A stretch of DNA of 64,000 nucleotides from an archaeon (GTDB taxonomy: Archaea > Micrarchaeota > Micrarchaeia > Anstonellales > Bilamarchaeaceae), in assembly GCA_020053355.1 (NCBI GenBank), contig JAGVNI010000016.1:1-64000 (forward strand), written 5' to 3'. The translations under genes were made by a program, and so were the position numbers. This document shows positions 1 to 64,000 of this stretch, piece after piece; the stretch's first letter is position 1, and every line of letters begins with the position of its first letter. The notes under the pieces were generated by a model. The model was not told the origin of the DNA, made no database searches, and was given only the letters and a program-made list of their open reading frames with translations.

Positions 1-3000
1 ACTAGCTACAGCAATCCCAACTATGGATTCTACAGCAATTACGCGGATTATGCACTATTCGAAAACAACACTGCTTACAGCAACTCGAACGGATTCTATG
101 TCGTTTCCAATTCCCATTCTGTTTACTCAGGCAACAACGCATCCGGCAATACCGAAGGCTTCTACGTCTATTATAACAACAACAATTGCAATTTCACCAA
201 CAACACCGGCTCCATGAACTCCAACCGCAACTTCTACATCCTCCGCAATACCAACATCAATCTGGTCAACAACACCGGCCGGGGGAGCACCTGGAACATC
301 TGGGTCGAGCGCACGACCAGCACAAACATGTCGAACAACCACATATTCAACGGCAGCACCTTCGACTTCTATGCCGCATCCTATTCCAGCGGGGCATACA
401 ACCTTTCTGTCTCGAACCTTATCATCGATAATCCCTACGGGAATTACACGAACTTCACCAACGTCTCGTTCAACGACACGCCGATGAACCTGTCAACTTC
501 GTTCTACATGAAATGGTCCGGGAATACGTCAGCCCTGCCTTCCGGGCGCGTCTCCTTCGCGAACAAGTATGTGAACATGATAAACAATACTGGCATCCCG
601 GTTATCGAGTCAATCGTCTGGCACTGGACCGACGGGGAATTAGGCACACAGAACGAAAGCCATTTCGAGCTCTGGAAGTACAACACATCGGCAAACTGGA
701 CGAAGCTGAACAACACTCCGGACACCGGCGGAAACACGCTATCCCTGCGCAACATGACATTCGGCAGCATCTACGGCATCCTCGAATGGCCGGTAACCTC
801 AATATTGGGTTGCAGTGAGATAAGCGCGCCGGGCATAATATATCTGGGCGGCAACCTGGCGGGCGCGAGCCTGAGCGACAGCAATTACGCGGGCCTCTCC
901 TGCGTCAAAATCTCATCCTCGAACGTGCTTCTCGACTGCAACGGCTTCAACATCACCAATAACGGCACTGCCGGCACCACCATGGGCATCCTCATCAACT
1001 CCACCTCCGGCCAGGCCTACACGAACATCACCATGCAGAACTGCCCGAAGGTCTCTGGCTATACCTACGGGGCATACCTCCCCCACGCCCAGTCCAGCGT
1101 CCTGAACTCGACCCTTTATAGCAACAGCTACAATCTCAATGCGAGCAGCGGTAACGTCACTGTGGTAAATGCCAGCCTCTTCAACGCAACCGTGAGCGAC
1201 TTCACATGCTCCAACAACGGTGCTTCGGCCACGACGCTGAACCTGTCAAACGTCACCTTCCGGAGGCCTGCCGGCGACTCCACCAACTACACGAGCATTT
1301 CCCTCAACGACAGCGTCGCCGCAAGTTCGTTCTATTCTGTCAGCTGGTCAGCCGAGCCGGCAGCGATTCCGTCCGGCAACGTTTCCATTAAGGGCAAGTT
1401 CGTCAACATAACTGCGATTTCCGGCACAGTGTCCCTCGACAGCGTCGCGTTCCACTGGCTGCAGTCGGACGTGAGCCCGTACAACGAGTCCACGTTCAGC
1501 CTCTACGAGTACAATTCGAGCGGCTGGACCCTGCTGAACGACACCCCAGACACAACCCAGAATATCATCAGCTACGCTTCATTGGTGCCCCACAGCGTAT
1601 ACGGGCTCCTCAGCAGCAGCGATGAGCCGCCGGAGGTGTGCGTCAACCTCTCCGATGCCGCGACGTTCGGCGACAATATCGAGAACCTAAGCGGCGTGTT
1701 CTATGTTAACGACAATGCCTCCCTCTGCTACGGTACCTACGCCACCACGCTGAGCATGCTCTACATAAACCACTCGAATATCGTCCTCGACTGCAACGGC
1801 TCGATATTGGACGGCGACGACAGCGGAACAGCGACCGATTACGGCATATATATCAACGGCTTCGACAACGTGACAGTAACGAACTGCATCATCCGGGACT
1901 TCTACTATGGCGTCTTGCTCACGAACGCCTCAGACTACGACACCTTCAGGAACGTCACAAGCTACAGCAACACATTCCACGGCTTCTTCAACAACGATTC
2001 AGACTACACGACGTTTGACAACTGCACGGCATACGACCAAACTGGCGTTTCCCACTACGGTTTCTACCTCCTCAACTCTCAATACAACAACCTCACGGAC
2101 AACCTCGCATACAACAACAACGCCAGCTTCTATCTCTCCGGGTCATTCTTTTACAGCTACGACACCCTGGTCAACAACAGCGCCATCAACAGCACCTGGC
2201 GCGGTTTCAATATCGAGTCCTACCAGAACAACCTGACGGACAACACCGCCACAGGCACCGCCGTTTATGACGGCTTCTATGCGTATGGCTCTTACAACCT
2301 CTTTGTCAACAACACCGCAAGCGGGAACGCAAGAAGCGGATTCTGGGTCGCTACTTACGACAACAACACATTCATCAACAACAGCGCCTATGGAAACGCG
2401 CAACATGGCTACCGCCTTAGCAACGCCGCGAACTACAATGTTTTCGGGAATTGTTCTGCTTTCAACAACAGCCAGGGTGGGTACTACCTGGACCTTTCGC
2501 ATTATACCCGGATAGAGAATGTCACGGTGAACGACAACGGGGACTACGGCTTATACCTCTACCAAAGCTACGTCAACCTGTCTGACGTGCGCGTCTATAA
2601 CCACACCACGGATGTTTATGTCCAATACAGTTCGGCAGGGCAATCCGTATACCTCTGGAACGTGACCATAGACAACCCCTCAGGCACCGTGCAGAATTAC
2701 ACCAAGCTGGACTTGTATGACTATGGGGTATCTACCACGTTCACCATGGACTGGACAAGCAGCCCGCCCACCCTGCCCGCGGAGAGGTCATCCTTCGCCG
2801 GCAAGTTCCTGAACATCACGAACACCACCGGCGTCGTCACAATCGACAGCATCAACTGGACATGGAATGAATCCGAGCTTGCCGGAGGATACAGCGAGAA
2901 CCAGCTGGAGCTGTGGAAATACAACGCTTCGGGCTGGATTATGCTGAACGATACCCCCGACAGCGCCACCAACACCCTGTCCCTCACCAGCCACGATGTG

Positions 3001-6000
3001 GGGAGCACCTACGCCCTCCTGGAAGACAACAGCACATCAGCAATCACCGACTGCGTCGAGATAACCGCCAACGGAACCTACGCGCTCGCCTCCAACCTGC
3101 AGGGCGCCCCCATAAACGCCAGCCCGGTCACGGGCATGGCCTGCATCAAGATAGCGGCGTCCAACGTCACCCTCGACTGCGACGGATACAACATCACCAA
3201 CAATGAGAGCGGCTCCACCTACGGCATAGTGCTGAATGCCTCGCTCACGAACGTGACCGTCAGGGACTGCACGGGCATCGGAGGCTACAGGGCCGGCATA
3301 TACCTCAATGACGCCAACGATAGCGTCTTCAGGAACAACAGCGTCTTCAACACCGCCTCCTTCGGCACAATCTGGGGCTATTATATCGCCGGCACGAGCT
3401 ACAACAACACGTTCACCCTGAACCAGCTGCACAACCTTACCCAGCACGGTTTCAAGGTCGCATCGTACGCAACGAACAACCTGATAACCGGGAACAACAT
3501 CTACGATTCCGCAGTCGGGTTCTCGATAAACGGCAACAACAACACCATCGAATGGAACAACATCTCCCGGTGTTCCTCGGGTGTCGAGGTCGAGGGGCCC
3601 TCCAACAACACAATCCGGAGCAACCTCGTCCAGAACATATCCAGCGGCTGCTTCAACACCCTCGGCGGGGCGACGGAAACGAGGTTCATCAACAATACCG
3701 GCTTCAACTGCGGAGCGGGTTTCTACGTCCTAGGCAGCGGGAACCTCGTTGCGAACAACACTGCTTACGGCGGCATAGGCGACGCGTTCGAGGTGTTCGG
3801 CTCCGACAGCGCATATACCAACAATACTGCATACAACAACGTGAACGGCTTCTATATCGCATATGCCAGCGGAATCAACCTTAGCGGCAACCTGGTTTAC
3901 AATAACAGCCAATACGGAATCGTTGTGGAGGGCGTGAACAACACGCGCCTGAGCGCCGACCGCATGTACAACAACGGCCTCGACCTCAATGTGAACGCCA
4001 CCTCCGCGATGGACCTTTACGCAGCAAACGTCATATTCGACAGCCCGGCAGGCGCCCTGGCCAACTTCACGAACCTGAGCATCAACGATACCGCACCCGC
4101 TTCATCGGCATATACAATCAACTGGACAACGAACGAATCCGCCATTCCCAGCGGCATGTCCTCGTTCCGGCAGAAGTTCGTCAACATCACTCCGGTGGCC
4201 GGCTCGGTATCCCTGGATTCCGTCGCCTGGCATTGGACATCGGGCGAAACCGCCGGCTACACCGAGACATCCTTCGCCCTATATGAGTACAACTCAAGCG
4301 GCTGGAGCGCCATCAATAGCAGCCCTGACACCACAAACCACGAGTTCGTGATGGCGGGACTCGAGCCGCACAGCGACTACGGCATCCTGCAGTCCACAAG
4401 CGTCAACAGCTGCATGGTCATCAGCACCTCGGGCGAATACCAGCTGGGCTCCAGCCTAAATGGCGCGCCGATATCCGCATCGCCGCTTTCCGGGACCGCA
4501 TGCATCAAGATAAACGCCTCGGATGTCTTGCTGGACTGCAACGGGTTCTCAATCGCTAACAACGGCACCGGCGGCCTGACGAGGGCCGTCCTCGCGCTTT
4601 CCGACATCAGGAATGTGACGGTGCGCAACTGCCCATCGCTCGCGAACTATTCCTACAATATTGAATTCAACCGTGTGAACGACAGCCTAATAACCAACAA
4701 CACTCTCGTCAACGGCTTCTACGACATCATCATATCCGCAAGCTACGGGAACAACATCACCGGGAACGTAGTGGAGAGTGCAATCACACATGGCATCTTC
4801 GTCAACGGCACCTCCAACTTTGCGCGCGTGGCAAACAACACTGTTCATGATGTCGGGTCGAACGGAATCTACTTCGCATCCAGCCCCAACGGCACCGCCG
4901 ACCGGAACTCCGTCTATGGTGCCGGAGGGGATTGCATCTCGGCCCTGTCTTCGATGAACGTCAGCATCACGAACAACAATGCCAGCAACTGTACGAACGG
5001 CATTGCGAACTGGGCCGGCTTCTACGGCGCATCATTCGATTGCCGCTTTGAGAACAACACCGCCTCCAACAACTCCCAGCATGGGTTCTACATTTACGCC
5101 CACCGCAACAGCCTCGTAAACAATACCGCCTACGGCAACACCATGGAGGGCTTTAATCTGGCCCTGGAAAATATCAACGCCTCCAATCTCACCGCCTACG
5201 ACAACGGTGGCGACGGCATATACCTCGGTTATTGCCTGGACTGCACCCTTTCGAACGGCGATTCCCACGGCAACGCCGGAAACGGCATATACCTGGGCAT
5301 TGCGCCCAACGCCTGGCTCGCAGACAACCGCGTTTATGGCAACTCACTGGACCTGGTCATTAACAACACCGATGCATCCCCGATGAATGTGACGCTGGAC
5401 AACACGCTGTTCCTCAATCCTTCGGGGACGCTTGAGAACTATACCAACCTAACGCTGCACGACGTTCTGAACGCCGTTTCGTCATATTCCATGAACTGGA
5501 CGGCAAACGAGAGCGCGCTTCCCTCCAACCACGTCAGCTTCGGACAGAAGTTCGTCAACATCACCCGCCAGGGCGGAACGGTGTCAATCGACTACCTGGC
5601 CTGGCTCTGGCTTGACAGCGAGCCCGGGGCAGAAAACGAGTCCTCGTTCGAACTCTGGAAGCAGAACTCGTCCGGATGGTCTGCGCTCAACATCACGCCG
5701 GACACCGGTGCTAACACGCTGAGCCTGTACAACCACGACCCCGGCAGCATATACGCGGTCCTCCGGGACCTGGAGCAGAACTGCCCGGTGATTGAGGCTG
5801 CCGGGACCTATTCCATGGGCAAGAACTACACCGGCGCGCCGAACGATGCATCCCCGGTCATTGGGATGGCATGCGTAAAGATAAACGCGTCAAACGTCTT
5901 TTTCGACTGCAACGGGTACAGCATCACCCACAACGGCAGCTCCAATACCTACGGAATAATCGCAGGCGCGGATATCACGAACGTCACGATACAGAACTGC

Positions 6001-9000
6001 CCGGACATCACCGGATACCACCGCGGAATCAACTTCCATTACGTGAACGACAGCATCATCCGCAACGTCACCCTGTTCAACAACTCGTATGACGGCCTCT
6101 ATGTCAACCACAGCAGCCGCAACCTCATCGACTCCAACCGTTTCGTCAACAACACCTGGAACGGCATGTACATGCTCCTCCTGTCGGATTACAACAACAT
6201 CACGAACAACAACGTGAGCGGCCATCGCACCTGGGGCCTGATGGTGACCAACGGGGCGGAACACAACAACGTCAGCGACAACATGGCATTCGACAACATG
6301 GGCTGCGGCATTGACGTGGGCGGTCTGGAGGGCGCCACGGTGGCCGGAAACCTCGCTTACAACAACGGCAACGCCACCACTCCCGGCAACGGCATCTGCA
6401 TAGGCGGCGCCAACGTCACGGCATGGAACAACACCGCGAGGAACAACAGCCGCGACGGATTCTGGGTGGATGGGGGCAACCATACATTTCGCGACAACCT
6501 CGCTGAATTGAACATGCACTCGGGATTCCACCTTGAAGACGCCCTTCTTATCAACCTCGAAAACAACACCATCCGGGACAACGGCTATGACGGTGTCAAC
6601 ATCCACGGCGGCGGCAACAACACCATCGGCCTGAACAACATCTCCGGAAACACCCTCAGCGGAATCAACGCCTCCTGGGGCGGCGAGGGCGACCCGACAA
6701 GGAACAACACAATCAGCGGCAACGAGATACACTCGAACGGCCAGGACGGAATCCGCCTTGACGTGGCCAACCAGACGGTCATAATCGGGAACCACCTGTA
6801 CAACAACAGCGCAGACCTGTTCATCGGGGATTACTCCGGCTACGACAACAACGTGCTCAACATCACCAATCTCATAATCGACAATCCTGCAGGCGACTAT
6901 GCGAACTTCACGAACCTGTCATTGAACGACAGCTATGAAGCATTCTCCGAATACGCCGTCAACTATACAATCAATTCGGCATCCCCGCCGTCCAAGCTAT
7001 ACAAATTCCACGACAAGTTCGTTAACATCACGTCCTCCTCGGGCTCCCCGTCCATAGACGCGCTTGCATTCTCTTGGGCCGACGCCGAGCTCTCCGGCTT
7101 CGATGAGTCCAAGCTCGAGATGTGGAAATACAACTCAAGCGGATGGGAGAACCAGAACGCCGTACTGGATGCGGGCGCGAACACCCTGGTCGCATACGGT
7201 GTGGGCTCCTTCAGCGATTTCGGCATCCTCGAGAACAACCGGACGAAGTGCGGCGTCATCAACTCGCCCGGCGAATACGTCCTTGAGCAGAACCTCACCG
7301 GCTCGCCAATCCAGCTGGTGCCGGGCAACGACAGCGCCTGCATCTGGCTGAACTCATCCGACATCCACCTGGACTGCCAGGGGCACTCGATAACCGGCAA
7401 TGCCACCCATAACGGGACCAACCTGACCTTTGCCATCTACGGCACGGCCCTGGAGAACGTAGTAATTTCGAACTGCATCCTATCGAACTACTCCACGGGT
7501 ATGTCCGCTTCCATGACAAACGGCACGCTATTCAACAACACGGCCTTCAACAACACCCACCCCGGCTACTTCTCCACAGACAGGAAGGGCTACGGCTTCA
7601 TCATCATCGCCACAGACTCGAACATCTCGTTCAACAACGCCACCGGCAACAACGCAGGCATGCGTTTGGAAACAACGTCCAGCCGCGTGTTCAACAACTC
7701 CGGCTATGGCAGCCTCAACCACGGTTTCGTCCTGAGCGAGCTCGAATACAGCACCCTGGAAAACAACACAGTGTGCGGCTCGGAAAGGGAAGGCTTCTTT
7801 TTCCTCGGGGACACGTTTGGCAACGTATTCCGCAACAATACCATATGCAACAACAGCCGGAGCGGATTTTTCGTCGACAACGGCGTCTATGTCTTCTTCA
7901 ACAACAGCGTCGACGGCAACCACCTCTACGGGAATGCGTTCAACGGCGTCCATTTCAGCACTGAAGTGGGCTGGATTGACAAGAACGACAACGTGTTCAG
8001 CAACAACCTCATCCACGGCAACAACCAGTCCGGCATCTATTATTATTCGGATGGCACCGCGGACCTGAACAACACCTTCATCAACAACACCCTTTTCTCG
8101 AACTTGGGGGATCCGGATGGCGCGGACTTCTTCTCGACAGCGTACAACACCACCATGAACACGACCTACTTCAATGCGACCTCGGTTTCCATGTCGTACT
8201 TCGACAACCTCTACATCAACGCCGTAAACAGCCCCGGTCCGGCTCCGTCCGACTATGCCTCGTTCCACGACAAATACGTTGAAATAGAGAACTACACGGA
8301 AACGCCCCCGACGGTCAACGAGGTGCTGTTCCACTATACCGATGCGGAATTGTCCGGCTTCAATGAAGCCCGCCTCGTGGTCCTCATATGGGACGGAGGC
8401 TCATGGAGCCCGCTCGCGAACCAGAGTGTGGACGAATCCGGCAACTTCATCCGCACCACCAACCTCAGCCAGTTCGGCTACACCTACGGGTTGTTCGAGA
8501 ACACCTCGACCAACTGCCCAATCATAACGACTCCGGGCAATTACACCCAGGACCAGAACTACACCGGCGCGCCGAATGACGCCAGCGAAGTCTCGCTCGG
8601 GAACATGGCATGCCTGAAGATTGCGGCATCCAACGTAACCTGGGACTGCAGCGGCTACTCCATCGCCAACAACGGCACTTCCGATGCATTCGGCATACTG
8701 CTTAACGGCTCCCAGACGAACGTCACGGTCATAAACTGCCCGTCAGTTTCGGGCTATTATGTCGGGGCCTACATTTACAGCGCCGAGAACAGCACATTCC
8801 GGAACGTCACGGTGAACGGGAGCTACGTCTGCTTCGAGGTCTTCGACCCCTGGGGCACGGGACTCGGCCGCAACCTCCTGGACAACGATACTGCGTACAA
8901 CTGCTCTAATTCAGCCTTCTACCTCCAGAGCACGAAATCCAACAACATCACTAACAGCCTCGCTTACGATTTCGGCAGCCAGGGCTACCTTGTCGCAGGC

Positions 9001-12000
9001 TCGGTCGGCTACGGCAACGCGGAAGACAACCTGCTTGCGAACAACACCGCCCGTGACAGCGTATCGAGCGGCTTCAGCCTCTCGCAATACAGCACAAGGA
9101 CAACGCTTTTCAACAACACCGCTTACAACCTGACTTTCGGCGATGGATTCTCAGCGGCTTCATCAACCCAGAACAACTTCACCAACAACACGGCATACAA
9201 TGACTACCGGGGCTTCTTCCTCCAGGCAGACGACAACTCGCTAAATGGCAACGACGCCCATGACAATTCGGATGCGGCCTTCTACCTCTCTTCGGCGAAA
9301 CGGAACAACCTCACCGGCAATATTGCATATGGCAATGCCAATTCCGCCTGGTCCGGGACATTCTTCCTCCTCTCCAGCTACAACAACAGCCTTGTGAACA
9401 ACTCGGCCTGGAACAACACCCTGGCCGGATTCTACCTCAACAGCGCAGAGGACAACTCGCTCGAGAACAACACCGCCTGGACGAGCCAGTTCGGGTTCTA
9501 TCTGGCGTCGGCCAACCGCAACAACCTGAGCGGCAACCTCGCCTACAACCACAGCGTAGGCGACATCTACTCGTACGCCTCATCAAGCTGCCTCTACTCC
9601 GACAACACCGCGCGCGACAGCCCGGCCGGCATCCAGCTTCTCGCGGTGAGCGAAAACAACACCCTGGAAGGGAACGAGGCCTACAACGAAAGCTACGGGT
9701 TCTGGGTGTCGGAAAGCAACGGAAACACCCTGCTCTCGAACCTGGCCCATGAATGCCTGGTGGGCATCGTTGTGAACCAATATTCCAACCAGACCAACAT
9801 GACGGGCAATGAAGCGTACAACTGCTCGAACAACGGCATCCAAATCAGCTACACGAACAGCACCTACTCATACAACAATACCGCATACCAGAACGGGCAA
9901 TACGGGATTATGCTCTATGCCGCCAATTCCACATCGTCATACTTCGACAAGGCATATGGCAACACCCTGTACCAGCTCCTCATCATGTCAGTATCCGACA
10001 GCAACCTCTTCTCAAACACCATGCTCTATGGCGGCCAGAGGGGGGCGGAAGTCGAAGGCAGCAGCAACAACTCATTCATCGGAATCACGGCGGCCAACAG
10101 CTCGGGCTACGGCTTCTATATCTACGACAGCAACACCACATACATTGACGGCCCGCACTTCTACAACTCATCAGGATGGGACTTCGGCGTGTCATCTGCT
10201 GGCATATCCCGCTCGTTCAACATGGACAAGGGCTGGTTCGACAACCCGCTCGGCAACTTCGCCAACTACACCGAGCTTTACATCGAAGACAGCGTCGAGG
10301 CTGGCACCTCATATGAGATAAAATGGACTGCGAACGGATCCACGCTTCCGGCAAGCCGCTTCAGCTTCGCTGAAAAATGGGTTGATGTCACCGCCGTCTC
10401 AGGCCCGGTCTCCATAGACGAAATCAACTGGACATGGACCGACGGCGAGGTCACGGCCGGCGGCTACAACGAGTCCAAATTCGAGCTATGGAAATACAAT
10501 TCCACCGGATGGACGCTGGAAAACGCGACTCCGGACATCTCGGCAAACGCCCTTGGCATGTACGGCATGAACCCGGCGAGCGAGTACGGCATTCTCGAGA
10601 ACAACTTTTCGGCAAGGGGGTGCATGGAAATCAACGCATCCGGCAGCTACAGCATGAACGAAAGCGCGTTCGGCGCCCCGTACAACGCCGCTCCGCTCTC
10701 TGACTACGCCTGCATCAAAATCGAGGCGAGCGACGTCCTGTTCGACTGCGCCGGCTACAATATCACATACGACGGCACCGCCTCCGGCACCACCTACGGC
10801 ATCCTGCTGAACGGCTCGATAAGCAACGTGACCGTGCAGAACTGCCCGAACGTCACGAACTACACTTACGGCGTCTACGTATTTGATTCGGATGGCAACC
10901 ACATATCGAATGTGACCTCATTTTCGAACGGATACGCCGGCGTCATGCTGGACTCGAGCGTCTCGAACAACGTATCCGCCAGCGTTTCGGACTGGAGCAG
11001 CAATTCTGGCTTCATCATCGGAAACGGCTCGAACGGGAACATCGTTGCGGGATGCACGGCATCCAACAGCACAATGAACGGGTTCTACGTGTCCGATTCG
11101 GCCGATAACAACATCACCGGGAATAACGCTTCCTACGGCAGCTACGGCTTCTACCTCTACAATATGTCGGGATACATGTCCGGCAACACGGCCCATGACA
11201 ATGAGGTCAAGGGATTCATCGGTTCCTCCATCGGCAACCTGTCATTCCTGGGCAACACCGCGCGCGACAACGGGGGCGCAGGCATGGAGTTCTCGACAAT
11301 CAACGAGTCCCTCATAAGCGGCTCATACTCGTTTGGGAATGCCGGGACAGGCATACTCGTCTATGTCGCGTCCGCGACCAACATCACAAACAACACTGCG
11401 TATCTGAACGACGGCGACGGGCTTCAGTTCGCTTCAAGCGCGGACGGCATCCTCGAGAACAACACCGCTTTCGGAAATGGCCAGTGCGGCCTTTATATCA
11501 GCAGCGCCAACGCGACTGTCGCCGGCACCCACCTTTTCAACGACTCGGTCGAAGCATGCATCGATACCGGTAAATTCATCACAGCCACGGTGGTTTTCTC
11601 CAACCTGACGATAGACAGCCCGGCGGGCATCTTCCAGAACTACACATCATTGAACATGACCGACACCCTGGATCCCCAAACCGCCATCGCCATCAATTGG
11701 ACCGGCAACCCGGCGGCCCTCCCGGCGGACCGCTTCAGCTTCGCGCAGAAATACGTTAACATCACGGCTTCCGGCACTCCCACGCCAAGCATCGACAGCA
11801 TTGAGTTCACATGGCAGCAGGCGGAAGTAGCCTTGCCTTACAGCGAGAACCTCTTCGAGCTGTGGGAGTACAATTCGAGCGGATGGTCCTACTTGAACCT
11901 CACCCCCGATACCAGCCTCAACCTGCTCAGCCAGTACAACCTGGTCCCCAGCCAGAGCGATTACGCGCTGCTCCAGAACAACTACACCGGATGCGTGAAC

Positions 12001-14007
12001 CTCAGCGACCCGCTCACCTGGGGAACCCACTTGCGGAACATGAGCGGCTCACTTTATGTCAATGAGAACACCACATTGTGCGCCGACACCTACTCTATGG
12101 ACGCGAACGCGACCTCCCTGATGCCTTTGCTTTACATGAACGTCTCCAACATCTTCCTCGACTGCAACGACTCAATCCTCGACGGCATGGATTACGACGG
12201 TAAAGCGATACAGATTGGATACTCCGGGATGGGCGTCGACCCGCCTGCAGTGAATGACAGCATCCTGAACTGCTTTGTCCGGAACTTCGGCTACGCGTTC
12301 GTGCTTGAAAGCACCGTCAATGACAGCATCACGAACTGCACGGCCTTCAATAACACATTCAACGGGTTCGGGGTGTTCCTTGGCGGCAACATTAGCATGG
12401 ACGACACCCTGTCCCTGAAAAACCAGTATGGGTACTGGATGATGAGCACGGGCAACAACAGCGTAACGGACAGCGAATCGTCGAACAATACCCTATATGG
12501 AATCTACGAAGAAGCGTCCTCTTACGACCGGTATTCCAACATCTCCCTGCGCTTCAATGCGAATCACGGCATGTACTCCTACGCCTCCTATTATGCCGAT
12601 ATCGGCAACTGCACCGCTGAGAGCAACCAGGGCTCCGGCATAGTCCTCTCACGGGGCAAGAACCCGTACCAGTCCATGCATACTGTGCACGACTGCCTGG
12701 CATTCGGCAACTACTTCTATGGGATATACGTCAATGGGGCGTTCTCCAACATCATTTCCAATAACACGGCCCACAACCACGAGATTTACGGCGTTTACCT
12801 CGTCGACACCATGAACAACACGCTTGATGGCAATGATGCATACCAGAATGGCGAAGGCTTCTACCTTTCCGGCTCGATGCAGAACCGCATGGCCGATGAT
12901 TCTGCGGAGAGCAACACCGGATCGGGATACACTCTCGAAAACTCCCCGGAGAACAACCTGACTTCATGCAACGCAACCGGCAATGGCGGTTACGGCCTCC
13001 ACCTCGCAGGCTCCAACAGCACGCTGATAGACCCCTCATGGTTCTGCAACAACTCCTACGGCATTAGCGTCAACATGAGCAACGGCACGATAATCGACGA
13101 CTCCATCATGTGCAACAATAGCCAGTACGGCATCAGCATATCCGACTCGAACAACACCCTCATCAACCGCTCGTCAATCTACAGCAACGGCTACGGCCTG
13201 TACATGGTGAACGGCGACTACACGAACCTCACTCTCAGCAATGTGACGAACAACACGAATGACGGAATCCGCTTCGATGCCAACAGCGAAACGAATTCCC
13301 TCCTCTCCAGCATAGCATGCTTCAACGGCCTGGACGTCAACAACCAGGGCGTATCCGATGCCGGAACATCCGACAGCTGCGATTCATTCATAAACTGGGC
13401 GGAGAACGGCCACTATGGCTGCGAATACTCCTGCAGCTCCATGTGGCACCGCTTCTTCGGAAATGCCAACGGCTCGATTGTCCTCCGGGACAATAGCAGC
13501 TCGAACCTGTTCTTCGGCTGGAACGCGAGCGGGTTCAACATCTATTTCGCGGATTACGACTCGGATATCAGCTGGTACGACCTCCGTGCGGCCGGACGCG
13601 ACGCCTCGAATGCCAGCTCCGCAAACGATTTCACCGAGCTCGACACCGCCTTCAACACGACGCTATACGGCGACAACATCAACCTGACGTATTCGAGCGA
13701 CGGAAGCGCCCCCACCGAGACCGCGACCTACCAGGTTTACGGAGTGAGCATTCCGAACGTGCCTGTAGCGAACTCGACAAACTTCAACACCTCTTTCGAC
13801 ACCGGCATCCTCTGGGACGCGTCGGATGATACCGGCGACGGCCAATATGACGCGACGGACAAGGAATCGACCGTGTGGGTGGTCGCGGTGAACTCCTCTA
13901 CGGCGGATGTCTATGGCACATACGACTATCTCATCCAGGTGCCATATACGCTTTCAACCTACGAAGGCAGCAACGACCTCGTCTCCATCTACCTGGAACT
14001 CCGCTAA
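1..14007 (+). CDS. Giant beta-helix surface protein, 5' end outside window
   Basis: The frame is open from base 1 to the TAA at 14005-14007. The ATG at 214 is only an internal Met, and residues such as NNTAYSN repeats continue upstream of it, so at least 4668 residues are present and the N-terminus is missing. The protein is very rich in Asn, Ser, Thr, Tyr and Gly, with hundreds of N-x-S/T sequons. Most of it is short 'NN(T/L)AYxNxxxGFY'-type turns typical of right-handed parallel beta-helices (NosD/pectate-lyase-like). Nine linker modules of about 140-200 residues interrupt it; their hallmarks are ALPSG, KFVNIT, ELWKYNSSGW, TPDT and LDCNGY. The last 209 or so residues form a separate domain shared with the next gene. 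No C-terminal membrane segment or sorting signal is visible. By family knowledge such proteins are exported adhesins or cell-coat components. The exact role is unknown. Confidence 0.9.
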   Translation, partial: TSYSNPNYGFYSNYADYALFENNTAYSNSNGFYVVSNSHSVYSGNNASGNTEGFYVYYNNNNCNFTNNTGSMNSNRNFYILRNTNINLVNNTGRGSTWNIWVERTTSTNMSNNHIFNGSTFDFYAASYSSGAYNLSVSNLIIDNPYGNYTNFTNVSFNDTPMNLSTSFYMKWSGNTSALPSGRVSFANKYVNMINNTGIPVIESIVWHWTDGELGTQNESHFELWKYNTSANWTKLNNTPDTGGNTLSLRNMTFGSIYGILEWPVTSILGCSEISAPGIIYLGGNLAGASLSDSNYAGLSCVKISSSNVLLDCNGFNITNNGTAGTTMGILINSTSGQAYTNITMQNCPKVSGYTYGAYLPHAQSSVLNSTLYSNSYNLNASSGNVTVVNASLFNATVSDFTCSNNGASATTLNLSNVTFRRPAGDSTNYTSISLNDSVAASSFYSVSWSAEPAAIPSGNVSIKGKFVNITAISGTVSLDSVAFHWLQSDVSPYNESTFSLYEYNSSGWTLLNDTPDTTQNIISYASLVPHSVYGLLSSSDEPPEVCVNLSDAATFGDNIENLSGVFYVNDNASLCYGTYATTLSMLYINHSNIVLDCNGSILDGDDSGTATDYGIYINGFDNVTVTNCIIRDFYYGVLLTNASDYDTFRNVTSYSNTFHGFFNNDSDYTTFDNCTAYDQTGVSHYGFYLLNSQYNNLTDNLAYNNNASFYLSGSFFYSYDTLVNNSAINSTWRGFNIESYQNNLTDNTATGTAVYDGFYAYGSYNLFVNNTASGNARSGFWVATYDNNTFINNSAYGNAQHGYRLSNAANYNVFGNCSAFNNSQGGYYLDLSHYTRIENVTVNDNGDYGLYLYQSYVNLSDVRVYNHTTDVYVQYSSAGQSVYLWNVTIDNPSGTVQNYTKLDLYDYGVSTTFTMDWTSSPPTLPAERSSFAGKFLNITNTTGVVTIDSINWTWNESELAGGYSENQLELWKYNASGWIMLNDTPDSATNTLSLTSHDVGSTYALLEDNSTSAITDCVEITANGTYALASNLQGAPINASPVTGMACIKIAASNVTLDCDGYNITNNESGSTYGIVLNASLTNVTVRDCTGIGGYRAGIYLNDANDSVFRNNSVFNTASFGTIWGYYIAGTSYNNTFTLNQLHNLTQHGFKVASYATNNLITGNNIYDSAVGFSINGNNNTIEWNNISRCSSGVEVEGPSNNTIRSNLVQNISSGCFNTLGGATETRFINNTGFNCGAGFYVLGSGNLVANNTAYGGIGDAFEVFGSDSAYTNNTAYNNVNGFYIAYASGINLSGNLVYNNSQYGIVVEGVNNTRLSADRMYNNGLDLNVNATSAMDLYAANVIFDSPAGALANFTNLSINDTAPASSAYTINWTTNESAIPSGMSSFRQKFVNITPVAGSVSLDSVAWHWTSGETAGYTETSFALYEYNSSGWSAINSSPDTTNHEFVMAGLEPHSDYGILQSTSVNSCMVISTSGEYQLGSSLNGAPISASPLSGTACIKINASDVLLDCNGFSIANNGTGGLTRAVLALSDIRNVTVRNCPSLANYSYNIEFNRVNDSLITNNTLVNGFYDIIISASYGNNITGNVVESAITHGIFVNGTSNFARVANNTVHDVGSNGIYFASSPNGTADRNSVYGAGGDCISALSSMNVSITNNNASNCTNGIANWAGFYGASFDCRFENNTASNNSQHGFYIYAHRNSLVNNTAYGNTMEGFNLALENINASNLTAYDNGGDGIYLGYCLDCTLSNGDSHGNAGNGIYLGIAPNAWLADNRVYGNSLDLVINNTDASPMNVTLDNTLFLNPSGTLENYTNLTLHDVLNAVSSYSMNWTANESALPSNHVSFGQKFVNITRQGGTVSIDYLAWLWLDSEPGAENESSFELWKQNSSGWSALNITPDTGANTLSLYNHDPGSIYAVLRDLEQNCPVIEAAGTYSMGKNYTGAPNDASPVIGMACVKINASNVFFDCNGYSITHNGSSNTYGIIAGADITNVTIQNCPDITGYHRGINFHYVNDSIIRNVTLFNNSYDGLYVNHSSRNLIDSNRFVNNTWNGMYMLLLSDYNNITNNNVSGHRTWGLMVTNGAEHNNVSDNMAFDNMGCGIDVGGLEGATVAGNLAYNNGNATTPGNGICIGGANVTAWNNTARNNSRDGFWVDGGNHTFRDNLAELNMHSGFHLEDALLINLENNTIRDNGYDGVNIHGGGNNTIGLNNISGNTLSGINASWGGEGDPTRNNTISGNEIHSNGQDGIRLDVANQTVIIGNHLYNNSADLFIGDYSGYDNNVLNITNLIIDNPAGDYANFTNLSLNDSYEAFSEYAVNYTINSASPPSKLYKFHDKFVNITSSSGSPSIDALAFSWADAELSGFDESKLEMWKYNSSGWENQNAVLDAGANTLVAYGVGSFSDFGILENNRTKCGVINSPGEYVLEQNLTGSPIQLVPGNDSACIWLNSSDIHLDCQGHSITGNATHNGTNLTFAIYGTALENVVISNCILSNYSTGMSASMTNGTLFNNTAFNNTHPGYFSTDRKGYGFIIIATDSNISFNNATGNNAGMRLETTSSRVFNNSGYGSLNHGFVLSELEYSTLENNTVCGSEREGFFFLGDTFGNVFRNNTICNNSRSGFFVDNGVYVFFNNSVDGNHLYGNAFNGVHFSTEVGWIDKNDNVFSNNLIHGNNQSGIYYYSDGTADLNNTFINNTLFSNLGDPDGADFFSTAYNTTMNTTYFNATSVSMSYFDNLYINAVNSPGPAPSDYASFHDKYVEIENYTETPPTVNEVLFHYTDAELSGFNEARLVVLIWDGGSWSPLANQSVDESGNFIRTTNLSQFGYTYGLFENTSTNCPIITTPGNYTQDQNYTGAPNDASEVSLGNMACLKIAASNVTWDCSGYSIANNGTSDAFGILLNGSQTNVTVINCPSVSGYYVGAYIYSAENSTFRNVTVNGSYVCFEVFDPWGTGLGRNLLDNDTAYNCSNSAFYLQSTKSNNITNSLAYDFGSQGYLVAGSVGYGNAEDNLLANNTARDSVSSGFSLSQYSTRTTLFNNTAYNLTFGDGFSAASSTQNNFTNNTAYNDYRGFFLQADDNSLNGNDAHDNSDAAFYLSSAKRNNLTGNIAYGNANSAWSGTFFLLSSYNNSLVNNSAWNNTLAGFYLNSAEDNSLENNTAWTSQFGFYLASANRNNLSGNLAYNHSVGDIYSYASSSCLYSDNTARDSPAGIQLLAVSENNTLEGNEAYNESYGFWVSESNGNTLLSNLAHECLVGIVVNQYSNQTNMTGNEAYNCSNNGIQISYTNSTYSYNNTAYQNGQYGIMLYAANSTSSYFDKAYGNTLYQLLIMSVSDSNLFSNTMLYGGQRGAEVEGSSNNSFIGITAANSSGYGFYIYDSNTTYIDGPHFYNSSGWDFGVSSAGISRSFNMDKGWFDNPLGNFANYTELYIEDSVEAGTSYEIKWTANGSTLPASRFSFAEKWVDVTAVSGPVSIDEINWTWTDGEVTAGGYNESKFELWKYNSTGWTLENATPDISANALGMYGMNPASEYGILENNFSARGCMEINASGSYSMNESAFGAPYNAAPLSDYACIKIEASDVLFDCAGYNITYDGTASGTTYGILLNGSISNVTVQNCPNVTNYTYGVYVFDSDGNHISNVTSFSNGYAGVMLDSSVSNNVSASVSDWSSNSGFIIGNGSNGNIVAGCTASNSTMNGFYVSDSADNNITGNNASYGSYGFYLYNMSGYMSGNTAHDNEVKGFIGSSIGNLSFLGNTARDNGGAGMEFSTINESLISGSYSFGNAGTGILVYVASATNITNNTAYLNDGDGLQFASSADGILENNTAFGNGQCGLYISSANATVAGTHLFNDSVEACIDTGKFITATVVFSNLTIDSPAGIFQNYTSLNMTDTLDPQTAIAINWTGNPAALPADRFSFAQKYVNITASGTPTPSIDSIEFTWQQAEVALPYSENLFELWEYNSSGWSYLNLTPDTSLNLLSQYNLVPSQSDYALLQNNYTGCVNLSDPLTWGTHLRNMSGSLYVNENTTLCADTYSMDANATSLMPLLYMNVSNIFLDCNDSILDGMDYDGKAIQIGYSGMGVDPPAVNDSILNCFVRNFGYAFVLESTVNDSITNCTAFNNTFNGFGVFLGGNISMDDTLSLKNQYGYWMMSTGNNSVTDSESSNNTLYGIYEEASSYDRYSNISLRFNANHGMYSYASYYADIGNCTAESNQGSGIVLSRGKNPYQSMHTVHDCLAFGNYFYGIYVNGAFSNIISNNTAHNHEIYGVYLVDTMNNTLDGNDAYQNGEGFYLSGSMQNRMADDSAESNTGSGYTLENSPENNLTSCNATGNGGYGLHLAGSNSTLIDPSWFCNNSYGISVNMSNGTIIDDSIMCNNSQYGISISDSNNTLINRSSIYSNGYGLYMVNGDYTNLTLSNVTNNTNDGIRFDANSETNSLLSSIACFNGLDVNNQGVSDAGTSDSCDSFINWAENGHYGCEYSCSSMWHRFFGNANGSIVLRDNSSSNLFFGWNASGFNIYFADYDSDISWYDLRAAGRDASNASSANDFTELDTAFNTTLYGDNINLTYSSDGSAPTETATYQVYGVSIPNVPVANSTNFNTSFDTGILWDASDDTGDGQYDATDKESTVWVVAVNSSTADVYGTYDYLIQVPYTLSTYEGSNDLVSIYLELR
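415..12220 (+). repeat. Nine long-period linker/beta-helix modules
   Basis: Degenerate protein-level repeat. Linker modules begin near 415, 1237, 2650, 4020, 5390, 6865, 8195, 10225 and 11595, so the period is mostly 1.3-1.5 kb. Each has the order (I/S)DNPxG, NYTNLSLNDS, NWTxNxSALPSG, KFVNIT, SIDSxxWxW, FELWKYNSSGW, TPDT, YGIL, Cys, G(T/E)Y, GAP, AC(I/V)KI and LDCNGY, and is followed by a beta-helix stretch of variable length. Copies 2 and 9 share a variant second half (VNLSD, CxGTY/CADTY, ILDG). Divergence is high enough that the DNA is not obviously repetitive. Confidence 0.85.
13378..14004 (+). other. Shared C-terminal domain (copy 1)
   Basis: Region of about 209 residues starting at CDSFINWAEN, with CEYSCSSMWHRFFGNANG, an F(A)DYDS motif, ELDT(A/S)FNT, TYSSDGSAP, FNTSFDTGILWD and a terminal YEGSND(L/V)xSxYxEL. 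The same domain ends the 3435-residue protein at 23820-24440. Its strictly C-terminal position in two otherwise different giant proteins suggests an anchoring, export or assembly role. I recognise no named family. Confidence 0.8.
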
Positions 14008-14046
14008 ATTGCCCCCCGCGCGGGCCGTGCCCTTCCGTCTAATCTC

Positions 14047-14065
14047 TTATATCTATTTTTTATAT
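14047..14065 (+). terminator. T-rich tract after the first giant gene
   Basis: A pyrimidine- and T-rich run with a six-T stretch lies 40-60 bases after the stop codon. Archaeal termination often uses T-tracts without a hairpin, so this is a plausible terminator. Confidence 0.4.
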
Positions 14066-14098
14066 CAAATCAGAACAGCATCTACGACAACTTCCATT

Positions 14099-14110
14099 AT
14101 TATATATATT
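14099..14110 (+). promoter_or_regulatory. TATA box for the second giant gene
   Basis: A run of alternating T and A centred about 32 bp before the ATG at 14136, in an AT-rich stretch flanked by GC-rich coding DNA. The spacing fits an archaeal TATA box with a very short leader. No Shine-Dalgarno is seen. Confidence 0.6.
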
Positions 14111-14135
14111 ACTAGGGACTTCAATACTGGTTTAA

Positions 14136-17100
14136 ATGGCGGAAGGAATCCAAGAAAACACGGCAAAGGCAGTGATGCCACTGCTCATTTTCCCCCTTTT
14201 CCTCAGCCTGCTCACTATGACGCAGCTTGTGAATGTCACCCATGTCGAAGGCCTTGCAGACGATTTTTCCGGCATGGTTCTTGAAGCCGTCACCGCCAGC
14301 TCAACATACGACGTACCATACGAAGTCCTTGAGAAACAGGATGGGGAGTGGATTCTCGTCAATGCGACATTGCCCGAAGAGAACTACACCCTCAATGTCC
14401 TATCCTCTTCCTCTTCTGAATCAAATCCCGGCGAATCCGGGCTCTCCGAGCCATACATCACGGACGTCACATTCCAGGACGGCCTCCTGCCCGATTTCTC
14501 CAACCTCATCGTCTCTTATGAATCGGCCGGCGGCCCCCCTGCCGAAATCCCACACTCATTCATCGCCGTAGAACCGGGAAGCTGGGCCACCCTTGCCCTT
14601 GAGCGCGCGCCTGAACCGGATGAAAGCATCATTTTCGCAGCGCATCTGGAAGAGCCGGCCAACCCTTCCGGGAACGAAACCGGTTCCGATGTGACTACGC
14701 CGGAACCTGTTATCCCAGAAACCCCAGAAACCCCCGAATCCAACGAAACCAGCCCTGAACCCCCGCAAGAACCTGTCCTTCCAGATGATGGCAATGAAAC
14801 CGGGTTCTCAGAAAACGGGACTTCAATGAACGAGACCCAGGCTGCCGGATTACCCGAACCCGAGCCGGCTCTGAATGAAACAACCGATGGCATCTTGAAC
14901 GAGACCGACGATGGCATCTACGTTTCAGACGACTCGGAGAATTCAACCCTTCTCATCCCCGGGAACTACACTATCGAGGCGATAAACGAGACGAACGAGA
15001 CCATCGGGCTTTATGCCAATCTAGATTCGCTGGTAAATCTCACGAACGAAACCCTGGGGAACGAAACGCAAGGCTTGGATGCAACCGGCGGATTCGTCCC
15101 GCCTGAGTTCCCAGCATCATGGGGCAAACCCACCAGCCAGAAATTCCAGGTCCGCGGCTCGAAAGGCAGGTCTTTTGATGCCGATATCTCGATTTCACGG
15201 AACGGGGCCGAGGTTTCATTCGGCATCGGCAAAGGCATGCCCGGTTTCGGTGTCCCTGGCGGCAAATTCGACATAGCGATAAAACCTGACAAAAACAAGT
15301 CCGGGTCCAAGGAAGAGCGGCCCTTCGCGCCAATCGAGGAGGTGAGGCTAAAAGACGTCGACCTCTCATCCGGGGACGGGTTCGATTTGGGCCTTGAATA
15401 CCTCTCTCCGAACGAATTGCCATTCGGAAAGAGCGCCAGGCAGGCATTCGCAATCGACCCGACCATGCTGTCCTTCACGTCCGGCGAGGTTTCGGTGCGT
15501 GCAAAGGGCAGCGAGCTGTATAAATGCGCGGAATGGGACTTCGAAGGCCAACTCTGCACCGGCTCATGGGAATGGCAGGCGGACATCGTTCCGGGCGAAA
15601 TCTACACGATATCAATCGGCCCTGACGACCCAGCATGGGCGGAATACAATACGACATACGGCGCGCCAAGGTGCGGCAACTCGTCATCCCCCTGCTACGC
15701 CAACTCCTCGCTCCTCCAGTCGCGCGACAGCCTCGTCACACCCGAACCGAACCAGCCGAACACGCTTGATTCCTGCGCAGACGGCTCATCCGGCATATAC
15801 TGGATGGACGAATCGGTCGAGAACATCACGGTGACCGACCTCAACGGCACGACCTTCAACGCAGGCGACACGGTTAGCGTGACCGCGACGGTTTATTGCT
15901 TCGACGCTACGAGCGACAACATTAATTTCCTCTACACCAGTTCCGCATCCAGCCCGTCCTGGACGACCGTCGGATACACCGACCCCTGCCCTTTGATAGG
16001 CGTGAATACGATAACCAAGACATTCGTCCTAGACTCGGTTCCGGGCGAGCATGCCGTCCGCGTGACAATCCAGTTCCTGGGCGATACCGCGACAACATGC
16101 GGCGCCGGCTCCTACGACGACAATGATGACGTCGCATTCATGGTGAACGGCACCGATGTCCCCCAGCCCGGCGATGCAGTGATGGCCTACCGCTCGAACA
16201 CCGGCGTCTTCGGTGTCAACTCGCCGAAAATCCGGTTCTGGAACGCGAGCGGCGCAGGGGCATGGGGCCGGGAAATCGAGCTCCAGAGCGCTGGTTCGCC
16301 AGTCCGGTTCGCACGGGCAGCATGGTCGCCTTTATCCTCCAAGGTGGTCGTAGTCACACAGAGCGATGACGGCAACCTTGACGGATATGTATGCATGGCA
16401 AACTGCTCAAGGCCCGGAAGCTGGTCATACTCTTCAAACATCGGAGCTGTCCTCGCTACCACGCCGCCTCGGCGCTTCGACATCGCATTCGAGACCTCGA
16501 CCGGAGACCTCATCCTCACATACTCGGTGGTCAGCGCGAACACAGCCCGAGACCTGGCGTACAAGGTCCTGCCATCTGGCACGTCCAGCTTCAGCGGGCT
16601 AACCGAGCAATACCTGGACGATTCCGTCCACGCGACGAATCTCGTATACTCCTGGGTGCGGATGGATTCGAAACCCGGCAACAGCCAGGAAATCGCCCTC
16701 GTCGCGTTCGACGTTACTGATAGCGACATCAATTCATGGATTTGGAACGGGAGCGCCTGGAATAACCAGACTGAAATATCCAATGCCGCGGCCTCCACGG
16801 CCGGTTACGAGGCGCTGGCAATCCGCTATGCGGCAGACGGAAGCGTCGCCATGGTGATGGGTGCCGAAGGGGCCAACGGCACCGTGGACTCAAAATACTG
16901 GAACGGCTCCGCGTGGTCTTCGGCCATCACCTTCGATGTCGATGGCACTGACCTGAATGACGTCAGGTGGGCGAATTTGAAAGCCGACCCGGCCTCAGAC
17001 GACCTGCAGGCTGTTTTCACCGACAACGGCGCAGACCTCACAACCGCATACTGGAACGGCTCCACCTGGTCAGTCACGACCGGAATGGACAACGCAATCG

Positions 17101-20100
17101 ATAGCGCCGTGGCGAGGTCCGCGGACTTCGAATGGAATCTGACAGGCTCGGTCGGCCGCCTCGTCTGGGATACCGATGGCGCTGGCACGACGCTGAGCCA
17201 GAGGCCATGCACCCCCCAGTGCACCGGGACGACCGCCACTTCTTCCGCATATGCAGGGACCGGGGCCTGGGTCACGATGTGGCGCAACCCATCCTCCGCC
17301 GGAAACGTCCGCATCCTATCGGCGCGCCTGAATTCGTTCTTCGACATCGGCTCATACTCATTCAGCAGCGCATCCGCATTCTCGAACTACGGGGATGCCG
17401 CGATAACCTCAGACACGACCGTCTCGACATTCGAATCATACAGCATCGCATTCAACACCTCTGATGCCACGCCCCCCTTCATCAACTTCACCGCGCCGAC
17501 GCCGCTAAACAACACCGTCATCTACGTCGACAACGCGTATATCAACGTGACAGTCACCGACAATACCGCGGTCAACACCGTGACGCTGGAGTGGAACGGC
17601 ACAAACCAGACAATCAATAACACATCGGGGACTTCATGGGAAATCAACAAGACCGGCCTCGTTCCGGGCGTCTACACCTACCGCGTTTTCGCCAATGACA
17701 GCTCCGGCAACCTGAACGTCTCAGAAACGAGGCGGCTGGTGTACGGCTCAAGGCCGAGCGTCATAGTGCTTGACCCGCAAGGCGGGACATACGACCAGTC
17801 CAGCTACATACCTATTGCGATAAACGCGACCGACAGCGACAACATCAGCAAGGCAATCGCGACAATCACCCTGCCAAACAGCACCCAAGAGAATATCACC
17901 CTGGTCATTTCCCCCCCCGGCGATAATTTCAATTTCAATACGATTGGCATCGCATGGTTCATTGAGAACTGGTCAATCAGCCCCTCACAGACCTGCGTAG
18001 CCGACATCAACGGCACGGTCCCCGGCAAGGCATTCACCTCGCTTTACGGCGACGGAAGCCCATATTCGGATACCTACTGCTCCCTTGTAACGACACGCCC
18101 CCTCTACGGGGATTTCGACCTGAACGTCTCATTCGACATCCTGGCAAGCGACGGCGTCGACAACGCGATAAATTTCAAGCTCACAGAAGACCGCTCTTCA
18201 TTTTCCTCAAAACAGGCGTTCCTGTCTCTTGGGAACTGGACCGGAGAGGGGCGGACCTACGACGTTTTCGTGGACGACGGCAGCACGTCCGGCTACATGC
18301 TGACCCGGGATACCGACGACACTGCCGGCAAATTCCGCATAACCCGCTCCGGAGACAATTTCACCTTCTACACCTGGAACAATACCGATTCCTCATGGAC
18401 ACTCGAGAATTCGTCCATACTCAACATGAGCACGGTCCTATTCATCACCATGGAATCCGAATCCGCCTTCGCAGGCTGGGGTACGATGAACGTGACCTGG
18501 GACAACCTCACGATAATCAAATCGCCCTATTATATCGGTTCGTTCAACAACACGGGGCAGACTGGCCTCTACAACATCGCTTTCTACGTGAACGACACCC
18601 TGAACGCCGTGAACGACAGCGAGACGGCGAATTTCACGATTGCCGCGATTAACGACCCGCCCACGGTGCCTTTCATACTGGCCCCGACCATTGGACAGAA
18701 CGTCTATGGCGAATTCAACATCACCTGGAGCTCTGTGATCGAAGAGGAGAACGACACCGTGCAGTTCAATATCACGCTCCTGAACAGCGACGGCTCGGAC
18801 AATGCGACAATCGTAGCGGATTATGGGAACGCTTCGGCCACCAATTACCCCTGGGACACGAGCGTATATCCGGACGGCGAATATTCCATGCGCGTCACGG
18901 TCTATGAGAACGAGACTGTCGACGGCTTGGACAACAGCTACACCCTTGCGGGAACCTTCTTCATCAACAACGCCGTGCCGAGCGTGGTCGTCATCGCTCC
19001 CCTCGGCGGGGATTATCCCGACTGCCTGCCGGTATCAATTTCAATCAACGCAAGCGATTCCGGCGGCATCGATACTGCAATCGCCACAATCACCCTGCCG
19101 GACAATACCTCGGTGAACATCACCCTCGACGGCGGCCAAACCAGCGATAATTTCTCCGTGGATTCAATGGGCGCGGACTGGATTGACGAGGCCACCCTGG
19201 TCGGGCCGTCGCAGGTATGCACCGTGGACATTGACACCTCCGTCCCGGGCGCGGCATACACCTCGCTCGAAGGCCCGGACGGCCTGCCGCTTACGACCAC
19301 CCTATGTTCGGCAATATCGAGCCAGGCGATTGACGGCGATTTCGACATTTCAATCGATTTCAGCATCACCGGCTCGTCATCGATAGACCATGCGCTCAAT
19401 TTCCAGGTCCTCGAAACCCAAAGCTCGGCTGATGCGACCAAGCTGGTCTTCATGACGCTTTCGAACTGGACCGGCCTCGGCCAGAACTACGAGATTTACG
19501 TGAATGACGGCAACATCACGGATTATGTCATGCAGAGGCCGACAAACGACACGTCCGGCCGCTTCCGCATCGTGCGCCAAGCCAATAATTTCACATTCTA
19601 CATCTGGAACAACACCGCTAGCGCATGGGACCTGGAGACAGTCGATTTCAGCGAATACAACCTCAGCCGCGCCCTCTACGTCTCTTTCGAATCAGAGTCG
19701 GATTATCCAGGCTGGGGCACGATGAATGTCAGCTGGGACAATTTCAACGCGACTTACAGCAACAACACGTTCGCCATGTTCACCGACACCTGCCAAATCG
19801 GCCTCTATAATGTGAGCTTCTACGTGAACGACACGCTCGGTTCAGTGAACGATACGGAAAAGACCAACTTCACGATTGTTGATATCAACAACCCCCCATC
19901 AAGCCCATACATACTGGCCCCGGCAAACGGCGACATCATCAGCGGCCAATTCAACATCACCGGCACGCAGGTGTTCGACCAGGAGAACGACAGCCTGCGC
20001 ATGAATATCACCCTGCTCAACCCCGATTACACCTTCAACAGCACGATTGCCTCGGATGTGGGGAATGCAACCGCCACCTTCTATGAATGGGATACGACGA

Positions 20101-23100
20101 CGGTCCCCGACGGCGTCTACTCGCTTGAGGTCGTCTTCTATGAGAACGAGACGGTTGAAGGCCTATCGAGCTCTGACACCCTCCAGGGCAACTTCACGGT
20201 CGACAACAACCCGCCCTACCTGCAGTTCGAACCCCCGACCGAGACGTCCGGCTCAACCGCCAGCGGCAGGGATTACATCCTCGTGAACGTCAGCGCCATC
20301 GACATCACGCTGAACGAGATTCAAATCTTCCTATACAACTCCAGCGGCGACCAGATTGACAGCTTTGTTTCGGGTTCCTCGCCCGCGTTCGCCAATTTCA
20401 CCGGGCTTCCCGAAGGCCTATATTACTTCAACGCGACCGCATACGACCTGGCAGGATTCGAGAACAGCACGGAAACATGGAACGTCACGCTGACTTACCT
20501 CGCAATAGACGGAGAAGCTGCGCGCCCGGACCCGCAGGGATTCGGCTGGAACGTCACGATTCTCGCGAACGTCTCCAACGCGAGCGCAGTGCTCCTCGGC
20601 ATCACGCCCCCCGGCGGGAACGAGACGAACTATACGATGGCCAACCTGAGCGCAATCCTCTACGAATACAATTTCACGGGATGGGTGAACGGCACCTACC
20701 TCTACACAATATACGCAAACAACAGCGCCGGCTCATGGTTCAACGGGTCTGAGAACAACTTCACGCTCTTCCAGAACATATCAATCCAGGCACGGACCAT
20801 TGAAGACTTTTACATGGCAAACGAGACAATCAACCTCACCGACCCGGAGCAAATCAACGAGGACGCCCCGAAAATCAGGAACACGATATTCGGGGACGAA
20901 AACGGGATGATGCAGGCGAGGGACTCCCCGGTCGCATCCCGCGCGGCAATATCATATGCGCCGGGAGAGGGCATCCCGATTTCAGCCCATGTCATCGACA
21001 AGCTCGGCGTCCGCAATGTCAGCGCGATAATCCCGACAATGGGCGGCGACGAAACAGTCCAGTTGTCCCTCTCCTCAGGGACTGCCGTAAACGGCATCTG
21101 GAGGGCGCTCTGGACGCCCCACGACATTATCGGCGAGCATTACATCGTCCGGATAACCGCAGAAAACACGCTTCACATCAACCAGTCCTCGTATGTGAGC
21201 GTCGGGGACCCGCCCGGCCTGTGGATACTGCCAAACGGCCACGAGGACCCGAGCGGCCTCTGGTCGAACGACTTCAACGTCCGGGACGGCGACACCCATA
21301 CGTACGCAGAGGACAACTCGAACCCGGGCAGCGGGTGGGGCGAGTTCATCATATTCAACACGACCCAGATACAGTCCGACCGCGTCCGTGTCTGGGCCGA
21401 CTATGGGGCCCAGGTCGGTTCGGTCCAGGTCGATGTCTTTGACGGTTCGAAATGGGTGAACGCCCACAACGGCAGCATCACCAACCTGGCCTGGAACGAG
21501 CTGAGCTTCAACACGACCAACATCACTGCCGGGCGGTTCCGCTACAATTACACCGTCGGAGGGTGGATATACTGGCTCTACGAGTTCCAGTTCTACAACG
21601 TGACCACGTTCGTCAACCCTCCCGTGATATCGACAGGCGCCGCGACTTCGGTGGAAGAGAGCGCGGCGATACTCCACGGGACGGTCCTAAGCGATGGCGG
21701 AGACATGTGCCAGGTCCGTTTCCTGTACGGGAACGACACCAGCTACTCGAACTCGACGCCGTGGTTTAGCGACAAGTACACGGGAAATACGATCGGCTAC
21801 CGGATTGCCGGGCTTGAGAACGGCATGACCTACCACTTCATCGCCCAGATAAACAACAGCGCGAACATGACAAACGGCTCAAGCCAGTCTTTCACCGCCG
21901 GCCCTGCGGCCACCGGGTGGGCGAGCGCGACCGGATTCGACGACCCGGACGGAAGGTGGCTTGAGGAGGGGAACATGTACGACGACGACCTCGTTTCCGA
22001 GGCTCACAGCTTCCATGACGTCAACGACGTGGACGGCGTCTGGAGCTCCTACCTTTACGTGAACCGCTCTCCTGAACTCCAGACCCGGCGCATCCGGTTC
22101 AATGCCAAATCGACCGATATCGACCTTGCCGAAGTCGAGGTTTATTCCAATGGAACCTGGACAACGGTGTACAACTCCACGTTCATAGACAGCATCTGGA
22201 CCGATGCCATCTTCAACCTCTCGAACGTGAGCCAGGCGAGAATCCGCTTCCGCGCAATCGCGAACAACCGCGGATTCGAATACCGTCTGGCCGAATTCGA
22301 CTTCTACAAGTCGCCAGTCACCGCGTTTGAGAACCAGAGCCGGCTCGACAACTGGGGCCCGACAAACGCATCCTGCTACCTGTTCATGAAGACGCAATTC
22401 TGGAACGGGACGGACTGGCAAGACGATGACGTTGTCGTGAACGAGACGACCCCTCGCATGCTGGAGCCCTCCGATGTCCTGAAGCTGGACCTGATATGGA
22501 ACCCGAACAACTATTCCACGAACAACCTGAGCTTCGGAACCGGCGTTTACCGCGTGTACTCGGCCTGCCATGACAACGAAAGCAATGTCCTGATGGACTT
22601 CAACGGCACACTCGTCAACAGCACGTTCAATTTCACCTATGATACTACAAACCCCGAAGTTATCATCGTGAGCCCTGCCAATGGCACCAATTACACCCTC
22701 ACCAGCACTATTCCCATCCGGATTAACGTTACCGAGGATTTCTATGTGGCGACTGTCCTTGCCAACGTCTCCACCGCTATCGGTTATGAAATCGTGACAC
22801 TCGCATTCAACTCGACATCCGGGCTTTGGGAGTACGATTACCTGAACACTAATTACGTGGGCATTTACACAATCCGGGCAATCGCCAATGACACCTCGGG
22901 CAACGTGAACGACACCGAATTCGTCCAGGTGAATGTCATTGATATCTCCGCCCCGAGCGTCGTCCTCATATCCCCCCCGGACGGCTACGCCAACTCCACC
23001 TCCCCGCTGAATGTCACGTTCACATGCAACGTCACCGACAACTACGACACAGACAACATCAGCCTTTTCATAACGGACCGCTTCGGGCACAACTTCTCCT

Positions 23101-24443
23101 ATAACGGCACCACCCCCGTTTCCGGGGTATATACTACCGCCAGCTTCACGCTCGACCTGCCCCAGGGCACATACGCATGGAACTGCCTTGCATACGATTC
23201 AAGCAACAACAGCGCATGGGCCCCGGCCAACTGGTCCCTCACGATAGGCCCGCCGAACTGCCCGATAATCAATTCCAGCGGCGTGTTCAACCAGTCCGGC
23301 AATTACCTGGACGCGCCGAATCCGGCGGCACCCCTTGGCGGCTACGCCTGCGTGGTTATAGCATCGTCCGACGTGGTATTCGACTGCAATGGATACAACA
23401 TCACGGGCATTGGCGTCGCGCCCCCGACATATGGCGTCCTGGTGAACGGCTCGTATTCTAACATCACCCTAAGGAACTGCCCTGGAATCTCCAACTACAC
23501 ATACGGCATCGATGCCTTCCAGCCAACCGGCTTCACCGTCTCCAATTCGAGCGCGTTCAACAACACCTACGGCTTCTATTCCAACGGCACGGGGGGCGCG
23601 AACGCAACAGGCAGTTCGTTTAGCAACAACACCTACGGCGTCTGGCTTGAGGGCTCAGCCAACGCATCCCTTGGCAGCAACAGCATCGCCGACAACACGG
23701 GGACGGGAATCCATGTGGATGCCAATTCCACAAACGCCAGCCTGGTCTCGAACACCATCTGCGGCAACGGCTTCGACCTCGACAGCCAGGGCGGAAACGG
23801 CACGGGCTCGCTCGACCGCTGCGATTCGTTCATGGGGTGGAGCGAGAACAATCATTTCGGCTGCGAGTACTCGTGCAGCTCGATGTGGCACCGTTTCTTC
23901 GGGAACGCCAATGGCACCATCGTCCTCACCGACAATCCCGGCGCGGGAATGGTCTACAGCTGGAACGCGACTGCGATGAACGTATATTTCGCTGATTTCG
24001 ACTCGGCGATAGACTGGCAGGCGTTGGCGGCAATCGGCCAGACAACTGCGAATGCGAGCGCCTCAAACGACTTCATCGAGCTCGACACCTCCTTCAACAC
24101 CAGCTCATTCGACGACAACATCAACGCCACATACTCGAGCGACGGCTCGGCTCCAATCGAGACCGCCAACTACACGGTTTACGGCAGGCCTATTAGCCTT
24201 ATCCCAATCGCGAACTCCACCGCATTCAACACCAGCTTCGACACCGGCATCCTCTGGGACACATCAGACGGAGGAACCGAATACACCAATACAATAAACC
24301 AGAGCACGGTCTGGATGGTGGCGGTGAATGCCAGCTCGGCAGACACCTACGGGACGTACGACTTCCTTGTCCAGGTGCCGGATACTCTCGCAACCTATGA
24401 AGGGGGCAATGACGTCATATCCGTATATGTCGAACTGAAGTGA
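14136..24443 (+). CDS. Giant multidomain secreted/surface protein (3435 aa)
   Basis: Starts at ATG 14136 just after a TATA box. Order of parts: N-terminal hydrophobic segment (about residues 12-32, signal or anchor); Pro/Glu/Asn/Thr-rich spacer (172-272); a domain ending in a Cys/Trp motif (CAEWDFEGQLCTG, about 466-478); a propeller-like section with repeated YWNGSxWS blades (about 680-1100); an Ig-like domain; two tandem 410-residue repeats (about 1203-2026); Ig-like segments; two discoidin-like domains around a fibronectin-III-like segment (about 2355-2730); more Ig-like domains; a short beta-helix; and the C-terminal domain shared with the preceding gene. N-x-S/T sequons are dense throughout. 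The architecture points to an extracellular adhesin or glycan-binding protein. The substrate cannot be read from sequence. Confidence 0.85.
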   Translation: MAEGIQENTAKAVMPLLIFPLFLSLLTMTQLVNVTHVEGLADDFSGMVLEAVTASSTYDVPYEVLEKQDGEWILVNATLPEENYTLNVLSSSSSESNPGESGLSEPYITDVTFQDGLLPDFSNLIVSYESAGGPPAEIPHSFIAVEPGSWATLALERAPEPDESIIFAAHLEEPANPSGNETGSDVTTPEPVIPETPETPESNETSPEPPQEPVLPDDGNETGFSENGTSMNETQAAGLPEPEPALNETTDGILNETDDGIYVSDDSENSTLLIPGNYTIEAINETNETIGLYANLDSLVNLTNETLGNETQGLDATGGFVPPEFPASWGKPTSQKFQVRGSKGRSFDADISISRNGAEVSFGIGKGMPGFGVPGGKFDIAIKPDKNKSGSKEERPFAPIEEVRLKDVDLSSGDGFDLGLEYLSPNELPFGKSARQAFAIDPTMLSFTSGEVSVRAKGSELYKCAEWDFEGQLCTGSWEWQADIVPGEIYTISIGPDDPAWAEYNTTYGAPRCGNSSSPCYANSSLLQSRDSLVTPEPNQPNTLDSCADGSSGIYWMDESVENITVTDLNGTTFNAGDTVSVTATVYCFDATSDNINFLYTSSASSPSWTTVGYTDPCPLIGVNTITKTFVLDSVPGEHAVRVTIQFLGDTATTCGAGSYDDNDDVAFMVNGTDVPQPGDAVMAYRSNTGVFGVNSPKIRFWNASGAGAWGREIELQSAGSPVRFARAAWSPLSSKVVVVTQSDDGNLDGYVCMANCSRPGSWSYSSNIGAVLATTPPRRFDIAFETSTGDLILTYSVVSANTARDLAYKVLPSGTSSFSGLTEQYLDDSVHATNLVYSWVRMDSKPGNSQEIALVAFDVTDSDINSWIWNGSAWNNQTEISNAAASTAGYEALAIRYAADGSVAMVMGAEGANGTVDSKYWNGSAWSSAITFDVDGTDLNDVRWANLKADPASDDLQAVFTDNGADLTTAYWNGSTWSVTTGMDNAIDSAVARSADFEWNLTGSVGRLVWDTDGAGTTLSQRPCTPQCTGTTATSSAYAGTGAWVTMWRNPSSAGNVRILSARLNSFFDIGSYSFSSASAFSNYGDAAITSDTTVSTFESYSIAFNTSDATPPFINFTAPTPLNNTVIYVDNAYINVTVTDNTAVNTVTLEWNGTNQTINNTSGTSWEINKTGLVPGVYTYRVFANDSSGNLNVSETRRLVYGSRPSVIVLDPQGGTYDQSSYIPIAINATDSDNISKAIATITLPNSTQENITLVISPPGDNFNFNTIGIAWFIENWSISPSQTCVADINGTVPGKAFTSLYGDGSPYSDTYCSLVTTRPLYGDFDLNVSFDILASDGVDNAINFKLTEDRSSFSSKQAFLSLGNWTGEGRTYDVFVDDGSTSGYMLTRDTDDTAGKFRITRSGDNFTFYTWNNTDSSWTLENSSILNMSTVLFITMESESAFAGWGTMNVTWDNLTIIKSPYYIGSFNNTGQTGLYNIAFYVNDTLNAVNDSETANFTIAAINDPPTVPFILAPTIGQNVYGEFNITWSSVIEEENDTVQFNITLLNSDGSDNATIVADYGNASATNYPWDTSVYPDGEYSMRVTVYENETVDGLDNSYTLAGTFFINNAVPSVVVIAPLGGDYPDCLPVSISINASDSGGIDTAIATITLPDNTSVNITLDGGQTSDNFSVDSMGADWIDEATLVGPSQVCTVDIDTSVPGAAYTSLEGPDGLPLTTTLCSAISSQAIDGDFDISIDFSITGSSSIDHALNFQVLETQSSADATKLVFMTLSNWTGLGQNYEIYVNDGNITDYVMQRPTNDTSGRFRIVRQANNFTFYIWNNTASAWDLETVDFSEYNLSRALYVSFESESDYPGWGTMNVSWDNFNATYSNNTFAMFTDTCQIGLYNVSFYVNDTLGSVNDTEKTNFTIVDINNPPSSPYILAPANGDIISGQFNITGTQVFDQENDSLRMNITLLNPDYTFNSTIASDVGNATATFYEWDTTTVPDGVYSLEVVFYENETVEGLSSSDTLQGNFTVDNNPPYLQFEPPTETSGSTASGRDYILVNVSAIDITLNEIQIFLYNSSGDQIDSFVSGSSPAFANFTGLPEGLYYFNATAYDLAGFENSTETWNVTLTYLAIDGEAARPDPQGFGWNVTILANVSNASAVLLGITPPGGNETNYTMANLSAILYEYNFTGWVNGTYLYTIYANNSAGSWFNGSENNFTLFQNISIQARTIEDFYMANETINLTDPEQINEDAPKIRNTIFGDENGMMQARDSPVASRAAISYAPGEGIPISAHVIDKLGVRNVSAIIPTMGGDETVQLSLSSGTAVNGIWRALWTPHDIIGEHYIVRITAENTLHINQSSYVSVGDPPGLWILPNGHEDPSGLWSNDFNVRDGDTHTYAEDNSNPGSGWGEFIIFNTTQIQSDRVRVWADYGAQVGSVQVDVFDGSKWVNAHNGSITNLAWNELSFNTTNITAGRFRYNYTVGGWIYWLYEFQFYNVTTFVNPPVISTGAATSVEESAAILHGTVLSDGGDMCQVRFLYGNDTSYSNSTPWFSDKYTGNTIGYRIAGLENGMTYHFIAQINNSANMTNGSSQSFTAGPAATGWASATGFDDPDGRWLEEGNMYDDDLVSEAHSFHDVNDVDGVWSSYLYVNRSPELQTRRIRFNAKSTDIDLAEVEVYSNGTWTTVYNSTFIDSIWTDAIFNLSNVSQARIRFRAIANNRGFEYRLAEFDFYKSPVTAFENQSRLDNWGPTNASCYLFMKTQFWNGTDWQDDDVVVNETTPRMLEPSDVLKLDLIWNPNNYSTNNLSFGTGVYRVYSACHDNESNVLMDFNGTLVNSTFNFTYDTTNPEVIIVSPANGTNYTLTSTIPIRINVTEDFYVATVLANVSTAIGYEIVTLAFNSTSGLWEYDYLNTNYVGIYTIRAIANDTSGNVNDTEFVQVNVIDISAPSVVLISPPDGYANSTSPLNVTFTCNVTDNYDTDNISLFITDRFGHNFSYNGTTPVSGVYTTASFTLDLPQGTYAWNCLAYDSSNNSAWAPANWSLTIGPPNCPIINSSGVFNQSGNYLDAPNPAAPLGGYACVVIASSDVVFDCNGYNITGIGVAPPTYGVLVNGSYSNITLRNCPGISNYTYGIDAFQPTGFTVSNSSAFNNTYGFYSNGTGGANATGSSFSNNTYGVWLEGSANASLGSNSIADNTGTGIHVDANSTNASLVSNTICGNGFDLDSQGGNGTGSLDRCDSFMGWSENNHFGCEYSCSSMWHRFFGNANGTIVLTDNPGAGMVYSWNATAMNVYFADFDSAIDWQALAAIGQTTANASASNDFIELDTSFNTSSFDDNINATYSSDGSAPIETANYTVYGRPISLIPIANSTAFNTSFDTGILWDTSDGGTEYTNTINQSTVWMVAVNASSADTYGTYDFLVQVPDTLATYEGGNDVISVYVELK
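17743..20214 (+). repeat. Tandem duplication of a 410-residue domain set
   Basis: Two adjacent copies, 17743-18975 and 18976-20214. Each contains PSV(I/V)V, INA(T/S)DS, AIATITLP, PSQ(T/V)C, VPG(K/A)A(F/Y)TSL, GDFD(L/I), SLGNWTG/TLSNWTG, (K/R)FRI(T/V)R, NFTFY(T/I)WNNT, GWGTMNV(T/S)WDN, GLYN(I/V)(A/S)FYVNDTL, PP, ILAP, FNIT, NITLLN, W(D)T, DG(E/V)YS and YENETV. The middle part looks like a LamG/laminin-G-type jelly roll. This is an internal duplication within one protein. Confidence 0.8.
23820..24440 (+). other. Shared C-terminal domain (copy 2)
   Basis: Region of about 207 residues from CDSFMGWSEN to YEGGNDVISVYVELK. It matches the end of the upstream giant protein almost column for column (CEYSCSSMWHRFFGNANG is identical in both). 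See the copy at 13378-14004. Confidence 0.8.
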
Positions 24444-24537
24444 GCCTCGCAGCGGAAGTGGCAGCGCGGGGCGGAAAAATAAGCAGTAATAAAACCCTTC
24501 TTTGAGATAGTGCAAAAAACCTGTTTATGTGGTCAAC

Positions 24538-27444
24538 ATGGAGCAAAGACTCGAGCTCACAACCAAAAGCCATATCAAGGACGTGCAAGGGGACCAGCTC
24601 TCGGCCCGCCTGAAAAAGGAGCTGGGCGCCAATATCGCCTGCCGTTTCATAGACGCGTACAATTTCGCGCAAACGCTTCCTGAGGGCGAGATGGCGGCCC
24701 TCGCAGAAGACGTATTCGCCGACAGCGTCACATTGGATTACTCGTTTCGGGAGCCTCTGTTTCCTGATTGCTGGCGCATAGAAATCGGCATGCTCCCGGG
24801 CGTCACCGACAATATCGGCCATACCGCCTCCGAAGCGGTCAAGGACCGCCTCGGGAAGGGCATCGGCGTCCATTACTCCCGCGTTTATGCCCTGAAAGGC
24901 GAAGTGGACGAGCTCCTGTGCGAGCGCATCGCCATGATGCTCCACAACCCTCTTGTCGAGCGCCATATAATACATGCCCCCGGGGCGGACGTGCCGGCAT
25001 ACCTTCCGGTGGTGCACATCGTCCACGAGCCGACTGTCGCGAGAATCAGCCTGCATATGGGGAAAGAGCGCTTCGAAGCGCTCGTAAAAGAGCGCCTGCT
25101 GTCATTGTCGTTCGAGGAATTTACGGCCATCAAGGGCTATTTCAAGGACGAGAAGGTACTGGATGCGAGGAAAAAGGTCGGCCTGGACAACAAAATCACC
25201 GACGTGGAGCTGGAGGCGTTCGCCCAGACCTGGAGCGAGCACTGCAAGCACAAGATTTTCAACGCCATGATAACCTATGACGAGGACGGGGAGAAGCACG
25301 CCATCAACTCGCTCTTCAAGACGTTCATCCGGGGTGCGACAGAGCAAATCAAGAAGCCCTATGTCGTCAGCGTCTTCAAGGACAACGGCGGAATCATCAA
25401 GTTCAACCACGAATATGACATCGCAATCAAGGTGGAGACGCACAACGCCCCCTCCGCACTCGACCCCTATGGCGGCGCCTTAACCGGGATATTGGGCGTC
25501 CAGCGCGATGTTTTGGGGACCGGCATGGGAGCGAATCCGATAGCCAACCTGGATGTTTTGTGCTTCGGGCCCCTTAACGCGAAGAAGGAAGACTTCCCCA
25601 AAGGCGTCCTGCACCCGCGCGTGATATATGACGGCGTCGTGCGCGGAATAGAGCATGGCGGGAACAAGATGGGCATCCCGACCGTGAACGGCTCCATCAC
25701 ATTCGAAACGGAATACACCTGCCGCCCGCTCGTCTATTGCGGGACGGTCGGCATCATGCCATCGGCAATAGGGGGCAGGAGGACGAGTGAAAAGGAAATC
25801 AAGCCCGGCTACCTTGCCGTCATGGTGGGCGGCCGAATCGGGAAAGACGGCATCCACGGCGCGACCTTCTCATCCATGCAGATAGACTCGTCCGTTCCCC
25901 AGAGCGTCGTCCAGATTGGGGACCCGATAACGCAGAAAAAAACGCTCGACATGATAATCGAGGCCCGGGGAAAGATGCTCTACGAAGCGATTACTGACAA
26001 CGGCGCAGGAGGCTTGTCATCGAGCCTGGGAGAGCTGGCCCAATTCTCGAACGGGGTCGAAATCTACCTGGATAAGTGCCCGCTCAAATACTCCGGCCTG
26101 GACCCCTGGGAAATCCTCATTTCCGAATCCCAGGAGCGCATGAGCATCGCAATCAAGCCCGAAAAACTCGAAGAACTTATGGCGCTTGCCAAAATCCACG
26201 GAGCCGAGGCCACGGTTGTCGGGAAATTCACCGACAGCGGCAAGTTCCACGTGCTCTTCAAGGACCAGACGGTCGCGTACCTCGACATGGAGTTCCTGCA
26301 CGAAGGCGTCCCGCAGTACAAGCTGAAAGCATCCTGGAAGAAGCTGATGTATCCTGAGCCTACAATCGGGAAGTTCTACCCGGAGGATGTCCTCCATAAG
26401 CTCCTTTCCTCGCCGAATATCACGGTCAAGGAATCGGTCATCCGGCGCTTCGACCACGAAGTCAAGGGGCAGAGCGTCATCAAGCCCCTGATGGGCGGCC
26501 CGAACGATGCTGCAGTACTCCGTCCCCTTTTCAATTCGGATGAGGGCCTGGTGATTTCCCATGGCATCTGCCCAAGATACGCCCAGGACGGCTATGCCAT
26601 GGCAGCCCTCGCATTCGACGAAGCGGTGCGGAACGCGATTGCCGTCGGTGCGAAATTCGGCTACCTTGCCTGCCTGGACAACTTCTCCTGGCCAGACCCT
26701 GTGCTTTCGGCAAGGACTCCGGACGGGGAGCAGAAGCTCGGAAGCCTTGTGCGCGCATGCCTCGCCCTTTACGAATGCACGACTGCATACAACGTGCCGA
26801 TAGTCTCTGGGAAAGACAGCATGAAAAACGACTATTATTCCGGCGAGAGAAAATACTCCATCCTTCCGACGCTGCTTGTCACGGTCGTCGGGAAGATGGG
26901 CCGCGTGCAGAACGCCGTCAGCTCGGAATTCAAGAAGCCTGGTGATATAATATACGTCCTTGGGACCACCCATGACGATTTGGGCGGCAGCGAATTCAAC
27001 CGGCTTTTCGGAGGAATCGGGAACAACCCGCCGCAGCTGCATATGGACGAGCACATCCCCCTTTACAGGGCGCTATCGGACGCGATTGAAGACGGGCTCG
27101 TGGCCTCAGCCCATGACGTTTCGGACGGGGGCATCGCGGTCGCTTTCGCCGAATCCGCCCTCGGGTTCAGCCTCGGCGCGGAACTGGATTTGAACCTGGT
27201 GGCATCGGTCTGCGAGAGGGACGAGGCGCTGCTCTTTTCGGAAAGCCCCGGCCGCTTCATCGTGAGCGTGGCGGTTGAGAAAGCCGAGAAGTTCGAAAAA
27301 AGGATGCAGGGCGTCGTATGCAGGAAAGCCGGCCGGGTGCGGGGTGACCGGCGCTTCATGATAAAGCGCGGCGACAGCCCGCTCATCAACGATTCAATAG
27401 AGAACATGCGGAATTCCTACTTCAAAGGTGTGGAAATTGCTTGA
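24538..27444 (+). CDS. purL: Phosphoribosylformylglycinamidine synthase, PurSL type
   Basis: Catalyses the ATP-dependent FGAR to FGAM step of purine synthesis. I chose ATG 24538; an in-frame GTG lies three codons upstream at 24529. About 968 residues. The N-terminal 200 or so resemble a PurS-like duplication (LPGVTDNIGH near residue 85). The PurL body follows, with SEHCKHK near residue 233, VETHNAPSALDPYGGA, DNGAGGLS near 487 and SGKDSM near 758. The C-terminal glutaminase domain of the 1300-residue PurL is absent, so a separate PurQ must supply ammonia; none is present in this window. It overlaps ArgRS and probably heads its operon. No convincing TATA box was found. Confidence 0.9.
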   Translation: MEQRLELTTKSHIKDVQGDQLSARLKKELGANIACRFIDAYNFAQTLPEGEMAALAEDVFADSVTLDYSFREPLFPDCWRIEIGMLPGVTDNIGHTASEAVKDRLGKGIGVHYSRVYALKGEVDELLCERIAMMLHNPLVERHIIHAPGADVPAYLPVVHIVHEPTVARISLHMGKERFEALVKERLLSLSFEEFTAIKGYFKDEKVLDARKKVGLDNKITDVELEAFAQTWSEHCKHKIFNAMITYDEDGEKHAINSLFKTFIRGATEQIKKPYVVSVFKDNGGIIKFNHEYDIAIKVETHNAPSALDPYGGALTGILGVQRDVLGTGMGANPIANLDVLCFGPLNAKKEDFPKGVLHPRVIYDGVVRGIEHGGNKMGIPTVNGSITFETEYTCRPLVYCGTVGIMPSAIGGRRTSEKEIKPGYLAVMVGGRIGKDGIHGATFSSMQIDSSVPQSVVQIGDPITQKKTLDMIIEARGKMLYEAITDNGAGGLSSSLGELAQFSNGVEIYLDKCPLKYSGLDPWEILISESQERMSIAIKPEKLEELMALAKIHGAEATVVGKFTDSGKFHVLFKDQTVAYLDMEFLHEGVPQYKLKASWKKLMYPEPTIGKFYPEDVLHKLLSSPNITVKESVIRRFDHEVKGQSVIKPLMGGPNDAAVLRPLFNSDEGLVISHGICPRYAQDGYAMAALAFDEAVRNAIAVGAKFGYLACLDNFSWPDPVLSARTPDGEQKLGSLVRACLALYECTTAYNVPIVSGKDSMKNDYYSGERKYSILPTLLVTVVGKMGRVQNAVSSEFKKPGDIIYVLGTTHDDLGGSEFNRLFGGIGNNPPQLHMDEHIPLYRALSDAIEDGLVASAHDVSDGGIAVAFAESALGFSLGAELDLNLVASVCERDEALLFSESPGRFIVSVAVEKAEKFEKRMQGVVCRKAGRVRGDRRFMIKRGDSPLINDSIENMRNSYFKGVEIA
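27426..27430 (+). promoter_or_regulatory. Shine-Dalgarno AGGTG deciding the argS start
   Basis: AGGTG inside the 3' end of purL, six bases before TTG 27437. It overlaps the alternative GTG at 27428, which therefore cannot use it. Confidence 0.5.
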
Positions 27445-29254
27445 CGGACTGAAAGACGAGATTGCATCGATGCTTGCCGGCGCAACGGGGGCGTCGAAGG
27501 AAGAGGCGCTTGCGACAATAGAGCCGGGAAAAGTCGGGGACATATCCAGCAGGCTCGCGTTCACTTTAGCCAAGGAGAAAAAAGAGAATCCGGCCAAGCT
27601 GGCTGCGGACATCTCAAAGAAGCTGAACGCCTCCTCCAGTTTCGACAAAATCGAGGCCATGGGGCCTTACATCAACTTCTACCTCAGCGACAAGGCTTTC
27701 TCCTCAATCCTCTCGGACATCATCGAAAAGAAAGAGAAATACGGGTCCGGAAGGAAGAAGAAAGGCAAGGTCATCATCGAATTCCCCTCCGTCAACCCGA
27801 ACAAGCCCTGGCACATCGGCCATCTTAGGAACGCCCTTCTTGGCGACTCGGTCGCCCGCGTCCTCGAATTCGACGGCTTTGCTGTCGAGCGCATGGATTA
27901 CATAGATGATTTGGGCCTCCAGGTGGCGCAAAGCCTCTGGGGCTTCCTGAACTACGATTCCAATCCCAACGGCAAATTCGACACGTGGCTCGGCCACCAG
28001 TACGTTGGCATCGCGAAGAAGTTCGAAGAGGACAAATCCGTCGTGGAAGGCGTGCGCGAGACGCTTAAGCATATGGAAGAGGGGGGCAACGAGATTGCGC
28101 GCGCAGGCAGGGAACTCGCCGAAAAATGCGTGGCCGGCCAGTACCAGACGTCGTTCGAGTTCGGCATCTACCATGACGTCCTCGTTTTCGAGAGCGACAT
28201 TATGAGGACCATATTCTCCGAGGGCGTGGCGCAGATCCGGGAGAATAAGGCGGTTGTTCTGGAAAGCGAAGGCAAGAACGCAGGCTGCTGGGTAGTGAAG
28301 CTTGGCGAGGAATTCGAGAAGGAATTCGGGAAGATGGAGAACCCCGACAAGGTCCTAATCCGGAGCGACGGCACCGCCGTCTACACCGGAAAAGACGTGA
28401 TATTCCACCTCTGGAAGTTCGGGAAGCTGAAGAACAAGTTCGGCTACTCCCCTTTCATAGTCCAGCCTAACGGAAAGACCGCATATAAGACGGTCCCGGG
28501 CGGCGCGGACATGGGGTTCGGCTCGGCAACGAGCGCGATAAACGTCATCGGCGTCGAGCAGAAATATCCGCAACGGGTGATTGTGGAAGTCCTGCGGCGC
28601 CTTAAATACGATGGCGAGGCCTCGAACCTCCATCACCTCTCATACGAGCATGTCGGCCTTCCTGACGAGAAATTCTCCGGGAGGAAAGGCACGTGGGTTG
28701 GCTTCACGGCAGACGAGCTACTCGCGGAGGCGAAAACGCGCGTCATGGAAAAAATAAAGGTCGATGCCGAACCCGAGGAGAAGACGGCGATAGCGAAAAT
28801 CGTCGGCGCCGGCGCGATAAAATACTCGTTCTTGCGCACCAGTTCAGACAAGCGCATCACGTTCAAATGGGAGGACGCACTGAATATGGAGGGCGACTCC
28901 GGCCCCTACCTCCAGTATGCCTACGTAAGGACGCGGGGAATCCTGGGCAAGGCGCAGGATAAGCCTTCCGTCGAATCCGTGGCATTCGGCAAGGAGGAGA
29001 GGGCGCTTATCAAGCGCCTCGCTATGCTGCGCGACATCGTGGCAAGGAGCGCCAAGGAGCGCGCCCCGCACCACATAACCCAGTATGCCCTCGATATCTC
29101 GGCTGACTTCAGCTCCTTCTACACGAACTGCCCCGTCCTTGTTGCGGAGGATGCGAAGGTCCGCAAGACCCGGCTCGCAATCACGCAGGCAACGGGAATC
29201 GCGCTGAAGAACGCGCTCAACCTCCTTGGGATAGACTGCCCGCAGAGGATGTAA
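27437..29254 (+). CDS. argS: Arginyl-tRNA synthetase
   Basis: Class I aminoacyl-tRNA synthetase that charges tRNA-Arg. An N-terminal Add1-like domain (about 1-100) precedes the HIGH motif (WHIGH, H126). Then come the Rossmann core with YIDDLG, a KMSKS-equivalent FSGRKG near residue 412 and a helical anticodon-binding domain with LQYAYVR. Length about 605, normal for the family. Start: GTG 27428 is possible, but AGGTG at 27426-27430 sits six bases before TTG 27437, so TTG is preferred. The start lies inside the end of purL (8 bp overlap from the TTG), indicating translational coupling. Confidence 0.92.
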   Translation: MLDGLKDEIASMLAGATGASKEEALATIEPGKVGDISSRLAFTLAKEKKENPAKLAADISKKLNASSSFDKIEAMGPYINFYLSDKAFSSILSDIIEKKEKYGSGRKKKGKVIIEFPSVNPNKPWHIGHLRNALLGDSVARVLEFDGFAVERMDYIDDLGLQVAQSLWGFLNYDSNPNGKFDTWLGHQYVGIAKKFEEDKSVVEGVRETLKHMEEGGNEIARAGRELAEKCVAGQYQTSFEFGIYHDVLVFESDIMRTIFSEGVAQIRENKAVVLESEGKNAGCWVVKLGEEFEKEFGKMENPDKVLIRSDGTAVYTGKDVIFHLWKFGKLKNKFGYSPFIVQPNGKTAYKTVPGGADMGFGSATSAINVIGVEQKYPQRVIVEVLRRLKYDGEASNLHHLSYEHVGLPDEKFSGRKGTWVGFTADELLAEAKTRVMEKIKVDAEPEEKTAIAKIVGAGAIKYSFLRTSSDKRITFKWEDALNMEGDSGPYLQYAYVRTRGILGKAQDKPSVESVAFGKEERALIKRLAMLRDIVARSAKERAPHHITQYALDISADFSSFYTNCPVLVAEDAKVRKTRLAITQATGIALKNALNLLGIDCPQRM

Positions 29255-29271
29255 TGCTCAAAGGTGTTACT

Positions 29272-29565
29272 ATGAAAATGGCCATATTCAGCATCATGCT
29301 GCTTGCGGCGATAGCCCCTGCGGCATATGCCCAGACCTGGTGCGAGGAGAGCTGCTGCGACGAGTCCGGCGGCTCATGGGATTCGGACTACGAGATGTGC
29401 GATTCTCCCGGCGGTTCGTATTACACGTGCATAAGCGACTACTGCTCATCATCCACGAGCGGTTCCAGCAGCTCGGGAAACGTCTCCTGCTGCGGCTCAG
29501 GATTCATCCTGGGTGCAGTCGGCGGCCTTGCGTTCCTTGGCATGAACCGGAAGGTGGCCGGATGA
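29272..29565 (+). CDS. Small Cys-rich exported membrane protein (tandem copy 1)
   Basis: 97 residues from ATG 29272, preceded by AAAGGTG at 29260-29266. An in-frame ATG at 29254 overlapping the argS stop is the alternative. A signal peptide (MKMAIFSIMLLAAIAPAAYA) is followed by a Cys-rich ectodomain with pattern C-x3-CC-x6-G-x-W-x-S-D, then C, C and YC, a Ser-rich linker, CC and a C-terminal hydrophobic segment (GFILGAVGGLAFLG) ending in basic residues. This implies a membrane-anchored extracytoplasmic mini-domain stabilised by disulphides. The next gene encodes a diverged copy. No known family recognised. Confidence 0.75.
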   Translation: MKMAIFSIMLLAAIAPAAYAQTWCEESCCDESGGSWDSDYEMCDSPGGSYYTCISDYCSSSTSGSSSSGNVSCCGSGFILGAVGGLAFLGMNRKVAG

Positions 29566-29858
29566 AGGCGCTACCCGCCTTTCTCATCCTTTTTTTCGCC
29601 ATGCCTATGGCGTTTGCGGCAAGCGACTGCGAGCATACATGCTGCGACAAGCACAACGGCTGGTGGGATGACGATTTCGACGACTGCAAGCAGGCGAACG
29701 CCGGGTTCGACACATGCCTGTCCGACTGCGAGGCTGCCGTGTGGGCCGCACGCCCGCAGGGCCCTGATACGACCGGCGGCACCCACTACGAATGCAAGGC
29801 CGGATTCATCCTTCTCGCACTCGGCGTTTCTGCCGCGCTGATAGCGGGGAAAGCCTGA
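29562..29858 (+). CDS. Small Cys-rich exported membrane protein (tandem copy 2)
   Basis: 98 residues from ATG 29562, which overlaps the stop of copy 1 (ATGA). AGGTGG lies just upstream. Signal peptide ending MPMAFAA, then DCEHTCCDKHNGWWDDDFDDC, C, C, a short linker, one Cys, and a C-terminal membrane segment (GFILLALGVSAALIAG). The C-x3-CC / G-x-W-x-D / C...C layout and the GFIL membrane start match copy 1, so the two are paralogues. The next gene is convergent, with only 4 bp between the stops. Function unknown. Confidence 0.75.
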   Translation: MKALPAFLILFFAMPMAFAASDCEHTCCDKHNGWWDDDFDDCKQANAGFDTCLSDCEAAVWAARPQGPDTTGGTHYECKAGFILLALGVSAALIAGKA

Positions 29859-29862
29859 ACCC

Positions 29863-30198
29863 TCACTTCTTTTCTTCAAGTAGGCTTTTCGGTATCTCGT
29901 ACGTGAGCGGGTTGGAGTTCGACCACCTGCTCCCGGAAATCGTTACCTTCCCCTTCCTCATGGCGCGCTTCACGGCCGAGTTCGCCTCCCGCATCCCCCC
30001 GAAAAGCCAGAAGGCGATGAGCGCAAGGATAAGCAACGGGGAAACCGTGCAGGTGATGATTGGATAGATGTTCCCCAGTCCCATCGACACCAGGAACGAT
30101 ATCATGAGGGCGAAGTAAAGGAAATAATAGATGAGCATGTTCTTCATCCGGATAGTCACGTTGTCCGCCGTCTCTGTCCGGTCGTAGAAGAATCCCAT
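29863..30198 (-). CDS. Small membrane protein downstream of rio1
   Basis: 111 residues from ATG at 30198, preceded by AGGTG inside the rio1 stop region. An in-frame start six codons upstream is less likely. A short cytoplasmic N-terminus (MGFFYDRTETADN) leads into two hydrophobic spans (about 20-40 and 48-70), then a basic tail (REANSAVKRAMRKGK) and a polar C-terminus. It follows rio1 by one base and is probably co-transcribed. No family recognised; a topology with both ends in the cytoplasm is likely. Confidence 0.7.
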   Translation of the reverse strand: MGFFYDRTETADNVTIRMKNMLIYYFLYFALMISFLVSMGLGNIYPIITCTVSPLLILALIAFWLFGGMREANSAVKRAMRKGKVTISGSRWSNSNPLTYEIPKSLLEEKK

Positions 30199-30199
30199 A

Positions 30200-30925
30200 T
30201 CAACACCTAATCGCATCGAGGGTCTTTTTGAGGTCCCTGTCCACGCCGTTCCTATGGAAAAACTTGAGGATTATCGCCACATCGCGCTCCAGGAAGCGCT
30301 CGGCGTGCGGATGGCGCGTAATCACGCCCTGCCCGAAATCAATCAAATATGGCACGTCGCCCATCATTATGTTGTACTCGCTCAAATCCGCGTGCACCAG
30401 GCTCTCCTTGTACATCTTGCGGACATCGGCCAGGATGGAATCCAGGTCCGATTCGCCGTGCAGCGGCCCGACCATGTTCATGGTCGGGTAAGGCAATTCG
30501 CCCTCGCCCAAGAAACTCATCACGAGGACGCGGTTTATCAGGAAATACGGTTTCGGCGAATGGATGCCTATCCGTTCGCAGATTTCGAGGTTCTTGAACT
30601 CTTTTCTCGCAAAAGCCCTGACGATGTCCCGGTCGTTGTGCTTTATCCTCTCGAAGCGGGGGTCGCCCTCGAGGTAGTCCATTTTCCTGAAAAACGGGGC
30701 CGTCTCGTTCTTGTATATCTTCACCGCGACGTACTTCCCGTCAGGAGTCGTTGCCCGGAAGACGTTGGCTTCTTTCCCGGTGGAAACCGGGTAATCCACC
30801 GACTGCAGGACGCCTTTTTTCATGAGTTTCGAGAGGTCGAGGAGGGCTTCGCGGTCGAAGACCTCGCTTTCGGTCTTGAACCGCTCTTTCAGCTGGTGGT
30901 CCTCCTTGAGGGGTTTTTTCGTCAT
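30200..30925 (-). CDS. rio1: RIO1-type atypical serine kinase
   Basis: 241 residues from ATG 30925. Contains the RIO signatures: STGKEANVF (flexible P-loop), VAVKIYK (ATP-binding Lys), VHADLSEYNIM (catalytic Asp and metal-binding Asn) and LIDFGQ (DFG-equivalent Asp). SEYN after the catalytic loop and STGKEANV favour Rio1 over Rio2, and there is no N-terminal winged helix. In archaea these kinases/ATPases act in small-subunit ribosome maturation, which fits the nearby translation factors. The mRNA looks leaderless, with a TATA box 25-30 bp before the start. Confidence 0.92.
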   Translation of the reverse strand: MTKKPLKEDHQLKERFKTESEVFDREALLDLSKLMKKGVLQSVDYPVSTGKEANVFRATTPDGKYVAVKIYKNETAPFFRKMDYLEGDPRFERIKHNDRDIVRAFARKEFKNLEICERIGIHSPKPYFLINRVLVMSFLGEGELPYPTMNMVGPLHGESDLDSILADVRKMYKESLVHADLSEYNIMMGDVPYLIDFGQGVITRHPHAERFLERDVAIILKFFHRNGVDRDLKKTLDAIRC

Positions 30926-30948
30926 CGGATAGGACTAGGGCGTTATTC

Positions 30949-30957
30949 AATATAAAT
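30949..30957 (-). promoter_or_regulatory. TATA box for rio1
   Basis: On the minus strand this reads TTTATATTG, centred about 28 bp before the rio1 ATG at 30925. The spacing predicts a leaderless or nearly leaderless transcript. Confidence 0.55.
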
Positions 30958-31058
30958 TCACCACTTCCCGTCCCCAAATAAAAAATGCCGGGATGGCGAA
31001 ATCTGGCCCCCTGCGAATCCAAATAGGTGCTAAGTGAATTTTAATCACAAATAGCTAT

Positions 31059-31067
31059 TTTTAAAAA
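31059..31067 (+). promoter_or_regulatory. TATA box for the orphan lipoprotein gene
   Basis: TTTTAAAAA-like element about 30 bp before ATG 31093, in the AT-rich stretch between divergent genes. Confidence 0.5.
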
Positions 31068-31092
31068 CATTATCTATTATTAGATATGTTGT

Positions 31093-31542
31093 ATGAAATC
31101 CCGTTATCTAGGCGCTATAATTGTTGCAGCTACTCTGGCCTCGTGTGATGGCCCCAGGCAGGAAACCGGAAACCTGCGGCAAAGGGAATCCCTGGAACTC
31201 AAATTCGTCAGGCCGTCCGCTTTTTTGGATTGGGACCCGGCTACTGAAGCGAGTTGCCGCAGTGCCACGCAAATAGCCGGCATAGTCGCGTATTCAAGAA
31301 AACGCGAAGGAGCCCTCAGGCTTGCCCTGGGGGCCGGACCTGGCGAAGAGATTAAGGCCTCGGTTTCGTTCACGGAAAATGGAATCAACAAGGCATTTGC
31401 ACAAAAATGCGGTTTGGATGGCTGCGATTCTCAGACGGATGTGACATCCGAGCTAATCCCCATCGGTCAGCGCCAAGCCGTTACCGGCTCCTGCACAGGG
31501 ACGATTCGTGTGACGCTTCCCATGGAATGGGAAAAAGAATAA
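31093..31542 (+). CDS. Predicted lipoprotein, unknown function
   Basis: 149 residues from ATG 31093. The N-terminus (MKSRYLGAIIVAATLASC) is a short signal peptide with a lipobox LASC, so lipid attachment at Cys18 is predicted, followed by a polar DGPRQETGN linker. The mature part has four further Cys, two of them in CGLDGCDS and one in GSCTGTIRV, consistent with a disulphide-stabilised extracytoplasmic domain. It is a single-gene unit with its own TATA box and meets aIF1A convergently with no gap between stops. No homologous family recognised. Confidence 0.75.
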   Translation: MKSRYLGAIIVAATLASCDGPRQETGNLRQRESLELKFVRPSAFLDWDPATEASCRSATQIAGIVAYSRKREGALRLALGAGPGEEIKASVSFTENGINKAFAQKCGLDGCDSQTDVTSELIPIGQRQAVTGSCTGTIRVTLPMEWEKE

Positions 31543-31884
31543 TCAGATGTGGCCCTCTTCCTTCAGGATTCTCGCCTGAAGCGGGAAGTAGCGCCAGATG
31601 ACGTCCCCTTTCTTGTCGCCTTGTATCTCGAAAGGCTTCACGATTACGACGTCGCCCTCTTTCACCCAAATCTTGTTCTTGAGTTTCCCCGGGATGCGGC
31701 ACATCCTTTCCTTGCCGTCCTTGCAGGCGACCTTCATTCTTGATCCGCCCATCAGGCCGAGAACTATTCCCAGGGTCTCTCCTTCGCGGGGGAACCTGAG
31801 CCTTCTCCTTTCCTCATCCCTGCTTAAGGGCGGGGCGCCTCCGCCTGGTTTCTTCTTTGCGCCGCCACGGTATCCAAATGCCAA
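31543..31884 (-). CDS. eif1A: Translation initiation factor aIF1A
   Basis: 113 residues. OB-fold protein that binds the small-subunit A site during initiation. Visible are the basic N-terminal tail (GGAKKKPGGG), the core E(G)ETLGIVLGLMGGSRMKVACKDGKERMCRIPGKLKNKIWVKEGDVV in register with the family, and a C-terminal YFPLQARILKEEG. The only start in register with the family N-terminus (MAFGYRGG) is TTG at 31884, with AAGGTGA six bases upstream; the nearby ATG is out of frame. No good TATA box lies close by. Confidence 0.95.
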   Translation of the reverse strand: MAFGYRGGAKKKPGGGAPPLSRDEERRRLRFPREGETLGIVLGLMGGSRMKVACKDGKERMCRIPGKLKNKIWVKEGDVVIVKPFEIQGDKKGDVIWRYFPLQARILKEEGHI

Positions 31885-31890
31885 ACCATA

Positions 31891-31897
31891 TCACCTT
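31891..31897 (-). promoter_or_regulatory. Shine-Dalgarno fixing the TTG start of aIF1A
   Basis: AAGGTGA on the minus strand, six bases before TTG 31884. It overlaps an out-of-frame ATG, so it helps identify the rare initiation codon. Confidence 0.6.
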
Positions 31898-31935
31898 AAC
31901 ACGATGTTTTAGGGCGCCTTTTCCTAAAAGGCGCA

Positions 31936-32352
31936 TCATCTGACTGCTTTCCTTGCGCCGCACGCCTCGCATACGAGGTTGCGCACGCGGTGGCCCAGAT
32001 CCTCCAGGTGGGTATCCGGCCTGTTGCATTCCTTGCAAATGACATACTTGCCTACGAACTCCTCGAGCTTCCGATTCACCATGTCGCCGGTAAGCTTCCT
32101 CTGGAGGACTAGCCGCTCGCCGACGACTTCGACCGGAACGGCCATCTCTTTCGAGAGGTGCTTCGACACTAAAACCGGGTCGCGCCGTATCTTGTCGCAG
32201 ACTGCCTTGAAGTTCTTGATTATCGTCTTGTTGCCCTCTGTGAAGAAATCGAAACGCGGCATCTCAAAGCGCTCGCCGGTGCCCGTGGTCCGCTCGGGCA
32301 GCTTCTTGTATATGTCGTCAAGTAGGGATTCGTAATCTTTCTCAGAACTCAT
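31936..32352 (-). CDS. eif2B: Translation initiation factor aIF2 subunit beta
   Basis: 138 residues from ATG 32352. Subunit of the aIF2 heterotrimer that delivers initiator tRNA. An N-terminal helix (YESLLDDIYKKLPE) that docks on aIF2 gamma is followed by the alpha-beta core (KTIIKNF, RDPVLVSKHLSKEMA, GERLVLQRKLT) and a C-terminal zinc ribbon (CKEC near 107-110 and CEAC near 129-132). The TATA box about 26 bp upstream and the lack of a Shine-Dalgarno point to a leaderless mRNA. An upstream in-frame TTG at 32367 is less likely. Confidence 0.95.
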   Translation of the reverse strand: MSSEKDYESLLDDIYKKLPERTTGTGERFEMPRFDFFTEGNKTIIKNFKAVCDKIRRDPVLVSKHLSKEMAVPVEVVGERLVLQRKLTGDMVNRKLEEFVGKYVICKECNRPDTHLEDLGHRVRNLVCEACGARKAVR

Positions 32353-32373
32353 ATATGAGATTAACAAGTAATG

Positions 32374-32382
32374 CTTTATAAT
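32374..32382 (-). promoter_or_regulatory. TATA box for aIF2 beta
   Basis: ATTATAAAG on the minus strand, centred 26 bp before ATG 32352, ideal spacing for a leaderless archaeal promoter. Confidence 0.65.
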
Positions 32383-32412
32383 CTCTCTCGTTGGGCGCCC
32401 GGGTGCGATGAT

Positions 32413-33663
32413 TCAGGTGCCTTCCTCCCAGCTGTGGAGGTACTTCTCCTGCTCTTTTGTGAGCGTGTCCTTCCGCACGCCCATGGCTTCGAGCTGCAGT
32501 TCCGCAATCCTGTCATCGATGGCATGGGGCAGGGTAATGACGCCGGGCTTCAGCTTCCCCCTGTTTTTCACCAGGTATTCGCATGCCAGGGACTGGCCTG
32601 CGAACGATGTCGCCATCACCTCGCTGGGGTGGCCTTCGGCCGCGGCCAGGTTGATGAGCCTGCCTTCGCCGCAGAGGAATACCTTCTTTCCGGCAACGTC
32701 ATACTCGTCCAGGAACGGCCGAATCCTCCTCTTCTTGAATTCCTTGTTCATCGAAGCCACATCAACCTCGCAGTCGAAGTGCCCCGAGTTCGCGAGAATA
32801 GCCCCGTCCTTCATCTTTTTGATATGCTCAAGGCGTATCACGTCCTTGTCTCCTGTCACTGTCAGGAATATGTCCCCGATGATTGCAGCTTCGGCAATCG
32901 GCAGGACGCGGTATCCATCGAGCGTTGCAGTCAGCGCCCTAAAAGCGTCGACTTCAGTGACGACTACCTGGGCGCCCATGCCCTTTGCCCGGAGGGCGAC
33001 CCCCTTGCCGCAGTCCCCGTAGCCGCATACGACAAAAACCTTGCCTGCAATCAGCGTGTTCGTCGCCCTGAGGATGCCGTCGATGGTCGACTGCCCCGTG
33101 CCGTAATAATTGTCAAGAAGGTGCTTGGTCTTGTTGTCGTTGACCGCGACCACCGGATATTTGAGCGCCGAATCCGCCTCCATCGCCCTGAGCCTTATGA
33201 CCCCCGTGGTGGTCTCCTCGCACCCGCCAATCAGCCGGCCGAGCATGTCCTTGTGCTTTGTGTGCAGGGCGTTGACCAGGTCGCAGCCATCGTCTATCGT
33301 CAGGTCCGGCTTGTGCCTGATGACCTCCTCTATATACCTGTAATATTCCTCCTTCGTCTCGCCTTTTTTCGCATATACCGCGACGCCTTCGGCGGCAAGC
33401 GCGGCCGCGACGTCATCCTGCGTCGAAAGCGGGTTGCAGCCGGCTATGGCCACAACCGCCCCCCCTGCCCGGAGCGCGCGCACCAGCACCGCGGTCTCCT
33501 TGGTCACATGCAGGGCCATGCCGATGCTGTGCCCCTTAAACGGCAGCTCTTTCTCAAACCTCTTCCTCAGCATGAGCATTATCGGCATGTTGCGCTCCGC
33601 GTACTCGATATTGAGCTTTCCCTGCCCGGCAAGGGACATGTCCCGCACTTCATAATCAGCCAT
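32413..33663 (-). CDS. ahcY: S-adenosylhomocysteine hydrolase
   Basis: 416 residues. Reversible NAD-dependent cleavage of SAH to homocysteine and adenosine, which removes the product of SAM-dependent methylation. Motifs: EETTTG (149-154), NDNKTKHLLDN and YGTGQS (175-192) in the substrate site, NAD-binding GYGDCGKG (214-221), NSGHFD, and a C-terminal HPSEVM and LPHAIDD. Length is usual for the short archaeal/bacterial form. A TATA box 24-31 bp before ATG 33663 suggests a leaderless transcript. An MTA/SAH deaminase is encoded 10 kb away, so this genome may have two SAH outlets. Confidence 0.95.
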   Translation of the reverse strand: MADYEVRDMSLAGQGKLNIEYAERNMPIMLMLRKRFEKELPFKGHSIGMALHVTKETAVLVRALRAGGAVVAIAGCNPLSTQDDVAAALAAEGVAVYAKKGETKEEYYRYIEEVIRHKPDLTIDDGCDLVNALHTKHKDMLGRLIGGCEETTTGVIRLRAMEADSALKYPVVAVNDNKTKHLLDNYYGTGQSTIDGILRATNTLIAGKVFVVCGYGDCGKGVALRAKGMGAQVVVTEVDAFRALTATLDGYRVLPIAEAAIIGDIFLTVTGDKDVIRLEHIKKMKDGAILANSGHFDCEVDVASMNKEFKKRRIRPFLDEYDVAGKKVFLCGEGRLINLAAAEGHPSEVMATSFAGQSLACEYLVKNRGKLKPGVITLPHAIDDRIAELQLEAMGVRKDTLTKEQEKYLHSWEEGT

Positions 33664-33686
33664 GGGTTGGATTTCCCACCCAAGGA

Positions 33687-33694
33687 TTTTAAAG
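33687..33694 (-). promoter_or_regulatory. TATA box for ahcY
   Basis: CTTTAAAA on the minus strand, centred about 27 bp before ATG 33663. Confidence 0.55.
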
Positions 33695-33739
33695 ATGAGT
33701 CGCGTAGCTGCTTACGACGCTGACCATCACACATATCCA

Positions 33740-33761
33740 TTTAAATATATATCCGGATATA
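33740..33761 (+). promoter_or_regulatory. TATA box and palindromic operator of the PadR/ABC operon
   Basis: TTTAAATATA forms the TATA element, merging into a perfect 14-bp palindrome TATATCCGGATATA at 33748-33761, which ends 15 bp before the ATG at 33777. The dyad covers the region between the TATA box and the expected transcription start, where a dimeric repressor would block initiation. The first gene encodes a PadR-type regulator, so autoregulation is the natural inference. Confidence 0.6.
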
Positions 33762-33776
33762 GATATATCGTTTATC

Positions 33777-34136
33777 ATGCTTATCCATCCACCCTCAGCA
33801 AAAACAAGGAAGGCCTTCGAGAAACTGGCCTTGCGCCATATGTTCTCGACTTTCCTCCTTTGGTTCATCTCGAAGCACAAGGTGCACGGATATGAATTGA
33901 TTAAAAGGTTTGAGAAGGAAGAGGGATTCAGGGTCACCACCGCCAGCCAGCTTTATCCGATGCTGAAGTCTCTCCTGAACCAGGGGCTCCTGGCGCAGGA
34001 GAAAGAGATGCAGGGCAAGCGGGCGAGGAAGATTTACCGGATAACCCCGAAGGGGAGGGCGCTTCTTTCGGAAGCGAAGAGGTGCATGCACCAGAACCCC
34101 CTGAAGCTGGAGTTTTTACGGGAGATGGTCTCATGA
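33777..34136 (+). CDS. PadR-family transcriptional regulator
   Basis: 119 residues. Winged-helix repressor: LRHMFSTFLLWFISKHKVHGYELIKRF (helices 1-2), TTASQLYPMLKSLLNQGLL (recognition helix region, with Y-P-x-L typical of PadR), and the wing KRARKIYRITPKGRALL. A short C-terminal helix presumably mediates dimerisation, as in PadR subfamily 2. It heads an operon with an ABC exporter; its stop overlaps the ATPase start (ATGA). It probably represses the operon through the palindrome at its promoter until a substrate of the pump appears. The inducer is unknown. Confidence 0.85.
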   Translation: MLIHPPSAKTRKAFEKLALRHMFSTFLLWFISKHKVHGYELIKRFEKEEGFRVTTASQLYPMLKSLLNQGLLAQEKEMQGKRARKIYRITPKGRALLSEAKRCMHQNPLKLEFLREMVS

Positions 34137-34819
34137 GCGCCGGAAACGAAATCATACGGCTTGACAAAATCCGGAAAATCTACCCCATGGGCAAGGGCGT
34201 GACTGTCGAAGCCCTGCGCGGGGTGGACCTGGTCATCAAGAATGGGGAGTTTGTTTCCATCCTGGGCCCAAGCGGCTCGGGCAAATCCACGCTCCTCCAC
34301 ATGATAGGCATCCTGGACAGCCCGACATCCGGCACGCGGTACGTCGACGGAATCGAGACCAGCCGGATGAGCGAGGACGAGCAGGCGCGCATCCGGGGCC
34401 TGAAAATCGGATTCATCTTCCAGACGTTCAACCTGATACCGAGCCTGACCGCGCTTGAAAACGTGGAATTGCCGCTCATGCTCTGCCGGGGCAGCTGCCC
34501 CGGGCGCAGGGGGAAGGCGGCGGCGCTCCTTAAGCAGGTCGGCCTCGGCGAGAGGCTGAACCACCACCCGAACGAGCTTTCAGGGGGCCAGAGGCAGAGG
34601 GTGGCGATAGCGAGGGCGCTTGTGAACGAGCCTGAACTGATACTCGCCGACGAGCCCACCGGGAACCTGGATTCCAAGACCGGGCACGAGATACTGACGC
34701 TCCTTAAAACCCTGCACGACCAGGGGAGGACGGTTGTGATTATCACGCACGACCAGTACATCACCAAGATGACTGACCGTGTAATCCGGATAAAAGACGG
34801 AATGATAGAGAAAGTGTGA
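34133..34819 (+). CDS. MacB/LolD-type ABC transporter ATPase
   Basis: 228 residues from ATG 34133, overlapping the padR stop by 4 bp. All nucleotide-binding motifs are intact: Walker A GPSGSGKS near residue 43, Q-loop FQTFNLIP, signature LSGGQRQRVAIARAL, Walker B LILADEPTGNLD, H-loop ITHD. The LxADEPTGNLDSKTG form and TFNLIPxLTALENVELP are characteristic of MacB/LolD/FtsE-like ATPases that work with FtsX-type permeases, which two downstream genes encode. It provides energy for a mechanotransmission-type exporter. Confidence 0.93.
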   Translation: MSAGNEIIRLDKIRKIYPMGKGVTVEALRGVDLVIKNGEFVSILGPSGSGKSTLLHMIGILDSPTSGTRYVDGIETSRMSEDEQARIRGLKIGFIFQTFNLIPSLTALENVELPLMLCRGSCPGRRGKAAALLKQVGLGERLNHHPNELSGGQRQRVAIARALVNEPELILADEPTGNLDSKTGHEILTLLKTLHDQGRTVVIITHDQYITKMTDRVIRIKDGMIEKV

Positions 34820-34839
34820 AAACCAAAAGGTGTGAATAT

Positions 34840-36390
34840 ATGAACTCGAAGATGCTTTTTGCTGTGCTATTGGCGTTCGGCGTCGCATTCGCCGGGCTTT
34901 CTGTGGATAACTACGTGGTCTCGAAGACGCAATACGAGCCCAACGAGCCCGGGATTGCGACGGTTACCGTTTCAAACCCGACAGGCTCCGAGCGCATCTC
35001 ATCGATTACGATGTCGATTGAGAACCCGCCCGAAATCGCGGTCACAAGCGCGCCGAAGATGTCGGACATCGACGCCGGCGGCTCGGCCATCGTTTCCATC
35101 CCCTTCCGGGTGAAGGCTGACGCGCGGCCGGGCATCTACCTATTGAACGTCGTGTTCAGCGGCTACAAGCAGTCCGGCGGGACCTCCACGACCTCGACCA
35201 ACACAGTCTCGATACCGATTACCGTGTTGAATGCGCCAGACCTTTCATTCTCGGTTGATGATACGGCTTTATCAGGGATTAACTTTGTCCAGCTTACGAT
35301 TAGCAACAATGGCGGGGATGCTAAGAAGGTCAAGATTAGTATTCCAACCTCGACCGGGTCAGTAATGTCAAGTACCTATGGTGGATCAACCTCGGTTTCA
35401 GGTTCGAATACATCCACGCAACAAATTTCCGCATCTCAAATCGCATTTTTTGGTATTGATTCAATATACGTCGGCAGTATCGATGGGGGAAAGAATGTAG
35501 CCTTAAATGTTACTCTAGATTCCCGTTCTGCAGACGATGGCGCTAATGACATGCCAATTTTTTACTTTTTTGATGATGAATTGGGTATGACTCACTCCGC
35601 ATATTCAAACCTGCGCATGAATGTTCGCAACGAGAAGCTGGACTTGAAATTCGACCAGACGAGTTCGCTCGTCACCAAGAGGGAGAGCAACCTGTCATTC
35701 ACTGTCCGCAACGACGGTGCCGAGTCCCTCAAGGATGTGCGCCTCTCCTTCCCCAACGACACGCTTCGCCTGAAAGACTCGGGCGAGATGAAATTCGGCG
35801 ACATAGCGCCCGGCGAGTCCGCCACCGCTTCGGTGGTGGCTTTCGCCGAGCTTCCGCCGGGAGTGAACCCGGTGGGCGCGGAAATCAGCTGGATTGAGAG
35901 GGATGTGCAGAAAACCGAGAGCAGGCAGTTGCCGATTACCATAACATCCGATGCGGACGTGGGCGTCTACCTCGAGGCCAAGCCCCTGCCGCTGACCCTC
36001 GGCTCAGAGCACACAATCTCTGTTCTGGTGTCGAATTTGGGCTCATACCGGATTGACAATGTGGACGTTTCCATAGCGTCCCCGGCCTTCCGCTCTATGG
36101 ACATCTCCGAGAGGCAGTACATCGGAAGCCTGCAGAACGACGATTTCTCCACCGTGCAGTTCTTGGTTGCCGTGAATGCGACTTCGGAGGGTTCCGTGCC
36201 GGTCAAGATAACCGTCAACTACCGTGACCAGTCCGGCGAATGGAAGACCAAGGTCATCAACCAGGACGTTAGCGTCTACAACCCGCCTGTGGCCGATGGG
36301 AGCCCAATCCCGATAGTCGGGGGCATCGTCGTGCTCGCAATCGCGGTGTGGTTTTTCTTCCTGCGGAAGAAGAACCCGAACGGCGGCTGA
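34840..36390 (+). CDS. Secreted CARDB-like (COG1361-type) membrane-anchored protein
   Basis: 516 residues from ATG 34840, with AAAAGGTG eight bases upstream; the in-frame GTG 34816 lies inside the ATPase gene. Signal peptide (MNSKMLFAVLLAFGVAFA), then about four Ig-like/CARDB domains (ISNNGGD, VRNDGAES, VSNLGSYRIDNV) and a C-terminal membrane helix (about 490-508) followed by RKKNPNGG. Placed between an ATPase and two MacB-like permeases, it probably plays the extracytoplasmic adaptor or substrate-capture part. Bases about 35240-35620 are visibly more AT-rich, with different codon choice from the rest, suggesting domain replacement by recombination. Confidence 0.85.
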   Translation: MNSKMLFAVLLAFGVAFAGLSVDNYVVSKTQYEPNEPGIATVTVSNPTGSERISSITMSIENPPEIAVTSAPKMSDIDAGGSAIVSIPFRVKADARPGIYLLNVVFSGYKQSGGTSTTSTNTVSIPITVLNAPDLSFSVDDTALSGINFVQLTISNNGGDAKKVKISIPTSTGSVMSSTYGGSTSVSGSNTSTQQISASQIAFFGIDSIYVGSIDGGKNVALNVTLDSRSADDGANDMPIFYFFDDELGMTHSAYSNLRMNVRNEKLDLKFDQTSSLVTKRESNLSFTVRNDGAESLKDVRLSFPNDTLRLKDSGEMKFGDIAPGESATASVVAFAELPPGVNPVGAEISWIERDVQKTESRQLPITITSDADVGVYLEAKPLPLTLGSEHTISVLVSNLGSYRIDNVDVSIASPAFRSMDISERQYIGSLQNDDFSTVQFLVAVNATSEGSVPVKITVNYRDQSGEWKTKVINQDVSVYNPPVADGSPIPIVGGIVVLAIAVWFFFLRKKNPNGG

Positions 36391-36427
36391 TATGGATATG
36401 GGATGCCAAATTCAGCGGATATTTGGC

Positions 36428-36444
36428 GGGGGAGCGATTCCCCC
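36428..36444 (+). other. G/C hairpin between operon genes
   Basis: GGGGGA (36428-36433), loop GCGAT, TCCCCC (36439-36444): a strong 6-bp stem in the 81-bp gap before the first permease. It could be a processing or attenuation element. No T-run follows, so it is not a clear terminator. Confidence 0.4.
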
Positions 36445-36471
36445 CCCAAAATGCCGGTTCAGGGGTGCCGG

Positions 36472-37683
36472 ATGAACCTGGGAGAGATGGCTTACTACAG
36501 CACGGATTACCTCCAGCACCATAAGCTCAGGACTTTCCTGACGATACTCGGGATAGTGGTAGGCATTTCCTCGGTCATCCTGCTGGTCGGCCTGGTGCAG
36601 GGCCTCAAGGTCGATATCCTCAAGCAGCTCGAGGATTTCGGGCCAAGGACCATCATAATATCGCCAGCCAGCGCGACCGGGAGCGCCGGCTCAGGGATGT
36701 CGTCCTTCGTCCCCACCAAGGGGAAGCTTTTCGAAAAGGATTATGAGCGCATCAAGCGCCTCCCCGACATCCAGAGCATCACTAAAATCATTTCCTCCCA
36801 GGCTACGCTCACATTCAAGAACGAGTCGATAAGCGGTTCGGTATACGGGATAGAGGCCGGGCTTTTCGACGATACCGTGCCTGTGGAGGTGGATTCCGGG
36901 CGGTTCCTTGAAACCTCCGACCGGGGAATAGCCGGCCTCGGCCATGACATCGCGACTGGGTTCGAAACCGACGTGCAGACACAGTCTAGCATATACATAT
37001 CCGAAAAGAAATTCAAGGTCATCGGGGTCCTCAAGCCAACCGGCAATTCCTTTGCCCCGATGGACAGCGTCGTATTCATCCCCTTCGATGACGCCCGCAG
37101 CCTCTTCAACAACAGCCTGGTCGAAGGCGAGATATCCGCCATACGGCTCACCCTCAAGGAGGGGAGCGACGTGGATGCCGATGCGGAATGGATAACGGAC
37201 CAGCTGATGGCCTCGCACCGGGTCACGAACGATACGAAAGATTTCACCGTGATCACCCCGAAATTCATCAACGACCGCTTCACGACCGTGATGGACCTTC
37301 TCACGCTGTTCCTGAGCGCAATCGCCTCCATCTCGCTGATTGTGGGCGGCATCGGGATAATGAACACCATGTTCATGAGCGTCCTTGAGCGTCGCCGGGA
37401 AATCGGCACGATGAAGGCAATCGGCGCTACGACCGAGCAAATCCGCAACCTTTTCATCGTCGAATCGGGCATGCTCGGGTTCGCAGGGGGCGCAATCGGC
37501 CTGCTGACCGCCGTCGGAATCGGGTATGCCCTCATTTTCCTGTTCAACCTGACATTCGTATTCGACCCCCTCGTTATCGGGGGCTCAATCGCTTTCTCGA
37601 TAACCCTGGGCCTGGTATCCGGCACCAAGCCGGCAATAGACGCGGCGAAGATTGACCCCATCGAAGCGCTGAGGTATGAGTAG
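36472..37683 (+). CDS. MacB/FtsX-type ABC permease (1)
   Basis: 403 residues. I prefer ATG 36472 (MNLGEMAYYSTDYL), which has AGGGGTG just upstream; the in-frame ATG 36403 would add 23 atypical residues. Membrane helix 1 (LTILGIVVGISSVILLVGL) is followed by a large periplasmic-core domain (about 45-270) and three C-terminal helices with the family signature NTMFMSVLERRREIGTMKAIGAT. It ends DPIEALRYE, typical of MacB. The next permease begins immediately after the stop. The two probably form a heterodimeric permease with the upstream ATPase. Confidence 0.92.
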   Translation: MNLGEMAYYSTDYLQHHKLRTFLTILGIVVGISSVILLVGLVQGLKVDILKQLEDFGPRTIIISPASATGSAGSGMSSFVPTKGKLFEKDYERIKRLPDIQSITKIISSQATLTFKNESISGSVYGIEAGLFDDTVPVEVDSGRFLETSDRGIAGLGHDIATGFETDVQTQSSIYISEKKFKVIGVLKPTGNSFAPMDSVVFIPFDDARSLFNNSLVEGEISAIRLTLKEGSDVDADAEWITDQLMASHRVTNDTKDFTVITPKFINDRFTTVMDLLTLFLSAIASISLIVGGIGIMNTMFMSVLERRREIGTMKAIGATTEQIRNLFIVESGMLGFAGGAIGLLTAVGIGYALIFLFNLTFVFDPLVIGGSIAFSITLGLVSGTKPAIDAAKIDPIEALRYE

Positions 37684-38910
37684 ATGAACCTCCTTGAAGC
37701 CGCACGGTATTCGTTCAACAACCTGGTCAGGCGCAGCCTGCGCAGCTGGCTGACCATACTCGGCATGGTCATCGGCGTGATGGCCATCGTGGTCATCCTG
37801 TCAATCAGCGAAGGGTTCAACCGGGAAATAAACACCCAGATGTCAGCCTTCGGCGCCGACATGATGTTCGTTTACCCGATTGCCGACCTGGAATCCGCGT
37901 TCTCCGGCGGTAGCTCCGGGCTGCTCACGACCAGCGGAAAGCTGAGGCAGGCCGATGTGGACGATATCCAGAACATCCCGGGAGTGAAAGACGTGGCCCG
38001 GTCCTTATACGGCCGGGCGAGCATCTCATTCAAGGATAAGAACATCACGGGTTTCATCGTCGGGACCGACAAGGAGATGTTCGACATGTATCCCACCTAC
38101 ATTGAGGTGGAATCCGGCCGGGTGTTCAAGAACGGGGAGCGCAACGTCGCGTTCTTCGGGGCGGACGCCGCGAACAACCTTTTCGGGAAAGACAAGGTCC
38201 AGGTCGGGAGCATCGTGCAGATGAACGGCAAGAATTTCCGCGTCGTAGGGGTCCAGAAGCGCATCGGGACTTCCCTATCCGCTTCGGACGATTCCCAGAT
38301 ATACGTCACATTCGACGACGCCCGGGACATGTTCAGGGGCCAGTACCTCGAAGACGAAGTCGGGTTCATCATGGTCCAGGTCGACTCGGGCTTCAAGCCT
38401 GACGAGATAAAAGACGCCATCGAGCGGAAAATCTCCGCGAACCACCGCCTAAGAGTCGCAGACAAGGACTTCTCAGTCATCACGTCCGACCAGATATCCG
38501 AGATTGTCGGCACGATACTCCTCAGCATCCAGCTCGTTTTGGGGGCCGTCACCCTGATTGCGTCCGTGGTCGGGGCAATCGGCATCGCGAACACGATGTT
38601 CATGAACGTCCTCGAGCGCATCCGGGAAATCGGAATTCTCAAGTCAGTCGGCGCGACAAAAAACGACATCCTGATGCTGTTCCTTATAGAAAGCGCGATT
38701 ATCGGGTTCGCCGGGGGGTTAATCGGCCTCGTGCTGGGATACGCCCTCCTCCAGGTCCTCGTGGACCTATTCAGCGTCCCCGCATTCCTTCGCCTGCGCA
38801 TAATAGCATTCGTATTCATCTTCTCCATAGGGACCGGAGTCCTTGCCGGAATTATCCCCTCCTGGAGGGCCGCCAAAATGGACCCTGTCGAAGCGCTGAG
38901 CTACGATTAA
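37684..38910 (+). CDS. MacB/FtsX-type ABC permease (2)
   Basis: 408 residues, ATG directly after the previous TAG. Same architecture: helix 1 (WLTILGMVIGVMAIVVILSI), MacB-like core domain, then NTMFMNVLERIREIGILKSVGAT and two further helices, ending DPVEALSYD. It is a diverged paralogue of permease 1 rather than a fresh duplicate. Last gene of the operon; a 92-bp gap with a new TATA box precedes topA. Confidence 0.92.
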   Translation: MNLLEAARYSFNNLVRRSLRSWLTILGMVIGVMAIVVILSISEGFNREINTQMSAFGADMMFVYPIADLESAFSGGSSGLLTTSGKLRQADVDDIQNIPGVKDVARSLYGRASISFKDKNITGFIVGTDKEMFDMYPTYIEVESGRVFKNGERNVAFFGADAANNLFGKDKVQVGSIVQMNGKNFRVVGVQKRIGTSLSASDDSQIYVTFDDARDMFRGQYLEDEVGFIMVQVDSGFKPDEIKDAIERKISANHRLRVADKDFSVITSDQISEIVGTILLSIQLVLGAVTLIASVVGAIGIANTMFMNVLERIREIGILKSVGATKNDILMLFLIESAIIGFAGGLIGLVLGYALLQVLVDLFSVPAFLRLRIIAFVFIFSIGTGVLAGIIPSWRAAKMDPVEALSYD

Positions 38911-38961
38911 TCCCGCGCACCATCCACTTTGCGCCATCGTTGCTGACCAAAACCCAGTTAC

Positions 38962-38970
38962 CTATATATT
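38962..38970 (+). promoter_or_regulatory. TATA box for topA
   Basis: CTATATATT centred about 37 bp before ATG 39003, in the only AT-rich part of the gap after the ABC operon. It predicts a leader of around 10 nt. Confidence 0.55.
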
Positions 38971-39002
38971 CCTTGCTATTTCAAGTGAGAAATCAGATTC
39001 CT

Positions 39003-41102
39003 ATGGAGCTTATTGTTGCAGAAAAACCAAGGGTAGCAGAAAAAATCGCCATGGCCCTCGGCGAGAAGGTGGAAAAGAAAGGCCACAACGGCGTGTCATA
39101 TTACGAGACGACCCGGGACGGGAATGAAATCACCATCGCGCCAGCAGTCGGCCATGTCTATACGCTCGTGGAGCGCGAGCGAACGCGCACATACCCGGTT
39201 TTCGACATCGAGTGGGTGCCGTCGTATACCGCTTCGAAGGGCGCGGCTTATACGAAGGGGTACGTGGAGCTGCTCCAGAAACTCGGGAAGAAGGCGGATG
39301 TCTTCGTCTCAGCGTGCGACTACGACATCGAAGGCAGCACGATAGCGTACAACGTCTTCCGTTTCGCCACAACAATCCGCGAAGGCAAGAGGATGAAGTT
39401 CTCCGCCCTTACCAAGGAGGACCTGTCATCCGCCTACGATGAGCGGACCGATTTCGACTACAACAACGCATTCGCCGGGGAGACCCGCCATATAATAGAC
39501 TGGTTCTACGGCATCAACCTCAGCCGCGCCCTGATGGGCGCGCTGCACAAGGCCCATGGCTACCGCGTGCTTTCGATAGGCCGCGTCCAGGGGCCCGGCC
39601 TCATGCTGCTCTCTGATTTGGAAAAAGACATACGCGCATTCGTGCCCACCCCGTACTGGGAGCTGGGCGTCATGATAAAGGACGTGGAGTTCCTGCACAA
39701 GTCCGGCCGGTTCCTGGAGGAGGCCAAGGCGGAGCTGGCACTCGAGAGGACATCAGAGGATGGCGCTGTAAGCCTCGTGGACGTGAAGGAGCAGGAGGTC
39801 CCCGCGCAGCCGAATTTCGATTTGACCAGCCTGCAGGTCGAGGCCTTCCGCCTTTTCGGATATCCCCCTTCGCGCACCCTGGAAATCGCGCAGAACCTCT
39901 ACGAAGCATCGCTGATAACATACCCGAGGACATCGTCCCAGCAGCTTCCCGCCTCAATCAAGCTCCCGCCCATCGTCTCGGCCCTGGGGGCCAACCCGGA
40001 CTACGCGCAGCTTGCGAAGAAAATCGCGGAGAACAGGTGGTACAAGCCGGTGCAGGGCAAGAAGGAGGACCCGGCCCACCCGGCAATCCACCCGACGGGG
40101 CAGAAAGGCGCGATAGGCGGGCCTGAAAAGAACATGTACGACCTGATTGTGCGCCGCTTCCTTGCGGCCTTCGCCCCGCCGGCAAAACGCCAGCGCAACA
40201 GGATCGAAGTGGACTGCGGCGGCGAAATATACGCTGCGTCCGGCAGCCGGCTGATAGAGAAGGGCTGGACGGAATTCTACGGAAAATACTACACGCCGGA
40301 GGACGTGGAGCTCCCGCCCTTCAAAATGGGCGAGTCCGTTTCCGCCAAGTCCAAGAAGAAGACGAAGAAAGAGACCAAGCCGCCGAAAAGATACACCCAG
40401 GCATCGATTGTCTCCGAATTGGAAAAGCGCCACCTGGGGACGAAAGCGACGCGCTCGGTGATTGTAGACACGCTCCTCAAAAGGGGCTACGCGTCCGGAG
40501 CCAAGTCCATCGAAGTAAGCGATTTCGGCATCAAGGTCACGGATGTGCTCAGAAAGTACGCCCCGGAGATTCTCGACGAGAACCTGACCCGGAAGATGGA
40601 AGACGAGATGGAGCTGATTGCCGACGGGAAACTGGACAAGGACTCCGTCATCAAGGAAAGCAGGGAAATCCTCACGCAAATCCTGGATAAATGGAAAGCG
40701 AACGAGGGGAAAATAGGCGCGGAGCTGGCCGACGCGTTGAAACTCACCCAGCAGCGCGAGAACCTCCTCGGCCCGTGCGACAAGTGCGGCGCGCAGCTGC
40801 GAATAATCCGGATGCGAGACGGCCGCCAGTTCATCGGCTGCTCCGGGTATCCGAACTGCCGGAACGCATATCCCCTTCCGCCGAAATCCGCCGTCTCTCC
40901 AGGCGCCAAGCCCTGTCCGGCCTGCGGCAAGCCCACTATCAATGTTAAAAAGGCTAGGACCAGATATAGCATGTGCATAGACCCGAATTGCCCGTCTAAA
41001 GCGAGCTGGAAGAAGCGCGGCGCCAAGGAAGAGGAACCGAAAGCCGAAAAAACCACCGAGGCGCCCAGCGCCAAAGGTGAAACCGATGAGAAAGATAGCT
41101 GA
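39003..41102 (+). CDS. topA: DNA topoisomerase I (type IA)
   Basis: 699 residues from ATG 39003 (MELIVAEKPRVAEKIA); the 21-codon upstream extension covers the promoter and is rejected. Type IA enzyme that relaxes negative supercoils through a 5'-phosphotyrosine. Toprim: E7 and D106-Y-D108-x-E110. The catalytic Tyr is Y307 in ITYPRTSSQ. HPAIHPTG belongs to the active-site domain. A Lys-rich linker and helical gate (KRYTQASIVSELEKRHLGTKATRS) follow. Two C-terminal zinc ribbons (CDKC...GYPNC and CPAC...DPNC) precede an acidic tail. The order and AxxR motifs are archaeal. The 3' end overlaps pgk. Confidence 0.95.
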   Translation: MELIVAEKPRVAEKIAMALGEKVEKKGHNGVSYYETTRDGNEITIAPAVGHVYTLVERERTRTYPVFDIEWVPSYTASKGAAYTKGYVELLQKLGKKADVFVSACDYDIEGSTIAYNVFRFATTIREGKRMKFSALTKEDLSSAYDERTDFDYNNAFAGETRHIIDWFYGINLSRALMGALHKAHGYRVLSIGRVQGPGLMLLSDLEKDIRAFVPTPYWELGVMIKDVEFLHKSGRFLEEAKAELALERTSEDGAVSLVDVKEQEVPAQPNFDLTSLQVEAFRLFGYPPSRTLEIAQNLYEASLITYPRTSSQQLPASIKLPPIVSALGANPDYAQLAKKIAENRWYKPVQGKKEDPAHPAIHPTGQKGAIGGPEKNMYDLIVRRFLAAFAPPAKRQRNRIEVDCGGEIYAASGSRLIEKGWTEFYGKYYTPEDVELPPFKMGESVSAKSKKKTKKETKPPKRYTQASIVSELEKRHLGTKATRSVIVDTLLKRGYASGAKSIEVSDFGIKVTDVLRKYAPEILDENLTRKMEDEMELIADGKLDKDSVIKESREILTQILDKWKANEGKIGAELADALKLTQQRENLLGPCDKCGAQLRIIRMRDGRQFIGCSGYPNCRNAYPLPPKSAVSPGAKPCPACGKPTINVKKARTRYSMCIDPNCPSKASWKKRGAKEEEPKAEKTTEAPSAKGETDEKDS

Positions 41103-42324
41103 TTATGAAGTCCGGGGTAAGAAAGTGCTGGTCCGTGCGGATTTCAACTGCCCGGTGAAAGACGGCAAGCTAATCGGGGATACGAGGATTCGGGCCCACG
41201 CATCGACTATCGGCGAACTCAGCGACCGGGGCGCGCGCGTCATCGTGCTGTCGCACCAGGGGCGCAGGGGCCGCGAGGACTTCATGAGCCTTGAAGAGCA
41301 CAGCCGGCTGCTCCACCGCATCCTCAAGCGGGACGTAATCTACGTTGATGATGTCATCGGCGCCCGTGCGCGCCATGCGATAAGCGCCCTAACGGACGGG
41401 CAGATACTCGTCCTCGACAACGTGCGCCACCTGAAATGCGAGACGGAGCATCCGGTTGGCGAGGGGGAGCTGATATTCCACATCGCGCCGCTGGCGGATT
41501 ACTACGTGCTGGATGCATTGTCGGTGGCCCACAGGAAGCATTCCAGCGTTGTCGGGTTCGCAAAGCGCATCCCCTGCTTCGCAGGCGACATCCTCGCCGC
41601 GGAACTCGATGCCGTGGACAAGGTGAGGCACGGCACGGACGTCACATTCATATTCGGGGGTTCGAAAGTCGAGGATTCGTTCGCGGTCATGAAGAAATGG
41701 CTTGCCGACGGGCGGGCCAGGGAGGTCCTTGTCGGCGGTGCGCTCTCGGTCCTTTTCCTGCATGCAAGCGGCCGCCATGTCGGCGACTCGCTCGCATACC
41801 TCAAGGATTCGGGTCTGATGGCGAAAGTGCCGGAAGCCAAGGACCTGCTCGAGCGGTTCGACGGAAAAATCGTGCTCCCGGTGGATGTCGGCCTCTCTGT
41901 AGGGATGAAGCGGCAGGAAGCCGACGCCAAAGACATCAAGACCGGCCAGATATGGGATATCGGCGGCAAGACCATCGAACGCTACAAGGAGGCAATCAAC
42001 AATTCCCATTACATCGTGATGAACGGCCCTGCCGGGGTGTACGAGCTTGAGGATTTCGCCCATGGCACGAAAGCGCTCCTGGAAACCGTTGCCAATTCCG
42101 ACTCATTCTCGCTCCTTGGCGGCGGGCATACGGTATCGGCAATCGAGCGCTTCGGCATCGACAAGAAGAACTTCGGCTATGTGAGCCTTTCCGGAAAAGC
42201 GCTGATTGAATACATGTGCGGCGAAAGCCTCCCTGGCCTTGCAGCCCTTGAAGACAACGAGCTGCGCTTCCCGCTAAAGCATGACCGGCATGGGCGGGTC
42301 CGCGCCCAAGAAGCACCCTCATGA
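41086..42324 (+). CDS. pgk: Phosphoglycerate kinase
   Basis: 412 residues. Transfers phosphate between 1,3-bisphosphoglycerate and ADP in lower glycolysis/gluconeogenesis. ATG 41086 is preferred because AAAGGTG lies at 41073-41079; GTG 41077 overlaps that site. The start lies 17 bp inside topA. Motifs: VRADFNCPV near residue 17, SHQGRRG, GGSKVEDS (nucleotide domain), MNGPAGVYE, and GGGHTVSAIERFG, where His replaces the Asp of the bacterial GGGDT loop, a variation I believe is common in archaeal enzymes. A GC-rich hairpin follows the stop. Confidence 0.95.
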   Translation: MRKIADYEVRGKKVLVRADFNCPVKDGKLIGDTRIRAHASTIGELSDRGARVIVLSHQGRRGREDFMSLEEHSRLLHRILKRDVIYVDDVIGARARHAISALTDGQILVLDNVRHLKCETEHPVGEGELIFHIAPLADYYVLDALSVAHRKHSSVVGFAKRIPCFAGDILAAELDAVDKVRHGTDVTFIFGGSKVEDSFAVMKKWLADGRAREVLVGGALSVLFLHASGRHVGDSLAYLKDSGLMAKVPEAKDLLERFDGKIVLPVDVGLSVGMKRQEADAKDIKTGQIWDIGGKTIERYKEAINNSHYIVMNGPAGVYELEDFAHGTKALLETVANSDSFSLLGGGHTVSAIERFGIDKKNFGYVSLSGKALIEYMCGESLPGLAALEDNELRFPLKHDRHGRVRAQEAPS

Positions 42325-42325
42325 A

Positions 42326-42340
42326 GGCGGGTAAGCCGCC
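42326..42340 (+). terminator. Hairpin after pgk
   Basis: GGCGG, loop GTAAG, CCGCC: a 5-bp GC stem two bases after the pgk stop. No T-run follows, so termination is possible but weakly supported. Confidence 0.3.
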
Positions 42341-42386
42341 CGCATCGATTGCCCCGCCACGCATCCGCCACACCGACACCGGCAGA

Positions 42387-42397
42387 TTTTTAAATAT
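42387..42397 (+). promoter_or_regulatory. TATA box for the CorA-like gene
   Basis: TTTTTAAATAT, about 60 bp before ATG 42455. Predicts a leader of about 35 nt containing the GAGGTG Shine-Dalgarno at 42443-42448. Confidence 0.55.
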
Positions 42398-42454
42398 CCG
42401 AATGCGCAGTATTGACGGCAGCCGGCCGACCACGCGGTTGCAGAGGTGCAGACG

Positions 42455-43564
42455 ATGCCCCTTAACAATGACCTGCTCCACAAGATTCGGCGGAAGCATG
42501 GCGATGAGAAAATCATACTGTCACTGGAAGAAAAAGGTTTCTGCGTAGCCCAGCAGAAAGACGGAAGCACCCAGGAGATGGAGTCCAGGGATGTGCGGGA
42601 TTTCCTCTCCCGCGCCGAGTCATGCTCCGTCGCCTGGGTCGACTATATCGTTGATGATTTTGCCGCCGAGAGCCCGGGAATCGCATCCGCGCTCGGTTTC
42701 AGCGACCAGCTCGTGTCCACGCTTCTCAAGAACAAGCGCTCCGGCTATGAAGACCTGGACACGGAGATGGGCGTCCTCATCCCCGCCATCATCGTGAACG
42801 GATTCGACGTCAAGGTCGAGTACCTCCTCCTGCTGCTCCGCGACGGGCTTGTCGCCACAATCCATACGACGGAAGTGAAGCGTTTCTTCAGGCTCAGGCG
42901 CTATGCGAAGATTTTCATGCGCAAGATAAAGCCTAACCTTCCCGGAAAAGACAAGGTGACGCACATCCTCGTCCGCATCATCGACGAGAACAACGCAAGG
43001 AACTTCGATCATCTCCGGGAAATCGAGGAGAACTCCGACAAGCTGAGCGCCAAGCTTTCCGATGTCAAAACGCCCCGGGAAGAGATTGGGAAGGACATAC
43101 ACCTGATGAAGCACGCGCTTATCATGTACCTGAACGCCCTTTGGGAGACGGTCGACGTCCTGAACACGCTGCGCTACGGGGACCCGGAAATACTGACCGA
43201 CGACCCGAAGCTCCTCCTGCGCCTGAGCGGCCTGGTGGTGGAAGTCAACAACCAAATCGGCCTTGCCGAGCACATGAGCGAAGTGCTGGCGAGCGGCTTG
43301 GAAGTCATGCAGAGCATATACAACAACCAGCTGCAGATACTGAACAACAAGCTCGCGCTCCTGGTCGCCTATCTCACCGTGCTCGGAACAGCATTCCTCG
43401 TTCCGAACACAATCGCGACAGCACTTGGCAGTTCGGCGTTCGCATTGACGCCGGCAGACCAGCCATGGTACCTTGCGCTCCTTGCCGGCTCGACCGTGCT
43501 CGCGACCGTGGGGTCGTACCTGTGGGTATTGAAGATGGGCCTGCTTCCAAAGAAGGCCGACTGA
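42455..43564 (+). CDS. CorA-family (MIT superfamily) membrane protein without GMN
   Basis: 369 residues from ATG 42455, with GAGGTG six bases upstream; GTG 42446 overlaps that site. A long cytoplasmic alpha/beta plus coiled-coil domain (HTTEVKRFFR, a long helical stretch ending SIYNNQLQILNN) leads into two C-terminal membrane helices (about 300-325 and 338-362) and a short KK tail, the CorA layout for divalent-cation transport. The canonical GMN pore motif after helix 1 is replaced by VPNTIATALG, so ion selectivity may differ from Mg2+. Single gene with its own TATA box. Confidence 0.8.
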   Translation: MPLNNDLLHKIRRKHGDEKIILSLEEKGFCVAQQKDGSTQEMESRDVRDFLSRAESCSVAWVDYIVDDFAAESPGIASALGFSDQLVSTLLKNKRSGYEDLDTEMGVLIPAIIVNGFDVKVEYLLLLLRDGLVATIHTTEVKRFFRLRRYAKIFMRKIKPNLPGKDKVTHILVRIIDENNARNFDHLREIEENSDKLSAKLSDVKTPREEIGKDIHLMKHALIMYLNALWETVDVLNTLRYGDPEILTDDPKLLLRLSGLVVEVNNQIGLAEHMSEVLASGLEVMQSIYNNQLQILNNKLALLVAYLTVLGTAFLVPNTIATALGSSAFALTPADQPWYLALLAGSTVLATVGSYLWVLKMGLLPKKAD

Positions 43565-43573
43565 TTTTTGGGG

Positions 43574-43981
43574 TTATTTCCCGTAGAGGTCCCTTATCCT
43601 CCCGAGTATCATGCCCTCAATCCCGTATTTCACGTCCTTGCCCGGGACTATCAGTAGCGCAGGCCAGCCAATGCCCTCTGCGAATGCGACGCGCGCCCTC
43701 CGATGGCCGTCCAGGAGAATCAGCTTCTTTTTCTTGACCAGGACGATTAGCGGGGTGGAATACCCTTCCCCGATTGCCGAATTTATCCTGCGCATCTTCT
43801 CCAATGCCGTCGCTTCGGTCTCCTCGCCGCAATAAGTGTAGTACATTTCCCCCACTTCGCGGCGGGTCAGCGTCTTTTCCTGCTTCGCGAACTTGACGCC
43901 GGGATAGAGCTGCTGGTAATACCCGACCAGTTTCGCGAATATCCTTTTCTCCTCTTCCGGAGGGACGAGACCGAGAACCAA
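43574..43981 (-). CDS. ParB/sulfiredoxin-fold domain protein
   Basis: 135 residues. The central TPLIVLVKKKKLILLDGHRRARVAFAEG stretch is the ParB/Srx-like nuclease-fold signature (DGHRR-A), with an N-terminal helical part and a C-terminal GMILGRIRDLY. There is no helix-turn-helix as in chromosome-partition ParB, so it is a stand-alone domain; such domains bind nucleotides, and some have nuclease or CTPase activity. The start appears to be TTG 43981, with GGGTGA just upstream; the nearby ATG is out of frame. Convergent with the CorA-like gene and divergent from the deaminase gene. Confidence 0.7.
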   Translation of the reverse strand: MVLGLVPPEEEKRIFAKLVGYYQQLYPGVKFAKQEKTLTRREVGEMYYTYCGEETEATALEKMRRINSAIGEGYSTPLIVLVKKKKLILLDGHRRARVAFAEGIGWPALLIVPGKDVKYGIEGMILGRIRDLYGK

Positions 43982-44012
43982 ACCATCACCCGAAAACGCT
44001 TAAGGGCTGCAA

Positions 44013-44021
44013 TGTTTTAAT
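44013..44021 (+). promoter_or_regulatory. TATA box for the MTA/SAH deaminase
   Basis: TGTTTTAAT centred about 29 bp before ATG 44046. Leaderless transcription is likely. Confidence 0.5.
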
Positions 44022-44045
44022 CCCTTCCAGATACTCATTTACCCG

Positions 44046-45317
44046 ATGTCGCTTCTCATAAAGGATGCCACCATAGTCACGCAGGATGCCGCACGGCGAA
44101 TCGTCCGGGGCAGCATTCTCATAGACGGCGGCGCAATCATGCAGGTCGGCGAGGTCCGGGGGGGCGCAGATGCCGTGATTGAGGCCCATGGCAAAATCGC
44201 GATGCCCGGCCTGGTGAACATGCACACTCACGTCGGGATGACCGTCCTCCGGGGTTACGGGGAAGGCCTTCCGCTGCAACGATGGCTTGATGAAAAAATA
44301 TGGCCTGCCGAGGCGCGGCAGACGGCGGAGGATGCGGCAGCCGGCGCGCGCCTGGCGTTCTGCGAGATGATCCGGGGCGGCACGACAACGTTTGCCGAGA
44401 TGTGCATCCACCCTGTTGACGGCGTTTTCAAGGCCGCAGCAGACGCCGGGATGCGGGGGCGCATCGGGCGCGGCCTCATGGATTTCAACCATCCGGAATG
44501 GATTCCTAAAATCATGAAGGAGGTCGAGGCATCGCTCCAGCTTGGCGGCGGGGGCCTCCTGCCGTTTGTCGGCGCGCACGCCCCGTACACCTGCTCCGAA
44601 GAGCTGCTCATGAAAGCAAAGGAGCTCGCAAGGCGCAATGACCTCCCGTTCCAGATGCATGTCGCGGAGACCAGGAAGGAGGTCTTCGATGTGCTTAAGG
44701 CGCGCGGCAAATACCCATTTGAGTATCTTGACTCCATCGGCCTCATGGACCGCTCATCGATATTCGCGCACGGCAACTGGCTGACCAAAAGGGAGATGGG
44801 GATTGCAGGCCGCGCAGGAATCACCGTTGCCGCATGCCCCATCAGCGGCCTGAAGCTGGCGGTCGGGGGCATATCCCAGCTGGCCGAACTCGACGCGCTC
44901 GGAGCGAACGTCACGCTCGGGACCGACGGGGCCGCAAGCAACAATTCCCTCGACATGTTCCAGACCATGAAGATGGCGGCCCTCCTCCAAAGCCACCATT
45001 ACTGGAAGGCGGACGCGCTCCCTGCTCAGAAGGCGCTGGACTTCTCCACCATTAACGGCGCAAAGGCCCTGGGTTTCAACACCGGCTCGATTGAGCCGGG
45101 GAAGGGAGCGGATATCATCATCCTCGAGCGGGGGCCGAACCTGCGCCCTGAGCATGATTTGATTGCGAACCTTGTGTACAGCGCGGGCCCCCAGAACGTC
45201 TCGGACGCGGTCATCGGGGGGAAAATCGTCATGCAGGGCCGGCGCATCCTGACCATCGACGAGGCCGCAGCGATGAAAGAGGCAGAAGACGCCGCAAAAA
45301 GCATCGCCGGAAGTTAA
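44046..45317 (+). CDS. mtaD: 5-methylthioadenosine/S-adenosylhomocysteine deaminase
   Basis: 423 residues. Amidohydrolase-superfamily Zn enzyme that deaminates MTA and SAH (and possibly 5'-deoxyadenosine, as the archaeal DadD does). Metal ligands: H60-T-H62 in NMHTHVG, the HVAE His near residue 209, FAHGNW, and the Asp of TDGAASNN near 296. An N-terminal beta-sandwich (KDATIVTQD) and C-terminal VIGGKIVMQGR complete the composite domain. Length and motif set match the MtaD/SsnA group rather than guanine deaminase. With ahcY it forms an SAH/MTA salvage capacity. Confidence 0.88.
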   Translation: MSLLIKDATIVTQDAARRIVRGSILIDGGAIMQVGEVRGGADAVIEAHGKIAMPGLVNMHTHVGMTVLRGYGEGLPLQRWLDEKIWPAEARQTAEDAAAGARLAFCEMIRGGTTTFAEMCIHPVDGVFKAAADAGMRGRIGRGLMDFNHPEWIPKIMKEVEASLQLGGGGLLPFVGAHAPYTCSEELLMKAKELARRNDLPFQMHVAETRKEVFDVLKARGKYPFEYLDSIGLMDRSSIFAHGNWLTKREMGIAGRAGITVAACPISGLKLAVGGISQLAELDALGANVTLGTDGAASNNSLDMFQTMKMAALLQSHHYWKADALPAQKALDFSTINGAKALGFNTGSIEPGKGADIIILERGPNLRPEHDLIANLVYSAGPQNVSDAVIGGKIVMQGRRILTIDEAAAMKEAEDAAKSIAGS

Positions 45318-45416
45318 TCCTGCCCATTCCTAACCTCCCGCCATAACAGCGCACCCCGGAGCCGGCTTCCGTTTAACGTCTGTGCTCCGACGTGCCATCT
45401 CCGTGGGGCAGACCGT

Positions 45417-45428
45417 AAAATATATAAA
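45417..45428 (+). promoter_or_regulatory. TATA box for tfb
   Basis: AAAATATATAAA, about 70 bp before the tfb ATG 45494. A second weaker element, CTTAAAAAC, lies at about 45458-45466, so the leader may be about 45 or about 10 nt. Confidence 0.5.
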
Positions 45429-45493
45429 TGCCCATGTTCATAAAAATTCTGCAAATTCTTAAAAACCTATGCTTGATTTGTGGAGGCTTTTTA

Positions 45494-46408
45494 ATGGGAG
45501 CAACAGCGACAAAATGTCCAGAATGCAAGAGCAAGCGCGTCGTGCGCGATTATGAGAGGGGGGAGCTTCTATGCTCGAGCTGCGGCCTAATCATCGCGGA
45601 GAACATCCACGATATGGGCCCGGAGTGGCGCGCTTTCGACGCGGAGCAGAAGGAGAAGAAGGCCCGCGGCGGCGCTCCGATAAAATACATGAGGCCTAAT
45701 AAGGGCCTTGTCACCGAGATAGACCAGTATAACCGGGATATCCGCGGGGGCAAGATAAGCCCGAAGAAGCAGGCCCAGCTGTACCGCATGAGGAAGTGGC
45801 ACAAGAGGGTTTCCATCGCAACGTCCATGGAGAGGAACCTCGTCATCGCCCTTGCCGAATTGGACCGCGTGGCATCGTCCCTCGGGCTTCCGGAAAACAT
45901 CAAGGAGAGCGCAGCGCTGCTTTACCGCAGGGCTGTCAAGGAAGAGCTCATCCGCGGAAGGCTGATTGAGAGCGTGGTCGCGGCCGTGATATACGCAATC
46001 TGCAGGCTCCAAGGCATCCCGAGGACCCTGGATGAGATTTCGCGCGCATCAGGGATAGAGAAGAAGGAAATCGGGCGCGCATACCGCTTCCTGAAGACCG
46101 AACTGAAGGTCGACGTCCCGCTGACAGACCCGGCGCAGTACGTGCCGAAGTTCGCAACCGCCCTCAAACTGGGCGGCGAAGTGCAGGAGGAGGCCGTGAA
46201 GCTCATCCGCAAGGCGCTCCGAAAGGGCCTGATTTCAGGCCGGGGCCCGACCGGCGTCGCCGCAGCCGCGCTTTATATCGCGAGTGCCATGCACGGCGAG
46301 AAGAAGACGCAGAAGGAGGTCGCGGATGTAGCCGGCGTGACGGAAGTCACGATAAGGAACCGCTACCGCGAGCTGAAAAAGGAGCTGGGCCTTAAAGTCA
46401 ACCTTTAA
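45494..46408 (+). CDS. tfb: Transcription initiation factor TFB
   Basis: 304 residues from ATG 45494, with GGAGG at 45482-45486; the 22-codon upstream extension is hydrophobic and unlike the family. Zinc ribbon C8-x2-C11-x15-C27-x2-C30 is followed by the B-finger/linker (GPEWRAF, about residue 43-49) and two cyclin folds, about 110-205 (TSMERNLVIALAELDRVAS, SVVAAVIYAICR) and 210-304 (GRGPTGVAAAALYIA, HTH KTQKEVADVAGVTEVTIRNRYREL for BRE contact). It recruits RNA polymerase to TBP-bound promoters. Apparently monocistronic, with T-rich DNA after the stop. Confidence 0.97.
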   Translation: MGATATKCPECKSKRVVRDYERGELLCSSCGLIIAENIHDMGPEWRAFDAEQKEKKARGGAPIKYMRPNKGLVTEIDQYNRDIRGGKISPKKQAQLYRMRKWHKRVSIATSMERNLVIALAELDRVASSLGLPENIKESAALLYRRAVKEELIRGRLIESVVAAVIYAICRLQGIPRTLDEISRASGIEKKEIGRAYRFLKTELKVDVPLTDPAQYVPKFATALKLGGEVQEEAVKLIRKALRKGLISGRGPTGVAAAALYIASAMHGEKKTQKEVADVAGVTEVTIRNRYRELKKELGLKVNL

Positions 46409-46432
46409 TATCCCTTTTTATTCTTTTTTAAC
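46409..46432 (+). terminator. T-rich tract after tfb
   Basis: Two T-runs (five and six Ts) directly after the stop. The second also supplies a TTTTTTAAC element that may act as the TATA box of the gene at 46445. Confidence 0.45.
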
Positions 46433-46444
46433 CACTTTTTTATC

Positions 46445-46900
46445 ATGTCTCTAATACAATCCAAAAAGGACCGGTATTCTGCCGGAATTGATTTTTTCCA
46501 AGAACTCCAATTAATCGCCAATAGCTATCCCATGGGGGTTCCTGCCAGGGTGCTTGCATCCTGCTTCAAATCAGCAGAATTGCGGATGGAGGACGCCGAC
46601 GGCCCTTCGCATCCCGGTTCCGCCTACGAGCGGAAAAAACTGATATGCGCATTCACTGCGGACTCGCAAATCCCGCCCGATACCGTCTCCGAAGCCGCAT
46701 TGCTTGCCTGGGGAAGGCAATGCTGCCTCAAGCTTGGCCTCAAGGGATTCGTTACCCCCAAGCCGCTCGCAGAAAGCATCCGTCCCGATGATGCCGGCCA
46801 GATGTTCGTTTCGCAAATTAAGCGTGCCATGCAAGCTGGCGATGCCCATCCTGAAGGCGGAATCGAAATCAACTCGCCAGGCAGCGAGGCCCGGAACTGA
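46445..46900 (+). CDS. Hypothetical soluble protein
   Basis: 151 residues from ATG 46445, probably leaderless. No signal peptide or membrane segment. Mostly helical composition with FFQELQLIANSYPMGVPARVLASCF near the start, a central SAYERKKLICAF and AALLAWGRQCCLKLGLKGF, and a polar C-terminus; four Cys in no zinc-finger spacing. Codon choice resembles that of its neighbours, supporting a real gene. I recognise no family. Confidence 0.6.
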   Translation: MSLIQSKKDRYSAGIDFFQELQLIANSYPMGVPARVLASCFKSAELRMEDADGPSHPGSAYERKKLICAFTADSQIPPDTVSEAALLAWGRQCCLKLGLKGFVTPKPLAESIRPDDAGQMFVSQIKRAMQAGDAHPEGGIEINSPGSEARN

Positions 46901-47020
46901 GCCTGAATTTTTGATCAGATGTGATGTTTTCCTCATCGGACTTGCGTCCTCGGCCTGTCAAACTATCATCATTTCAGCCTGAATTAGGCGGGGAGGAGAT
47001 TAAAAGGATTGGCGCAGATT

Positions 47021-47098
47021 GCCATCCAATGATGAGAATGCAATACCTTTGAGCCCGCAAGGGCGATGAAATAGATCTTGAGTCCTGATTTATATGGC
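47021..47098 (+). ncRNA. Candidate C/D-box guide sRNA
   Basis: C box ATGATGA (47029-47035), 13-nt spacer, D'-like TTGA (47049-47052), a hairpin loop GCCC-GCAA-GGGC, C'-like CGATGA (47064-47069), 15-nt spacer and D box CTGA (47085-47088). Flanking GCCAT (47021-47025) and ATGGC (47094-47098) can form a terminal stem. Order and total length match archaeal 2'-O-methylation guides, and a TTAAAA element lies about 25 bp before the expected 5' end. The D' box is imperfect and the target was not identified. Confidence 0.45.
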
Positions 47099-47154
47099 TC
47101 AGCGGAACCGCGAGCAGGCACTGCCTGCGGCCGGGTTCTGAAAAAGAAATCCCC

Positions 47155-47248
47155 GCCCTCCGGTATTGGACGGCTCTGCTATAATCCGCGTCTCCAAGAT
47201 GCGGGTTGCGGGTGGGGGGAATTAGGCAGGCCTTATCCGCCGGAGGGC
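47155..47248 (+). ncRNA. Candidate structured RNA of unknown class
   Basis: Ends are perfectly complementary over 9 bp (GCCCTCCGG / CCGGAGGGC). Inside, 47186-47204 forms an 8-bp hairpin with a 3-nt loop (one G-T pair). Size is tRNA-like, but there is no T-loop, D-loop or anticodon arm in the right place on either strand. Strand is inferred from the TATA-like element at 47088-47095. Could instead be a transcription-related inverted repeat. Confidence 0.3.
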
Positions 47249-47280
47249 ATTAAATAAAAAGAAAAAAAAGAAAAGACGGC
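47249..47280 (-). terminator. T-rich terminator of the DUF5667 gene
   Basis: On the minus strand, the bases after the stop at 47281 are almost all T with scattered C, including an eight-T run. Typical archaeal oligo-T terminator. Confidence 0.6.
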
Positions 47281-48186
47281 TCAATCCTCTGTCTCGTTCT
47301 CCTCTGTTTCGTTTTCGCCGTCGTTCTCTTCTTCATCCTGTCCCTGGCCGCCTTTGCCATTTCCTTTTCCGGTGACGTTCGTTCCGGCATCTTCAGGTTT
47401 GCCGGTCTCCTTGGTCTTGTTCACCTGACCCTGGCCGTGGCCGGTTGCGGTTTCGTTGTCAGTTTCGCTCCCGTCCCCATCGTCGGTCTCATTTTCAGTT
47501 TCATTTCCGGCCATTGTCTGGTTCCCTTTCTGCTCCTTCTCCTGCTGCTTGGTCTCTATCTTCTCGACGTGCCTTTCGTAGTTGCTTATCGAGTTGTTCA
47601 GGGCGCGGAGCAGGCCGTCCTTCGCTGCTTCCGGGGCTTTCTCATAAACCCTCTGCAGCACGATTATGCTGTTGCGGGTGTCGTTCTGCACCTGCTCGAC
47701 CTCAGTCTCGTTCGCGCTGCCGTCCGCTACCGCGGATTCGAGGTCTGTTTGGGCATCTTCGAGCTCATCGGTCTGTTCGTCGGCGAGCTTTTCCACTTCG
47801 GTAAGGGTGGAGTTGGCCCCAGCCTCATCCCCTTCAGCTGCAAGCCTCTGCGCCTTTCCTGAGAGGACGTGGGCTTCCATCGCCCTCATCAGCCCGTATT
47901 TGGCGTGCTTCTTCGCGCTCTCGCTCTTGTCGAACGTGAAGAATTTGTCCATATTCTCGAAGAACCTCTTGAACCCGTAATTCCAGTCGCCGGGCAATGC
48001 GCCGACTTCGCTTTCATTCACCGCGACATCGGTCCCATCCGTTGAATCGTCTAGGCTGGCGGCCGATGCGTTCCCGCCAGCTTCCACCGCAGCTGTCCCG
48101 TTCCCGTCGGCTTCCGCAGATTCTAGCGCGAAAGCGGGCATTGACAGAAGCCCGATGGCAAGCAACAATATTGCAAATTTGTTCAT
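47281..48186 (-). CDS. DUF5667-type secreted protein with acidic C-terminus
   Basis: 301 residues from ATG 48186, with GGAGG about ten bases upstream. Signal peptide (MNKFAILLLAIGLLSMPAFA), an Ala/Gly/Asp-rich linker, then a helical domain with the DUF5667 hallmark LPGDWNYGFKRFFENMDKFFTF and a K-x2-A-x-Y-G-L-M-R-A-x-E helix (about residues 64-200). A long Gly/Asn/Glu/Lys low-complexity tail follows, with several N-x-T sequons (205-301). No C-terminal membrane helix, so it is secreted or wall-associated. Divergently transcribed from a membrane-bound regulator that may control it. Function of DUF5667 is unknown. Confidence 0.82.
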   Translation of the reverse strand: MNKFAILLLAIGLLSMPAFALESAEADGNGTAAVEAGGNASAASLDDSTDGTDVAVNESEVGALPGDWNYGFKRFFENMDKFFTFDKSESAKKHAKYGLMRAMEAHVLSGKAQRLAAEGDEAGANSTLTEVEKLADEQTDELEDAQTDLESAVADGSANETEVEQVQNDTRNSIIVLQRVYEKAPEAAKDGLLRALNNSISNYERHVEKIETKQQEKEQKGNQTMAGNETENETDDGDGSETDNETATGHGQGQVNKTKETGKPEDAGTNVTGKGNGKGGQGQDEEENDGENETEENETED

Positions 48187-48237
48187 ATTTCATTCCTCCA
48201 ACCCCGGCAAGAAGCCGGAGGCCGAACCAATAAAAAC

Positions 48238-48290
48238 ATGAACGGCATTTATATGATTCTCGGAATATCCGCGAACGGATGTGAACGGAT
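48238..48290. promoter_or_regulatory. Divergent promoter with repeated GAACGG elements
   Basis: Two tandem 10-bp copies of G(C/T)GAACGGAT at 48271-48290 abut the ATG at 48291, and a third GAACGG occurs at 48240-48245. A TATA-like ATTTATATG lies at about 48247-48255. Ten-bp spacing places the copies on the same DNA face, suggesting an operator for the divergent pair, possibly read by the winged-helix protein encoded next door. Confidence 0.45.
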
Positions 48291-49157
48291 ATGAACAAAG
48301 CGCTGATAACCGCCCTTTTGATGCTGACTGCCAGCTTCGCCACATACACGTATACTGTTGATGTGGACCGCTCGGGCGCAGCCTCGGTAACGCTTTCACT
48401 CGAAGGCGGCGACACGGTGAATGTCAGCCTGCCCATCGATGCAACGAATTTCAGGGTTGTCGGCGGCTCATATAAGACGGCCGATGGCGGCGTTGTCGTA
48501 TCCGCCGGCTCCAGCGGCCTGGCCACCTTCTCGTATTCCACGTCCCAATTCACTACAAAGACGGATTCCGGCTGGAAGCTCTCGTTTTCCCCACCTGAAG
48601 GCGCATACGTTCGCATCTACGCCCCGCCTTACTCAGCCATCGGGAACTCATTCCCCCAGCCGGATAGCGTGTCATCCGACGGCTTCCGCCTCATAATAGA
48701 GAATTCCCCCGCGAAGCAGGTGACTGTCTATTACAGCCTCGAAGAGCCGCCCCAGGCCGGGGAGCAGTCCGACCTGGCCCTTCCTGCAATCGCGCTCCTT
48801 GCGGCACTTGCGCTGGCAGGCGCCTACCTTCTTCGCAGGAAACCGCAGGCCGCAGCCCCGCAGCCCCAAGCTTCGAAGGCAGCTGTCCCACCTGCGGAAC
48901 ATGCCCCCAGCCTCGAGATGACCCCCGGGAAGCGGGGGATGATGGAGACGTTCAACGAAAACGACCTTTCCATAATAAATTTCCTTCTTGGCTGCGGAGG
49001 GAAATCCAGGCGGAACGAACTGGAGCGTAAGACCGGCATCTCAAAATCGAGCCTGGCAATGGCTATTAACCGCCTCGAAAAGAGGAAGATGCTGGAAATC
49101 GACCGCACCTCGACAACGCATTTCGTAAGGCTGTCCGATTATTTCCTGAGGCTCTGA
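48291..49157 (+). CDS. Membrane-anchored winged-helix regulator
   Basis: 288 residues. N-terminal signal sequence (MNKALITALLMLTASFA), an extracytoplasmic beta-rich domain of about 140 residues, one membrane helix (about 162-181) followed by RRK, an Ala/Pro/Gln linker, and a C-terminal winged helix (about 220-288: DLSIINFLLGCGGKSRRNELERKTGISKSSLAMAINRLEKRKML). This is the layout of COG2512-like archaeal membrane transcription factors, which sense outside and bind DNA inside. It probably acts on its divergent neighbour, whose promoter region carries repeated GAACGG elements. The ligand is unknown. Confidence 0.85.
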   Translation: MNKALITALLMLTASFATYTYTVDVDRSGAASVTLSLEGGDTVNVSLPIDATNFRVVGGSYKTADGGVVVSAGSSGLATFSYSTSQFTTKTDSGWKLSFSPPEGAYVRIYAPPYSAIGNSFPQPDSVSSDGFRLIIENSPAKQVTVYYSLEEPPQAGEQSDLALPAIALLAALALAGAYLLRRKPQAAAPQPQASKAAVPPAEHAPSLEMTPGKRGMMETFNENDLSIINFLLGCGGKSRRNELERKTGISKSSLAMAINRLEKRKMLEIDRTSTTHFVRLSDYFLRL

Positions 49158-49215
49158 GCGCGCGGACCATTTATCCCTGCAATCAGGTATCCGCACACCC
49201 CCCGCGAGGAAACCT

Positions 49216-49223
49216 TATTATAT
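49216..49223 (+). promoter_or_regulatory. TATA box for the PLD-family gene
   Basis: TATTATAT centred about 26 bp before ATG 49245, so leaderless transcription is likely. Confidence 0.5.
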
Positions 49224-49244
49224 CCAAAAAACCGCGCTCCGCCC

Positions 49245-49760
49245 ATGAACCGGGGGATGATTTTCGGGATTGGCATGGTCGCCGGCGCGATGCTTTTTTT
49301 CATCCTCCAGCCCCTGCTGATGGCCCCGCAAATCACGACGGTCTTCTCTCCCGATGACGGCGCCAAGGTCATCGGCCTAATCGACAATGCCAAAGAGACC
49401 ATCGACATCGAAATCTACGTCTTCACATCGCGCGATGTCGTCGAAGCGCTCGAGAGGGCCAAATCGCGGGGTGTGCAAACCCGCATCATCATAGAGCGGA
49501 ACGTCATCAGCGACGATAACGACGCCATATTCCGCGAACTCGCATCCAAGGGTTTCAACATCCGCTACGCGAGTTGCGCATACAAGCTGACGCATGCCAA
49601 ATTCATCATCGTTGACGGCGAGGCGGTCCTGGTCGGCTCCCACAACCTGAGCAACTCGGCCCTTTACAAGAACCGCGAGGCGTCGGTGATAATCCGTGAT
49701 TCGGCGGCGGTCCATGACTTCATGGATGCATTCGCAACTGACTGGGCGCTCGCATCATGA
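49245..49760 (+). CDS. Membrane-anchored PLD-superfamily protein, single HKD motif
   Basis: 171 residues. N-terminal membrane segment or signal (about 5-27), then one phospholipase-D-type domain with the catalytic motif H117-x-K119-x4-D124-x6-G131-S132 and the downstream HNLSNSA loop. A single HKD copy implies a homodimer, as in the small bacterial Nuc endonuclease and mitochondrial MitoPLD. The probable substrate is a phosphodiester, nucleic acid or lipid, outside or at the membrane face. Its stop is 22 bp from the convergent AAA ATPase gene. Confidence 0.85.
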   Translation: MNRGMIFGIGMVAGAMLFFILQPLLMAPQITTVFSPDDGAKVIGLIDNAKETIDIEIYVFTSRDVVEALERAKSRGVQTRIIIERNVISDDNDAIFRELASKGFNIRYASCAYKLTHAKFIIVDGEAVLVGSHNLSNSALYKNREASVIIRDSAAVHDFMDAFATDWALAS

Positions 49761-49782
49761 TTCGGGCGAACAGGAGGCGTTT

Positions 49783-50796
49783 TCAGCTCCTCTGGGCCAC
49801 GTACCTCCCATAAAGCCTCGAAAAAACCCTATATTTCCCGCGTGCGAGCCTTACAATCTGCCCGCTCTCGAGCAGCCTTTTCATCAGGGTGGAGGCCGGC
49901 CCTGGCGGTTTTCCGGCCTTTTTTGCGATATCCGAGACATGCAGCCCGCCATCCTCCTTCGCAAGGACATGCAGCAGGGCCCTTTCCCCTGGGGGCGTTT
50001 CCTGGTACATCCGGCCGAACCACTCCCGCGAAAGCGTGCCCATTATCTGCGGAAGATATGCGAGATAATGCCCCTTGTTTATCACCTTTTCGTTGTCCCT
50101 GAGCCTTTCATATATGTTATAACAGACAGTCTTCACCAGCCGGGGATTCCCGCCGCAATCCTCCAGGATGGACTGCAGGCACTCCTCACCCATCTTCGGC
50201 GGGCCTTTCTTGAGGGCCTTCTCCACCAGTTCCCGGGCGTCATGGGCGTCGAACGGCCTCAATTCCATGGACTGCAGCAGGCCGGATTCGACCTCGAATG
50301 ATCTCGTCGTGCTGGCTACGAACGACAGGTTGCGTTTCCCCCAGCCCGCCTTCGCCGTCTTGAGGATGGTCCCAAGCGCTTCATCCGCCTTCCTGATGTT
50401 GTCAAAATCATCGATGAATACGATGGCGCCGAACTGGTTCGCGGCAATCCCCTCGACATCCCTTATCAGGGTTCCGATTCCTTTTCCCGCGCCAGGATTG
50501 CGCAATCCTGGCCTTTGCGGCAGCTCCTGGCGCGCCTTGTCCACGACAGAATCCAGGCTTTCGTTCCTCTCCGCCCGGACAAACGGGGCAAGAAGCCCCG
50601 CCTTCTCGGCTTCCTGCCGAAAATCCTCGAGCATGGCGGTTTTTCCGCATCCCGGGCCGCCCCGAACGAGCAATACTGCGCCCTGCTTCGATGCCGTGCC
50701 ATTGGCAAAAAAGGAAAAAACCTTCTCTTCCTCCCTTCTCCCGCAAATCCCTTCCGGGTCAGTGCTCCATGGCGCAAACGGGTTCGGCCCCTTCAT
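49783..50796 (-). CDS. AAA/STAND-type ATPase with C-terminal winged helix
   Basis: 337 residues from ATG 50796. Walker A GGPGCGKTA (46-54), Walker B IVFIDDFDN (125-133), a sensor-like VASTT stretch, a helical lid with (C)GGNPRLVKTV near 215, and a C-terminal winged helix (about 265-337: ERALLHVLAKEDGGLHVSDIAKKAG, LLESGQIVRLARGKYRVFS). The GGNPR motif and overall form resemble the archaeal ATPase/Orc1-Cdc6-like and STAND groups. It could be a DNA-binding regulator or a loader. Divergent from the giant membrane protein gene, sharing a promoter region with a strong inverted repeat. Confidence 0.8.
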   Translation of the reverse strand: MKGPNPFAPWSTDPEGICGRREEEKVFSFFANGTASKQGAVLLVRGGPGCGKTAMLEDFRQEAEKAGLLAPFVRAERNESLDSVVDKARQELPQRPGLRNPGAGKGIGTLIRDVEGIAANQFGAIVFIDDFDNIRKADEALGTILKTAKAGWGKRNLSFVASTTRSFEVESGLLQSMELRPFDAHDARELVEKALKKGPPKMGEECLQSILEDCGGNPRLVKTVCYNIYERLRDNEKVINKGHYLAYLPQIMGTLSREWFGRMYQETPPGERALLHVLAKEDGGLHVSDIAKKAGKPPGPASTLMKRLLESGQIVRLARGKYRVFSRLYGRYVAQRS

Positions 50797-50828
50797 TTAA
50801 ACCACCATCAACATATTATTATAACAAC

Positions 50829-50849
50829 AAACTACAATTCTTGTAGTTT
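50829..50849. promoter_or_regulatory. Perfect 9-bp inverted repeat in a divergent promoter
   Basis: AAACTACAA, loop TTC, TTGTAGTTT. It lies between the TATA-like element of the minus-strand ATPase gene (about 50811-50823) and the TATA box of the plus-strand giant gene (50882-50890). A dimeric regulator site is the simplest reading. Confidence 0.55.
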
Positions 50850-50881
50850 TCGTATTTTTCATACATCCTATGAACATAAAC

Positions 50882-50890
50882 ATTTATAAA
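50882..50890 (+). promoter_or_regulatory. TATA box for the 1589-residue protein
   Basis: ATTTATAAA, about 48 bp before ATG 50934. Predicts a leader of about 20 nt that carries AGGTG at 50923-50927. Confidence 0.6.
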
Positions 50891-50933
50891 GCGGGAAAAG
50901 CGCGATAATGACAGTTGTGATTAGGTGTTCGGT

Positions 50934-53900
50934 ATGACATCATTGAAATACGTTCTTGGCGTTCTGGTGCTCGCACTGCTGGCAGGCATGGTCTTCGCTG
51001 ACGAGCTTTTCCCTCAGGAAAGCCTGAAGGAGAGCCAGGTCATCATCACCCCTGCAAATACTGAGGGCTCAATCCTCAACCTGACAGTCCTTGTCTTCGA
51101 GCCGGCCACAAGCACCGGCGGCACGGACATACGCACTGTCATGGAGCAGATAGTCCAGGAGTGCGCAAGCGCAGCCAACCGCATGACGTGCATAGAGCAG
51201 AAGTCCCTCGAGAGGACCGCCGCGTCCAGGGACTATACGATGAACCTGACGTCCCTTCCGAACGCCCATTTCGTGGTGGAATACTTCAACCCGCAGGGCA
51301 ATGCATACCGCGGCCAGTGGACCGTCATCGAATCCTGCAATGATATCGTCACCGACCGGGTTGGTGTGGCATACCGCCCAGACCCGACAACCGGGGCGAT
51401 GATTGCTTCCAACTATAATTACGTGCAGTGCGACATCGGCCCTTCAGTCGGGCAGATGAGCAGGGCCTACATACGGGCGACATTCGTTCCGCTTCCGGAC
51501 CAGCAGGTGAGCCAGAGCTCGGCCGAATATGAATACTCGAACGCCCATGTCACCCCGGCAACCCAGTTCGCGCAGGACCTCCAGAACTTCATAAGCGGAG
51601 TCGCTGACGCAGGAGGCCAGGGCGTGGGCGCAGGCGGCGCACTGCCTTGCGTGGGCCTTTTCATGATAATGGGGCTCCTTCTGGCATCGCTTTACTTCTC
51701 GGGCAAGTCCCCGATAACCCTACTGGATATCACCACGCCGAGGCTTCCGACTCCCAAAGGCGTGACCGCAAGCGGCCAGATACTCGCGCCGTTCGGTTAC
51801 ACGGAAATGAAGAAGTCTGCTACTGACAAGATGAGGACCGCGGCAGCGGCCGTGGCGGCAAGCCGGGACATGCTCTCCGGCAGGATGGCCGGCAATTCAG
51901 AGCACGACAATCTTCAGCGGGATATCCGCGCCCAGCGCGGCACCGCGGCGGACCGTGCGGTCGGCAGCGGAGCCGCCAGTGTGGCCCAGGGCCAGGCAAT
52001 CGCCAGTTCGCTTGTCACCGCGGGCATGTCGCTCGGCATGCGCGGAAGCGAGCTTGCATCGCTCGCGCGGACGCTCCCGTACCACTACGGCGACGCGGAG
52101 CACAAGCTTGTCGCCCAGATACTCGCAGGCCTTGAAGCCGCAGGCGGAAGGCAGGCCCTCATGGCCATGACCATCCGCGATTACTTCTACGGCCAGGCGA
52201 CTTTCAAGCAGTTGGAAGTGCTGACAGCCCACCCCGAATACGGGAAGAGGAGCGCTGCGCACTACCGCCTCACCAACACGCTCGGCAAGTTCTATGGCGC
52301 GAACCGCTATGCAATCCTCAGCGGTGTCGTCATGGCAGGCACAGACTCCATGGTCAGGTCCGGCCGCATTCTCGGCAGGATGACCAAGGCAATCGCAACC
52401 GAGACGCCTCATCTGGCCAGAACCACGGCCAGGACCACGATGGAGATGGTCGGAGGCAAGCACATCGTCGAAGAGCTCGAGGCGCGGGGCAGGACCTCGC
52501 CGACAGCGGCTTGGGCCGCAGGCCAGCTCCAGAAGCACCCGTCCGAAGTGGTCGTGGGCAACATGTTCCCGGTGAACGACCGGATGTCTCACCTCTACAA
52601 GACGCTCCGCACCGAAGCCCTCAACGATGAAATGAGGTACGTGGTGTGCCAGATCTACAAGAAGATGGGCATCAACTTCCGGATGACCGAGGAAGAGCTC
52701 GCAATGCTTGGGCACAAGGATGTCGACATCCTGAAAGTGTCAGGCTTTTCGACCCTCAATGCGCAGCAGCGCGAGTCGCTCCTTGCGGCAGAGGCCGAGA
52801 TAAAACGCACCCTCTCGAACAGTACGCTCAGCGTTCAGGATAGGCTCAGCGCCCTTATGAGGGTCGCCGAAACCCACGGTGCGGTGATAGACCACCAGAT
52901 GGTCAACTTCACGAGGCGCCTTGAGACGATAGAAGCCTCGGCGAACCCGGACCACGTGAAGATGATACTCCTCCAGCAGGTGCTGGAAGAGCAGAACCGC
53001 GTCAAGCAGGCGGTGTCCTCAGGAGGCATGGCGAAGGAGAACGCCTATGTCTGCCACGTCGGCGGAGACACGCTGCGGGGCAACCAGATATGGGAAACCA
53101 TGGTTGGCCGCACGATGGTCTACGACGGGGCGAACGGCCACCTGAACGGCGGAATCGCCGAGGAGCTGCTCGGAGCCAGGCTCAAGATAGCGAACCGCCT
53201 TGCAGGCCTCGACCCCGGGGCAGCCGGGACCATGGAGCTCCTTCCGGAGCACATGAGGAACGCAACCGAGCTCAAGAAGGTCTCCGAGAGGAACAGGCAG
53301 GACCTGATTTCCCTCTTCACTTCCGAAGGTAAGCAGGAGTTCGCACAGTATGCCGGCAAGAGGAAGCTGTCCACGAACATCGAGAGCGCTTCCATATCCC
53401 AGCTCGTCGACTTCATGTACGGCGGCAACCTGCCGCGCAGCGGCGATGTGGACAAGAAGACAGGCAGGATGACCTGGTGGAACGCCGATGTCGAATTGGG
53501 CCTCGGAAAGAACCTGACCAAGGTCGACCTGAAGGGGCGCTACACGACGAATGTAGATGTCCGTGAAATCGCTTCGATAGGCGCATGGCTCGAAGCGCGC
53601 ATGACGAGAGGCAACATCACATACGCCGACGCGACAGTGGAGGCCCAGGTGAAGCGGCTGCCCGGCTACGCCAGCATGACCGGCGAGCAGGAGGCCCAGG
53701 CGATGAAGAAAATCGCTGTCACCAAGGCGCTTGTCGAGGACCTCGAAGTGAGGTTCAACTCGCAGTTCGGCCACAACGCATACGGCACGACAAGGGAGTC
53801 CATGAAGTTCTACGGCAGCATAATGGGCGGCTTCCTGGAAAAAGCCCTCGAAGACAAGAAACTGCCGAACAACCACGGGGACCTGATGTTCGTCCGCGGC

Positions 53901-55703
53901 ATGGACATGTCCAGCCCGAAGGACCTCTCGCACTTCAAGGACCTCCTTGTGAAATACGACAAGGAATACAAGGCCGTAATCAGCAAGCCGATGACCTACG
54001 ACGCAATCGCAGGGTCGAACAAGGCAATCGTGCTCCTCCAGGAAGGCGGATACGCCTACTACAAGAAGGGCATGATACTGAGCGACCTGGACCGTGTCAT
54101 GGCAGGCCAGACGGCTCTGCGCGACAACAAGGGCCAGCTCAGGCCGTTCATACCTGAAGATGTCGCCGTCACCTTCGGCTCGAGGGACGACCTCTCATCC
54201 CAGTACCACAAGGCTCGCATGTCCAACGACCCGAACGAGTGGAAACCGTTCATGGAGTCCGTGGTGAAATGGGCAAAGGAGGGCGGCCACTACAACTATG
54301 ACAAGGAGAAGGTGCTCGGCGCAGTCCTCATGGAATATGGCGGAAAGACCCACGACTACGACAGCTTCTGGAAGCACAGCGCCGTGACTGTGGAGGCGAA
54401 ACGCAACGTCACCATGGTAGCCCCGTCCGTGTTCCGCATGTTCGGCGTCGAGGCGCCGGAATTGATGAAGGCAGCCTCTCCGTTCCGCAACCTCGGCCTT
54501 GCCAGCATGGACATGGTGTCCAAAGTCGGCATAAAATCAGCCGGAGCGGTCCTGGACACATCATACGGGATAGCGGCAGTCGGCGGTGCCTACAGCATCC
54601 ACTCGAACGAGCTGACCCGGAGGATACTCTCGGGCCAGGACGCGGACAAGCTTACAGCCAAGGAAGCCGCGGCCTACCGCGACTATGCAGTCACGCACGG
54701 CGCCTTCATCCAGGCGCGCCAGTGGACTGTGGACAGGTCGCCGTTCGGCTACTCCACGTCGCACAGCACGCAGGGTGCTGATGCCGCGCTGTTCTCGCAC
54801 GGCCCTGGGCTTACCTTCAAGAAGAAGGACTACATCGGCGCGTACATGGACAAGTCCACGATGATGAACTTCAACGCCCTCTACGGCTTCCCGATGGACG
54901 CTTCGCGGAAAGTCATGAGCTGGTTCGCGACGCCGATTAGCGCGGCCCAGAAGGAGATGTCCGGGCGTGCAGGCCGGTGGGACACCACGGGCGACTCGTT
55001 CAGGACGCTCTACCACACCGAGCCCCGCGTGAGGTCTGCCATGCAGGCCCTCCTCAACCCGTTCTCGCTCAGCAGCGGGAAGCTTGCGGAGAAGCTTAGC
55101 GGCTTCACCGGCAAGTCGCGCCACTCGCAGGTGGCGGGCGAAGAGGTCATGCTCGGCCTGTCAGCCGATACCATGGATACGATGCAGACCCGCAAGGGTG
55201 TTGCCGTCGTAGGCAGGTACGGTGACGCCAACCCGCGCGAGAAGTTCTACGATGTCCGCAACGTCCAGCACCTCGACGCCCCGATGGCGAGCGAGCTGCA
55301 GAAAGACTCGGCGTTCAAGTACCAGCAGGACATCAACGACGCGGCCAACAACCTCACTGTCCGGCGCACCGTTTCGGCAGAGTCACTGGCCATAAAGAGG
55401 CTGCAGGAGATGATGAACTTCAGCAGCTTCCAGACGCCGCAGGGCAGGTTCATGACGCCTGTCCACTTCGCATTAATCGGGCTTGGCATACCTAACATGA
55501 TATCCAAGCACGTGGCAGCAGCGAAGCACGGGCAGCAAACCAGCATCGGCGGCGACATGAGGCGCAGCGTGAAGGGCATGTCTGAAGGCATGTCCCGGCT
55601 GATGAAGCCCGGCAACATGGTCTGGGAAGTCCGCTGCGCCCACTGCGGCGCGAGGGGGAACCGCCACCAGAAATGCGGCTCCTGCGGCAAGACCATGATT
55701 TGA
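50934..55703 (+). CDS. Giant single-pass membrane protein with C-terminal zinc ribbon
   Basis: 1589 residues from ATG 50934 with AGGTG six bases upstream (GTG 50925 overlaps that site). Signal peptide (about 1-23), an extracytoplasmic domain with paired Cys (about 24-225), one strong membrane helix (about 236-258), then some 1300 mostly helical, charged, soluble residues, inferred to be cytoplasmic. Near the start of this part are an Ala-rich AAAAVAASRDM segment and Gly/Ala helices. The last 25 residues form a zinc ribbon (CAHC and CGSC, about 1568-1586). I recognise no family. The single span argues against VirB6/TrbL. It ends at a T-run. Its neighbours suggest a scaffold for the lipoproteins downstream. 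Confidence 0.85.
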   Translation: MTSLKYVLGVLVLALLAGMVFADELFPQESLKESQVIITPANTEGSILNLTVLVFEPATSTGGTDIRTVMEQIVQECASAANRMTCIEQKSLERTAASRDYTMNLTSLPNAHFVVEYFNPQGNAYRGQWTVIESCNDIVTDRVGVAYRPDPTTGAMIASNYNYVQCDIGPSVGQMSRAYIRATFVPLPDQQVSQSSAEYEYSNAHVTPATQFAQDLQNFISGVADAGGQGVGAGGALPCVGLFMIMGLLLASLYFSGKSPITLLDITTPRLPTPKGVTASGQILAPFGYTEMKKSATDKMRTAAAAVAASRDMLSGRMAGNSEHDNLQRDIRAQRGTAADRAVGSGAASVAQGQAIASSLVTAGMSLGMRGSELASLARTLPYHYGDAEHKLVAQILAGLEAAGGRQALMAMTIRDYFYGQATFKQLEVLTAHPEYGKRSAAHYRLTNTLGKFYGANRYAILSGVVMAGTDSMVRSGRILGRMTKAIATETPHLARTTARTTMEMVGGKHIVEELEARGRTSPTAAWAAGQLQKHPSEVVVGNMFPVNDRMSHLYKTLRTEALNDEMRYVVCQIYKKMGINFRMTEEELAMLGHKDVDILKVSGFSTLNAQQRESLLAAEAEIKRTLSNSTLSVQDRLSALMRVAETHGAVIDHQMVNFTRRLETIEASANPDHVKMILLQQVLEEQNRVKQAVSSGGMAKENAYVCHVGGDTLRGNQIWETMVGRTMVYDGANGHLNGGIAEELLGARLKIANRLAGLDPGAAGTMELLPEHMRNATELKKVSERNRQDLISLFTSEGKQEFAQYAGKRKLSTNIESASISQLVDFMYGGNLPRSGDVDKKTGRMTWWNADVELGLGKNLTKVDLKGRYTTNVDVREIASIGAWLEARMTRGNITYADATVEAQVKRLPGYASMTGEQEAQAMKKIAVTKALVEDLEVRFNSQFGHNAYGTTRESMKFYGSIMGGFLEKALEDKKLPNNHGDLMFVRGMDMSSPKDLSHFKDLLVKYDKEYKAVISKPMTYDAIAGSNKAIVLLQEGGYAYYKKGMILSDLDRVMAGQTALRDNKGQLRPFIPEDVAVTFGSRDDLSSQYHKARMSNDPNEWKPFMESVVKWAKEGGHYNYDKEKVLGAVLMEYGGKTHDYDSFWKHSAVTVEAKRNVTMVAPSVFRMFGVEAPELMKAASPFRNLGLASMDMVSKVGIKSAGAVLDTSYGIAAVGGAYSIHSNELTRRILSGQDADKLTAKEAAAYRDYAVTHGAFIQARQWTVDRSPFGYSTSHSTQGADAALFSHGPGLTFKKKDYIGAYMDKSTMMNFNALYGFPMDASRKVMSWFATPISAAQKEMSGRAGRWDTTGDSFRTLYHTEPRVRSAMQALLNPFSLSSGKLAEKLSGFTGKSRHSQVAGEEVMLGLSADTMDTMQTRKGVAVVGRYGDANPREKFYDVRNVQHLDAPMASELQKDSAFKYQQDINDAANNLTVRRTVSAESLAIKRLQEMMNFSSFQTPQGRFMTPVHFALIGLGIPNMISKHVAAAKHGQQTSIGGDMRRSVKGMSEGMSRLMKPGNMVWEVRCAHCGARGNRHQKCGSCGKTMI

Positions 55704-55745
55704 TTTTTTTTTATTTTCTTCAATTTTTCTTTCCTCTTTCCTTTC
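55704..55745 (+). terminator. Strong T-rich terminator
   Basis: Begins at the stop codon with an eight-T run, followed by further T/C-rich sequence. A clear archaeal oligo-T terminator that separates the giant gene from the downstream unit. Confidence 0.65.
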
Positions 55746-55865
55746 ATCAACCGCGCCATCAGCGGAGCGTGGCGGAGCAAGGCCCCCAGAGTCCCCCGTC
55801 GTCTATAAACAACTTTACGTTGCATGTCGTGGAAAACCTACGACTTTGAGCGTAAGCCCCTGCAT

Positions 55866-55877
55866 TAAATTTAAAAA
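55866..55877 (+). promoter_or_regulatory. TATA box before the disordered-protein gene
   Basis: TTAAATTTAAAA-type element about 30 bp before ATG 55901 and about 78 bp before ATG 55949, so it does not settle the start. Confidence 0.5.
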
Positions 55878-55948
55878 CGTGCCGATGCTTTCCATTAACG
55901 ATGAGACTCCTCAATCATAGGACTACCTCAATTAGGCGGGAGGAACGA

Positions 55949-57055
55949 ATGTCGGGGGAGATAGCGCGAGCGAAGCCGATGGTATCGCAGCGCCCCGAGC
56001 TTCTGCCCGGCTATACGCCTCATTTGTCATACAAGTCTCCGCTCCGGTGCTATGCATACAATAAAAGCGGGAAGCGCGGCTTGCGTGCGGACCAGGTCAC
56101 CTGCGGGATGAACCGGAACACCCTGACCCAGAAAGCCCCGCACATTTCGTTTTCGTCGCCATTGGAGCATGCCGCCAACCCTATCCTCAGCGGCGAGATA
56201 CGGAACCTGGCATTGAGGTGCTCGCGCTCCCATCATAGCCACCCCTCCCCAACCAATCCGATGCACGCAGGATATGGCCAGGGGTATAACTCGCATCCGC
56301 ATGCGCATGGGTACTGGATGGCCGCACAAAACCCGCATGGCGCGCATTTCCGCGCGATGGCCGATGTTTCGGCAAGCGCTTTCACCCGGCATGGTGTTTT
56401 CTCAGAGGACTGGACGCTTCCAAGGGATGCCCAACCCGCGCCTGCAGGCCAGATATCGTCGGCCTCCCCGGCGCATCCGCCACCCAAGCATATTCCGGGC
56501 GGGAACCCGGATTGCCCGGGTTTAGCGGCTACTAACAATGGCGCATCAGCCAACCAATCCATATCCGAGCTTCCTAGCATCACCCCTCTATATGCCGGGG
56601 CCGGGGACTCAAGCCTGCAAATCCAATCCCAAGCATCTGAATCTGCGCCAAATGCGCCTGCAGGCGGCAACCCAGGTCCCAACACCTCCTGCGCGGCCGA
56701 TACCGCCGCCAGCACGCCAATCCGTTCATCCACAGCCAATCATATGGCGGGTGTCCGGACACCACACCATTTCATCCCTTCCATCCAAGGCGCAGTCCAA
56801 GGCATGGTCCAAGGCACTGCGAATCTGGCGGGACTGTTTGCGGGCCTTCTGCCTGCATCCGGCCAAACCCGTGCAAACCTGCAGGTGTCGCATACAACAT
56901 CCACCCAATCGGTGGGCGCATATTCCGCAGAAACTCCAAAGGATGGGCAGAACCAATCGCCAAATGCGGCCAAATCCGCCGGGTGCAGTTCCACTCGGGC
57001 AAGAAAAGCGGCGCAGCTGATTGTGGCAAGGGCAGAAAACCCGCCCCCCGAATAA
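55949..57055 (+). CDS. Ser/Pro/Ala/Asn-rich low-complexity protein, probable gene
   Basis: About 368 residues from ATG 55949, which has GGAGG five bases upstream. A leaderless start at ATG 55901 (384 residues) fits the TATA box equally well. Composition is dominated by Ser, Ala, Pro, Asn, Gln, His and Gly, with almost no predicted fold except a Gly/Ala/Leu amphipathic stretch (QGMVQGTANLAGLFAGLLP) near residue 290. No signal peptide. Its long open frame in GC-rich DNA and the matching Shine-Dalgarno favour a real gene, but overlapping minus-strand frames also stay open, so doubt remains. It lies directly upstream of the lipoprotein pair. Confidence 0.55.
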   Translation: MSGEIARAKPMVSQRPELLPGYTPHLSYKSPLRCYAYNKSGKRGLRADQVTCGMNRNTLTQKAPHISFSSPLEHAANPILSGEIRNLALRCSRSHHSHPSPTNPMHAGYGQGYNSHPHAHGYWMAAQNPHGAHFRAMADVSASAFTRHGVFSEDWTLPRDAQPAPAGQISSASPAHPPPKHIPGGNPDCPGLAATNNGASANQSISELPSITPLYAGAGDSSLQIQSQASESAPNAPAGGNPGPNTSCAADTAASTPIRSSTANHMAGVRTPHHFIPSIQGAVQGMVQGTANLAGLFAGLLPASGQTRANLQVSHTTSTQSVGAYSAETPKDGQNQSPNAAKSAGCSSTRARKAAQLIVARAENPPPE

Positions 57056-57063
57056 AGGACAAT

Positions 57064-57072
57064 GTTTAAATT
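57064..57072 (+). promoter_or_regulatory. TATA box for the lipoprotein pair
   Basis: GTTTAAATT centred about 34 bp before ATG 57102. Confidence 0.5.
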
Positions 57073-57101
57073 CCCGAACGCGCCAATAATAATCGGTGTC
57101 C

Positions 57102-59654
57102 ATGAGACCAGCAGTCTTCATACCGGCGCTTCTGGCATTGCTTTGCCTCTCATTTGTCATCTCCGGATGCCTTGCGAAACTAAACGGCGGCTCCTCGGCA
57201 TTCGAGCACGAATACCGCGACAACCTCAGCCGGGTGGCGATATACAACTCCTCCATGGCCGAGTTCTGCAGGCCTGGAAGCTGCTGGTGCATGGTCTGCA
57301 AGAACGGCACCAACATATTCGGGCCCCTCAACAACCTGATTGGCGGCTACTGCTACTATGACAAGAACTGCACGCCCGCGATGATGGCGAGCTACAACAA
57401 CCGCACGGCCAACCCGGACCTGACCGTCCGGCAGTTCATGATAGGGCAGGGGCCAACATTCGGCGATTTCGGCGCAGCCAACACGCAATGCTCGGACCGC
57501 CTGAGCATGTCTGTGCAATGGCTTGTCGGCTCGAACGTATCCCCGTACATACGGCCTGATGCGGTCCGCACCATGTGCTTCCTGAGCAAGGACATAATCC
57601 CGGTCTACATCCTCTACAGCAACGGCTCCAACATCAACATCACCCGTTCGCGCGATATCGGCACGATTCTCGGCACCGAAGGCGACGACGTCTTCATGGG
57701 CCGATTGTCCGACGGCCCTGTCGGCCCCGTCGTAGTAGTCACCGAGATGGATTTTGATCGGAGCAAGGCCGCGGAAGTAGCCAACCAGGTCCGCGCCATC
57801 GACCAGGGGTGCGGGAACGACCGGGCCAACAACAAGATATTCTGCTTCATCGCTGTCGCCCCGAAAATCAACGATTTCGAAGCCCTCGACACCGTCATGA
57901 GGGAGCTTGGCGCAGATGCCGACAAGGTCGACCTGGTCGCATACGGCATCAACGGGAAATACCTCCACTCATGCGAAGGCGCGCGGGCGAGGCAGCAGGC
58001 GCTGAATTTCTCATCATACGCCCTATACAACTGGAGCAAGCCGACAATCATCCCATACGTCCTTTTCGACCCCGGGACTAACGACACGGACAACTCGTGC
58101 ACGTGGGGCGAGAACGACGTCGTCTCAGCCTACGGGGCGTTCTTCCCCTTCGGCGTCACGACATTGCAAAAGCGCGGCGTCGTGGGCATAGCGCCATACT
58201 CATACAACACGTCCGGCGGCATAGGCGTCACGAACCCCCTGAACTGCTCGGACTGCGGCGTGGCGAGGACGGCATCCCGCCTGCGCGCCTGGTACGCGGG
58301 CTGCCAGGCTTATACCAACGTCACAAGGCCCTCAGGCAACGTCCCCTCAGGCTCGACGCAGATTCTCTTCGGCAACGAATCAGGCACTTCGTGCAACTCC
58401 AACACGAATTTCGATTTCATGCGCGGCTTCAGTTTCGCCGGCCGCGACATAATGCAGCAGCAGACCACGCAGCTCCGGGATGCGGCGCCGCTCCTTTTCA
58501 CGTGCGACGCCTGCCTGCTCGCGAACTCGAGCCGTCCTATCAGCGACATATTCGCGAGCCTCCGCCCGTCGACCGGAGCGGCCCCGGACCGTTACTGCAC
58601 GAGCTATCCTGAAATCAACCAATGGGCTAGCGCCCGCAACCTGGACCCGATGCTGGTCCGGGCTTTCGTGCTTACTGAAAGCGATTTCAACCCCTGCTCT
58701 GCCGCAAGGGTATGCAGGCAGGGCTATGACGACGGCCGGTGCTTCGAGCCTGGTCCCGGAAAGGACGAGTGCTATGACATGTCATACGATGAGATGTACG
58801 ACCCGGCGGGGAACTGCACATTCGACATCGCCCCGAATTCGGGCAGCGCACAGCCAGACTGGCGCTACTGTGCGGTCGGCATCATGCAGAGCCTCGAGCC
58901 GCCATACACGTTCTGGCCGGCATCAGTGAATCCTGATGGCGCAAACGGCCCGTATTTCGACGTCTTCGACCGCTCCGGTTTCCGCACCCTTGACCTGAAC
59001 GGCGTCAAGGCGTGCAATCCCCGCTTCAACCCGTTCGTGGCAGCCGATTCAATATGCATCGGGACTGCCAAGCTGGAATCCGCCCTCCGTGCCGCACGGG
59101 GCTGGATAAACTCGCACCGCGGCCAGCTGAACTGGGGCTCGGGCGACATTGACAAGGACAGCCTTTTCGCGGCATATGTCGCCGGCAACATGTATTCCGG
59201 CTTCTGGGGCAGCAAGTCAAGGTCGGCGGACCACCCGAGGTGCTCCAGCGGCGTCTCAAATGGCGACTGCTGGGCTTACGGCTTCTCGCTCAGCTGGGCC
59301 GTGAATGACACATACTGCGCATCAGACGCGGGCCAGGACGACCCGCACTGCGAGGGCGGCCACCCGAAGAAGAACCCTCCGTACGAGTGCTACGGCTACT
59401 CGGACTTCATCCAGTACGTGCAGGAGTGCGAGGTGCCATTCCTTCCGCGCAGGGTTGACCCTGGCAAGGGCAAGGTGGAGGCATTCCTGTGGCTTAGCAA
59501 CGGATGCCCGAACAACTTCTGCCCTGATGGCAAGAAGCTTTTCCAGCTCATGGAACGCTCACTGCCTGGAAGCGGCACCCCTTACATACCGGACAATCCG
59601 ACCTGCTCGACGACCTCGTCATCCGGCGGCGGCCTGAGCCTTGGCGGGGGGTAG
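57102..59654 (+). CDS. Large lipoprotein with lytic-transglycosylase-like domain (copy 1)
   Basis: 850 residues from ATG 57102; GTG 57096 is also in frame. Signal peptide with lipobox VISGC (Cys about 25). A Cys-rich segment (CRPGSCWCMVC, near 57-67) precedes an alpha/beta region with TIM-barrel flavour (PVVVVTEMDF, VDLVAYGINGKYL, IIPYVLFD; about 160-400). The C-terminal half has the soluble-lytic-transglycosylase set: NLDPMLVRAFVLTESDFNP with candidate catalytic E526, the GLMQ-equivalent VGIMQ near 592-596, and the AYNAG-equivalent AAYVAGN near 689-695, with inserted Cys-rich loops. It ends in a Ser/Gly tail. Substrate: a beta-1,4-linked aminosugar polymer is predicted; murein is rare in archaea. 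A paralogue follows directly. Confidence 0.8.
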   Translation: MRPAVFIPALLALLCLSFVISGCLAKLNGGSSAFEHEYRDNLSRVAIYNSSMAEFCRPGSCWCMVCKNGTNIFGPLNNLIGGYCYYDKNCTPAMMASYNNRTANPDLTVRQFMIGQGPTFGDFGAANTQCSDRLSMSVQWLVGSNVSPYIRPDAVRTMCFLSKDIIPVYILYSNGSNINITRSRDIGTILGTEGDDVFMGRLSDGPVGPVVVVTEMDFDRSKAAEVANQVRAIDQGCGNDRANNKIFCFIAVAPKINDFEALDTVMRELGADADKVDLVAYGINGKYLHSCEGARARQQALNFSSYALYNWSKPTIIPYVLFDPGTNDTDNSCTWGENDVVSAYGAFFPFGVTTLQKRGVVGIAPYSYNTSGGIGVTNPLNCSDCGVARTASRLRAWYAGCQAYTNVTRPSGNVPSGSTQILFGNESGTSCNSNTNFDFMRGFSFAGRDIMQQQTTQLRDAAPLLFTCDACLLANSSRPISDIFASLRPSTGAAPDRYCTSYPEINQWASARNLDPMLVRAFVLTESDFNPCSAARVCRQGYDDGRCFEPGPGKDECYDMSYDEMYDPAGNCTFDIAPNSGSAQPDWRYCAVGIMQSLEPPYTFWPASVNPDGANGPYFDVFDRSGFRTLDLNGVKACNPRFNPFVAADSICIGTAKLESALRAARGWINSHRGQLNWGSGDIDKDSLFAAYVAGNMYSGFWGSKSRSADHPRCSSGVSNGDCWAYGFSLSWAVNDTYCASDAGQDDPHCEGGHPKKNPPYECYGYSDFIQYVQECEVPFLPRRVDPGKGKVEAFLWLSNGCPNNFCPDGKKLFQLMERSLPGSGTPYIPDNPTCSTTSSSGGGLSLGGG

Positions 59655-59664
59655 GCTCATCCAA

Positions 59665-62277
59665 ATGCCTTCGGAAGCGGAAAGTTTGTTGAATAATAAA
59701 TCCGTATCCCTCCCACTATTTCTCCTGGCATTGATATGCTTCGCTTTCGCCCTCTTCGGGTGCCTGTCGAAAACCGACATGGGTCCTTCGTTGTTCGAGC
59801 AGGAATACCGGGACAACCTGAACCGGGTGGCGATATACAACTCATCGATGAGTGGGTTATGCAGGCCTGGAAGCTGCTGGTGCATGGTCTGCAAGAACGG
59901 CACCAACATATTCGGTCCCCTCACCAACCTGATCGGCGGCTATTGCTACTATGACAAGAACTGCACGCCGGAGCAGATGGCAAGATATGCCAACTACAAC
60001 AACTCCGGCGACCCAAGCCTTTCAGTCCGGGCATTCATGATTGGCCAAGGGCCCACTTTCGGCGATTTCGGCGCTGCCAATACCCAGTGCTCGGACCGCC
60101 TGAGCATGTCCGTGCAGTGGTTGGTTGGGACGAACGAATCGCCATACCTGCGTCCCGACGCAGTCCGTTCCATGTGCTTCCTCAGCAAGGACATAATCCC
60201 GGTCTACATCCTCTACAGCAACGGCACCAACATCAACATCACGCGCTCGCGGGAAATCGGCACGATTCTCGGCACTGAAGGCGATGACGTCTTCATGGGA
60301 AGGCTGTCCGACGGCCCGGTCGGGCCGGTCGTAGTAGTCACCGAGATGGATTTCGATAAAAGCAAGGCTGCGGAAATTGCCAACCAGGTCCGCGCAATCG
60401 ACCAGGGGTGCAGGAATGATAGGGCTAACAATAAGATATTCTGCTTCATCGCAGTCGCCCCGAAGATAAACGATTTCGAGGCGCTTGACGCAGTCATGCG
60501 GGAATTAAGCGCGGACCGCGACAAGGTCGACCTTGTCGCATACGGCATCAACGGCAAATACCTCCACTCATGCGACGGGGCGAGGGCGAGGCAGCAGGCC
60601 CTGAATTTCTCCTCATACGCCCTATACAACTGGAGCAAGCCGACAATCATCCCATACGTCCTTTTCGACCCAGGGACCAACGACACGGACAATTCGTGCA
60701 CGTGGGGCGAGAACGACGTCGTCTCAGCCTACGGGGCGTTCTTCCCCTTCGGAGTCACGACATTGCAGAAGCGCGGCGTAGTGGGCATCGCGCCGTATTC
60801 TTTCAACACCTCGGGCGGCATAGGAGTCACCAACCCACTTAACTGCTCAGATTGCGGCGTGGCGAGGACTCAATCGCGCCTGCGCGCATGGTACGGCGGC
60901 TGCCAGGCGTACACGAACGTGACCCGGCCTTCGGGCAGCAATCCGTCCGGATCCACGCTGATACTTTTCGGAAACGAATCCGGGACCACCTGCAACGTCA
61001 ATACAAATTTTGATTACATGCGGGGCTTCAGTTTCGCCGGCCAGGATATCATGCAGCAGCAAGCCAATGGGCTTCGGGAGGCCGCGCCGCTCCTTTTCAC
61101 ATGCGACGCCTGCCTGCTCGCGAACGCAAGCCGCCCTGTCAGCGATATGTTCCCGAGCCTCCACCCCTCAACCGGCGTGCCGCCTGACCGCTACTGCACG
61201 AGCTATCCTGAAATCAACCAGTGGGCGAGCGCCCGCAACCTCGACCCGATGCTGGTGCGGGCATTCGTGCTTACTGAAAGCGATTTCAACCCCTGCTCAG
61301 CCGCAAGGGTGTGCCGGCAGGGCTATGACGATGGCCGCTGCTTCGAACCTGGGCCCGGAAAGGACGAATGCTATGACAATGCATATGATGAGATGTACGA
61401 CCTCCCGACCGGCAACTGCACATTCGACATCGCCCCCAATTCAGGCAGCACCCAGCCGGATTGGCGCTACTGCGCCCTGGGGCTGATGCAGACTCGTGAA
61501 CCCCCATTCACTTTCTGGCCTTCAACCATGCGTTCGGACGGAATGAACGGCCCTTACTTCGACGTATTCGACCGTTCGGGCTTCCACACCCTGAATCTTA
61601 ACGCTGCCAAAGGATGCAATCCCAATTTCAGTCCGTTTGCGCCTGCGGATTCGATATGCCTGGGCACGCTGACAATGGAAAACGATTTGAGGGCGGCCAG
61701 AGGCTGGATAAACTCGCACCGGGGCCAATTGAACTGGCCAGCCAGTGATATCGACAAGGATGCCCTTGCCATCGCATATGTCGCAGGCAACATGTACGCA
61801 GGATTCTGGAACATGCCGGGAAGCGCGCGCGTCCCGTATGAAGGCCAGGAGCACCCGAGATGCTCGAGCGGCGTCTCAAACGGCGACTGCTGGGCTTATG
61901 GGTTCTCCCTTAGCTGGGCGGTGAACGAGACTTACTGCGCATCATCGGCGGGCCAGAGCGACCCCCACTGCGAGGGCGGCCACCCGAAAAAGAATCCGCC
62001 ATTCGAATGCTATGGCTATACTGATTTCATCCAGTATGTGCAGGACTGCGAAGTGCCCTTCCTGCCCCGCAAGGCAGACCCCGGAAAGGCCAAGGTCGAA
62101 GCCTTCATATATCTCAGCAACGGCTGCGCGAACAACTTCTGCCCTGATGGCAAGAAGCTTTTCCAGCTCATGGAACGCTCACTGCCTGGAAGCGGCACCC
62201 CTTACATACCCGACCTTCCGACATGCTCGACGACCTCGACAACGGGCGGCGGCGGCCTGAGCCTTGGCGGTGGATAG
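59665..62277 (+). CDS. Large lipoprotein with lytic-transglycosylase-like domain (copy 2)
   Basis: 870 residues from ATG 59665, 10 bp after copy 1; an in-frame TTG 59641 would overlap copy 1. Lipobox LFGC (Cys about 33). Same architecture as copy 1 throughout: Cys-rich CRPGSCWCMVC, barrel-like middle, and the transglycosylase set with TESDFNP (candidate catalytic E538), LGLMQ and IAYVAGN, plus a Gly-rich end. The proteins are very similar, and the DNA is mosaic, with long identical blocks (for example 62129-62210 versus 59509-59590) among blocks that differ at third positions, as gene conversion would leave. Likely co-transcribed with copy 1. Confidence 0.8.
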   Translation: MPSEAESLLNNKSVSLPLFLLALICFAFALFGCLSKTDMGPSLFEQEYRDNLNRVAIYNSSMSGLCRPGSCWCMVCKNGTNIFGPLTNLIGGYCYYDKNCTPEQMARYANYNNSGDPSLSVRAFMIGQGPTFGDFGAANTQCSDRLSMSVQWLVGTNESPYLRPDAVRSMCFLSKDIIPVYILYSNGTNINITRSREIGTILGTEGDDVFMGRLSDGPVGPVVVVTEMDFDKSKAAEIANQVRAIDQGCRNDRANNKIFCFIAVAPKINDFEALDAVMRELSADRDKVDLVAYGINGKYLHSCDGARARQQALNFSSYALYNWSKPTIIPYVLFDPGTNDTDNSCTWGENDVVSAYGAFFPFGVTTLQKRGVVGIAPYSFNTSGGIGVTNPLNCSDCGVARTQSRLRAWYGGCQAYTNVTRPSGSNPSGSTLILFGNESGTTCNVNTNFDYMRGFSFAGQDIMQQQANGLREAAPLLFTCDACLLANASRPVSDMFPSLHPSTGVPPDRYCTSYPEINQWASARNLDPMLVRAFVLTESDFNPCSAARVCRQGYDDGRCFEPGPGKDECYDNAYDEMYDLPTGNCTFDIAPNSGSTQPDWRYCALGLMQTREPPFTFWPSTMRSDGMNGPYFDVFDRSGFHTLNLNAAKGCNPNFSPFAPADSICLGTLTMENDLRAARGWINSHRGQLNWPASDIDKDALAIAYVAGNMYAGFWNMPGSARVPYEGQEHPRCSSGVSNGDCWAYGFSLSWAVNETYCASSAGQSDPHCEGGHPKKNPPFECYGYTDFIQYVQDCEVPFLPRKADPGKAKVEAFIYLSNGCANNFCPDGKKLFQLMERSLPGSGTPYIPDLPTCSTTSTTGGGGLSLGGG

Positions 62278-62337
62278 CGGGTTTAGGGTTCCGGGTTTCC
62301 AGTTTCCTGCATCTAATGCGAGTTAATGGGGAAAAAC

Positions 62338-62355
62338 GCGGGATTGCGAATCCGC
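62338..62355. other. Hairpin between convergent genes
   Basis: GCGGGATT and AATCCGC can pair around a short loop with one bulged G, in the 160-bp gap between copy 2 and top6A. It may help bidirectional termination. Nothing else is recognisable in this gap. Confidence 0.3.
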
Positions 62356-62437
62356 CATTGTGTTACCTATGTCCGCGTCCAATTTGAACATTTGATATGG
62401 CTAAGGATGGCCTGAGAATTGGAAAGCATAAGAAAAA

Positions 62438-63532
62438 CTAAGACAGCCATTCCTTGCCCTTGATTTTCTTGTTGATGTACTCGCCGACGAACGTGAGCCG
62501 TTGTCCCTGCAGGGCATCCTGCTCTATCTTCTTCCTCGTTTTCAGGACCATCTTCAGTTCGCGCACCCAGTCCGCGTAGCGGTTTATCCAGGGGTACCCG
62601 AGCATTTCTTCCGCGCGCTTCACATCCACGTCCTTGGCCTTGATGGTGAGCTTGTCGAGGAAGTCGAATTCCTTGATGTCGCTCATCGTCACGCCGAGGA
62701 ACTTGGATTCGGGGACCGCGAAATCCTTGCCCAGATACGCCAGGTTCATGCTGCCGGTCTTGATTGTCCAGTAGATGTACCATCCCCAGGCATCGCAGTC
62801 CATCAGGCAGTAAATCGGGAGCTTCTTGTCGGCAAGTTTCCGGAGCAGCCTCCGTGTTCCCCTAGTGGACTGGCCTTTCGGGGTGACAAGGAGGCAGTTC
62901 TCCTTCTTCCAGAACTTGTCCTCGTTCAGCCTCTGCCAGAGCGCGTCCTTCTCCACGACCAGCACATAATCGGCATCCAGCTCCTTGATTTCCATGCCAT
63001 TGTCCACGTCGGAAGGGATGCTCCAGCCGCTTCGGCCCTGCTTGGATAGGTCGATTAGCGTATCATCGCCCCCGAACTTGTCCATGATAGTCATCGGCCC
63101 GGCCACGAACCCTTTCCGGTCTGTCGTGAGGTTGAGGTCTTCCCGCTTAATCTTGAGGGCCACTTCCAGGTCCTCTATAAGTGCGTTTGACTCGGATTGC
63201 TCCGTGAACAGGTCCTCGTCGATGTCTTCCCCGAGGGTGAATTTCAGCTGGTAGAAAAGGCCCCTAATCGACGTGTGCAGGTTTTCCTTGAGGAACTGCC
63301 TGCTTTTCGCGGCTATTGCGACGGTCTGCATGAACGTGCGCGCCTGAGCCACGCTCAGGAACTTCCTGGTTTCCTTCTTCTCCCCGGTCCTGAGGCACCC
63401 CATCCCCTCGTCGAAAATGGTGTTGCTTTTTGTGCGCAGGACGGTCTCGAACGTGGGCCCTTCCCCTCTCTGGACCTCGTTCACCATCTGTTTCCCCATC
63501 GCCTGAAGCTTTGAATTGGCAGCGTCGCTCAT
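62438..63532 (-). CDS. top6A: DNA topoisomerase VI subunit A
   Basis: 364 residues from ATG 63532, overlapping the subunit B stop (TGATG). Spo11-like catalytic subunit of the type IIB topoisomerase. The catalytic Tyr is Y94 in SIRGLFYQLKF within the winged-helix CAP domain. Toprim metal residues are E194 (VVEKDALW) and D245/D247 (MDCDAWGWY). It ends with a helical KKIKGKEWL. Makes the transient double-strand break used to decatenate and relax DNA. GGGTGA lies just upstream of the start, inside top6B. Confidence 0.96.
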   Translation of the reverse strand: MSDAANSKLQAMGKQMVNEVQRGEGPTFETVLRTKSNTIFDEGMGCLRTGEKKETRKFLSVAQARTFMQTVAIAAKSRQFLKENLHTSIRGLFYQLKFTLGEDIDEDLFTEQSESNALIEDLEVALKIKREDLNLTTDRKGFVAGPMTIMDKFGGDDTLIDLSKQGRSGWSIPSDVDNGMEIKELDADYVLVVEKDALWQRLNEDKFWKKENCLLVTPKGQSTRGTRRLLRKLADKKLPIYCLMDCDAWGWYIYWTIKTGSMNLAYLGKDFAVPESKFLGVTMSDIKEFDFLDKLTIKAKDVDVKRAEEMLGYPWINRYADWVRELKMVLKTRKKIEQDALQGQRLTFVGEYINKKIKGKEWLS

Positions 63533-64000
63533 CACTCTTCACCCTCTTCCTCAGGCTTCCCGTTGCCTGGCACCGCGCCCGGTTCGGGGTCCTTTTCCTC
63601 GGTCTCCTCGACCTCCATGTCCTCGCGCGCGTATTTCTCCTCGATTATTTTTGTGAGCGCCTTCTCGATTTCCGCCTTCTTTTCTCCGGTCAACGATGCG
63701 AGGTCGCCAGAAAGCTGCTGGATGTACCTGCTCACGACCTTCTTCTTGGTGGCAATCTCATGCGCCTTCCTCTTGCCGGAAAGATATTTCTGGACACCGC
63801 GTGAGGCCTCCATTATCGCGAACTTGATTTCGTCCATGACATCCTCTTCAAGGGACACGGCCTGCTTGCCCGCGCTGGTGTAGGGGACATGGACGCTGAC
63901 GAGGTTCACGAGGACCGCTATCGGCTCCTCCTCGAAATTCTTGACATCGTACCTCTTCCAGTCCATCGTCTTTATCGTTTCCGTGATTGCGCAGCCGCCC
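63532..64000 (-). CDS. top6B: DNA topoisomerase VI subunit B, C-terminal part only
   Basis: The frame is open to the window edge (GCAITETIKTMDWKRYDVKNFEEEP before and after the internal Met at 63966), so the gene begins outside. The visible 155 residues or so are the end of the transducer domain (IAVLVNLVSVHVPYTSAGKQAV), the long helix toward subunit A (EIKFAIMEASRGVQKYLSGKRK) and an acidic Glu/Pro/Gly tail. The GHKL ATPase domain is not in the window. Translationally coupled to top6A. Confidence 0.93.
   Translation of the reverse strand, partial: GGCAITETIKTMDWKRYDVKNFEEEPIAVLVNLVSVHVPYTSAGKQAVSLEEDVMDEIKFAIMEASRGVQKYLSGKRKAHEIATKKKVVSRYIQQLSGDLASLTGEKKAEIEKALTKIIEEKYAREDMEVEETEEKDPEPGAVPGNGKPEEEGEE

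Follow-up and report, generated by a model that had tools for sequence, protein, structure and literature searches.

Tandem lipoprotein genes of a Micrarchaeota archaeon predicted to encode a divergent GH23/SLT domain fused to a TIM barrel

Most DPANN archaea are known from assembled genomes alone, and one question about them is which live on bacteria. A Micrarchaeota genome of 1.59 Mb contains two adjacent genes that had been described, from the letters of the sequence, as exported relatives of lytic transglycosylases, and this raises the question of what such an archaeon would cut with them. The genes (ORFs at 57102-62277) lie head-to-tail on the + strand of the window, by which we mean the whole 64-kb stretch of DNA that was analysed, located on a contig of 118 kb.

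The two lipoprotein genes and their family

57102..59654, + strand: lipoprotein copy 1 (P0001), with signal sequence and lipobox, Cys-rich linker, TIM barrel and Cys-rich GH23/SLT-like domain as predicted from ORF, family and model (pLDDT 84.6, pTM 0.83)
57162..57173, + strand: lipobox SGCL of copy 1 (Cys25 kept in 36/37 relatives)
57246..58535, + strand: predicted TIM-barrel half of copy 1, approximately residues 51-480 (full-length model, Foldseek)
within 57729-57746, + strand: conserved Glu217 of the copy 1 barrel
58563..59540, + strand: GH23/SLT-like domain of copy 1, residues 490-815 (model pLDDT 92.9, pTM 0.90; fold matches; hhalign with control)
58674..58694, + strand: TESDFNP of copy 1 with the candidate catalytic Glu528 (526 from the ATG), from conservation
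58878..58889, + strand: GIMQ of copy 1, aligning to GLMQ of SLT proteins
59016..59036, + strand: NPRFNPF of copy 1, first residues of the block that aligns with DPxxNIxxG of SLT proteins (hhalign, conservation)
59175..59189, + strand: YVAGN of copy 1, an SLT motif that is degenerate in the family, retaining Tyr/Phe but neither Asn nor Gly
59641..62277, + strand: lipoprotein copy 2 (P0002), probable start ATG 59665
59755-59766, + strand: lipobox of copy 2
61273-61293, + strand: TESDFNP of copy 2
61480-61491, + strand: GLMQ of copy 2
61777-61791, + strand: YVAGN of copy 2

The ORF of copy 1 spans 57096-59654 (852 codons) and its true start is probably the conserved ATG at 57102, the methionine of which (M3) was kept in 36 of 37 relatives; the ORF of copy 2 spans 59641-62277 (878 codons), with ATG 59665 as the probable start. 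Counted from these likely starts, the Glu that the preliminary description had placed at 526 (copy 1) and 538 (copy 2) was found at exactly those positions, and the lipobox, TESDFNP, GIMQ/GLMQ and YVAGN were present in both copies in the order it had given. A hydrophobic helix precedes Cys25, forming a signal peptide with a lipobox (ISGC in copy 1, LFGC in copy 2), and the conservation of this cysteine agrees with the export proposed earlier. Both genes are therefore predicted to encode surface-anchored lipoproteins with a lipid attached. The proteins are also as rich in cysteine as had been described, with 38 residues each.

The duplication was equally clear, with P0001 and P0002 sharing 85% identity. 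The dN/dS between them was 0.13 overall (0.09 for the barrel and 0.11 for the C-terminal domain), indicating purifying selection and hence that both copies are being kept. In the sister genome (G015) only one full-length copy was present.

Of 59 close genomes, 50 encoded members of the family, as did 91 of the 295 genomes of the phylum. Across 37 full-length sequences more than 25 cysteines, Glu217, Glu528 and G595 were invariant or nearly so. Glu528 was kept in 35 (Asn or Thr in two distant members) and the following Ser529 in 31, while G595 of the GIMQ motif was retained in all 37 and Q598 in 32. This spread, together with the dN/dS of 0.13 and the retention of Glu528, argues that the family is not a product of chance. 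Contamination by bacterial DNA was rejected, as the neighbouring genes are archaeal (topoisomerase VI subunits, TFIIB, RIO kinase) and family members occur across the phylum. A phage source was unsupported: tblastn against 50,697 phage records gave no match.

A divergent GH23/SLT domain behind a TIM barrel

As judged from profiles and models, the C-terminal half is a true GH23/SLT domain of divergent type. P0001 alone matched the Pfam SLT profile (PF01464) at residues 507-536 with an E-value of 0.06 and 13.4 bits, under the cut-off of 21.3 bits, and a search of its own genome with this profile gave no match; the whole family was therefore tested rather than the single protein. At E ≤ 0.1 the profile matched 14 of the 37 relatives, with 2.2e-5 as the best value, and in whole-genome searches true members exceeded the cut-off (G021:C87, 26.6 bits; G034:C160, 25.2; G005:C30, 22.7), so that the SLT/GH23 relationship proposed earlier was recovered for the family, with P0001 by itself falling short. 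Aligned by hhalign to 12 Micrarchaeota SLT proteins, the C-terminal family scored 98.0% (E 2.6e-13) over segments containing ES, GLMQ and FDP..NI..G, compared to at most 0.2% for 60 column-shuffled controls and 0.1% for an unrelated profile. A search of PDB sequences at E ≤ 10 returned six matches, all of them lytic transglycosylases or goose lysozyme.

The C-terminal domain was also modelled alone, because Foldseek searches with the full-length model (PDB, viral models) listed mostly barrel-type matches. Among the PDB matches listed for this separate model, 50 of 50 were lytic transglycosylases, goose lysozyme or Tse3. These matches were individually weak (best E 0.044 among the matches listed, none with E < 0.001; TM-score to MltE about 0.5), as expected from the long insertions. 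Profile matches, hhalign, PDB sequences and the C-terminal model thus all agreed on the lysozyme-like SLT fold that had been claimed, and the unrelated fold that had been named as speaking against it was not obtained. The family is real, conserved, exported and GH23-like in its predicted fold.

The SLT enzymes MltE, MltC, MltF, Slt70 and LtgA share with these proteins a helix bearing the ES dyad, G-[IL]-M-Q and a [DN]P..G block, in this order, as well as the lysozyme-like fold seen in the model, and the Mlt enzymes are likewise surface lipoproteins. The proteins described here differ in their long Cys-rich insertions between motifs, a degenerate YNAG, the TIM barrel fused ahead and their archaeal origin. 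The third conserved block, [FY]NPFxxxxxxCxG[TS] (residues 644-657), aligns to DPxxNIxxG of SLT proteins, and its G656 was kept in 36/37. Features of GH23/SLT enzymes that could be recognised by alignment and modelling are accordingly the sequence relationship, the fold, the Glu-Ser pair, GLMQ and the DPxxNIxxG block. The preliminary description had called the three-motif set intact, which holds for the Glu and for GIMQ/GLMQ but not for YVAGN: in this region, the register of which lies outside the profile alignment, Tyr/Phe694 was kept in 34/37 and Ala696 in 30/37, whereas Gly697 was found in 9/37 and the canonical Asn in 0/37.

In the full-length model the N-terminal half forms an alpha/beta (TIM) barrel, as anticipated by the preliminary description. 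Foldseek, run also against a viral library, placed it nearest to GH53, GH26 and GH5 enzymes (best E 6.5e-6), and this half had no Pfam match. Glu217, located where strand 4 ends, was kept in 36/37 and is the sole conserved candidate acid on the expected face; a conserved Glu at strand 7, the nucleophile strand of clan GH-A, was absent in the 37 relatives, with a nearby Asp325 in 28/37. Conserved aromatics of the barrel are W142, Y171, Y174, Y321 and W337. The barrel therefore has the TIM-barrel fold and the Glu ending strand 4 in common with clan GH-A (GH53 galactanase, GH26 and GH5 mannanases), but lacks the conserved second Glu on strand 7 and reaches a TM-score of only about 0.5 to its targets. 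With a single candidate carboxylate, the second glycosidase activity suggested earlier is doubtful, and the barrel is most likely, on present models and alignments, a glycan-binding or one-acid/unconventional module. Other families of the class have giant proteins of 2800-3450 aa within which part of the barrel half recurs (G219:C55:4012-4758, G146:C20:35291-35620, G104:C62:14773-15207).

A single-domain lipoprotein paralog in which the catalytic Glu is replaced by Gln was detected in three species, namely the own genome (G000), the sister genome (G015) and G006:

L032:8860-10281: Glu-to-Gln paralog of the own genome (contig C7)
L033:9213-10550: Glu-to-Gln paralog
L037:300-1496: Glu-to-Gln paralog

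It occupies the same locus in all three, near exosome and adenylosuccinate synthase genes, and the dN/dS of 0.19 between G000 and G015 indicates purifying selection on what is probably a conserved pseudoenzyme, a built-in inactive comparison provided by nature. Together with the Asn and Thr of the two distant members, it implies that some members can do without catalysis. These paralogs, with their conserved G000/G015 pair, the degenerate YVAGN and a barrel with a single conserved candidate acid would all suit a lysozyme-fold protein that binds glycan or plays a structural part, its activity having decayed in the family. We consider this distinctly unlikely, as a purely structural role explains poorly why Glu528 persists amid far more variable positions in the full-length family.

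The probable target

A search of 31 genomes of relatives for penicillin-binding transpeptidases gave no hit, while it matched 10 of 14 controls; some genomes encode a single Mur-ligase-like gene, insufficient alone for murein. The target is therefore probably foreign, which makes the external target raised in the preliminary description plausible and the simplest reading. We favour, with somewhat better than balanced confidence, surface lipoproteins that combine a disulfide-rich divergent GH23 lytic transglycosylase with a glycosidase-like barrel and would cut the walls of bacteria that are neighbours or prey. The lipoprotein would be exported and then lipid-anchored outside, where the barrel would hold the glycan chain while Glu528, acting together with the G-[IL]-M-Q loop and the aromatic residue 694, would protonate and break a beta-1,4 MurNAc-GlcNAc-type bond. 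This bond would lie in the wall of the bacterial neighbour or prey, and cutting would take place next to the giant membrane protein encoded by the adjacent gene. Fold, homology, the conserved Glu, the lipobox, purifying selection, adjacency to this partner and the negative transpeptidase search are computed results; from them we infer an active enzyme, bacterial murein as its substrate, joint action with the giant protein, and the topology. Counting against this reading are the score of P0001 under the Pfam cut-off, the weak fold matches, the degenerate SLT motif 4, the members that have lost the Glu, and the association of known Micrarchaeota with archaea of the Thermoplasmatales (PMC5864196).

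The same enzyme could instead be active on a glycan other than murein, either a surface glycan of the cell itself or the coat of a host archaeon. Relatives without a penicillin-binding transpeptidase, the retention of the family across the order, and a motif 4 and Cys-rich insertions unlike those of murein enzymes are all consistent with this. We nevertheless regard it as unlikely, given that the catalytic Glu and GLMQ block are as in GH23 enzymes cleaving murein and chitin and that we know of no GH23 enzyme with an archaeal glycan as its substrate. In its favour, known Micrarchaeota associate physically with Thermoplasmatales archaea, not bacteria, according to PMC5864196.

Lytic transglycosylases of DPANN archaea have been reported before. 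PMC5864196 gives one sentence, with no architecture, to a lytic transglycosylase in three Micrarchaeota genomes, which by description is of the same phylum and enzyme class as the proteins studied here. Large murein-like lytic transglycosylases (fam00969) are reported from Pacearchaeota and Woesearchaeota (PMC8204110; PMC9723730), a lytic transglycosylase from three oxygen-deficient-zone MAGs (PMC10936187), and PMC12352652 describes peptidoglycan hydrolases of archaea with which bacteria are killed. The Pacearchaeota and Woesearchaeota enzymes, compared here by description, belong to other phyla and have in common with ours an extracellular SLT domain, a small-genome DPANN archaeon and a proposed attack on bacterial walls. 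The literature searched, with partial coverage and hence as weak evidence, contained no description of a barrel-plus-SLT lipoprotein or of its giant partner, and this architecture with its partner looks like a new form of a known enzyme type. A surface-anchored enzyme of the class that cuts bacterial walls, kept in most of an order apparently without murein cross-linking enzymes, makes the question of a bacterial partner testable. SLT-domain matches over the Pfam cut-off occurred in 56 of the 295 genomes of the phylum, a wider distribution than the three named in PMC5864196.

A giant membrane protein as putative partner and the question of a transfer machine

49245..49760, + strand: small exported PLD-like nuclease/phospholipase, active-site motif present (Pfam PLDc_2, E 3.6e-29)
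50925..55703, + strand: giant membrane protein of 1592 aa, conserved partner of the lipoprotein gene (ORF, hydropathy, profile)
55901..57055, + strand: ORF of 384 aa between the giant and copy 1, a possible gene

Directly upstream of the lipoprotein gene, on the same strand, 29 of the 33 loci with upstream context encode a membrane protein of some 950-2200 aa. These giants are single-pass by hydropathy where checked, and a profile built on the window's giant also picks up the giants of other families. By hydropathy alone, the window's giant would have a signal peptide, about 210 exported residues, a transmembrane segment at 240-258 and about 1330 residues inside; CxxC pairs are located at its C-terminal end. 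The 384-aa ORF had a counterpart in this gap only in the sister genome G015 (392 aa), and the PLD-like protein neighbours the pair in 11 loci (cluster c7), part of the family. The lipoprotein may work together with the giant, and the pairing suggests a tool for acting on the walls of other cells. Its constancy also marks the giant as the gene to take up next.

Other families of the order carry six polytopic genes in a row, divergently oriented, beside the giant and the lipoprotein. The polytopic family was present in 58 of 59 genomes with about 20 copies per genome, often in clusters of six (L140:1-6991, L143:3294-11070, L136, L137, L138, L139, L144), and a VirB4/TraG-like ATPase was encoded in most genomes. 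As VirB1 enzymes belong to T4SS gene sets (PMC12102498), and are likewise exported lytic transglycosylases encoded with membrane proteins, the lipoprotein might be the VirB1-like wall-opening subunit of a transfer machine comprising the giant, the six multi-span proteins and the ATPase. We judge this very improbable. The polytopic proteins matched nothing credibly in Pfam, NCBIfam or PDB sequences and showed no sequence match to VirB6, the ATPase gene is located elsewhere in the genome, with no VirB4-like gene or, by sequence, other T4SS component beside the lipoprotein gene, and the window's copy has no polytopic cluster alongside; the cluster of the own genome is on contig C7 with a second giant, near the Glu-to-Gln paralog. 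Membership of a T4SS was not accepted, since the polytopic neighbours match no T4SS family by sequence.

A lineage-specific Micrarchaeota contact machine, in which the giant, sets of six related polytopic proteins and the two-domain lipoprotein open and reach into bacterial neighbours, is a speculative and improbable extension; if true, it would amount to a previously undescribed archaeal equivalent of secretion systems that penetrate walls.

The VirB4/TraG-like ATPase (about 530 aa; L150:7919-9556, L151:8415-10016, L152:8224-9798) had a similar neighbourhood in three families, with a single-span protein of about 270 aa adjoining and a membrane protein of about 850 aa close by. In the window, the giant ORFs at 214-14007 (4597 aa) and 14136-24443 (3435 aa) are probably surface proteins and have related C-terminal ends (..TYEG.ND..S.Y.EL.).
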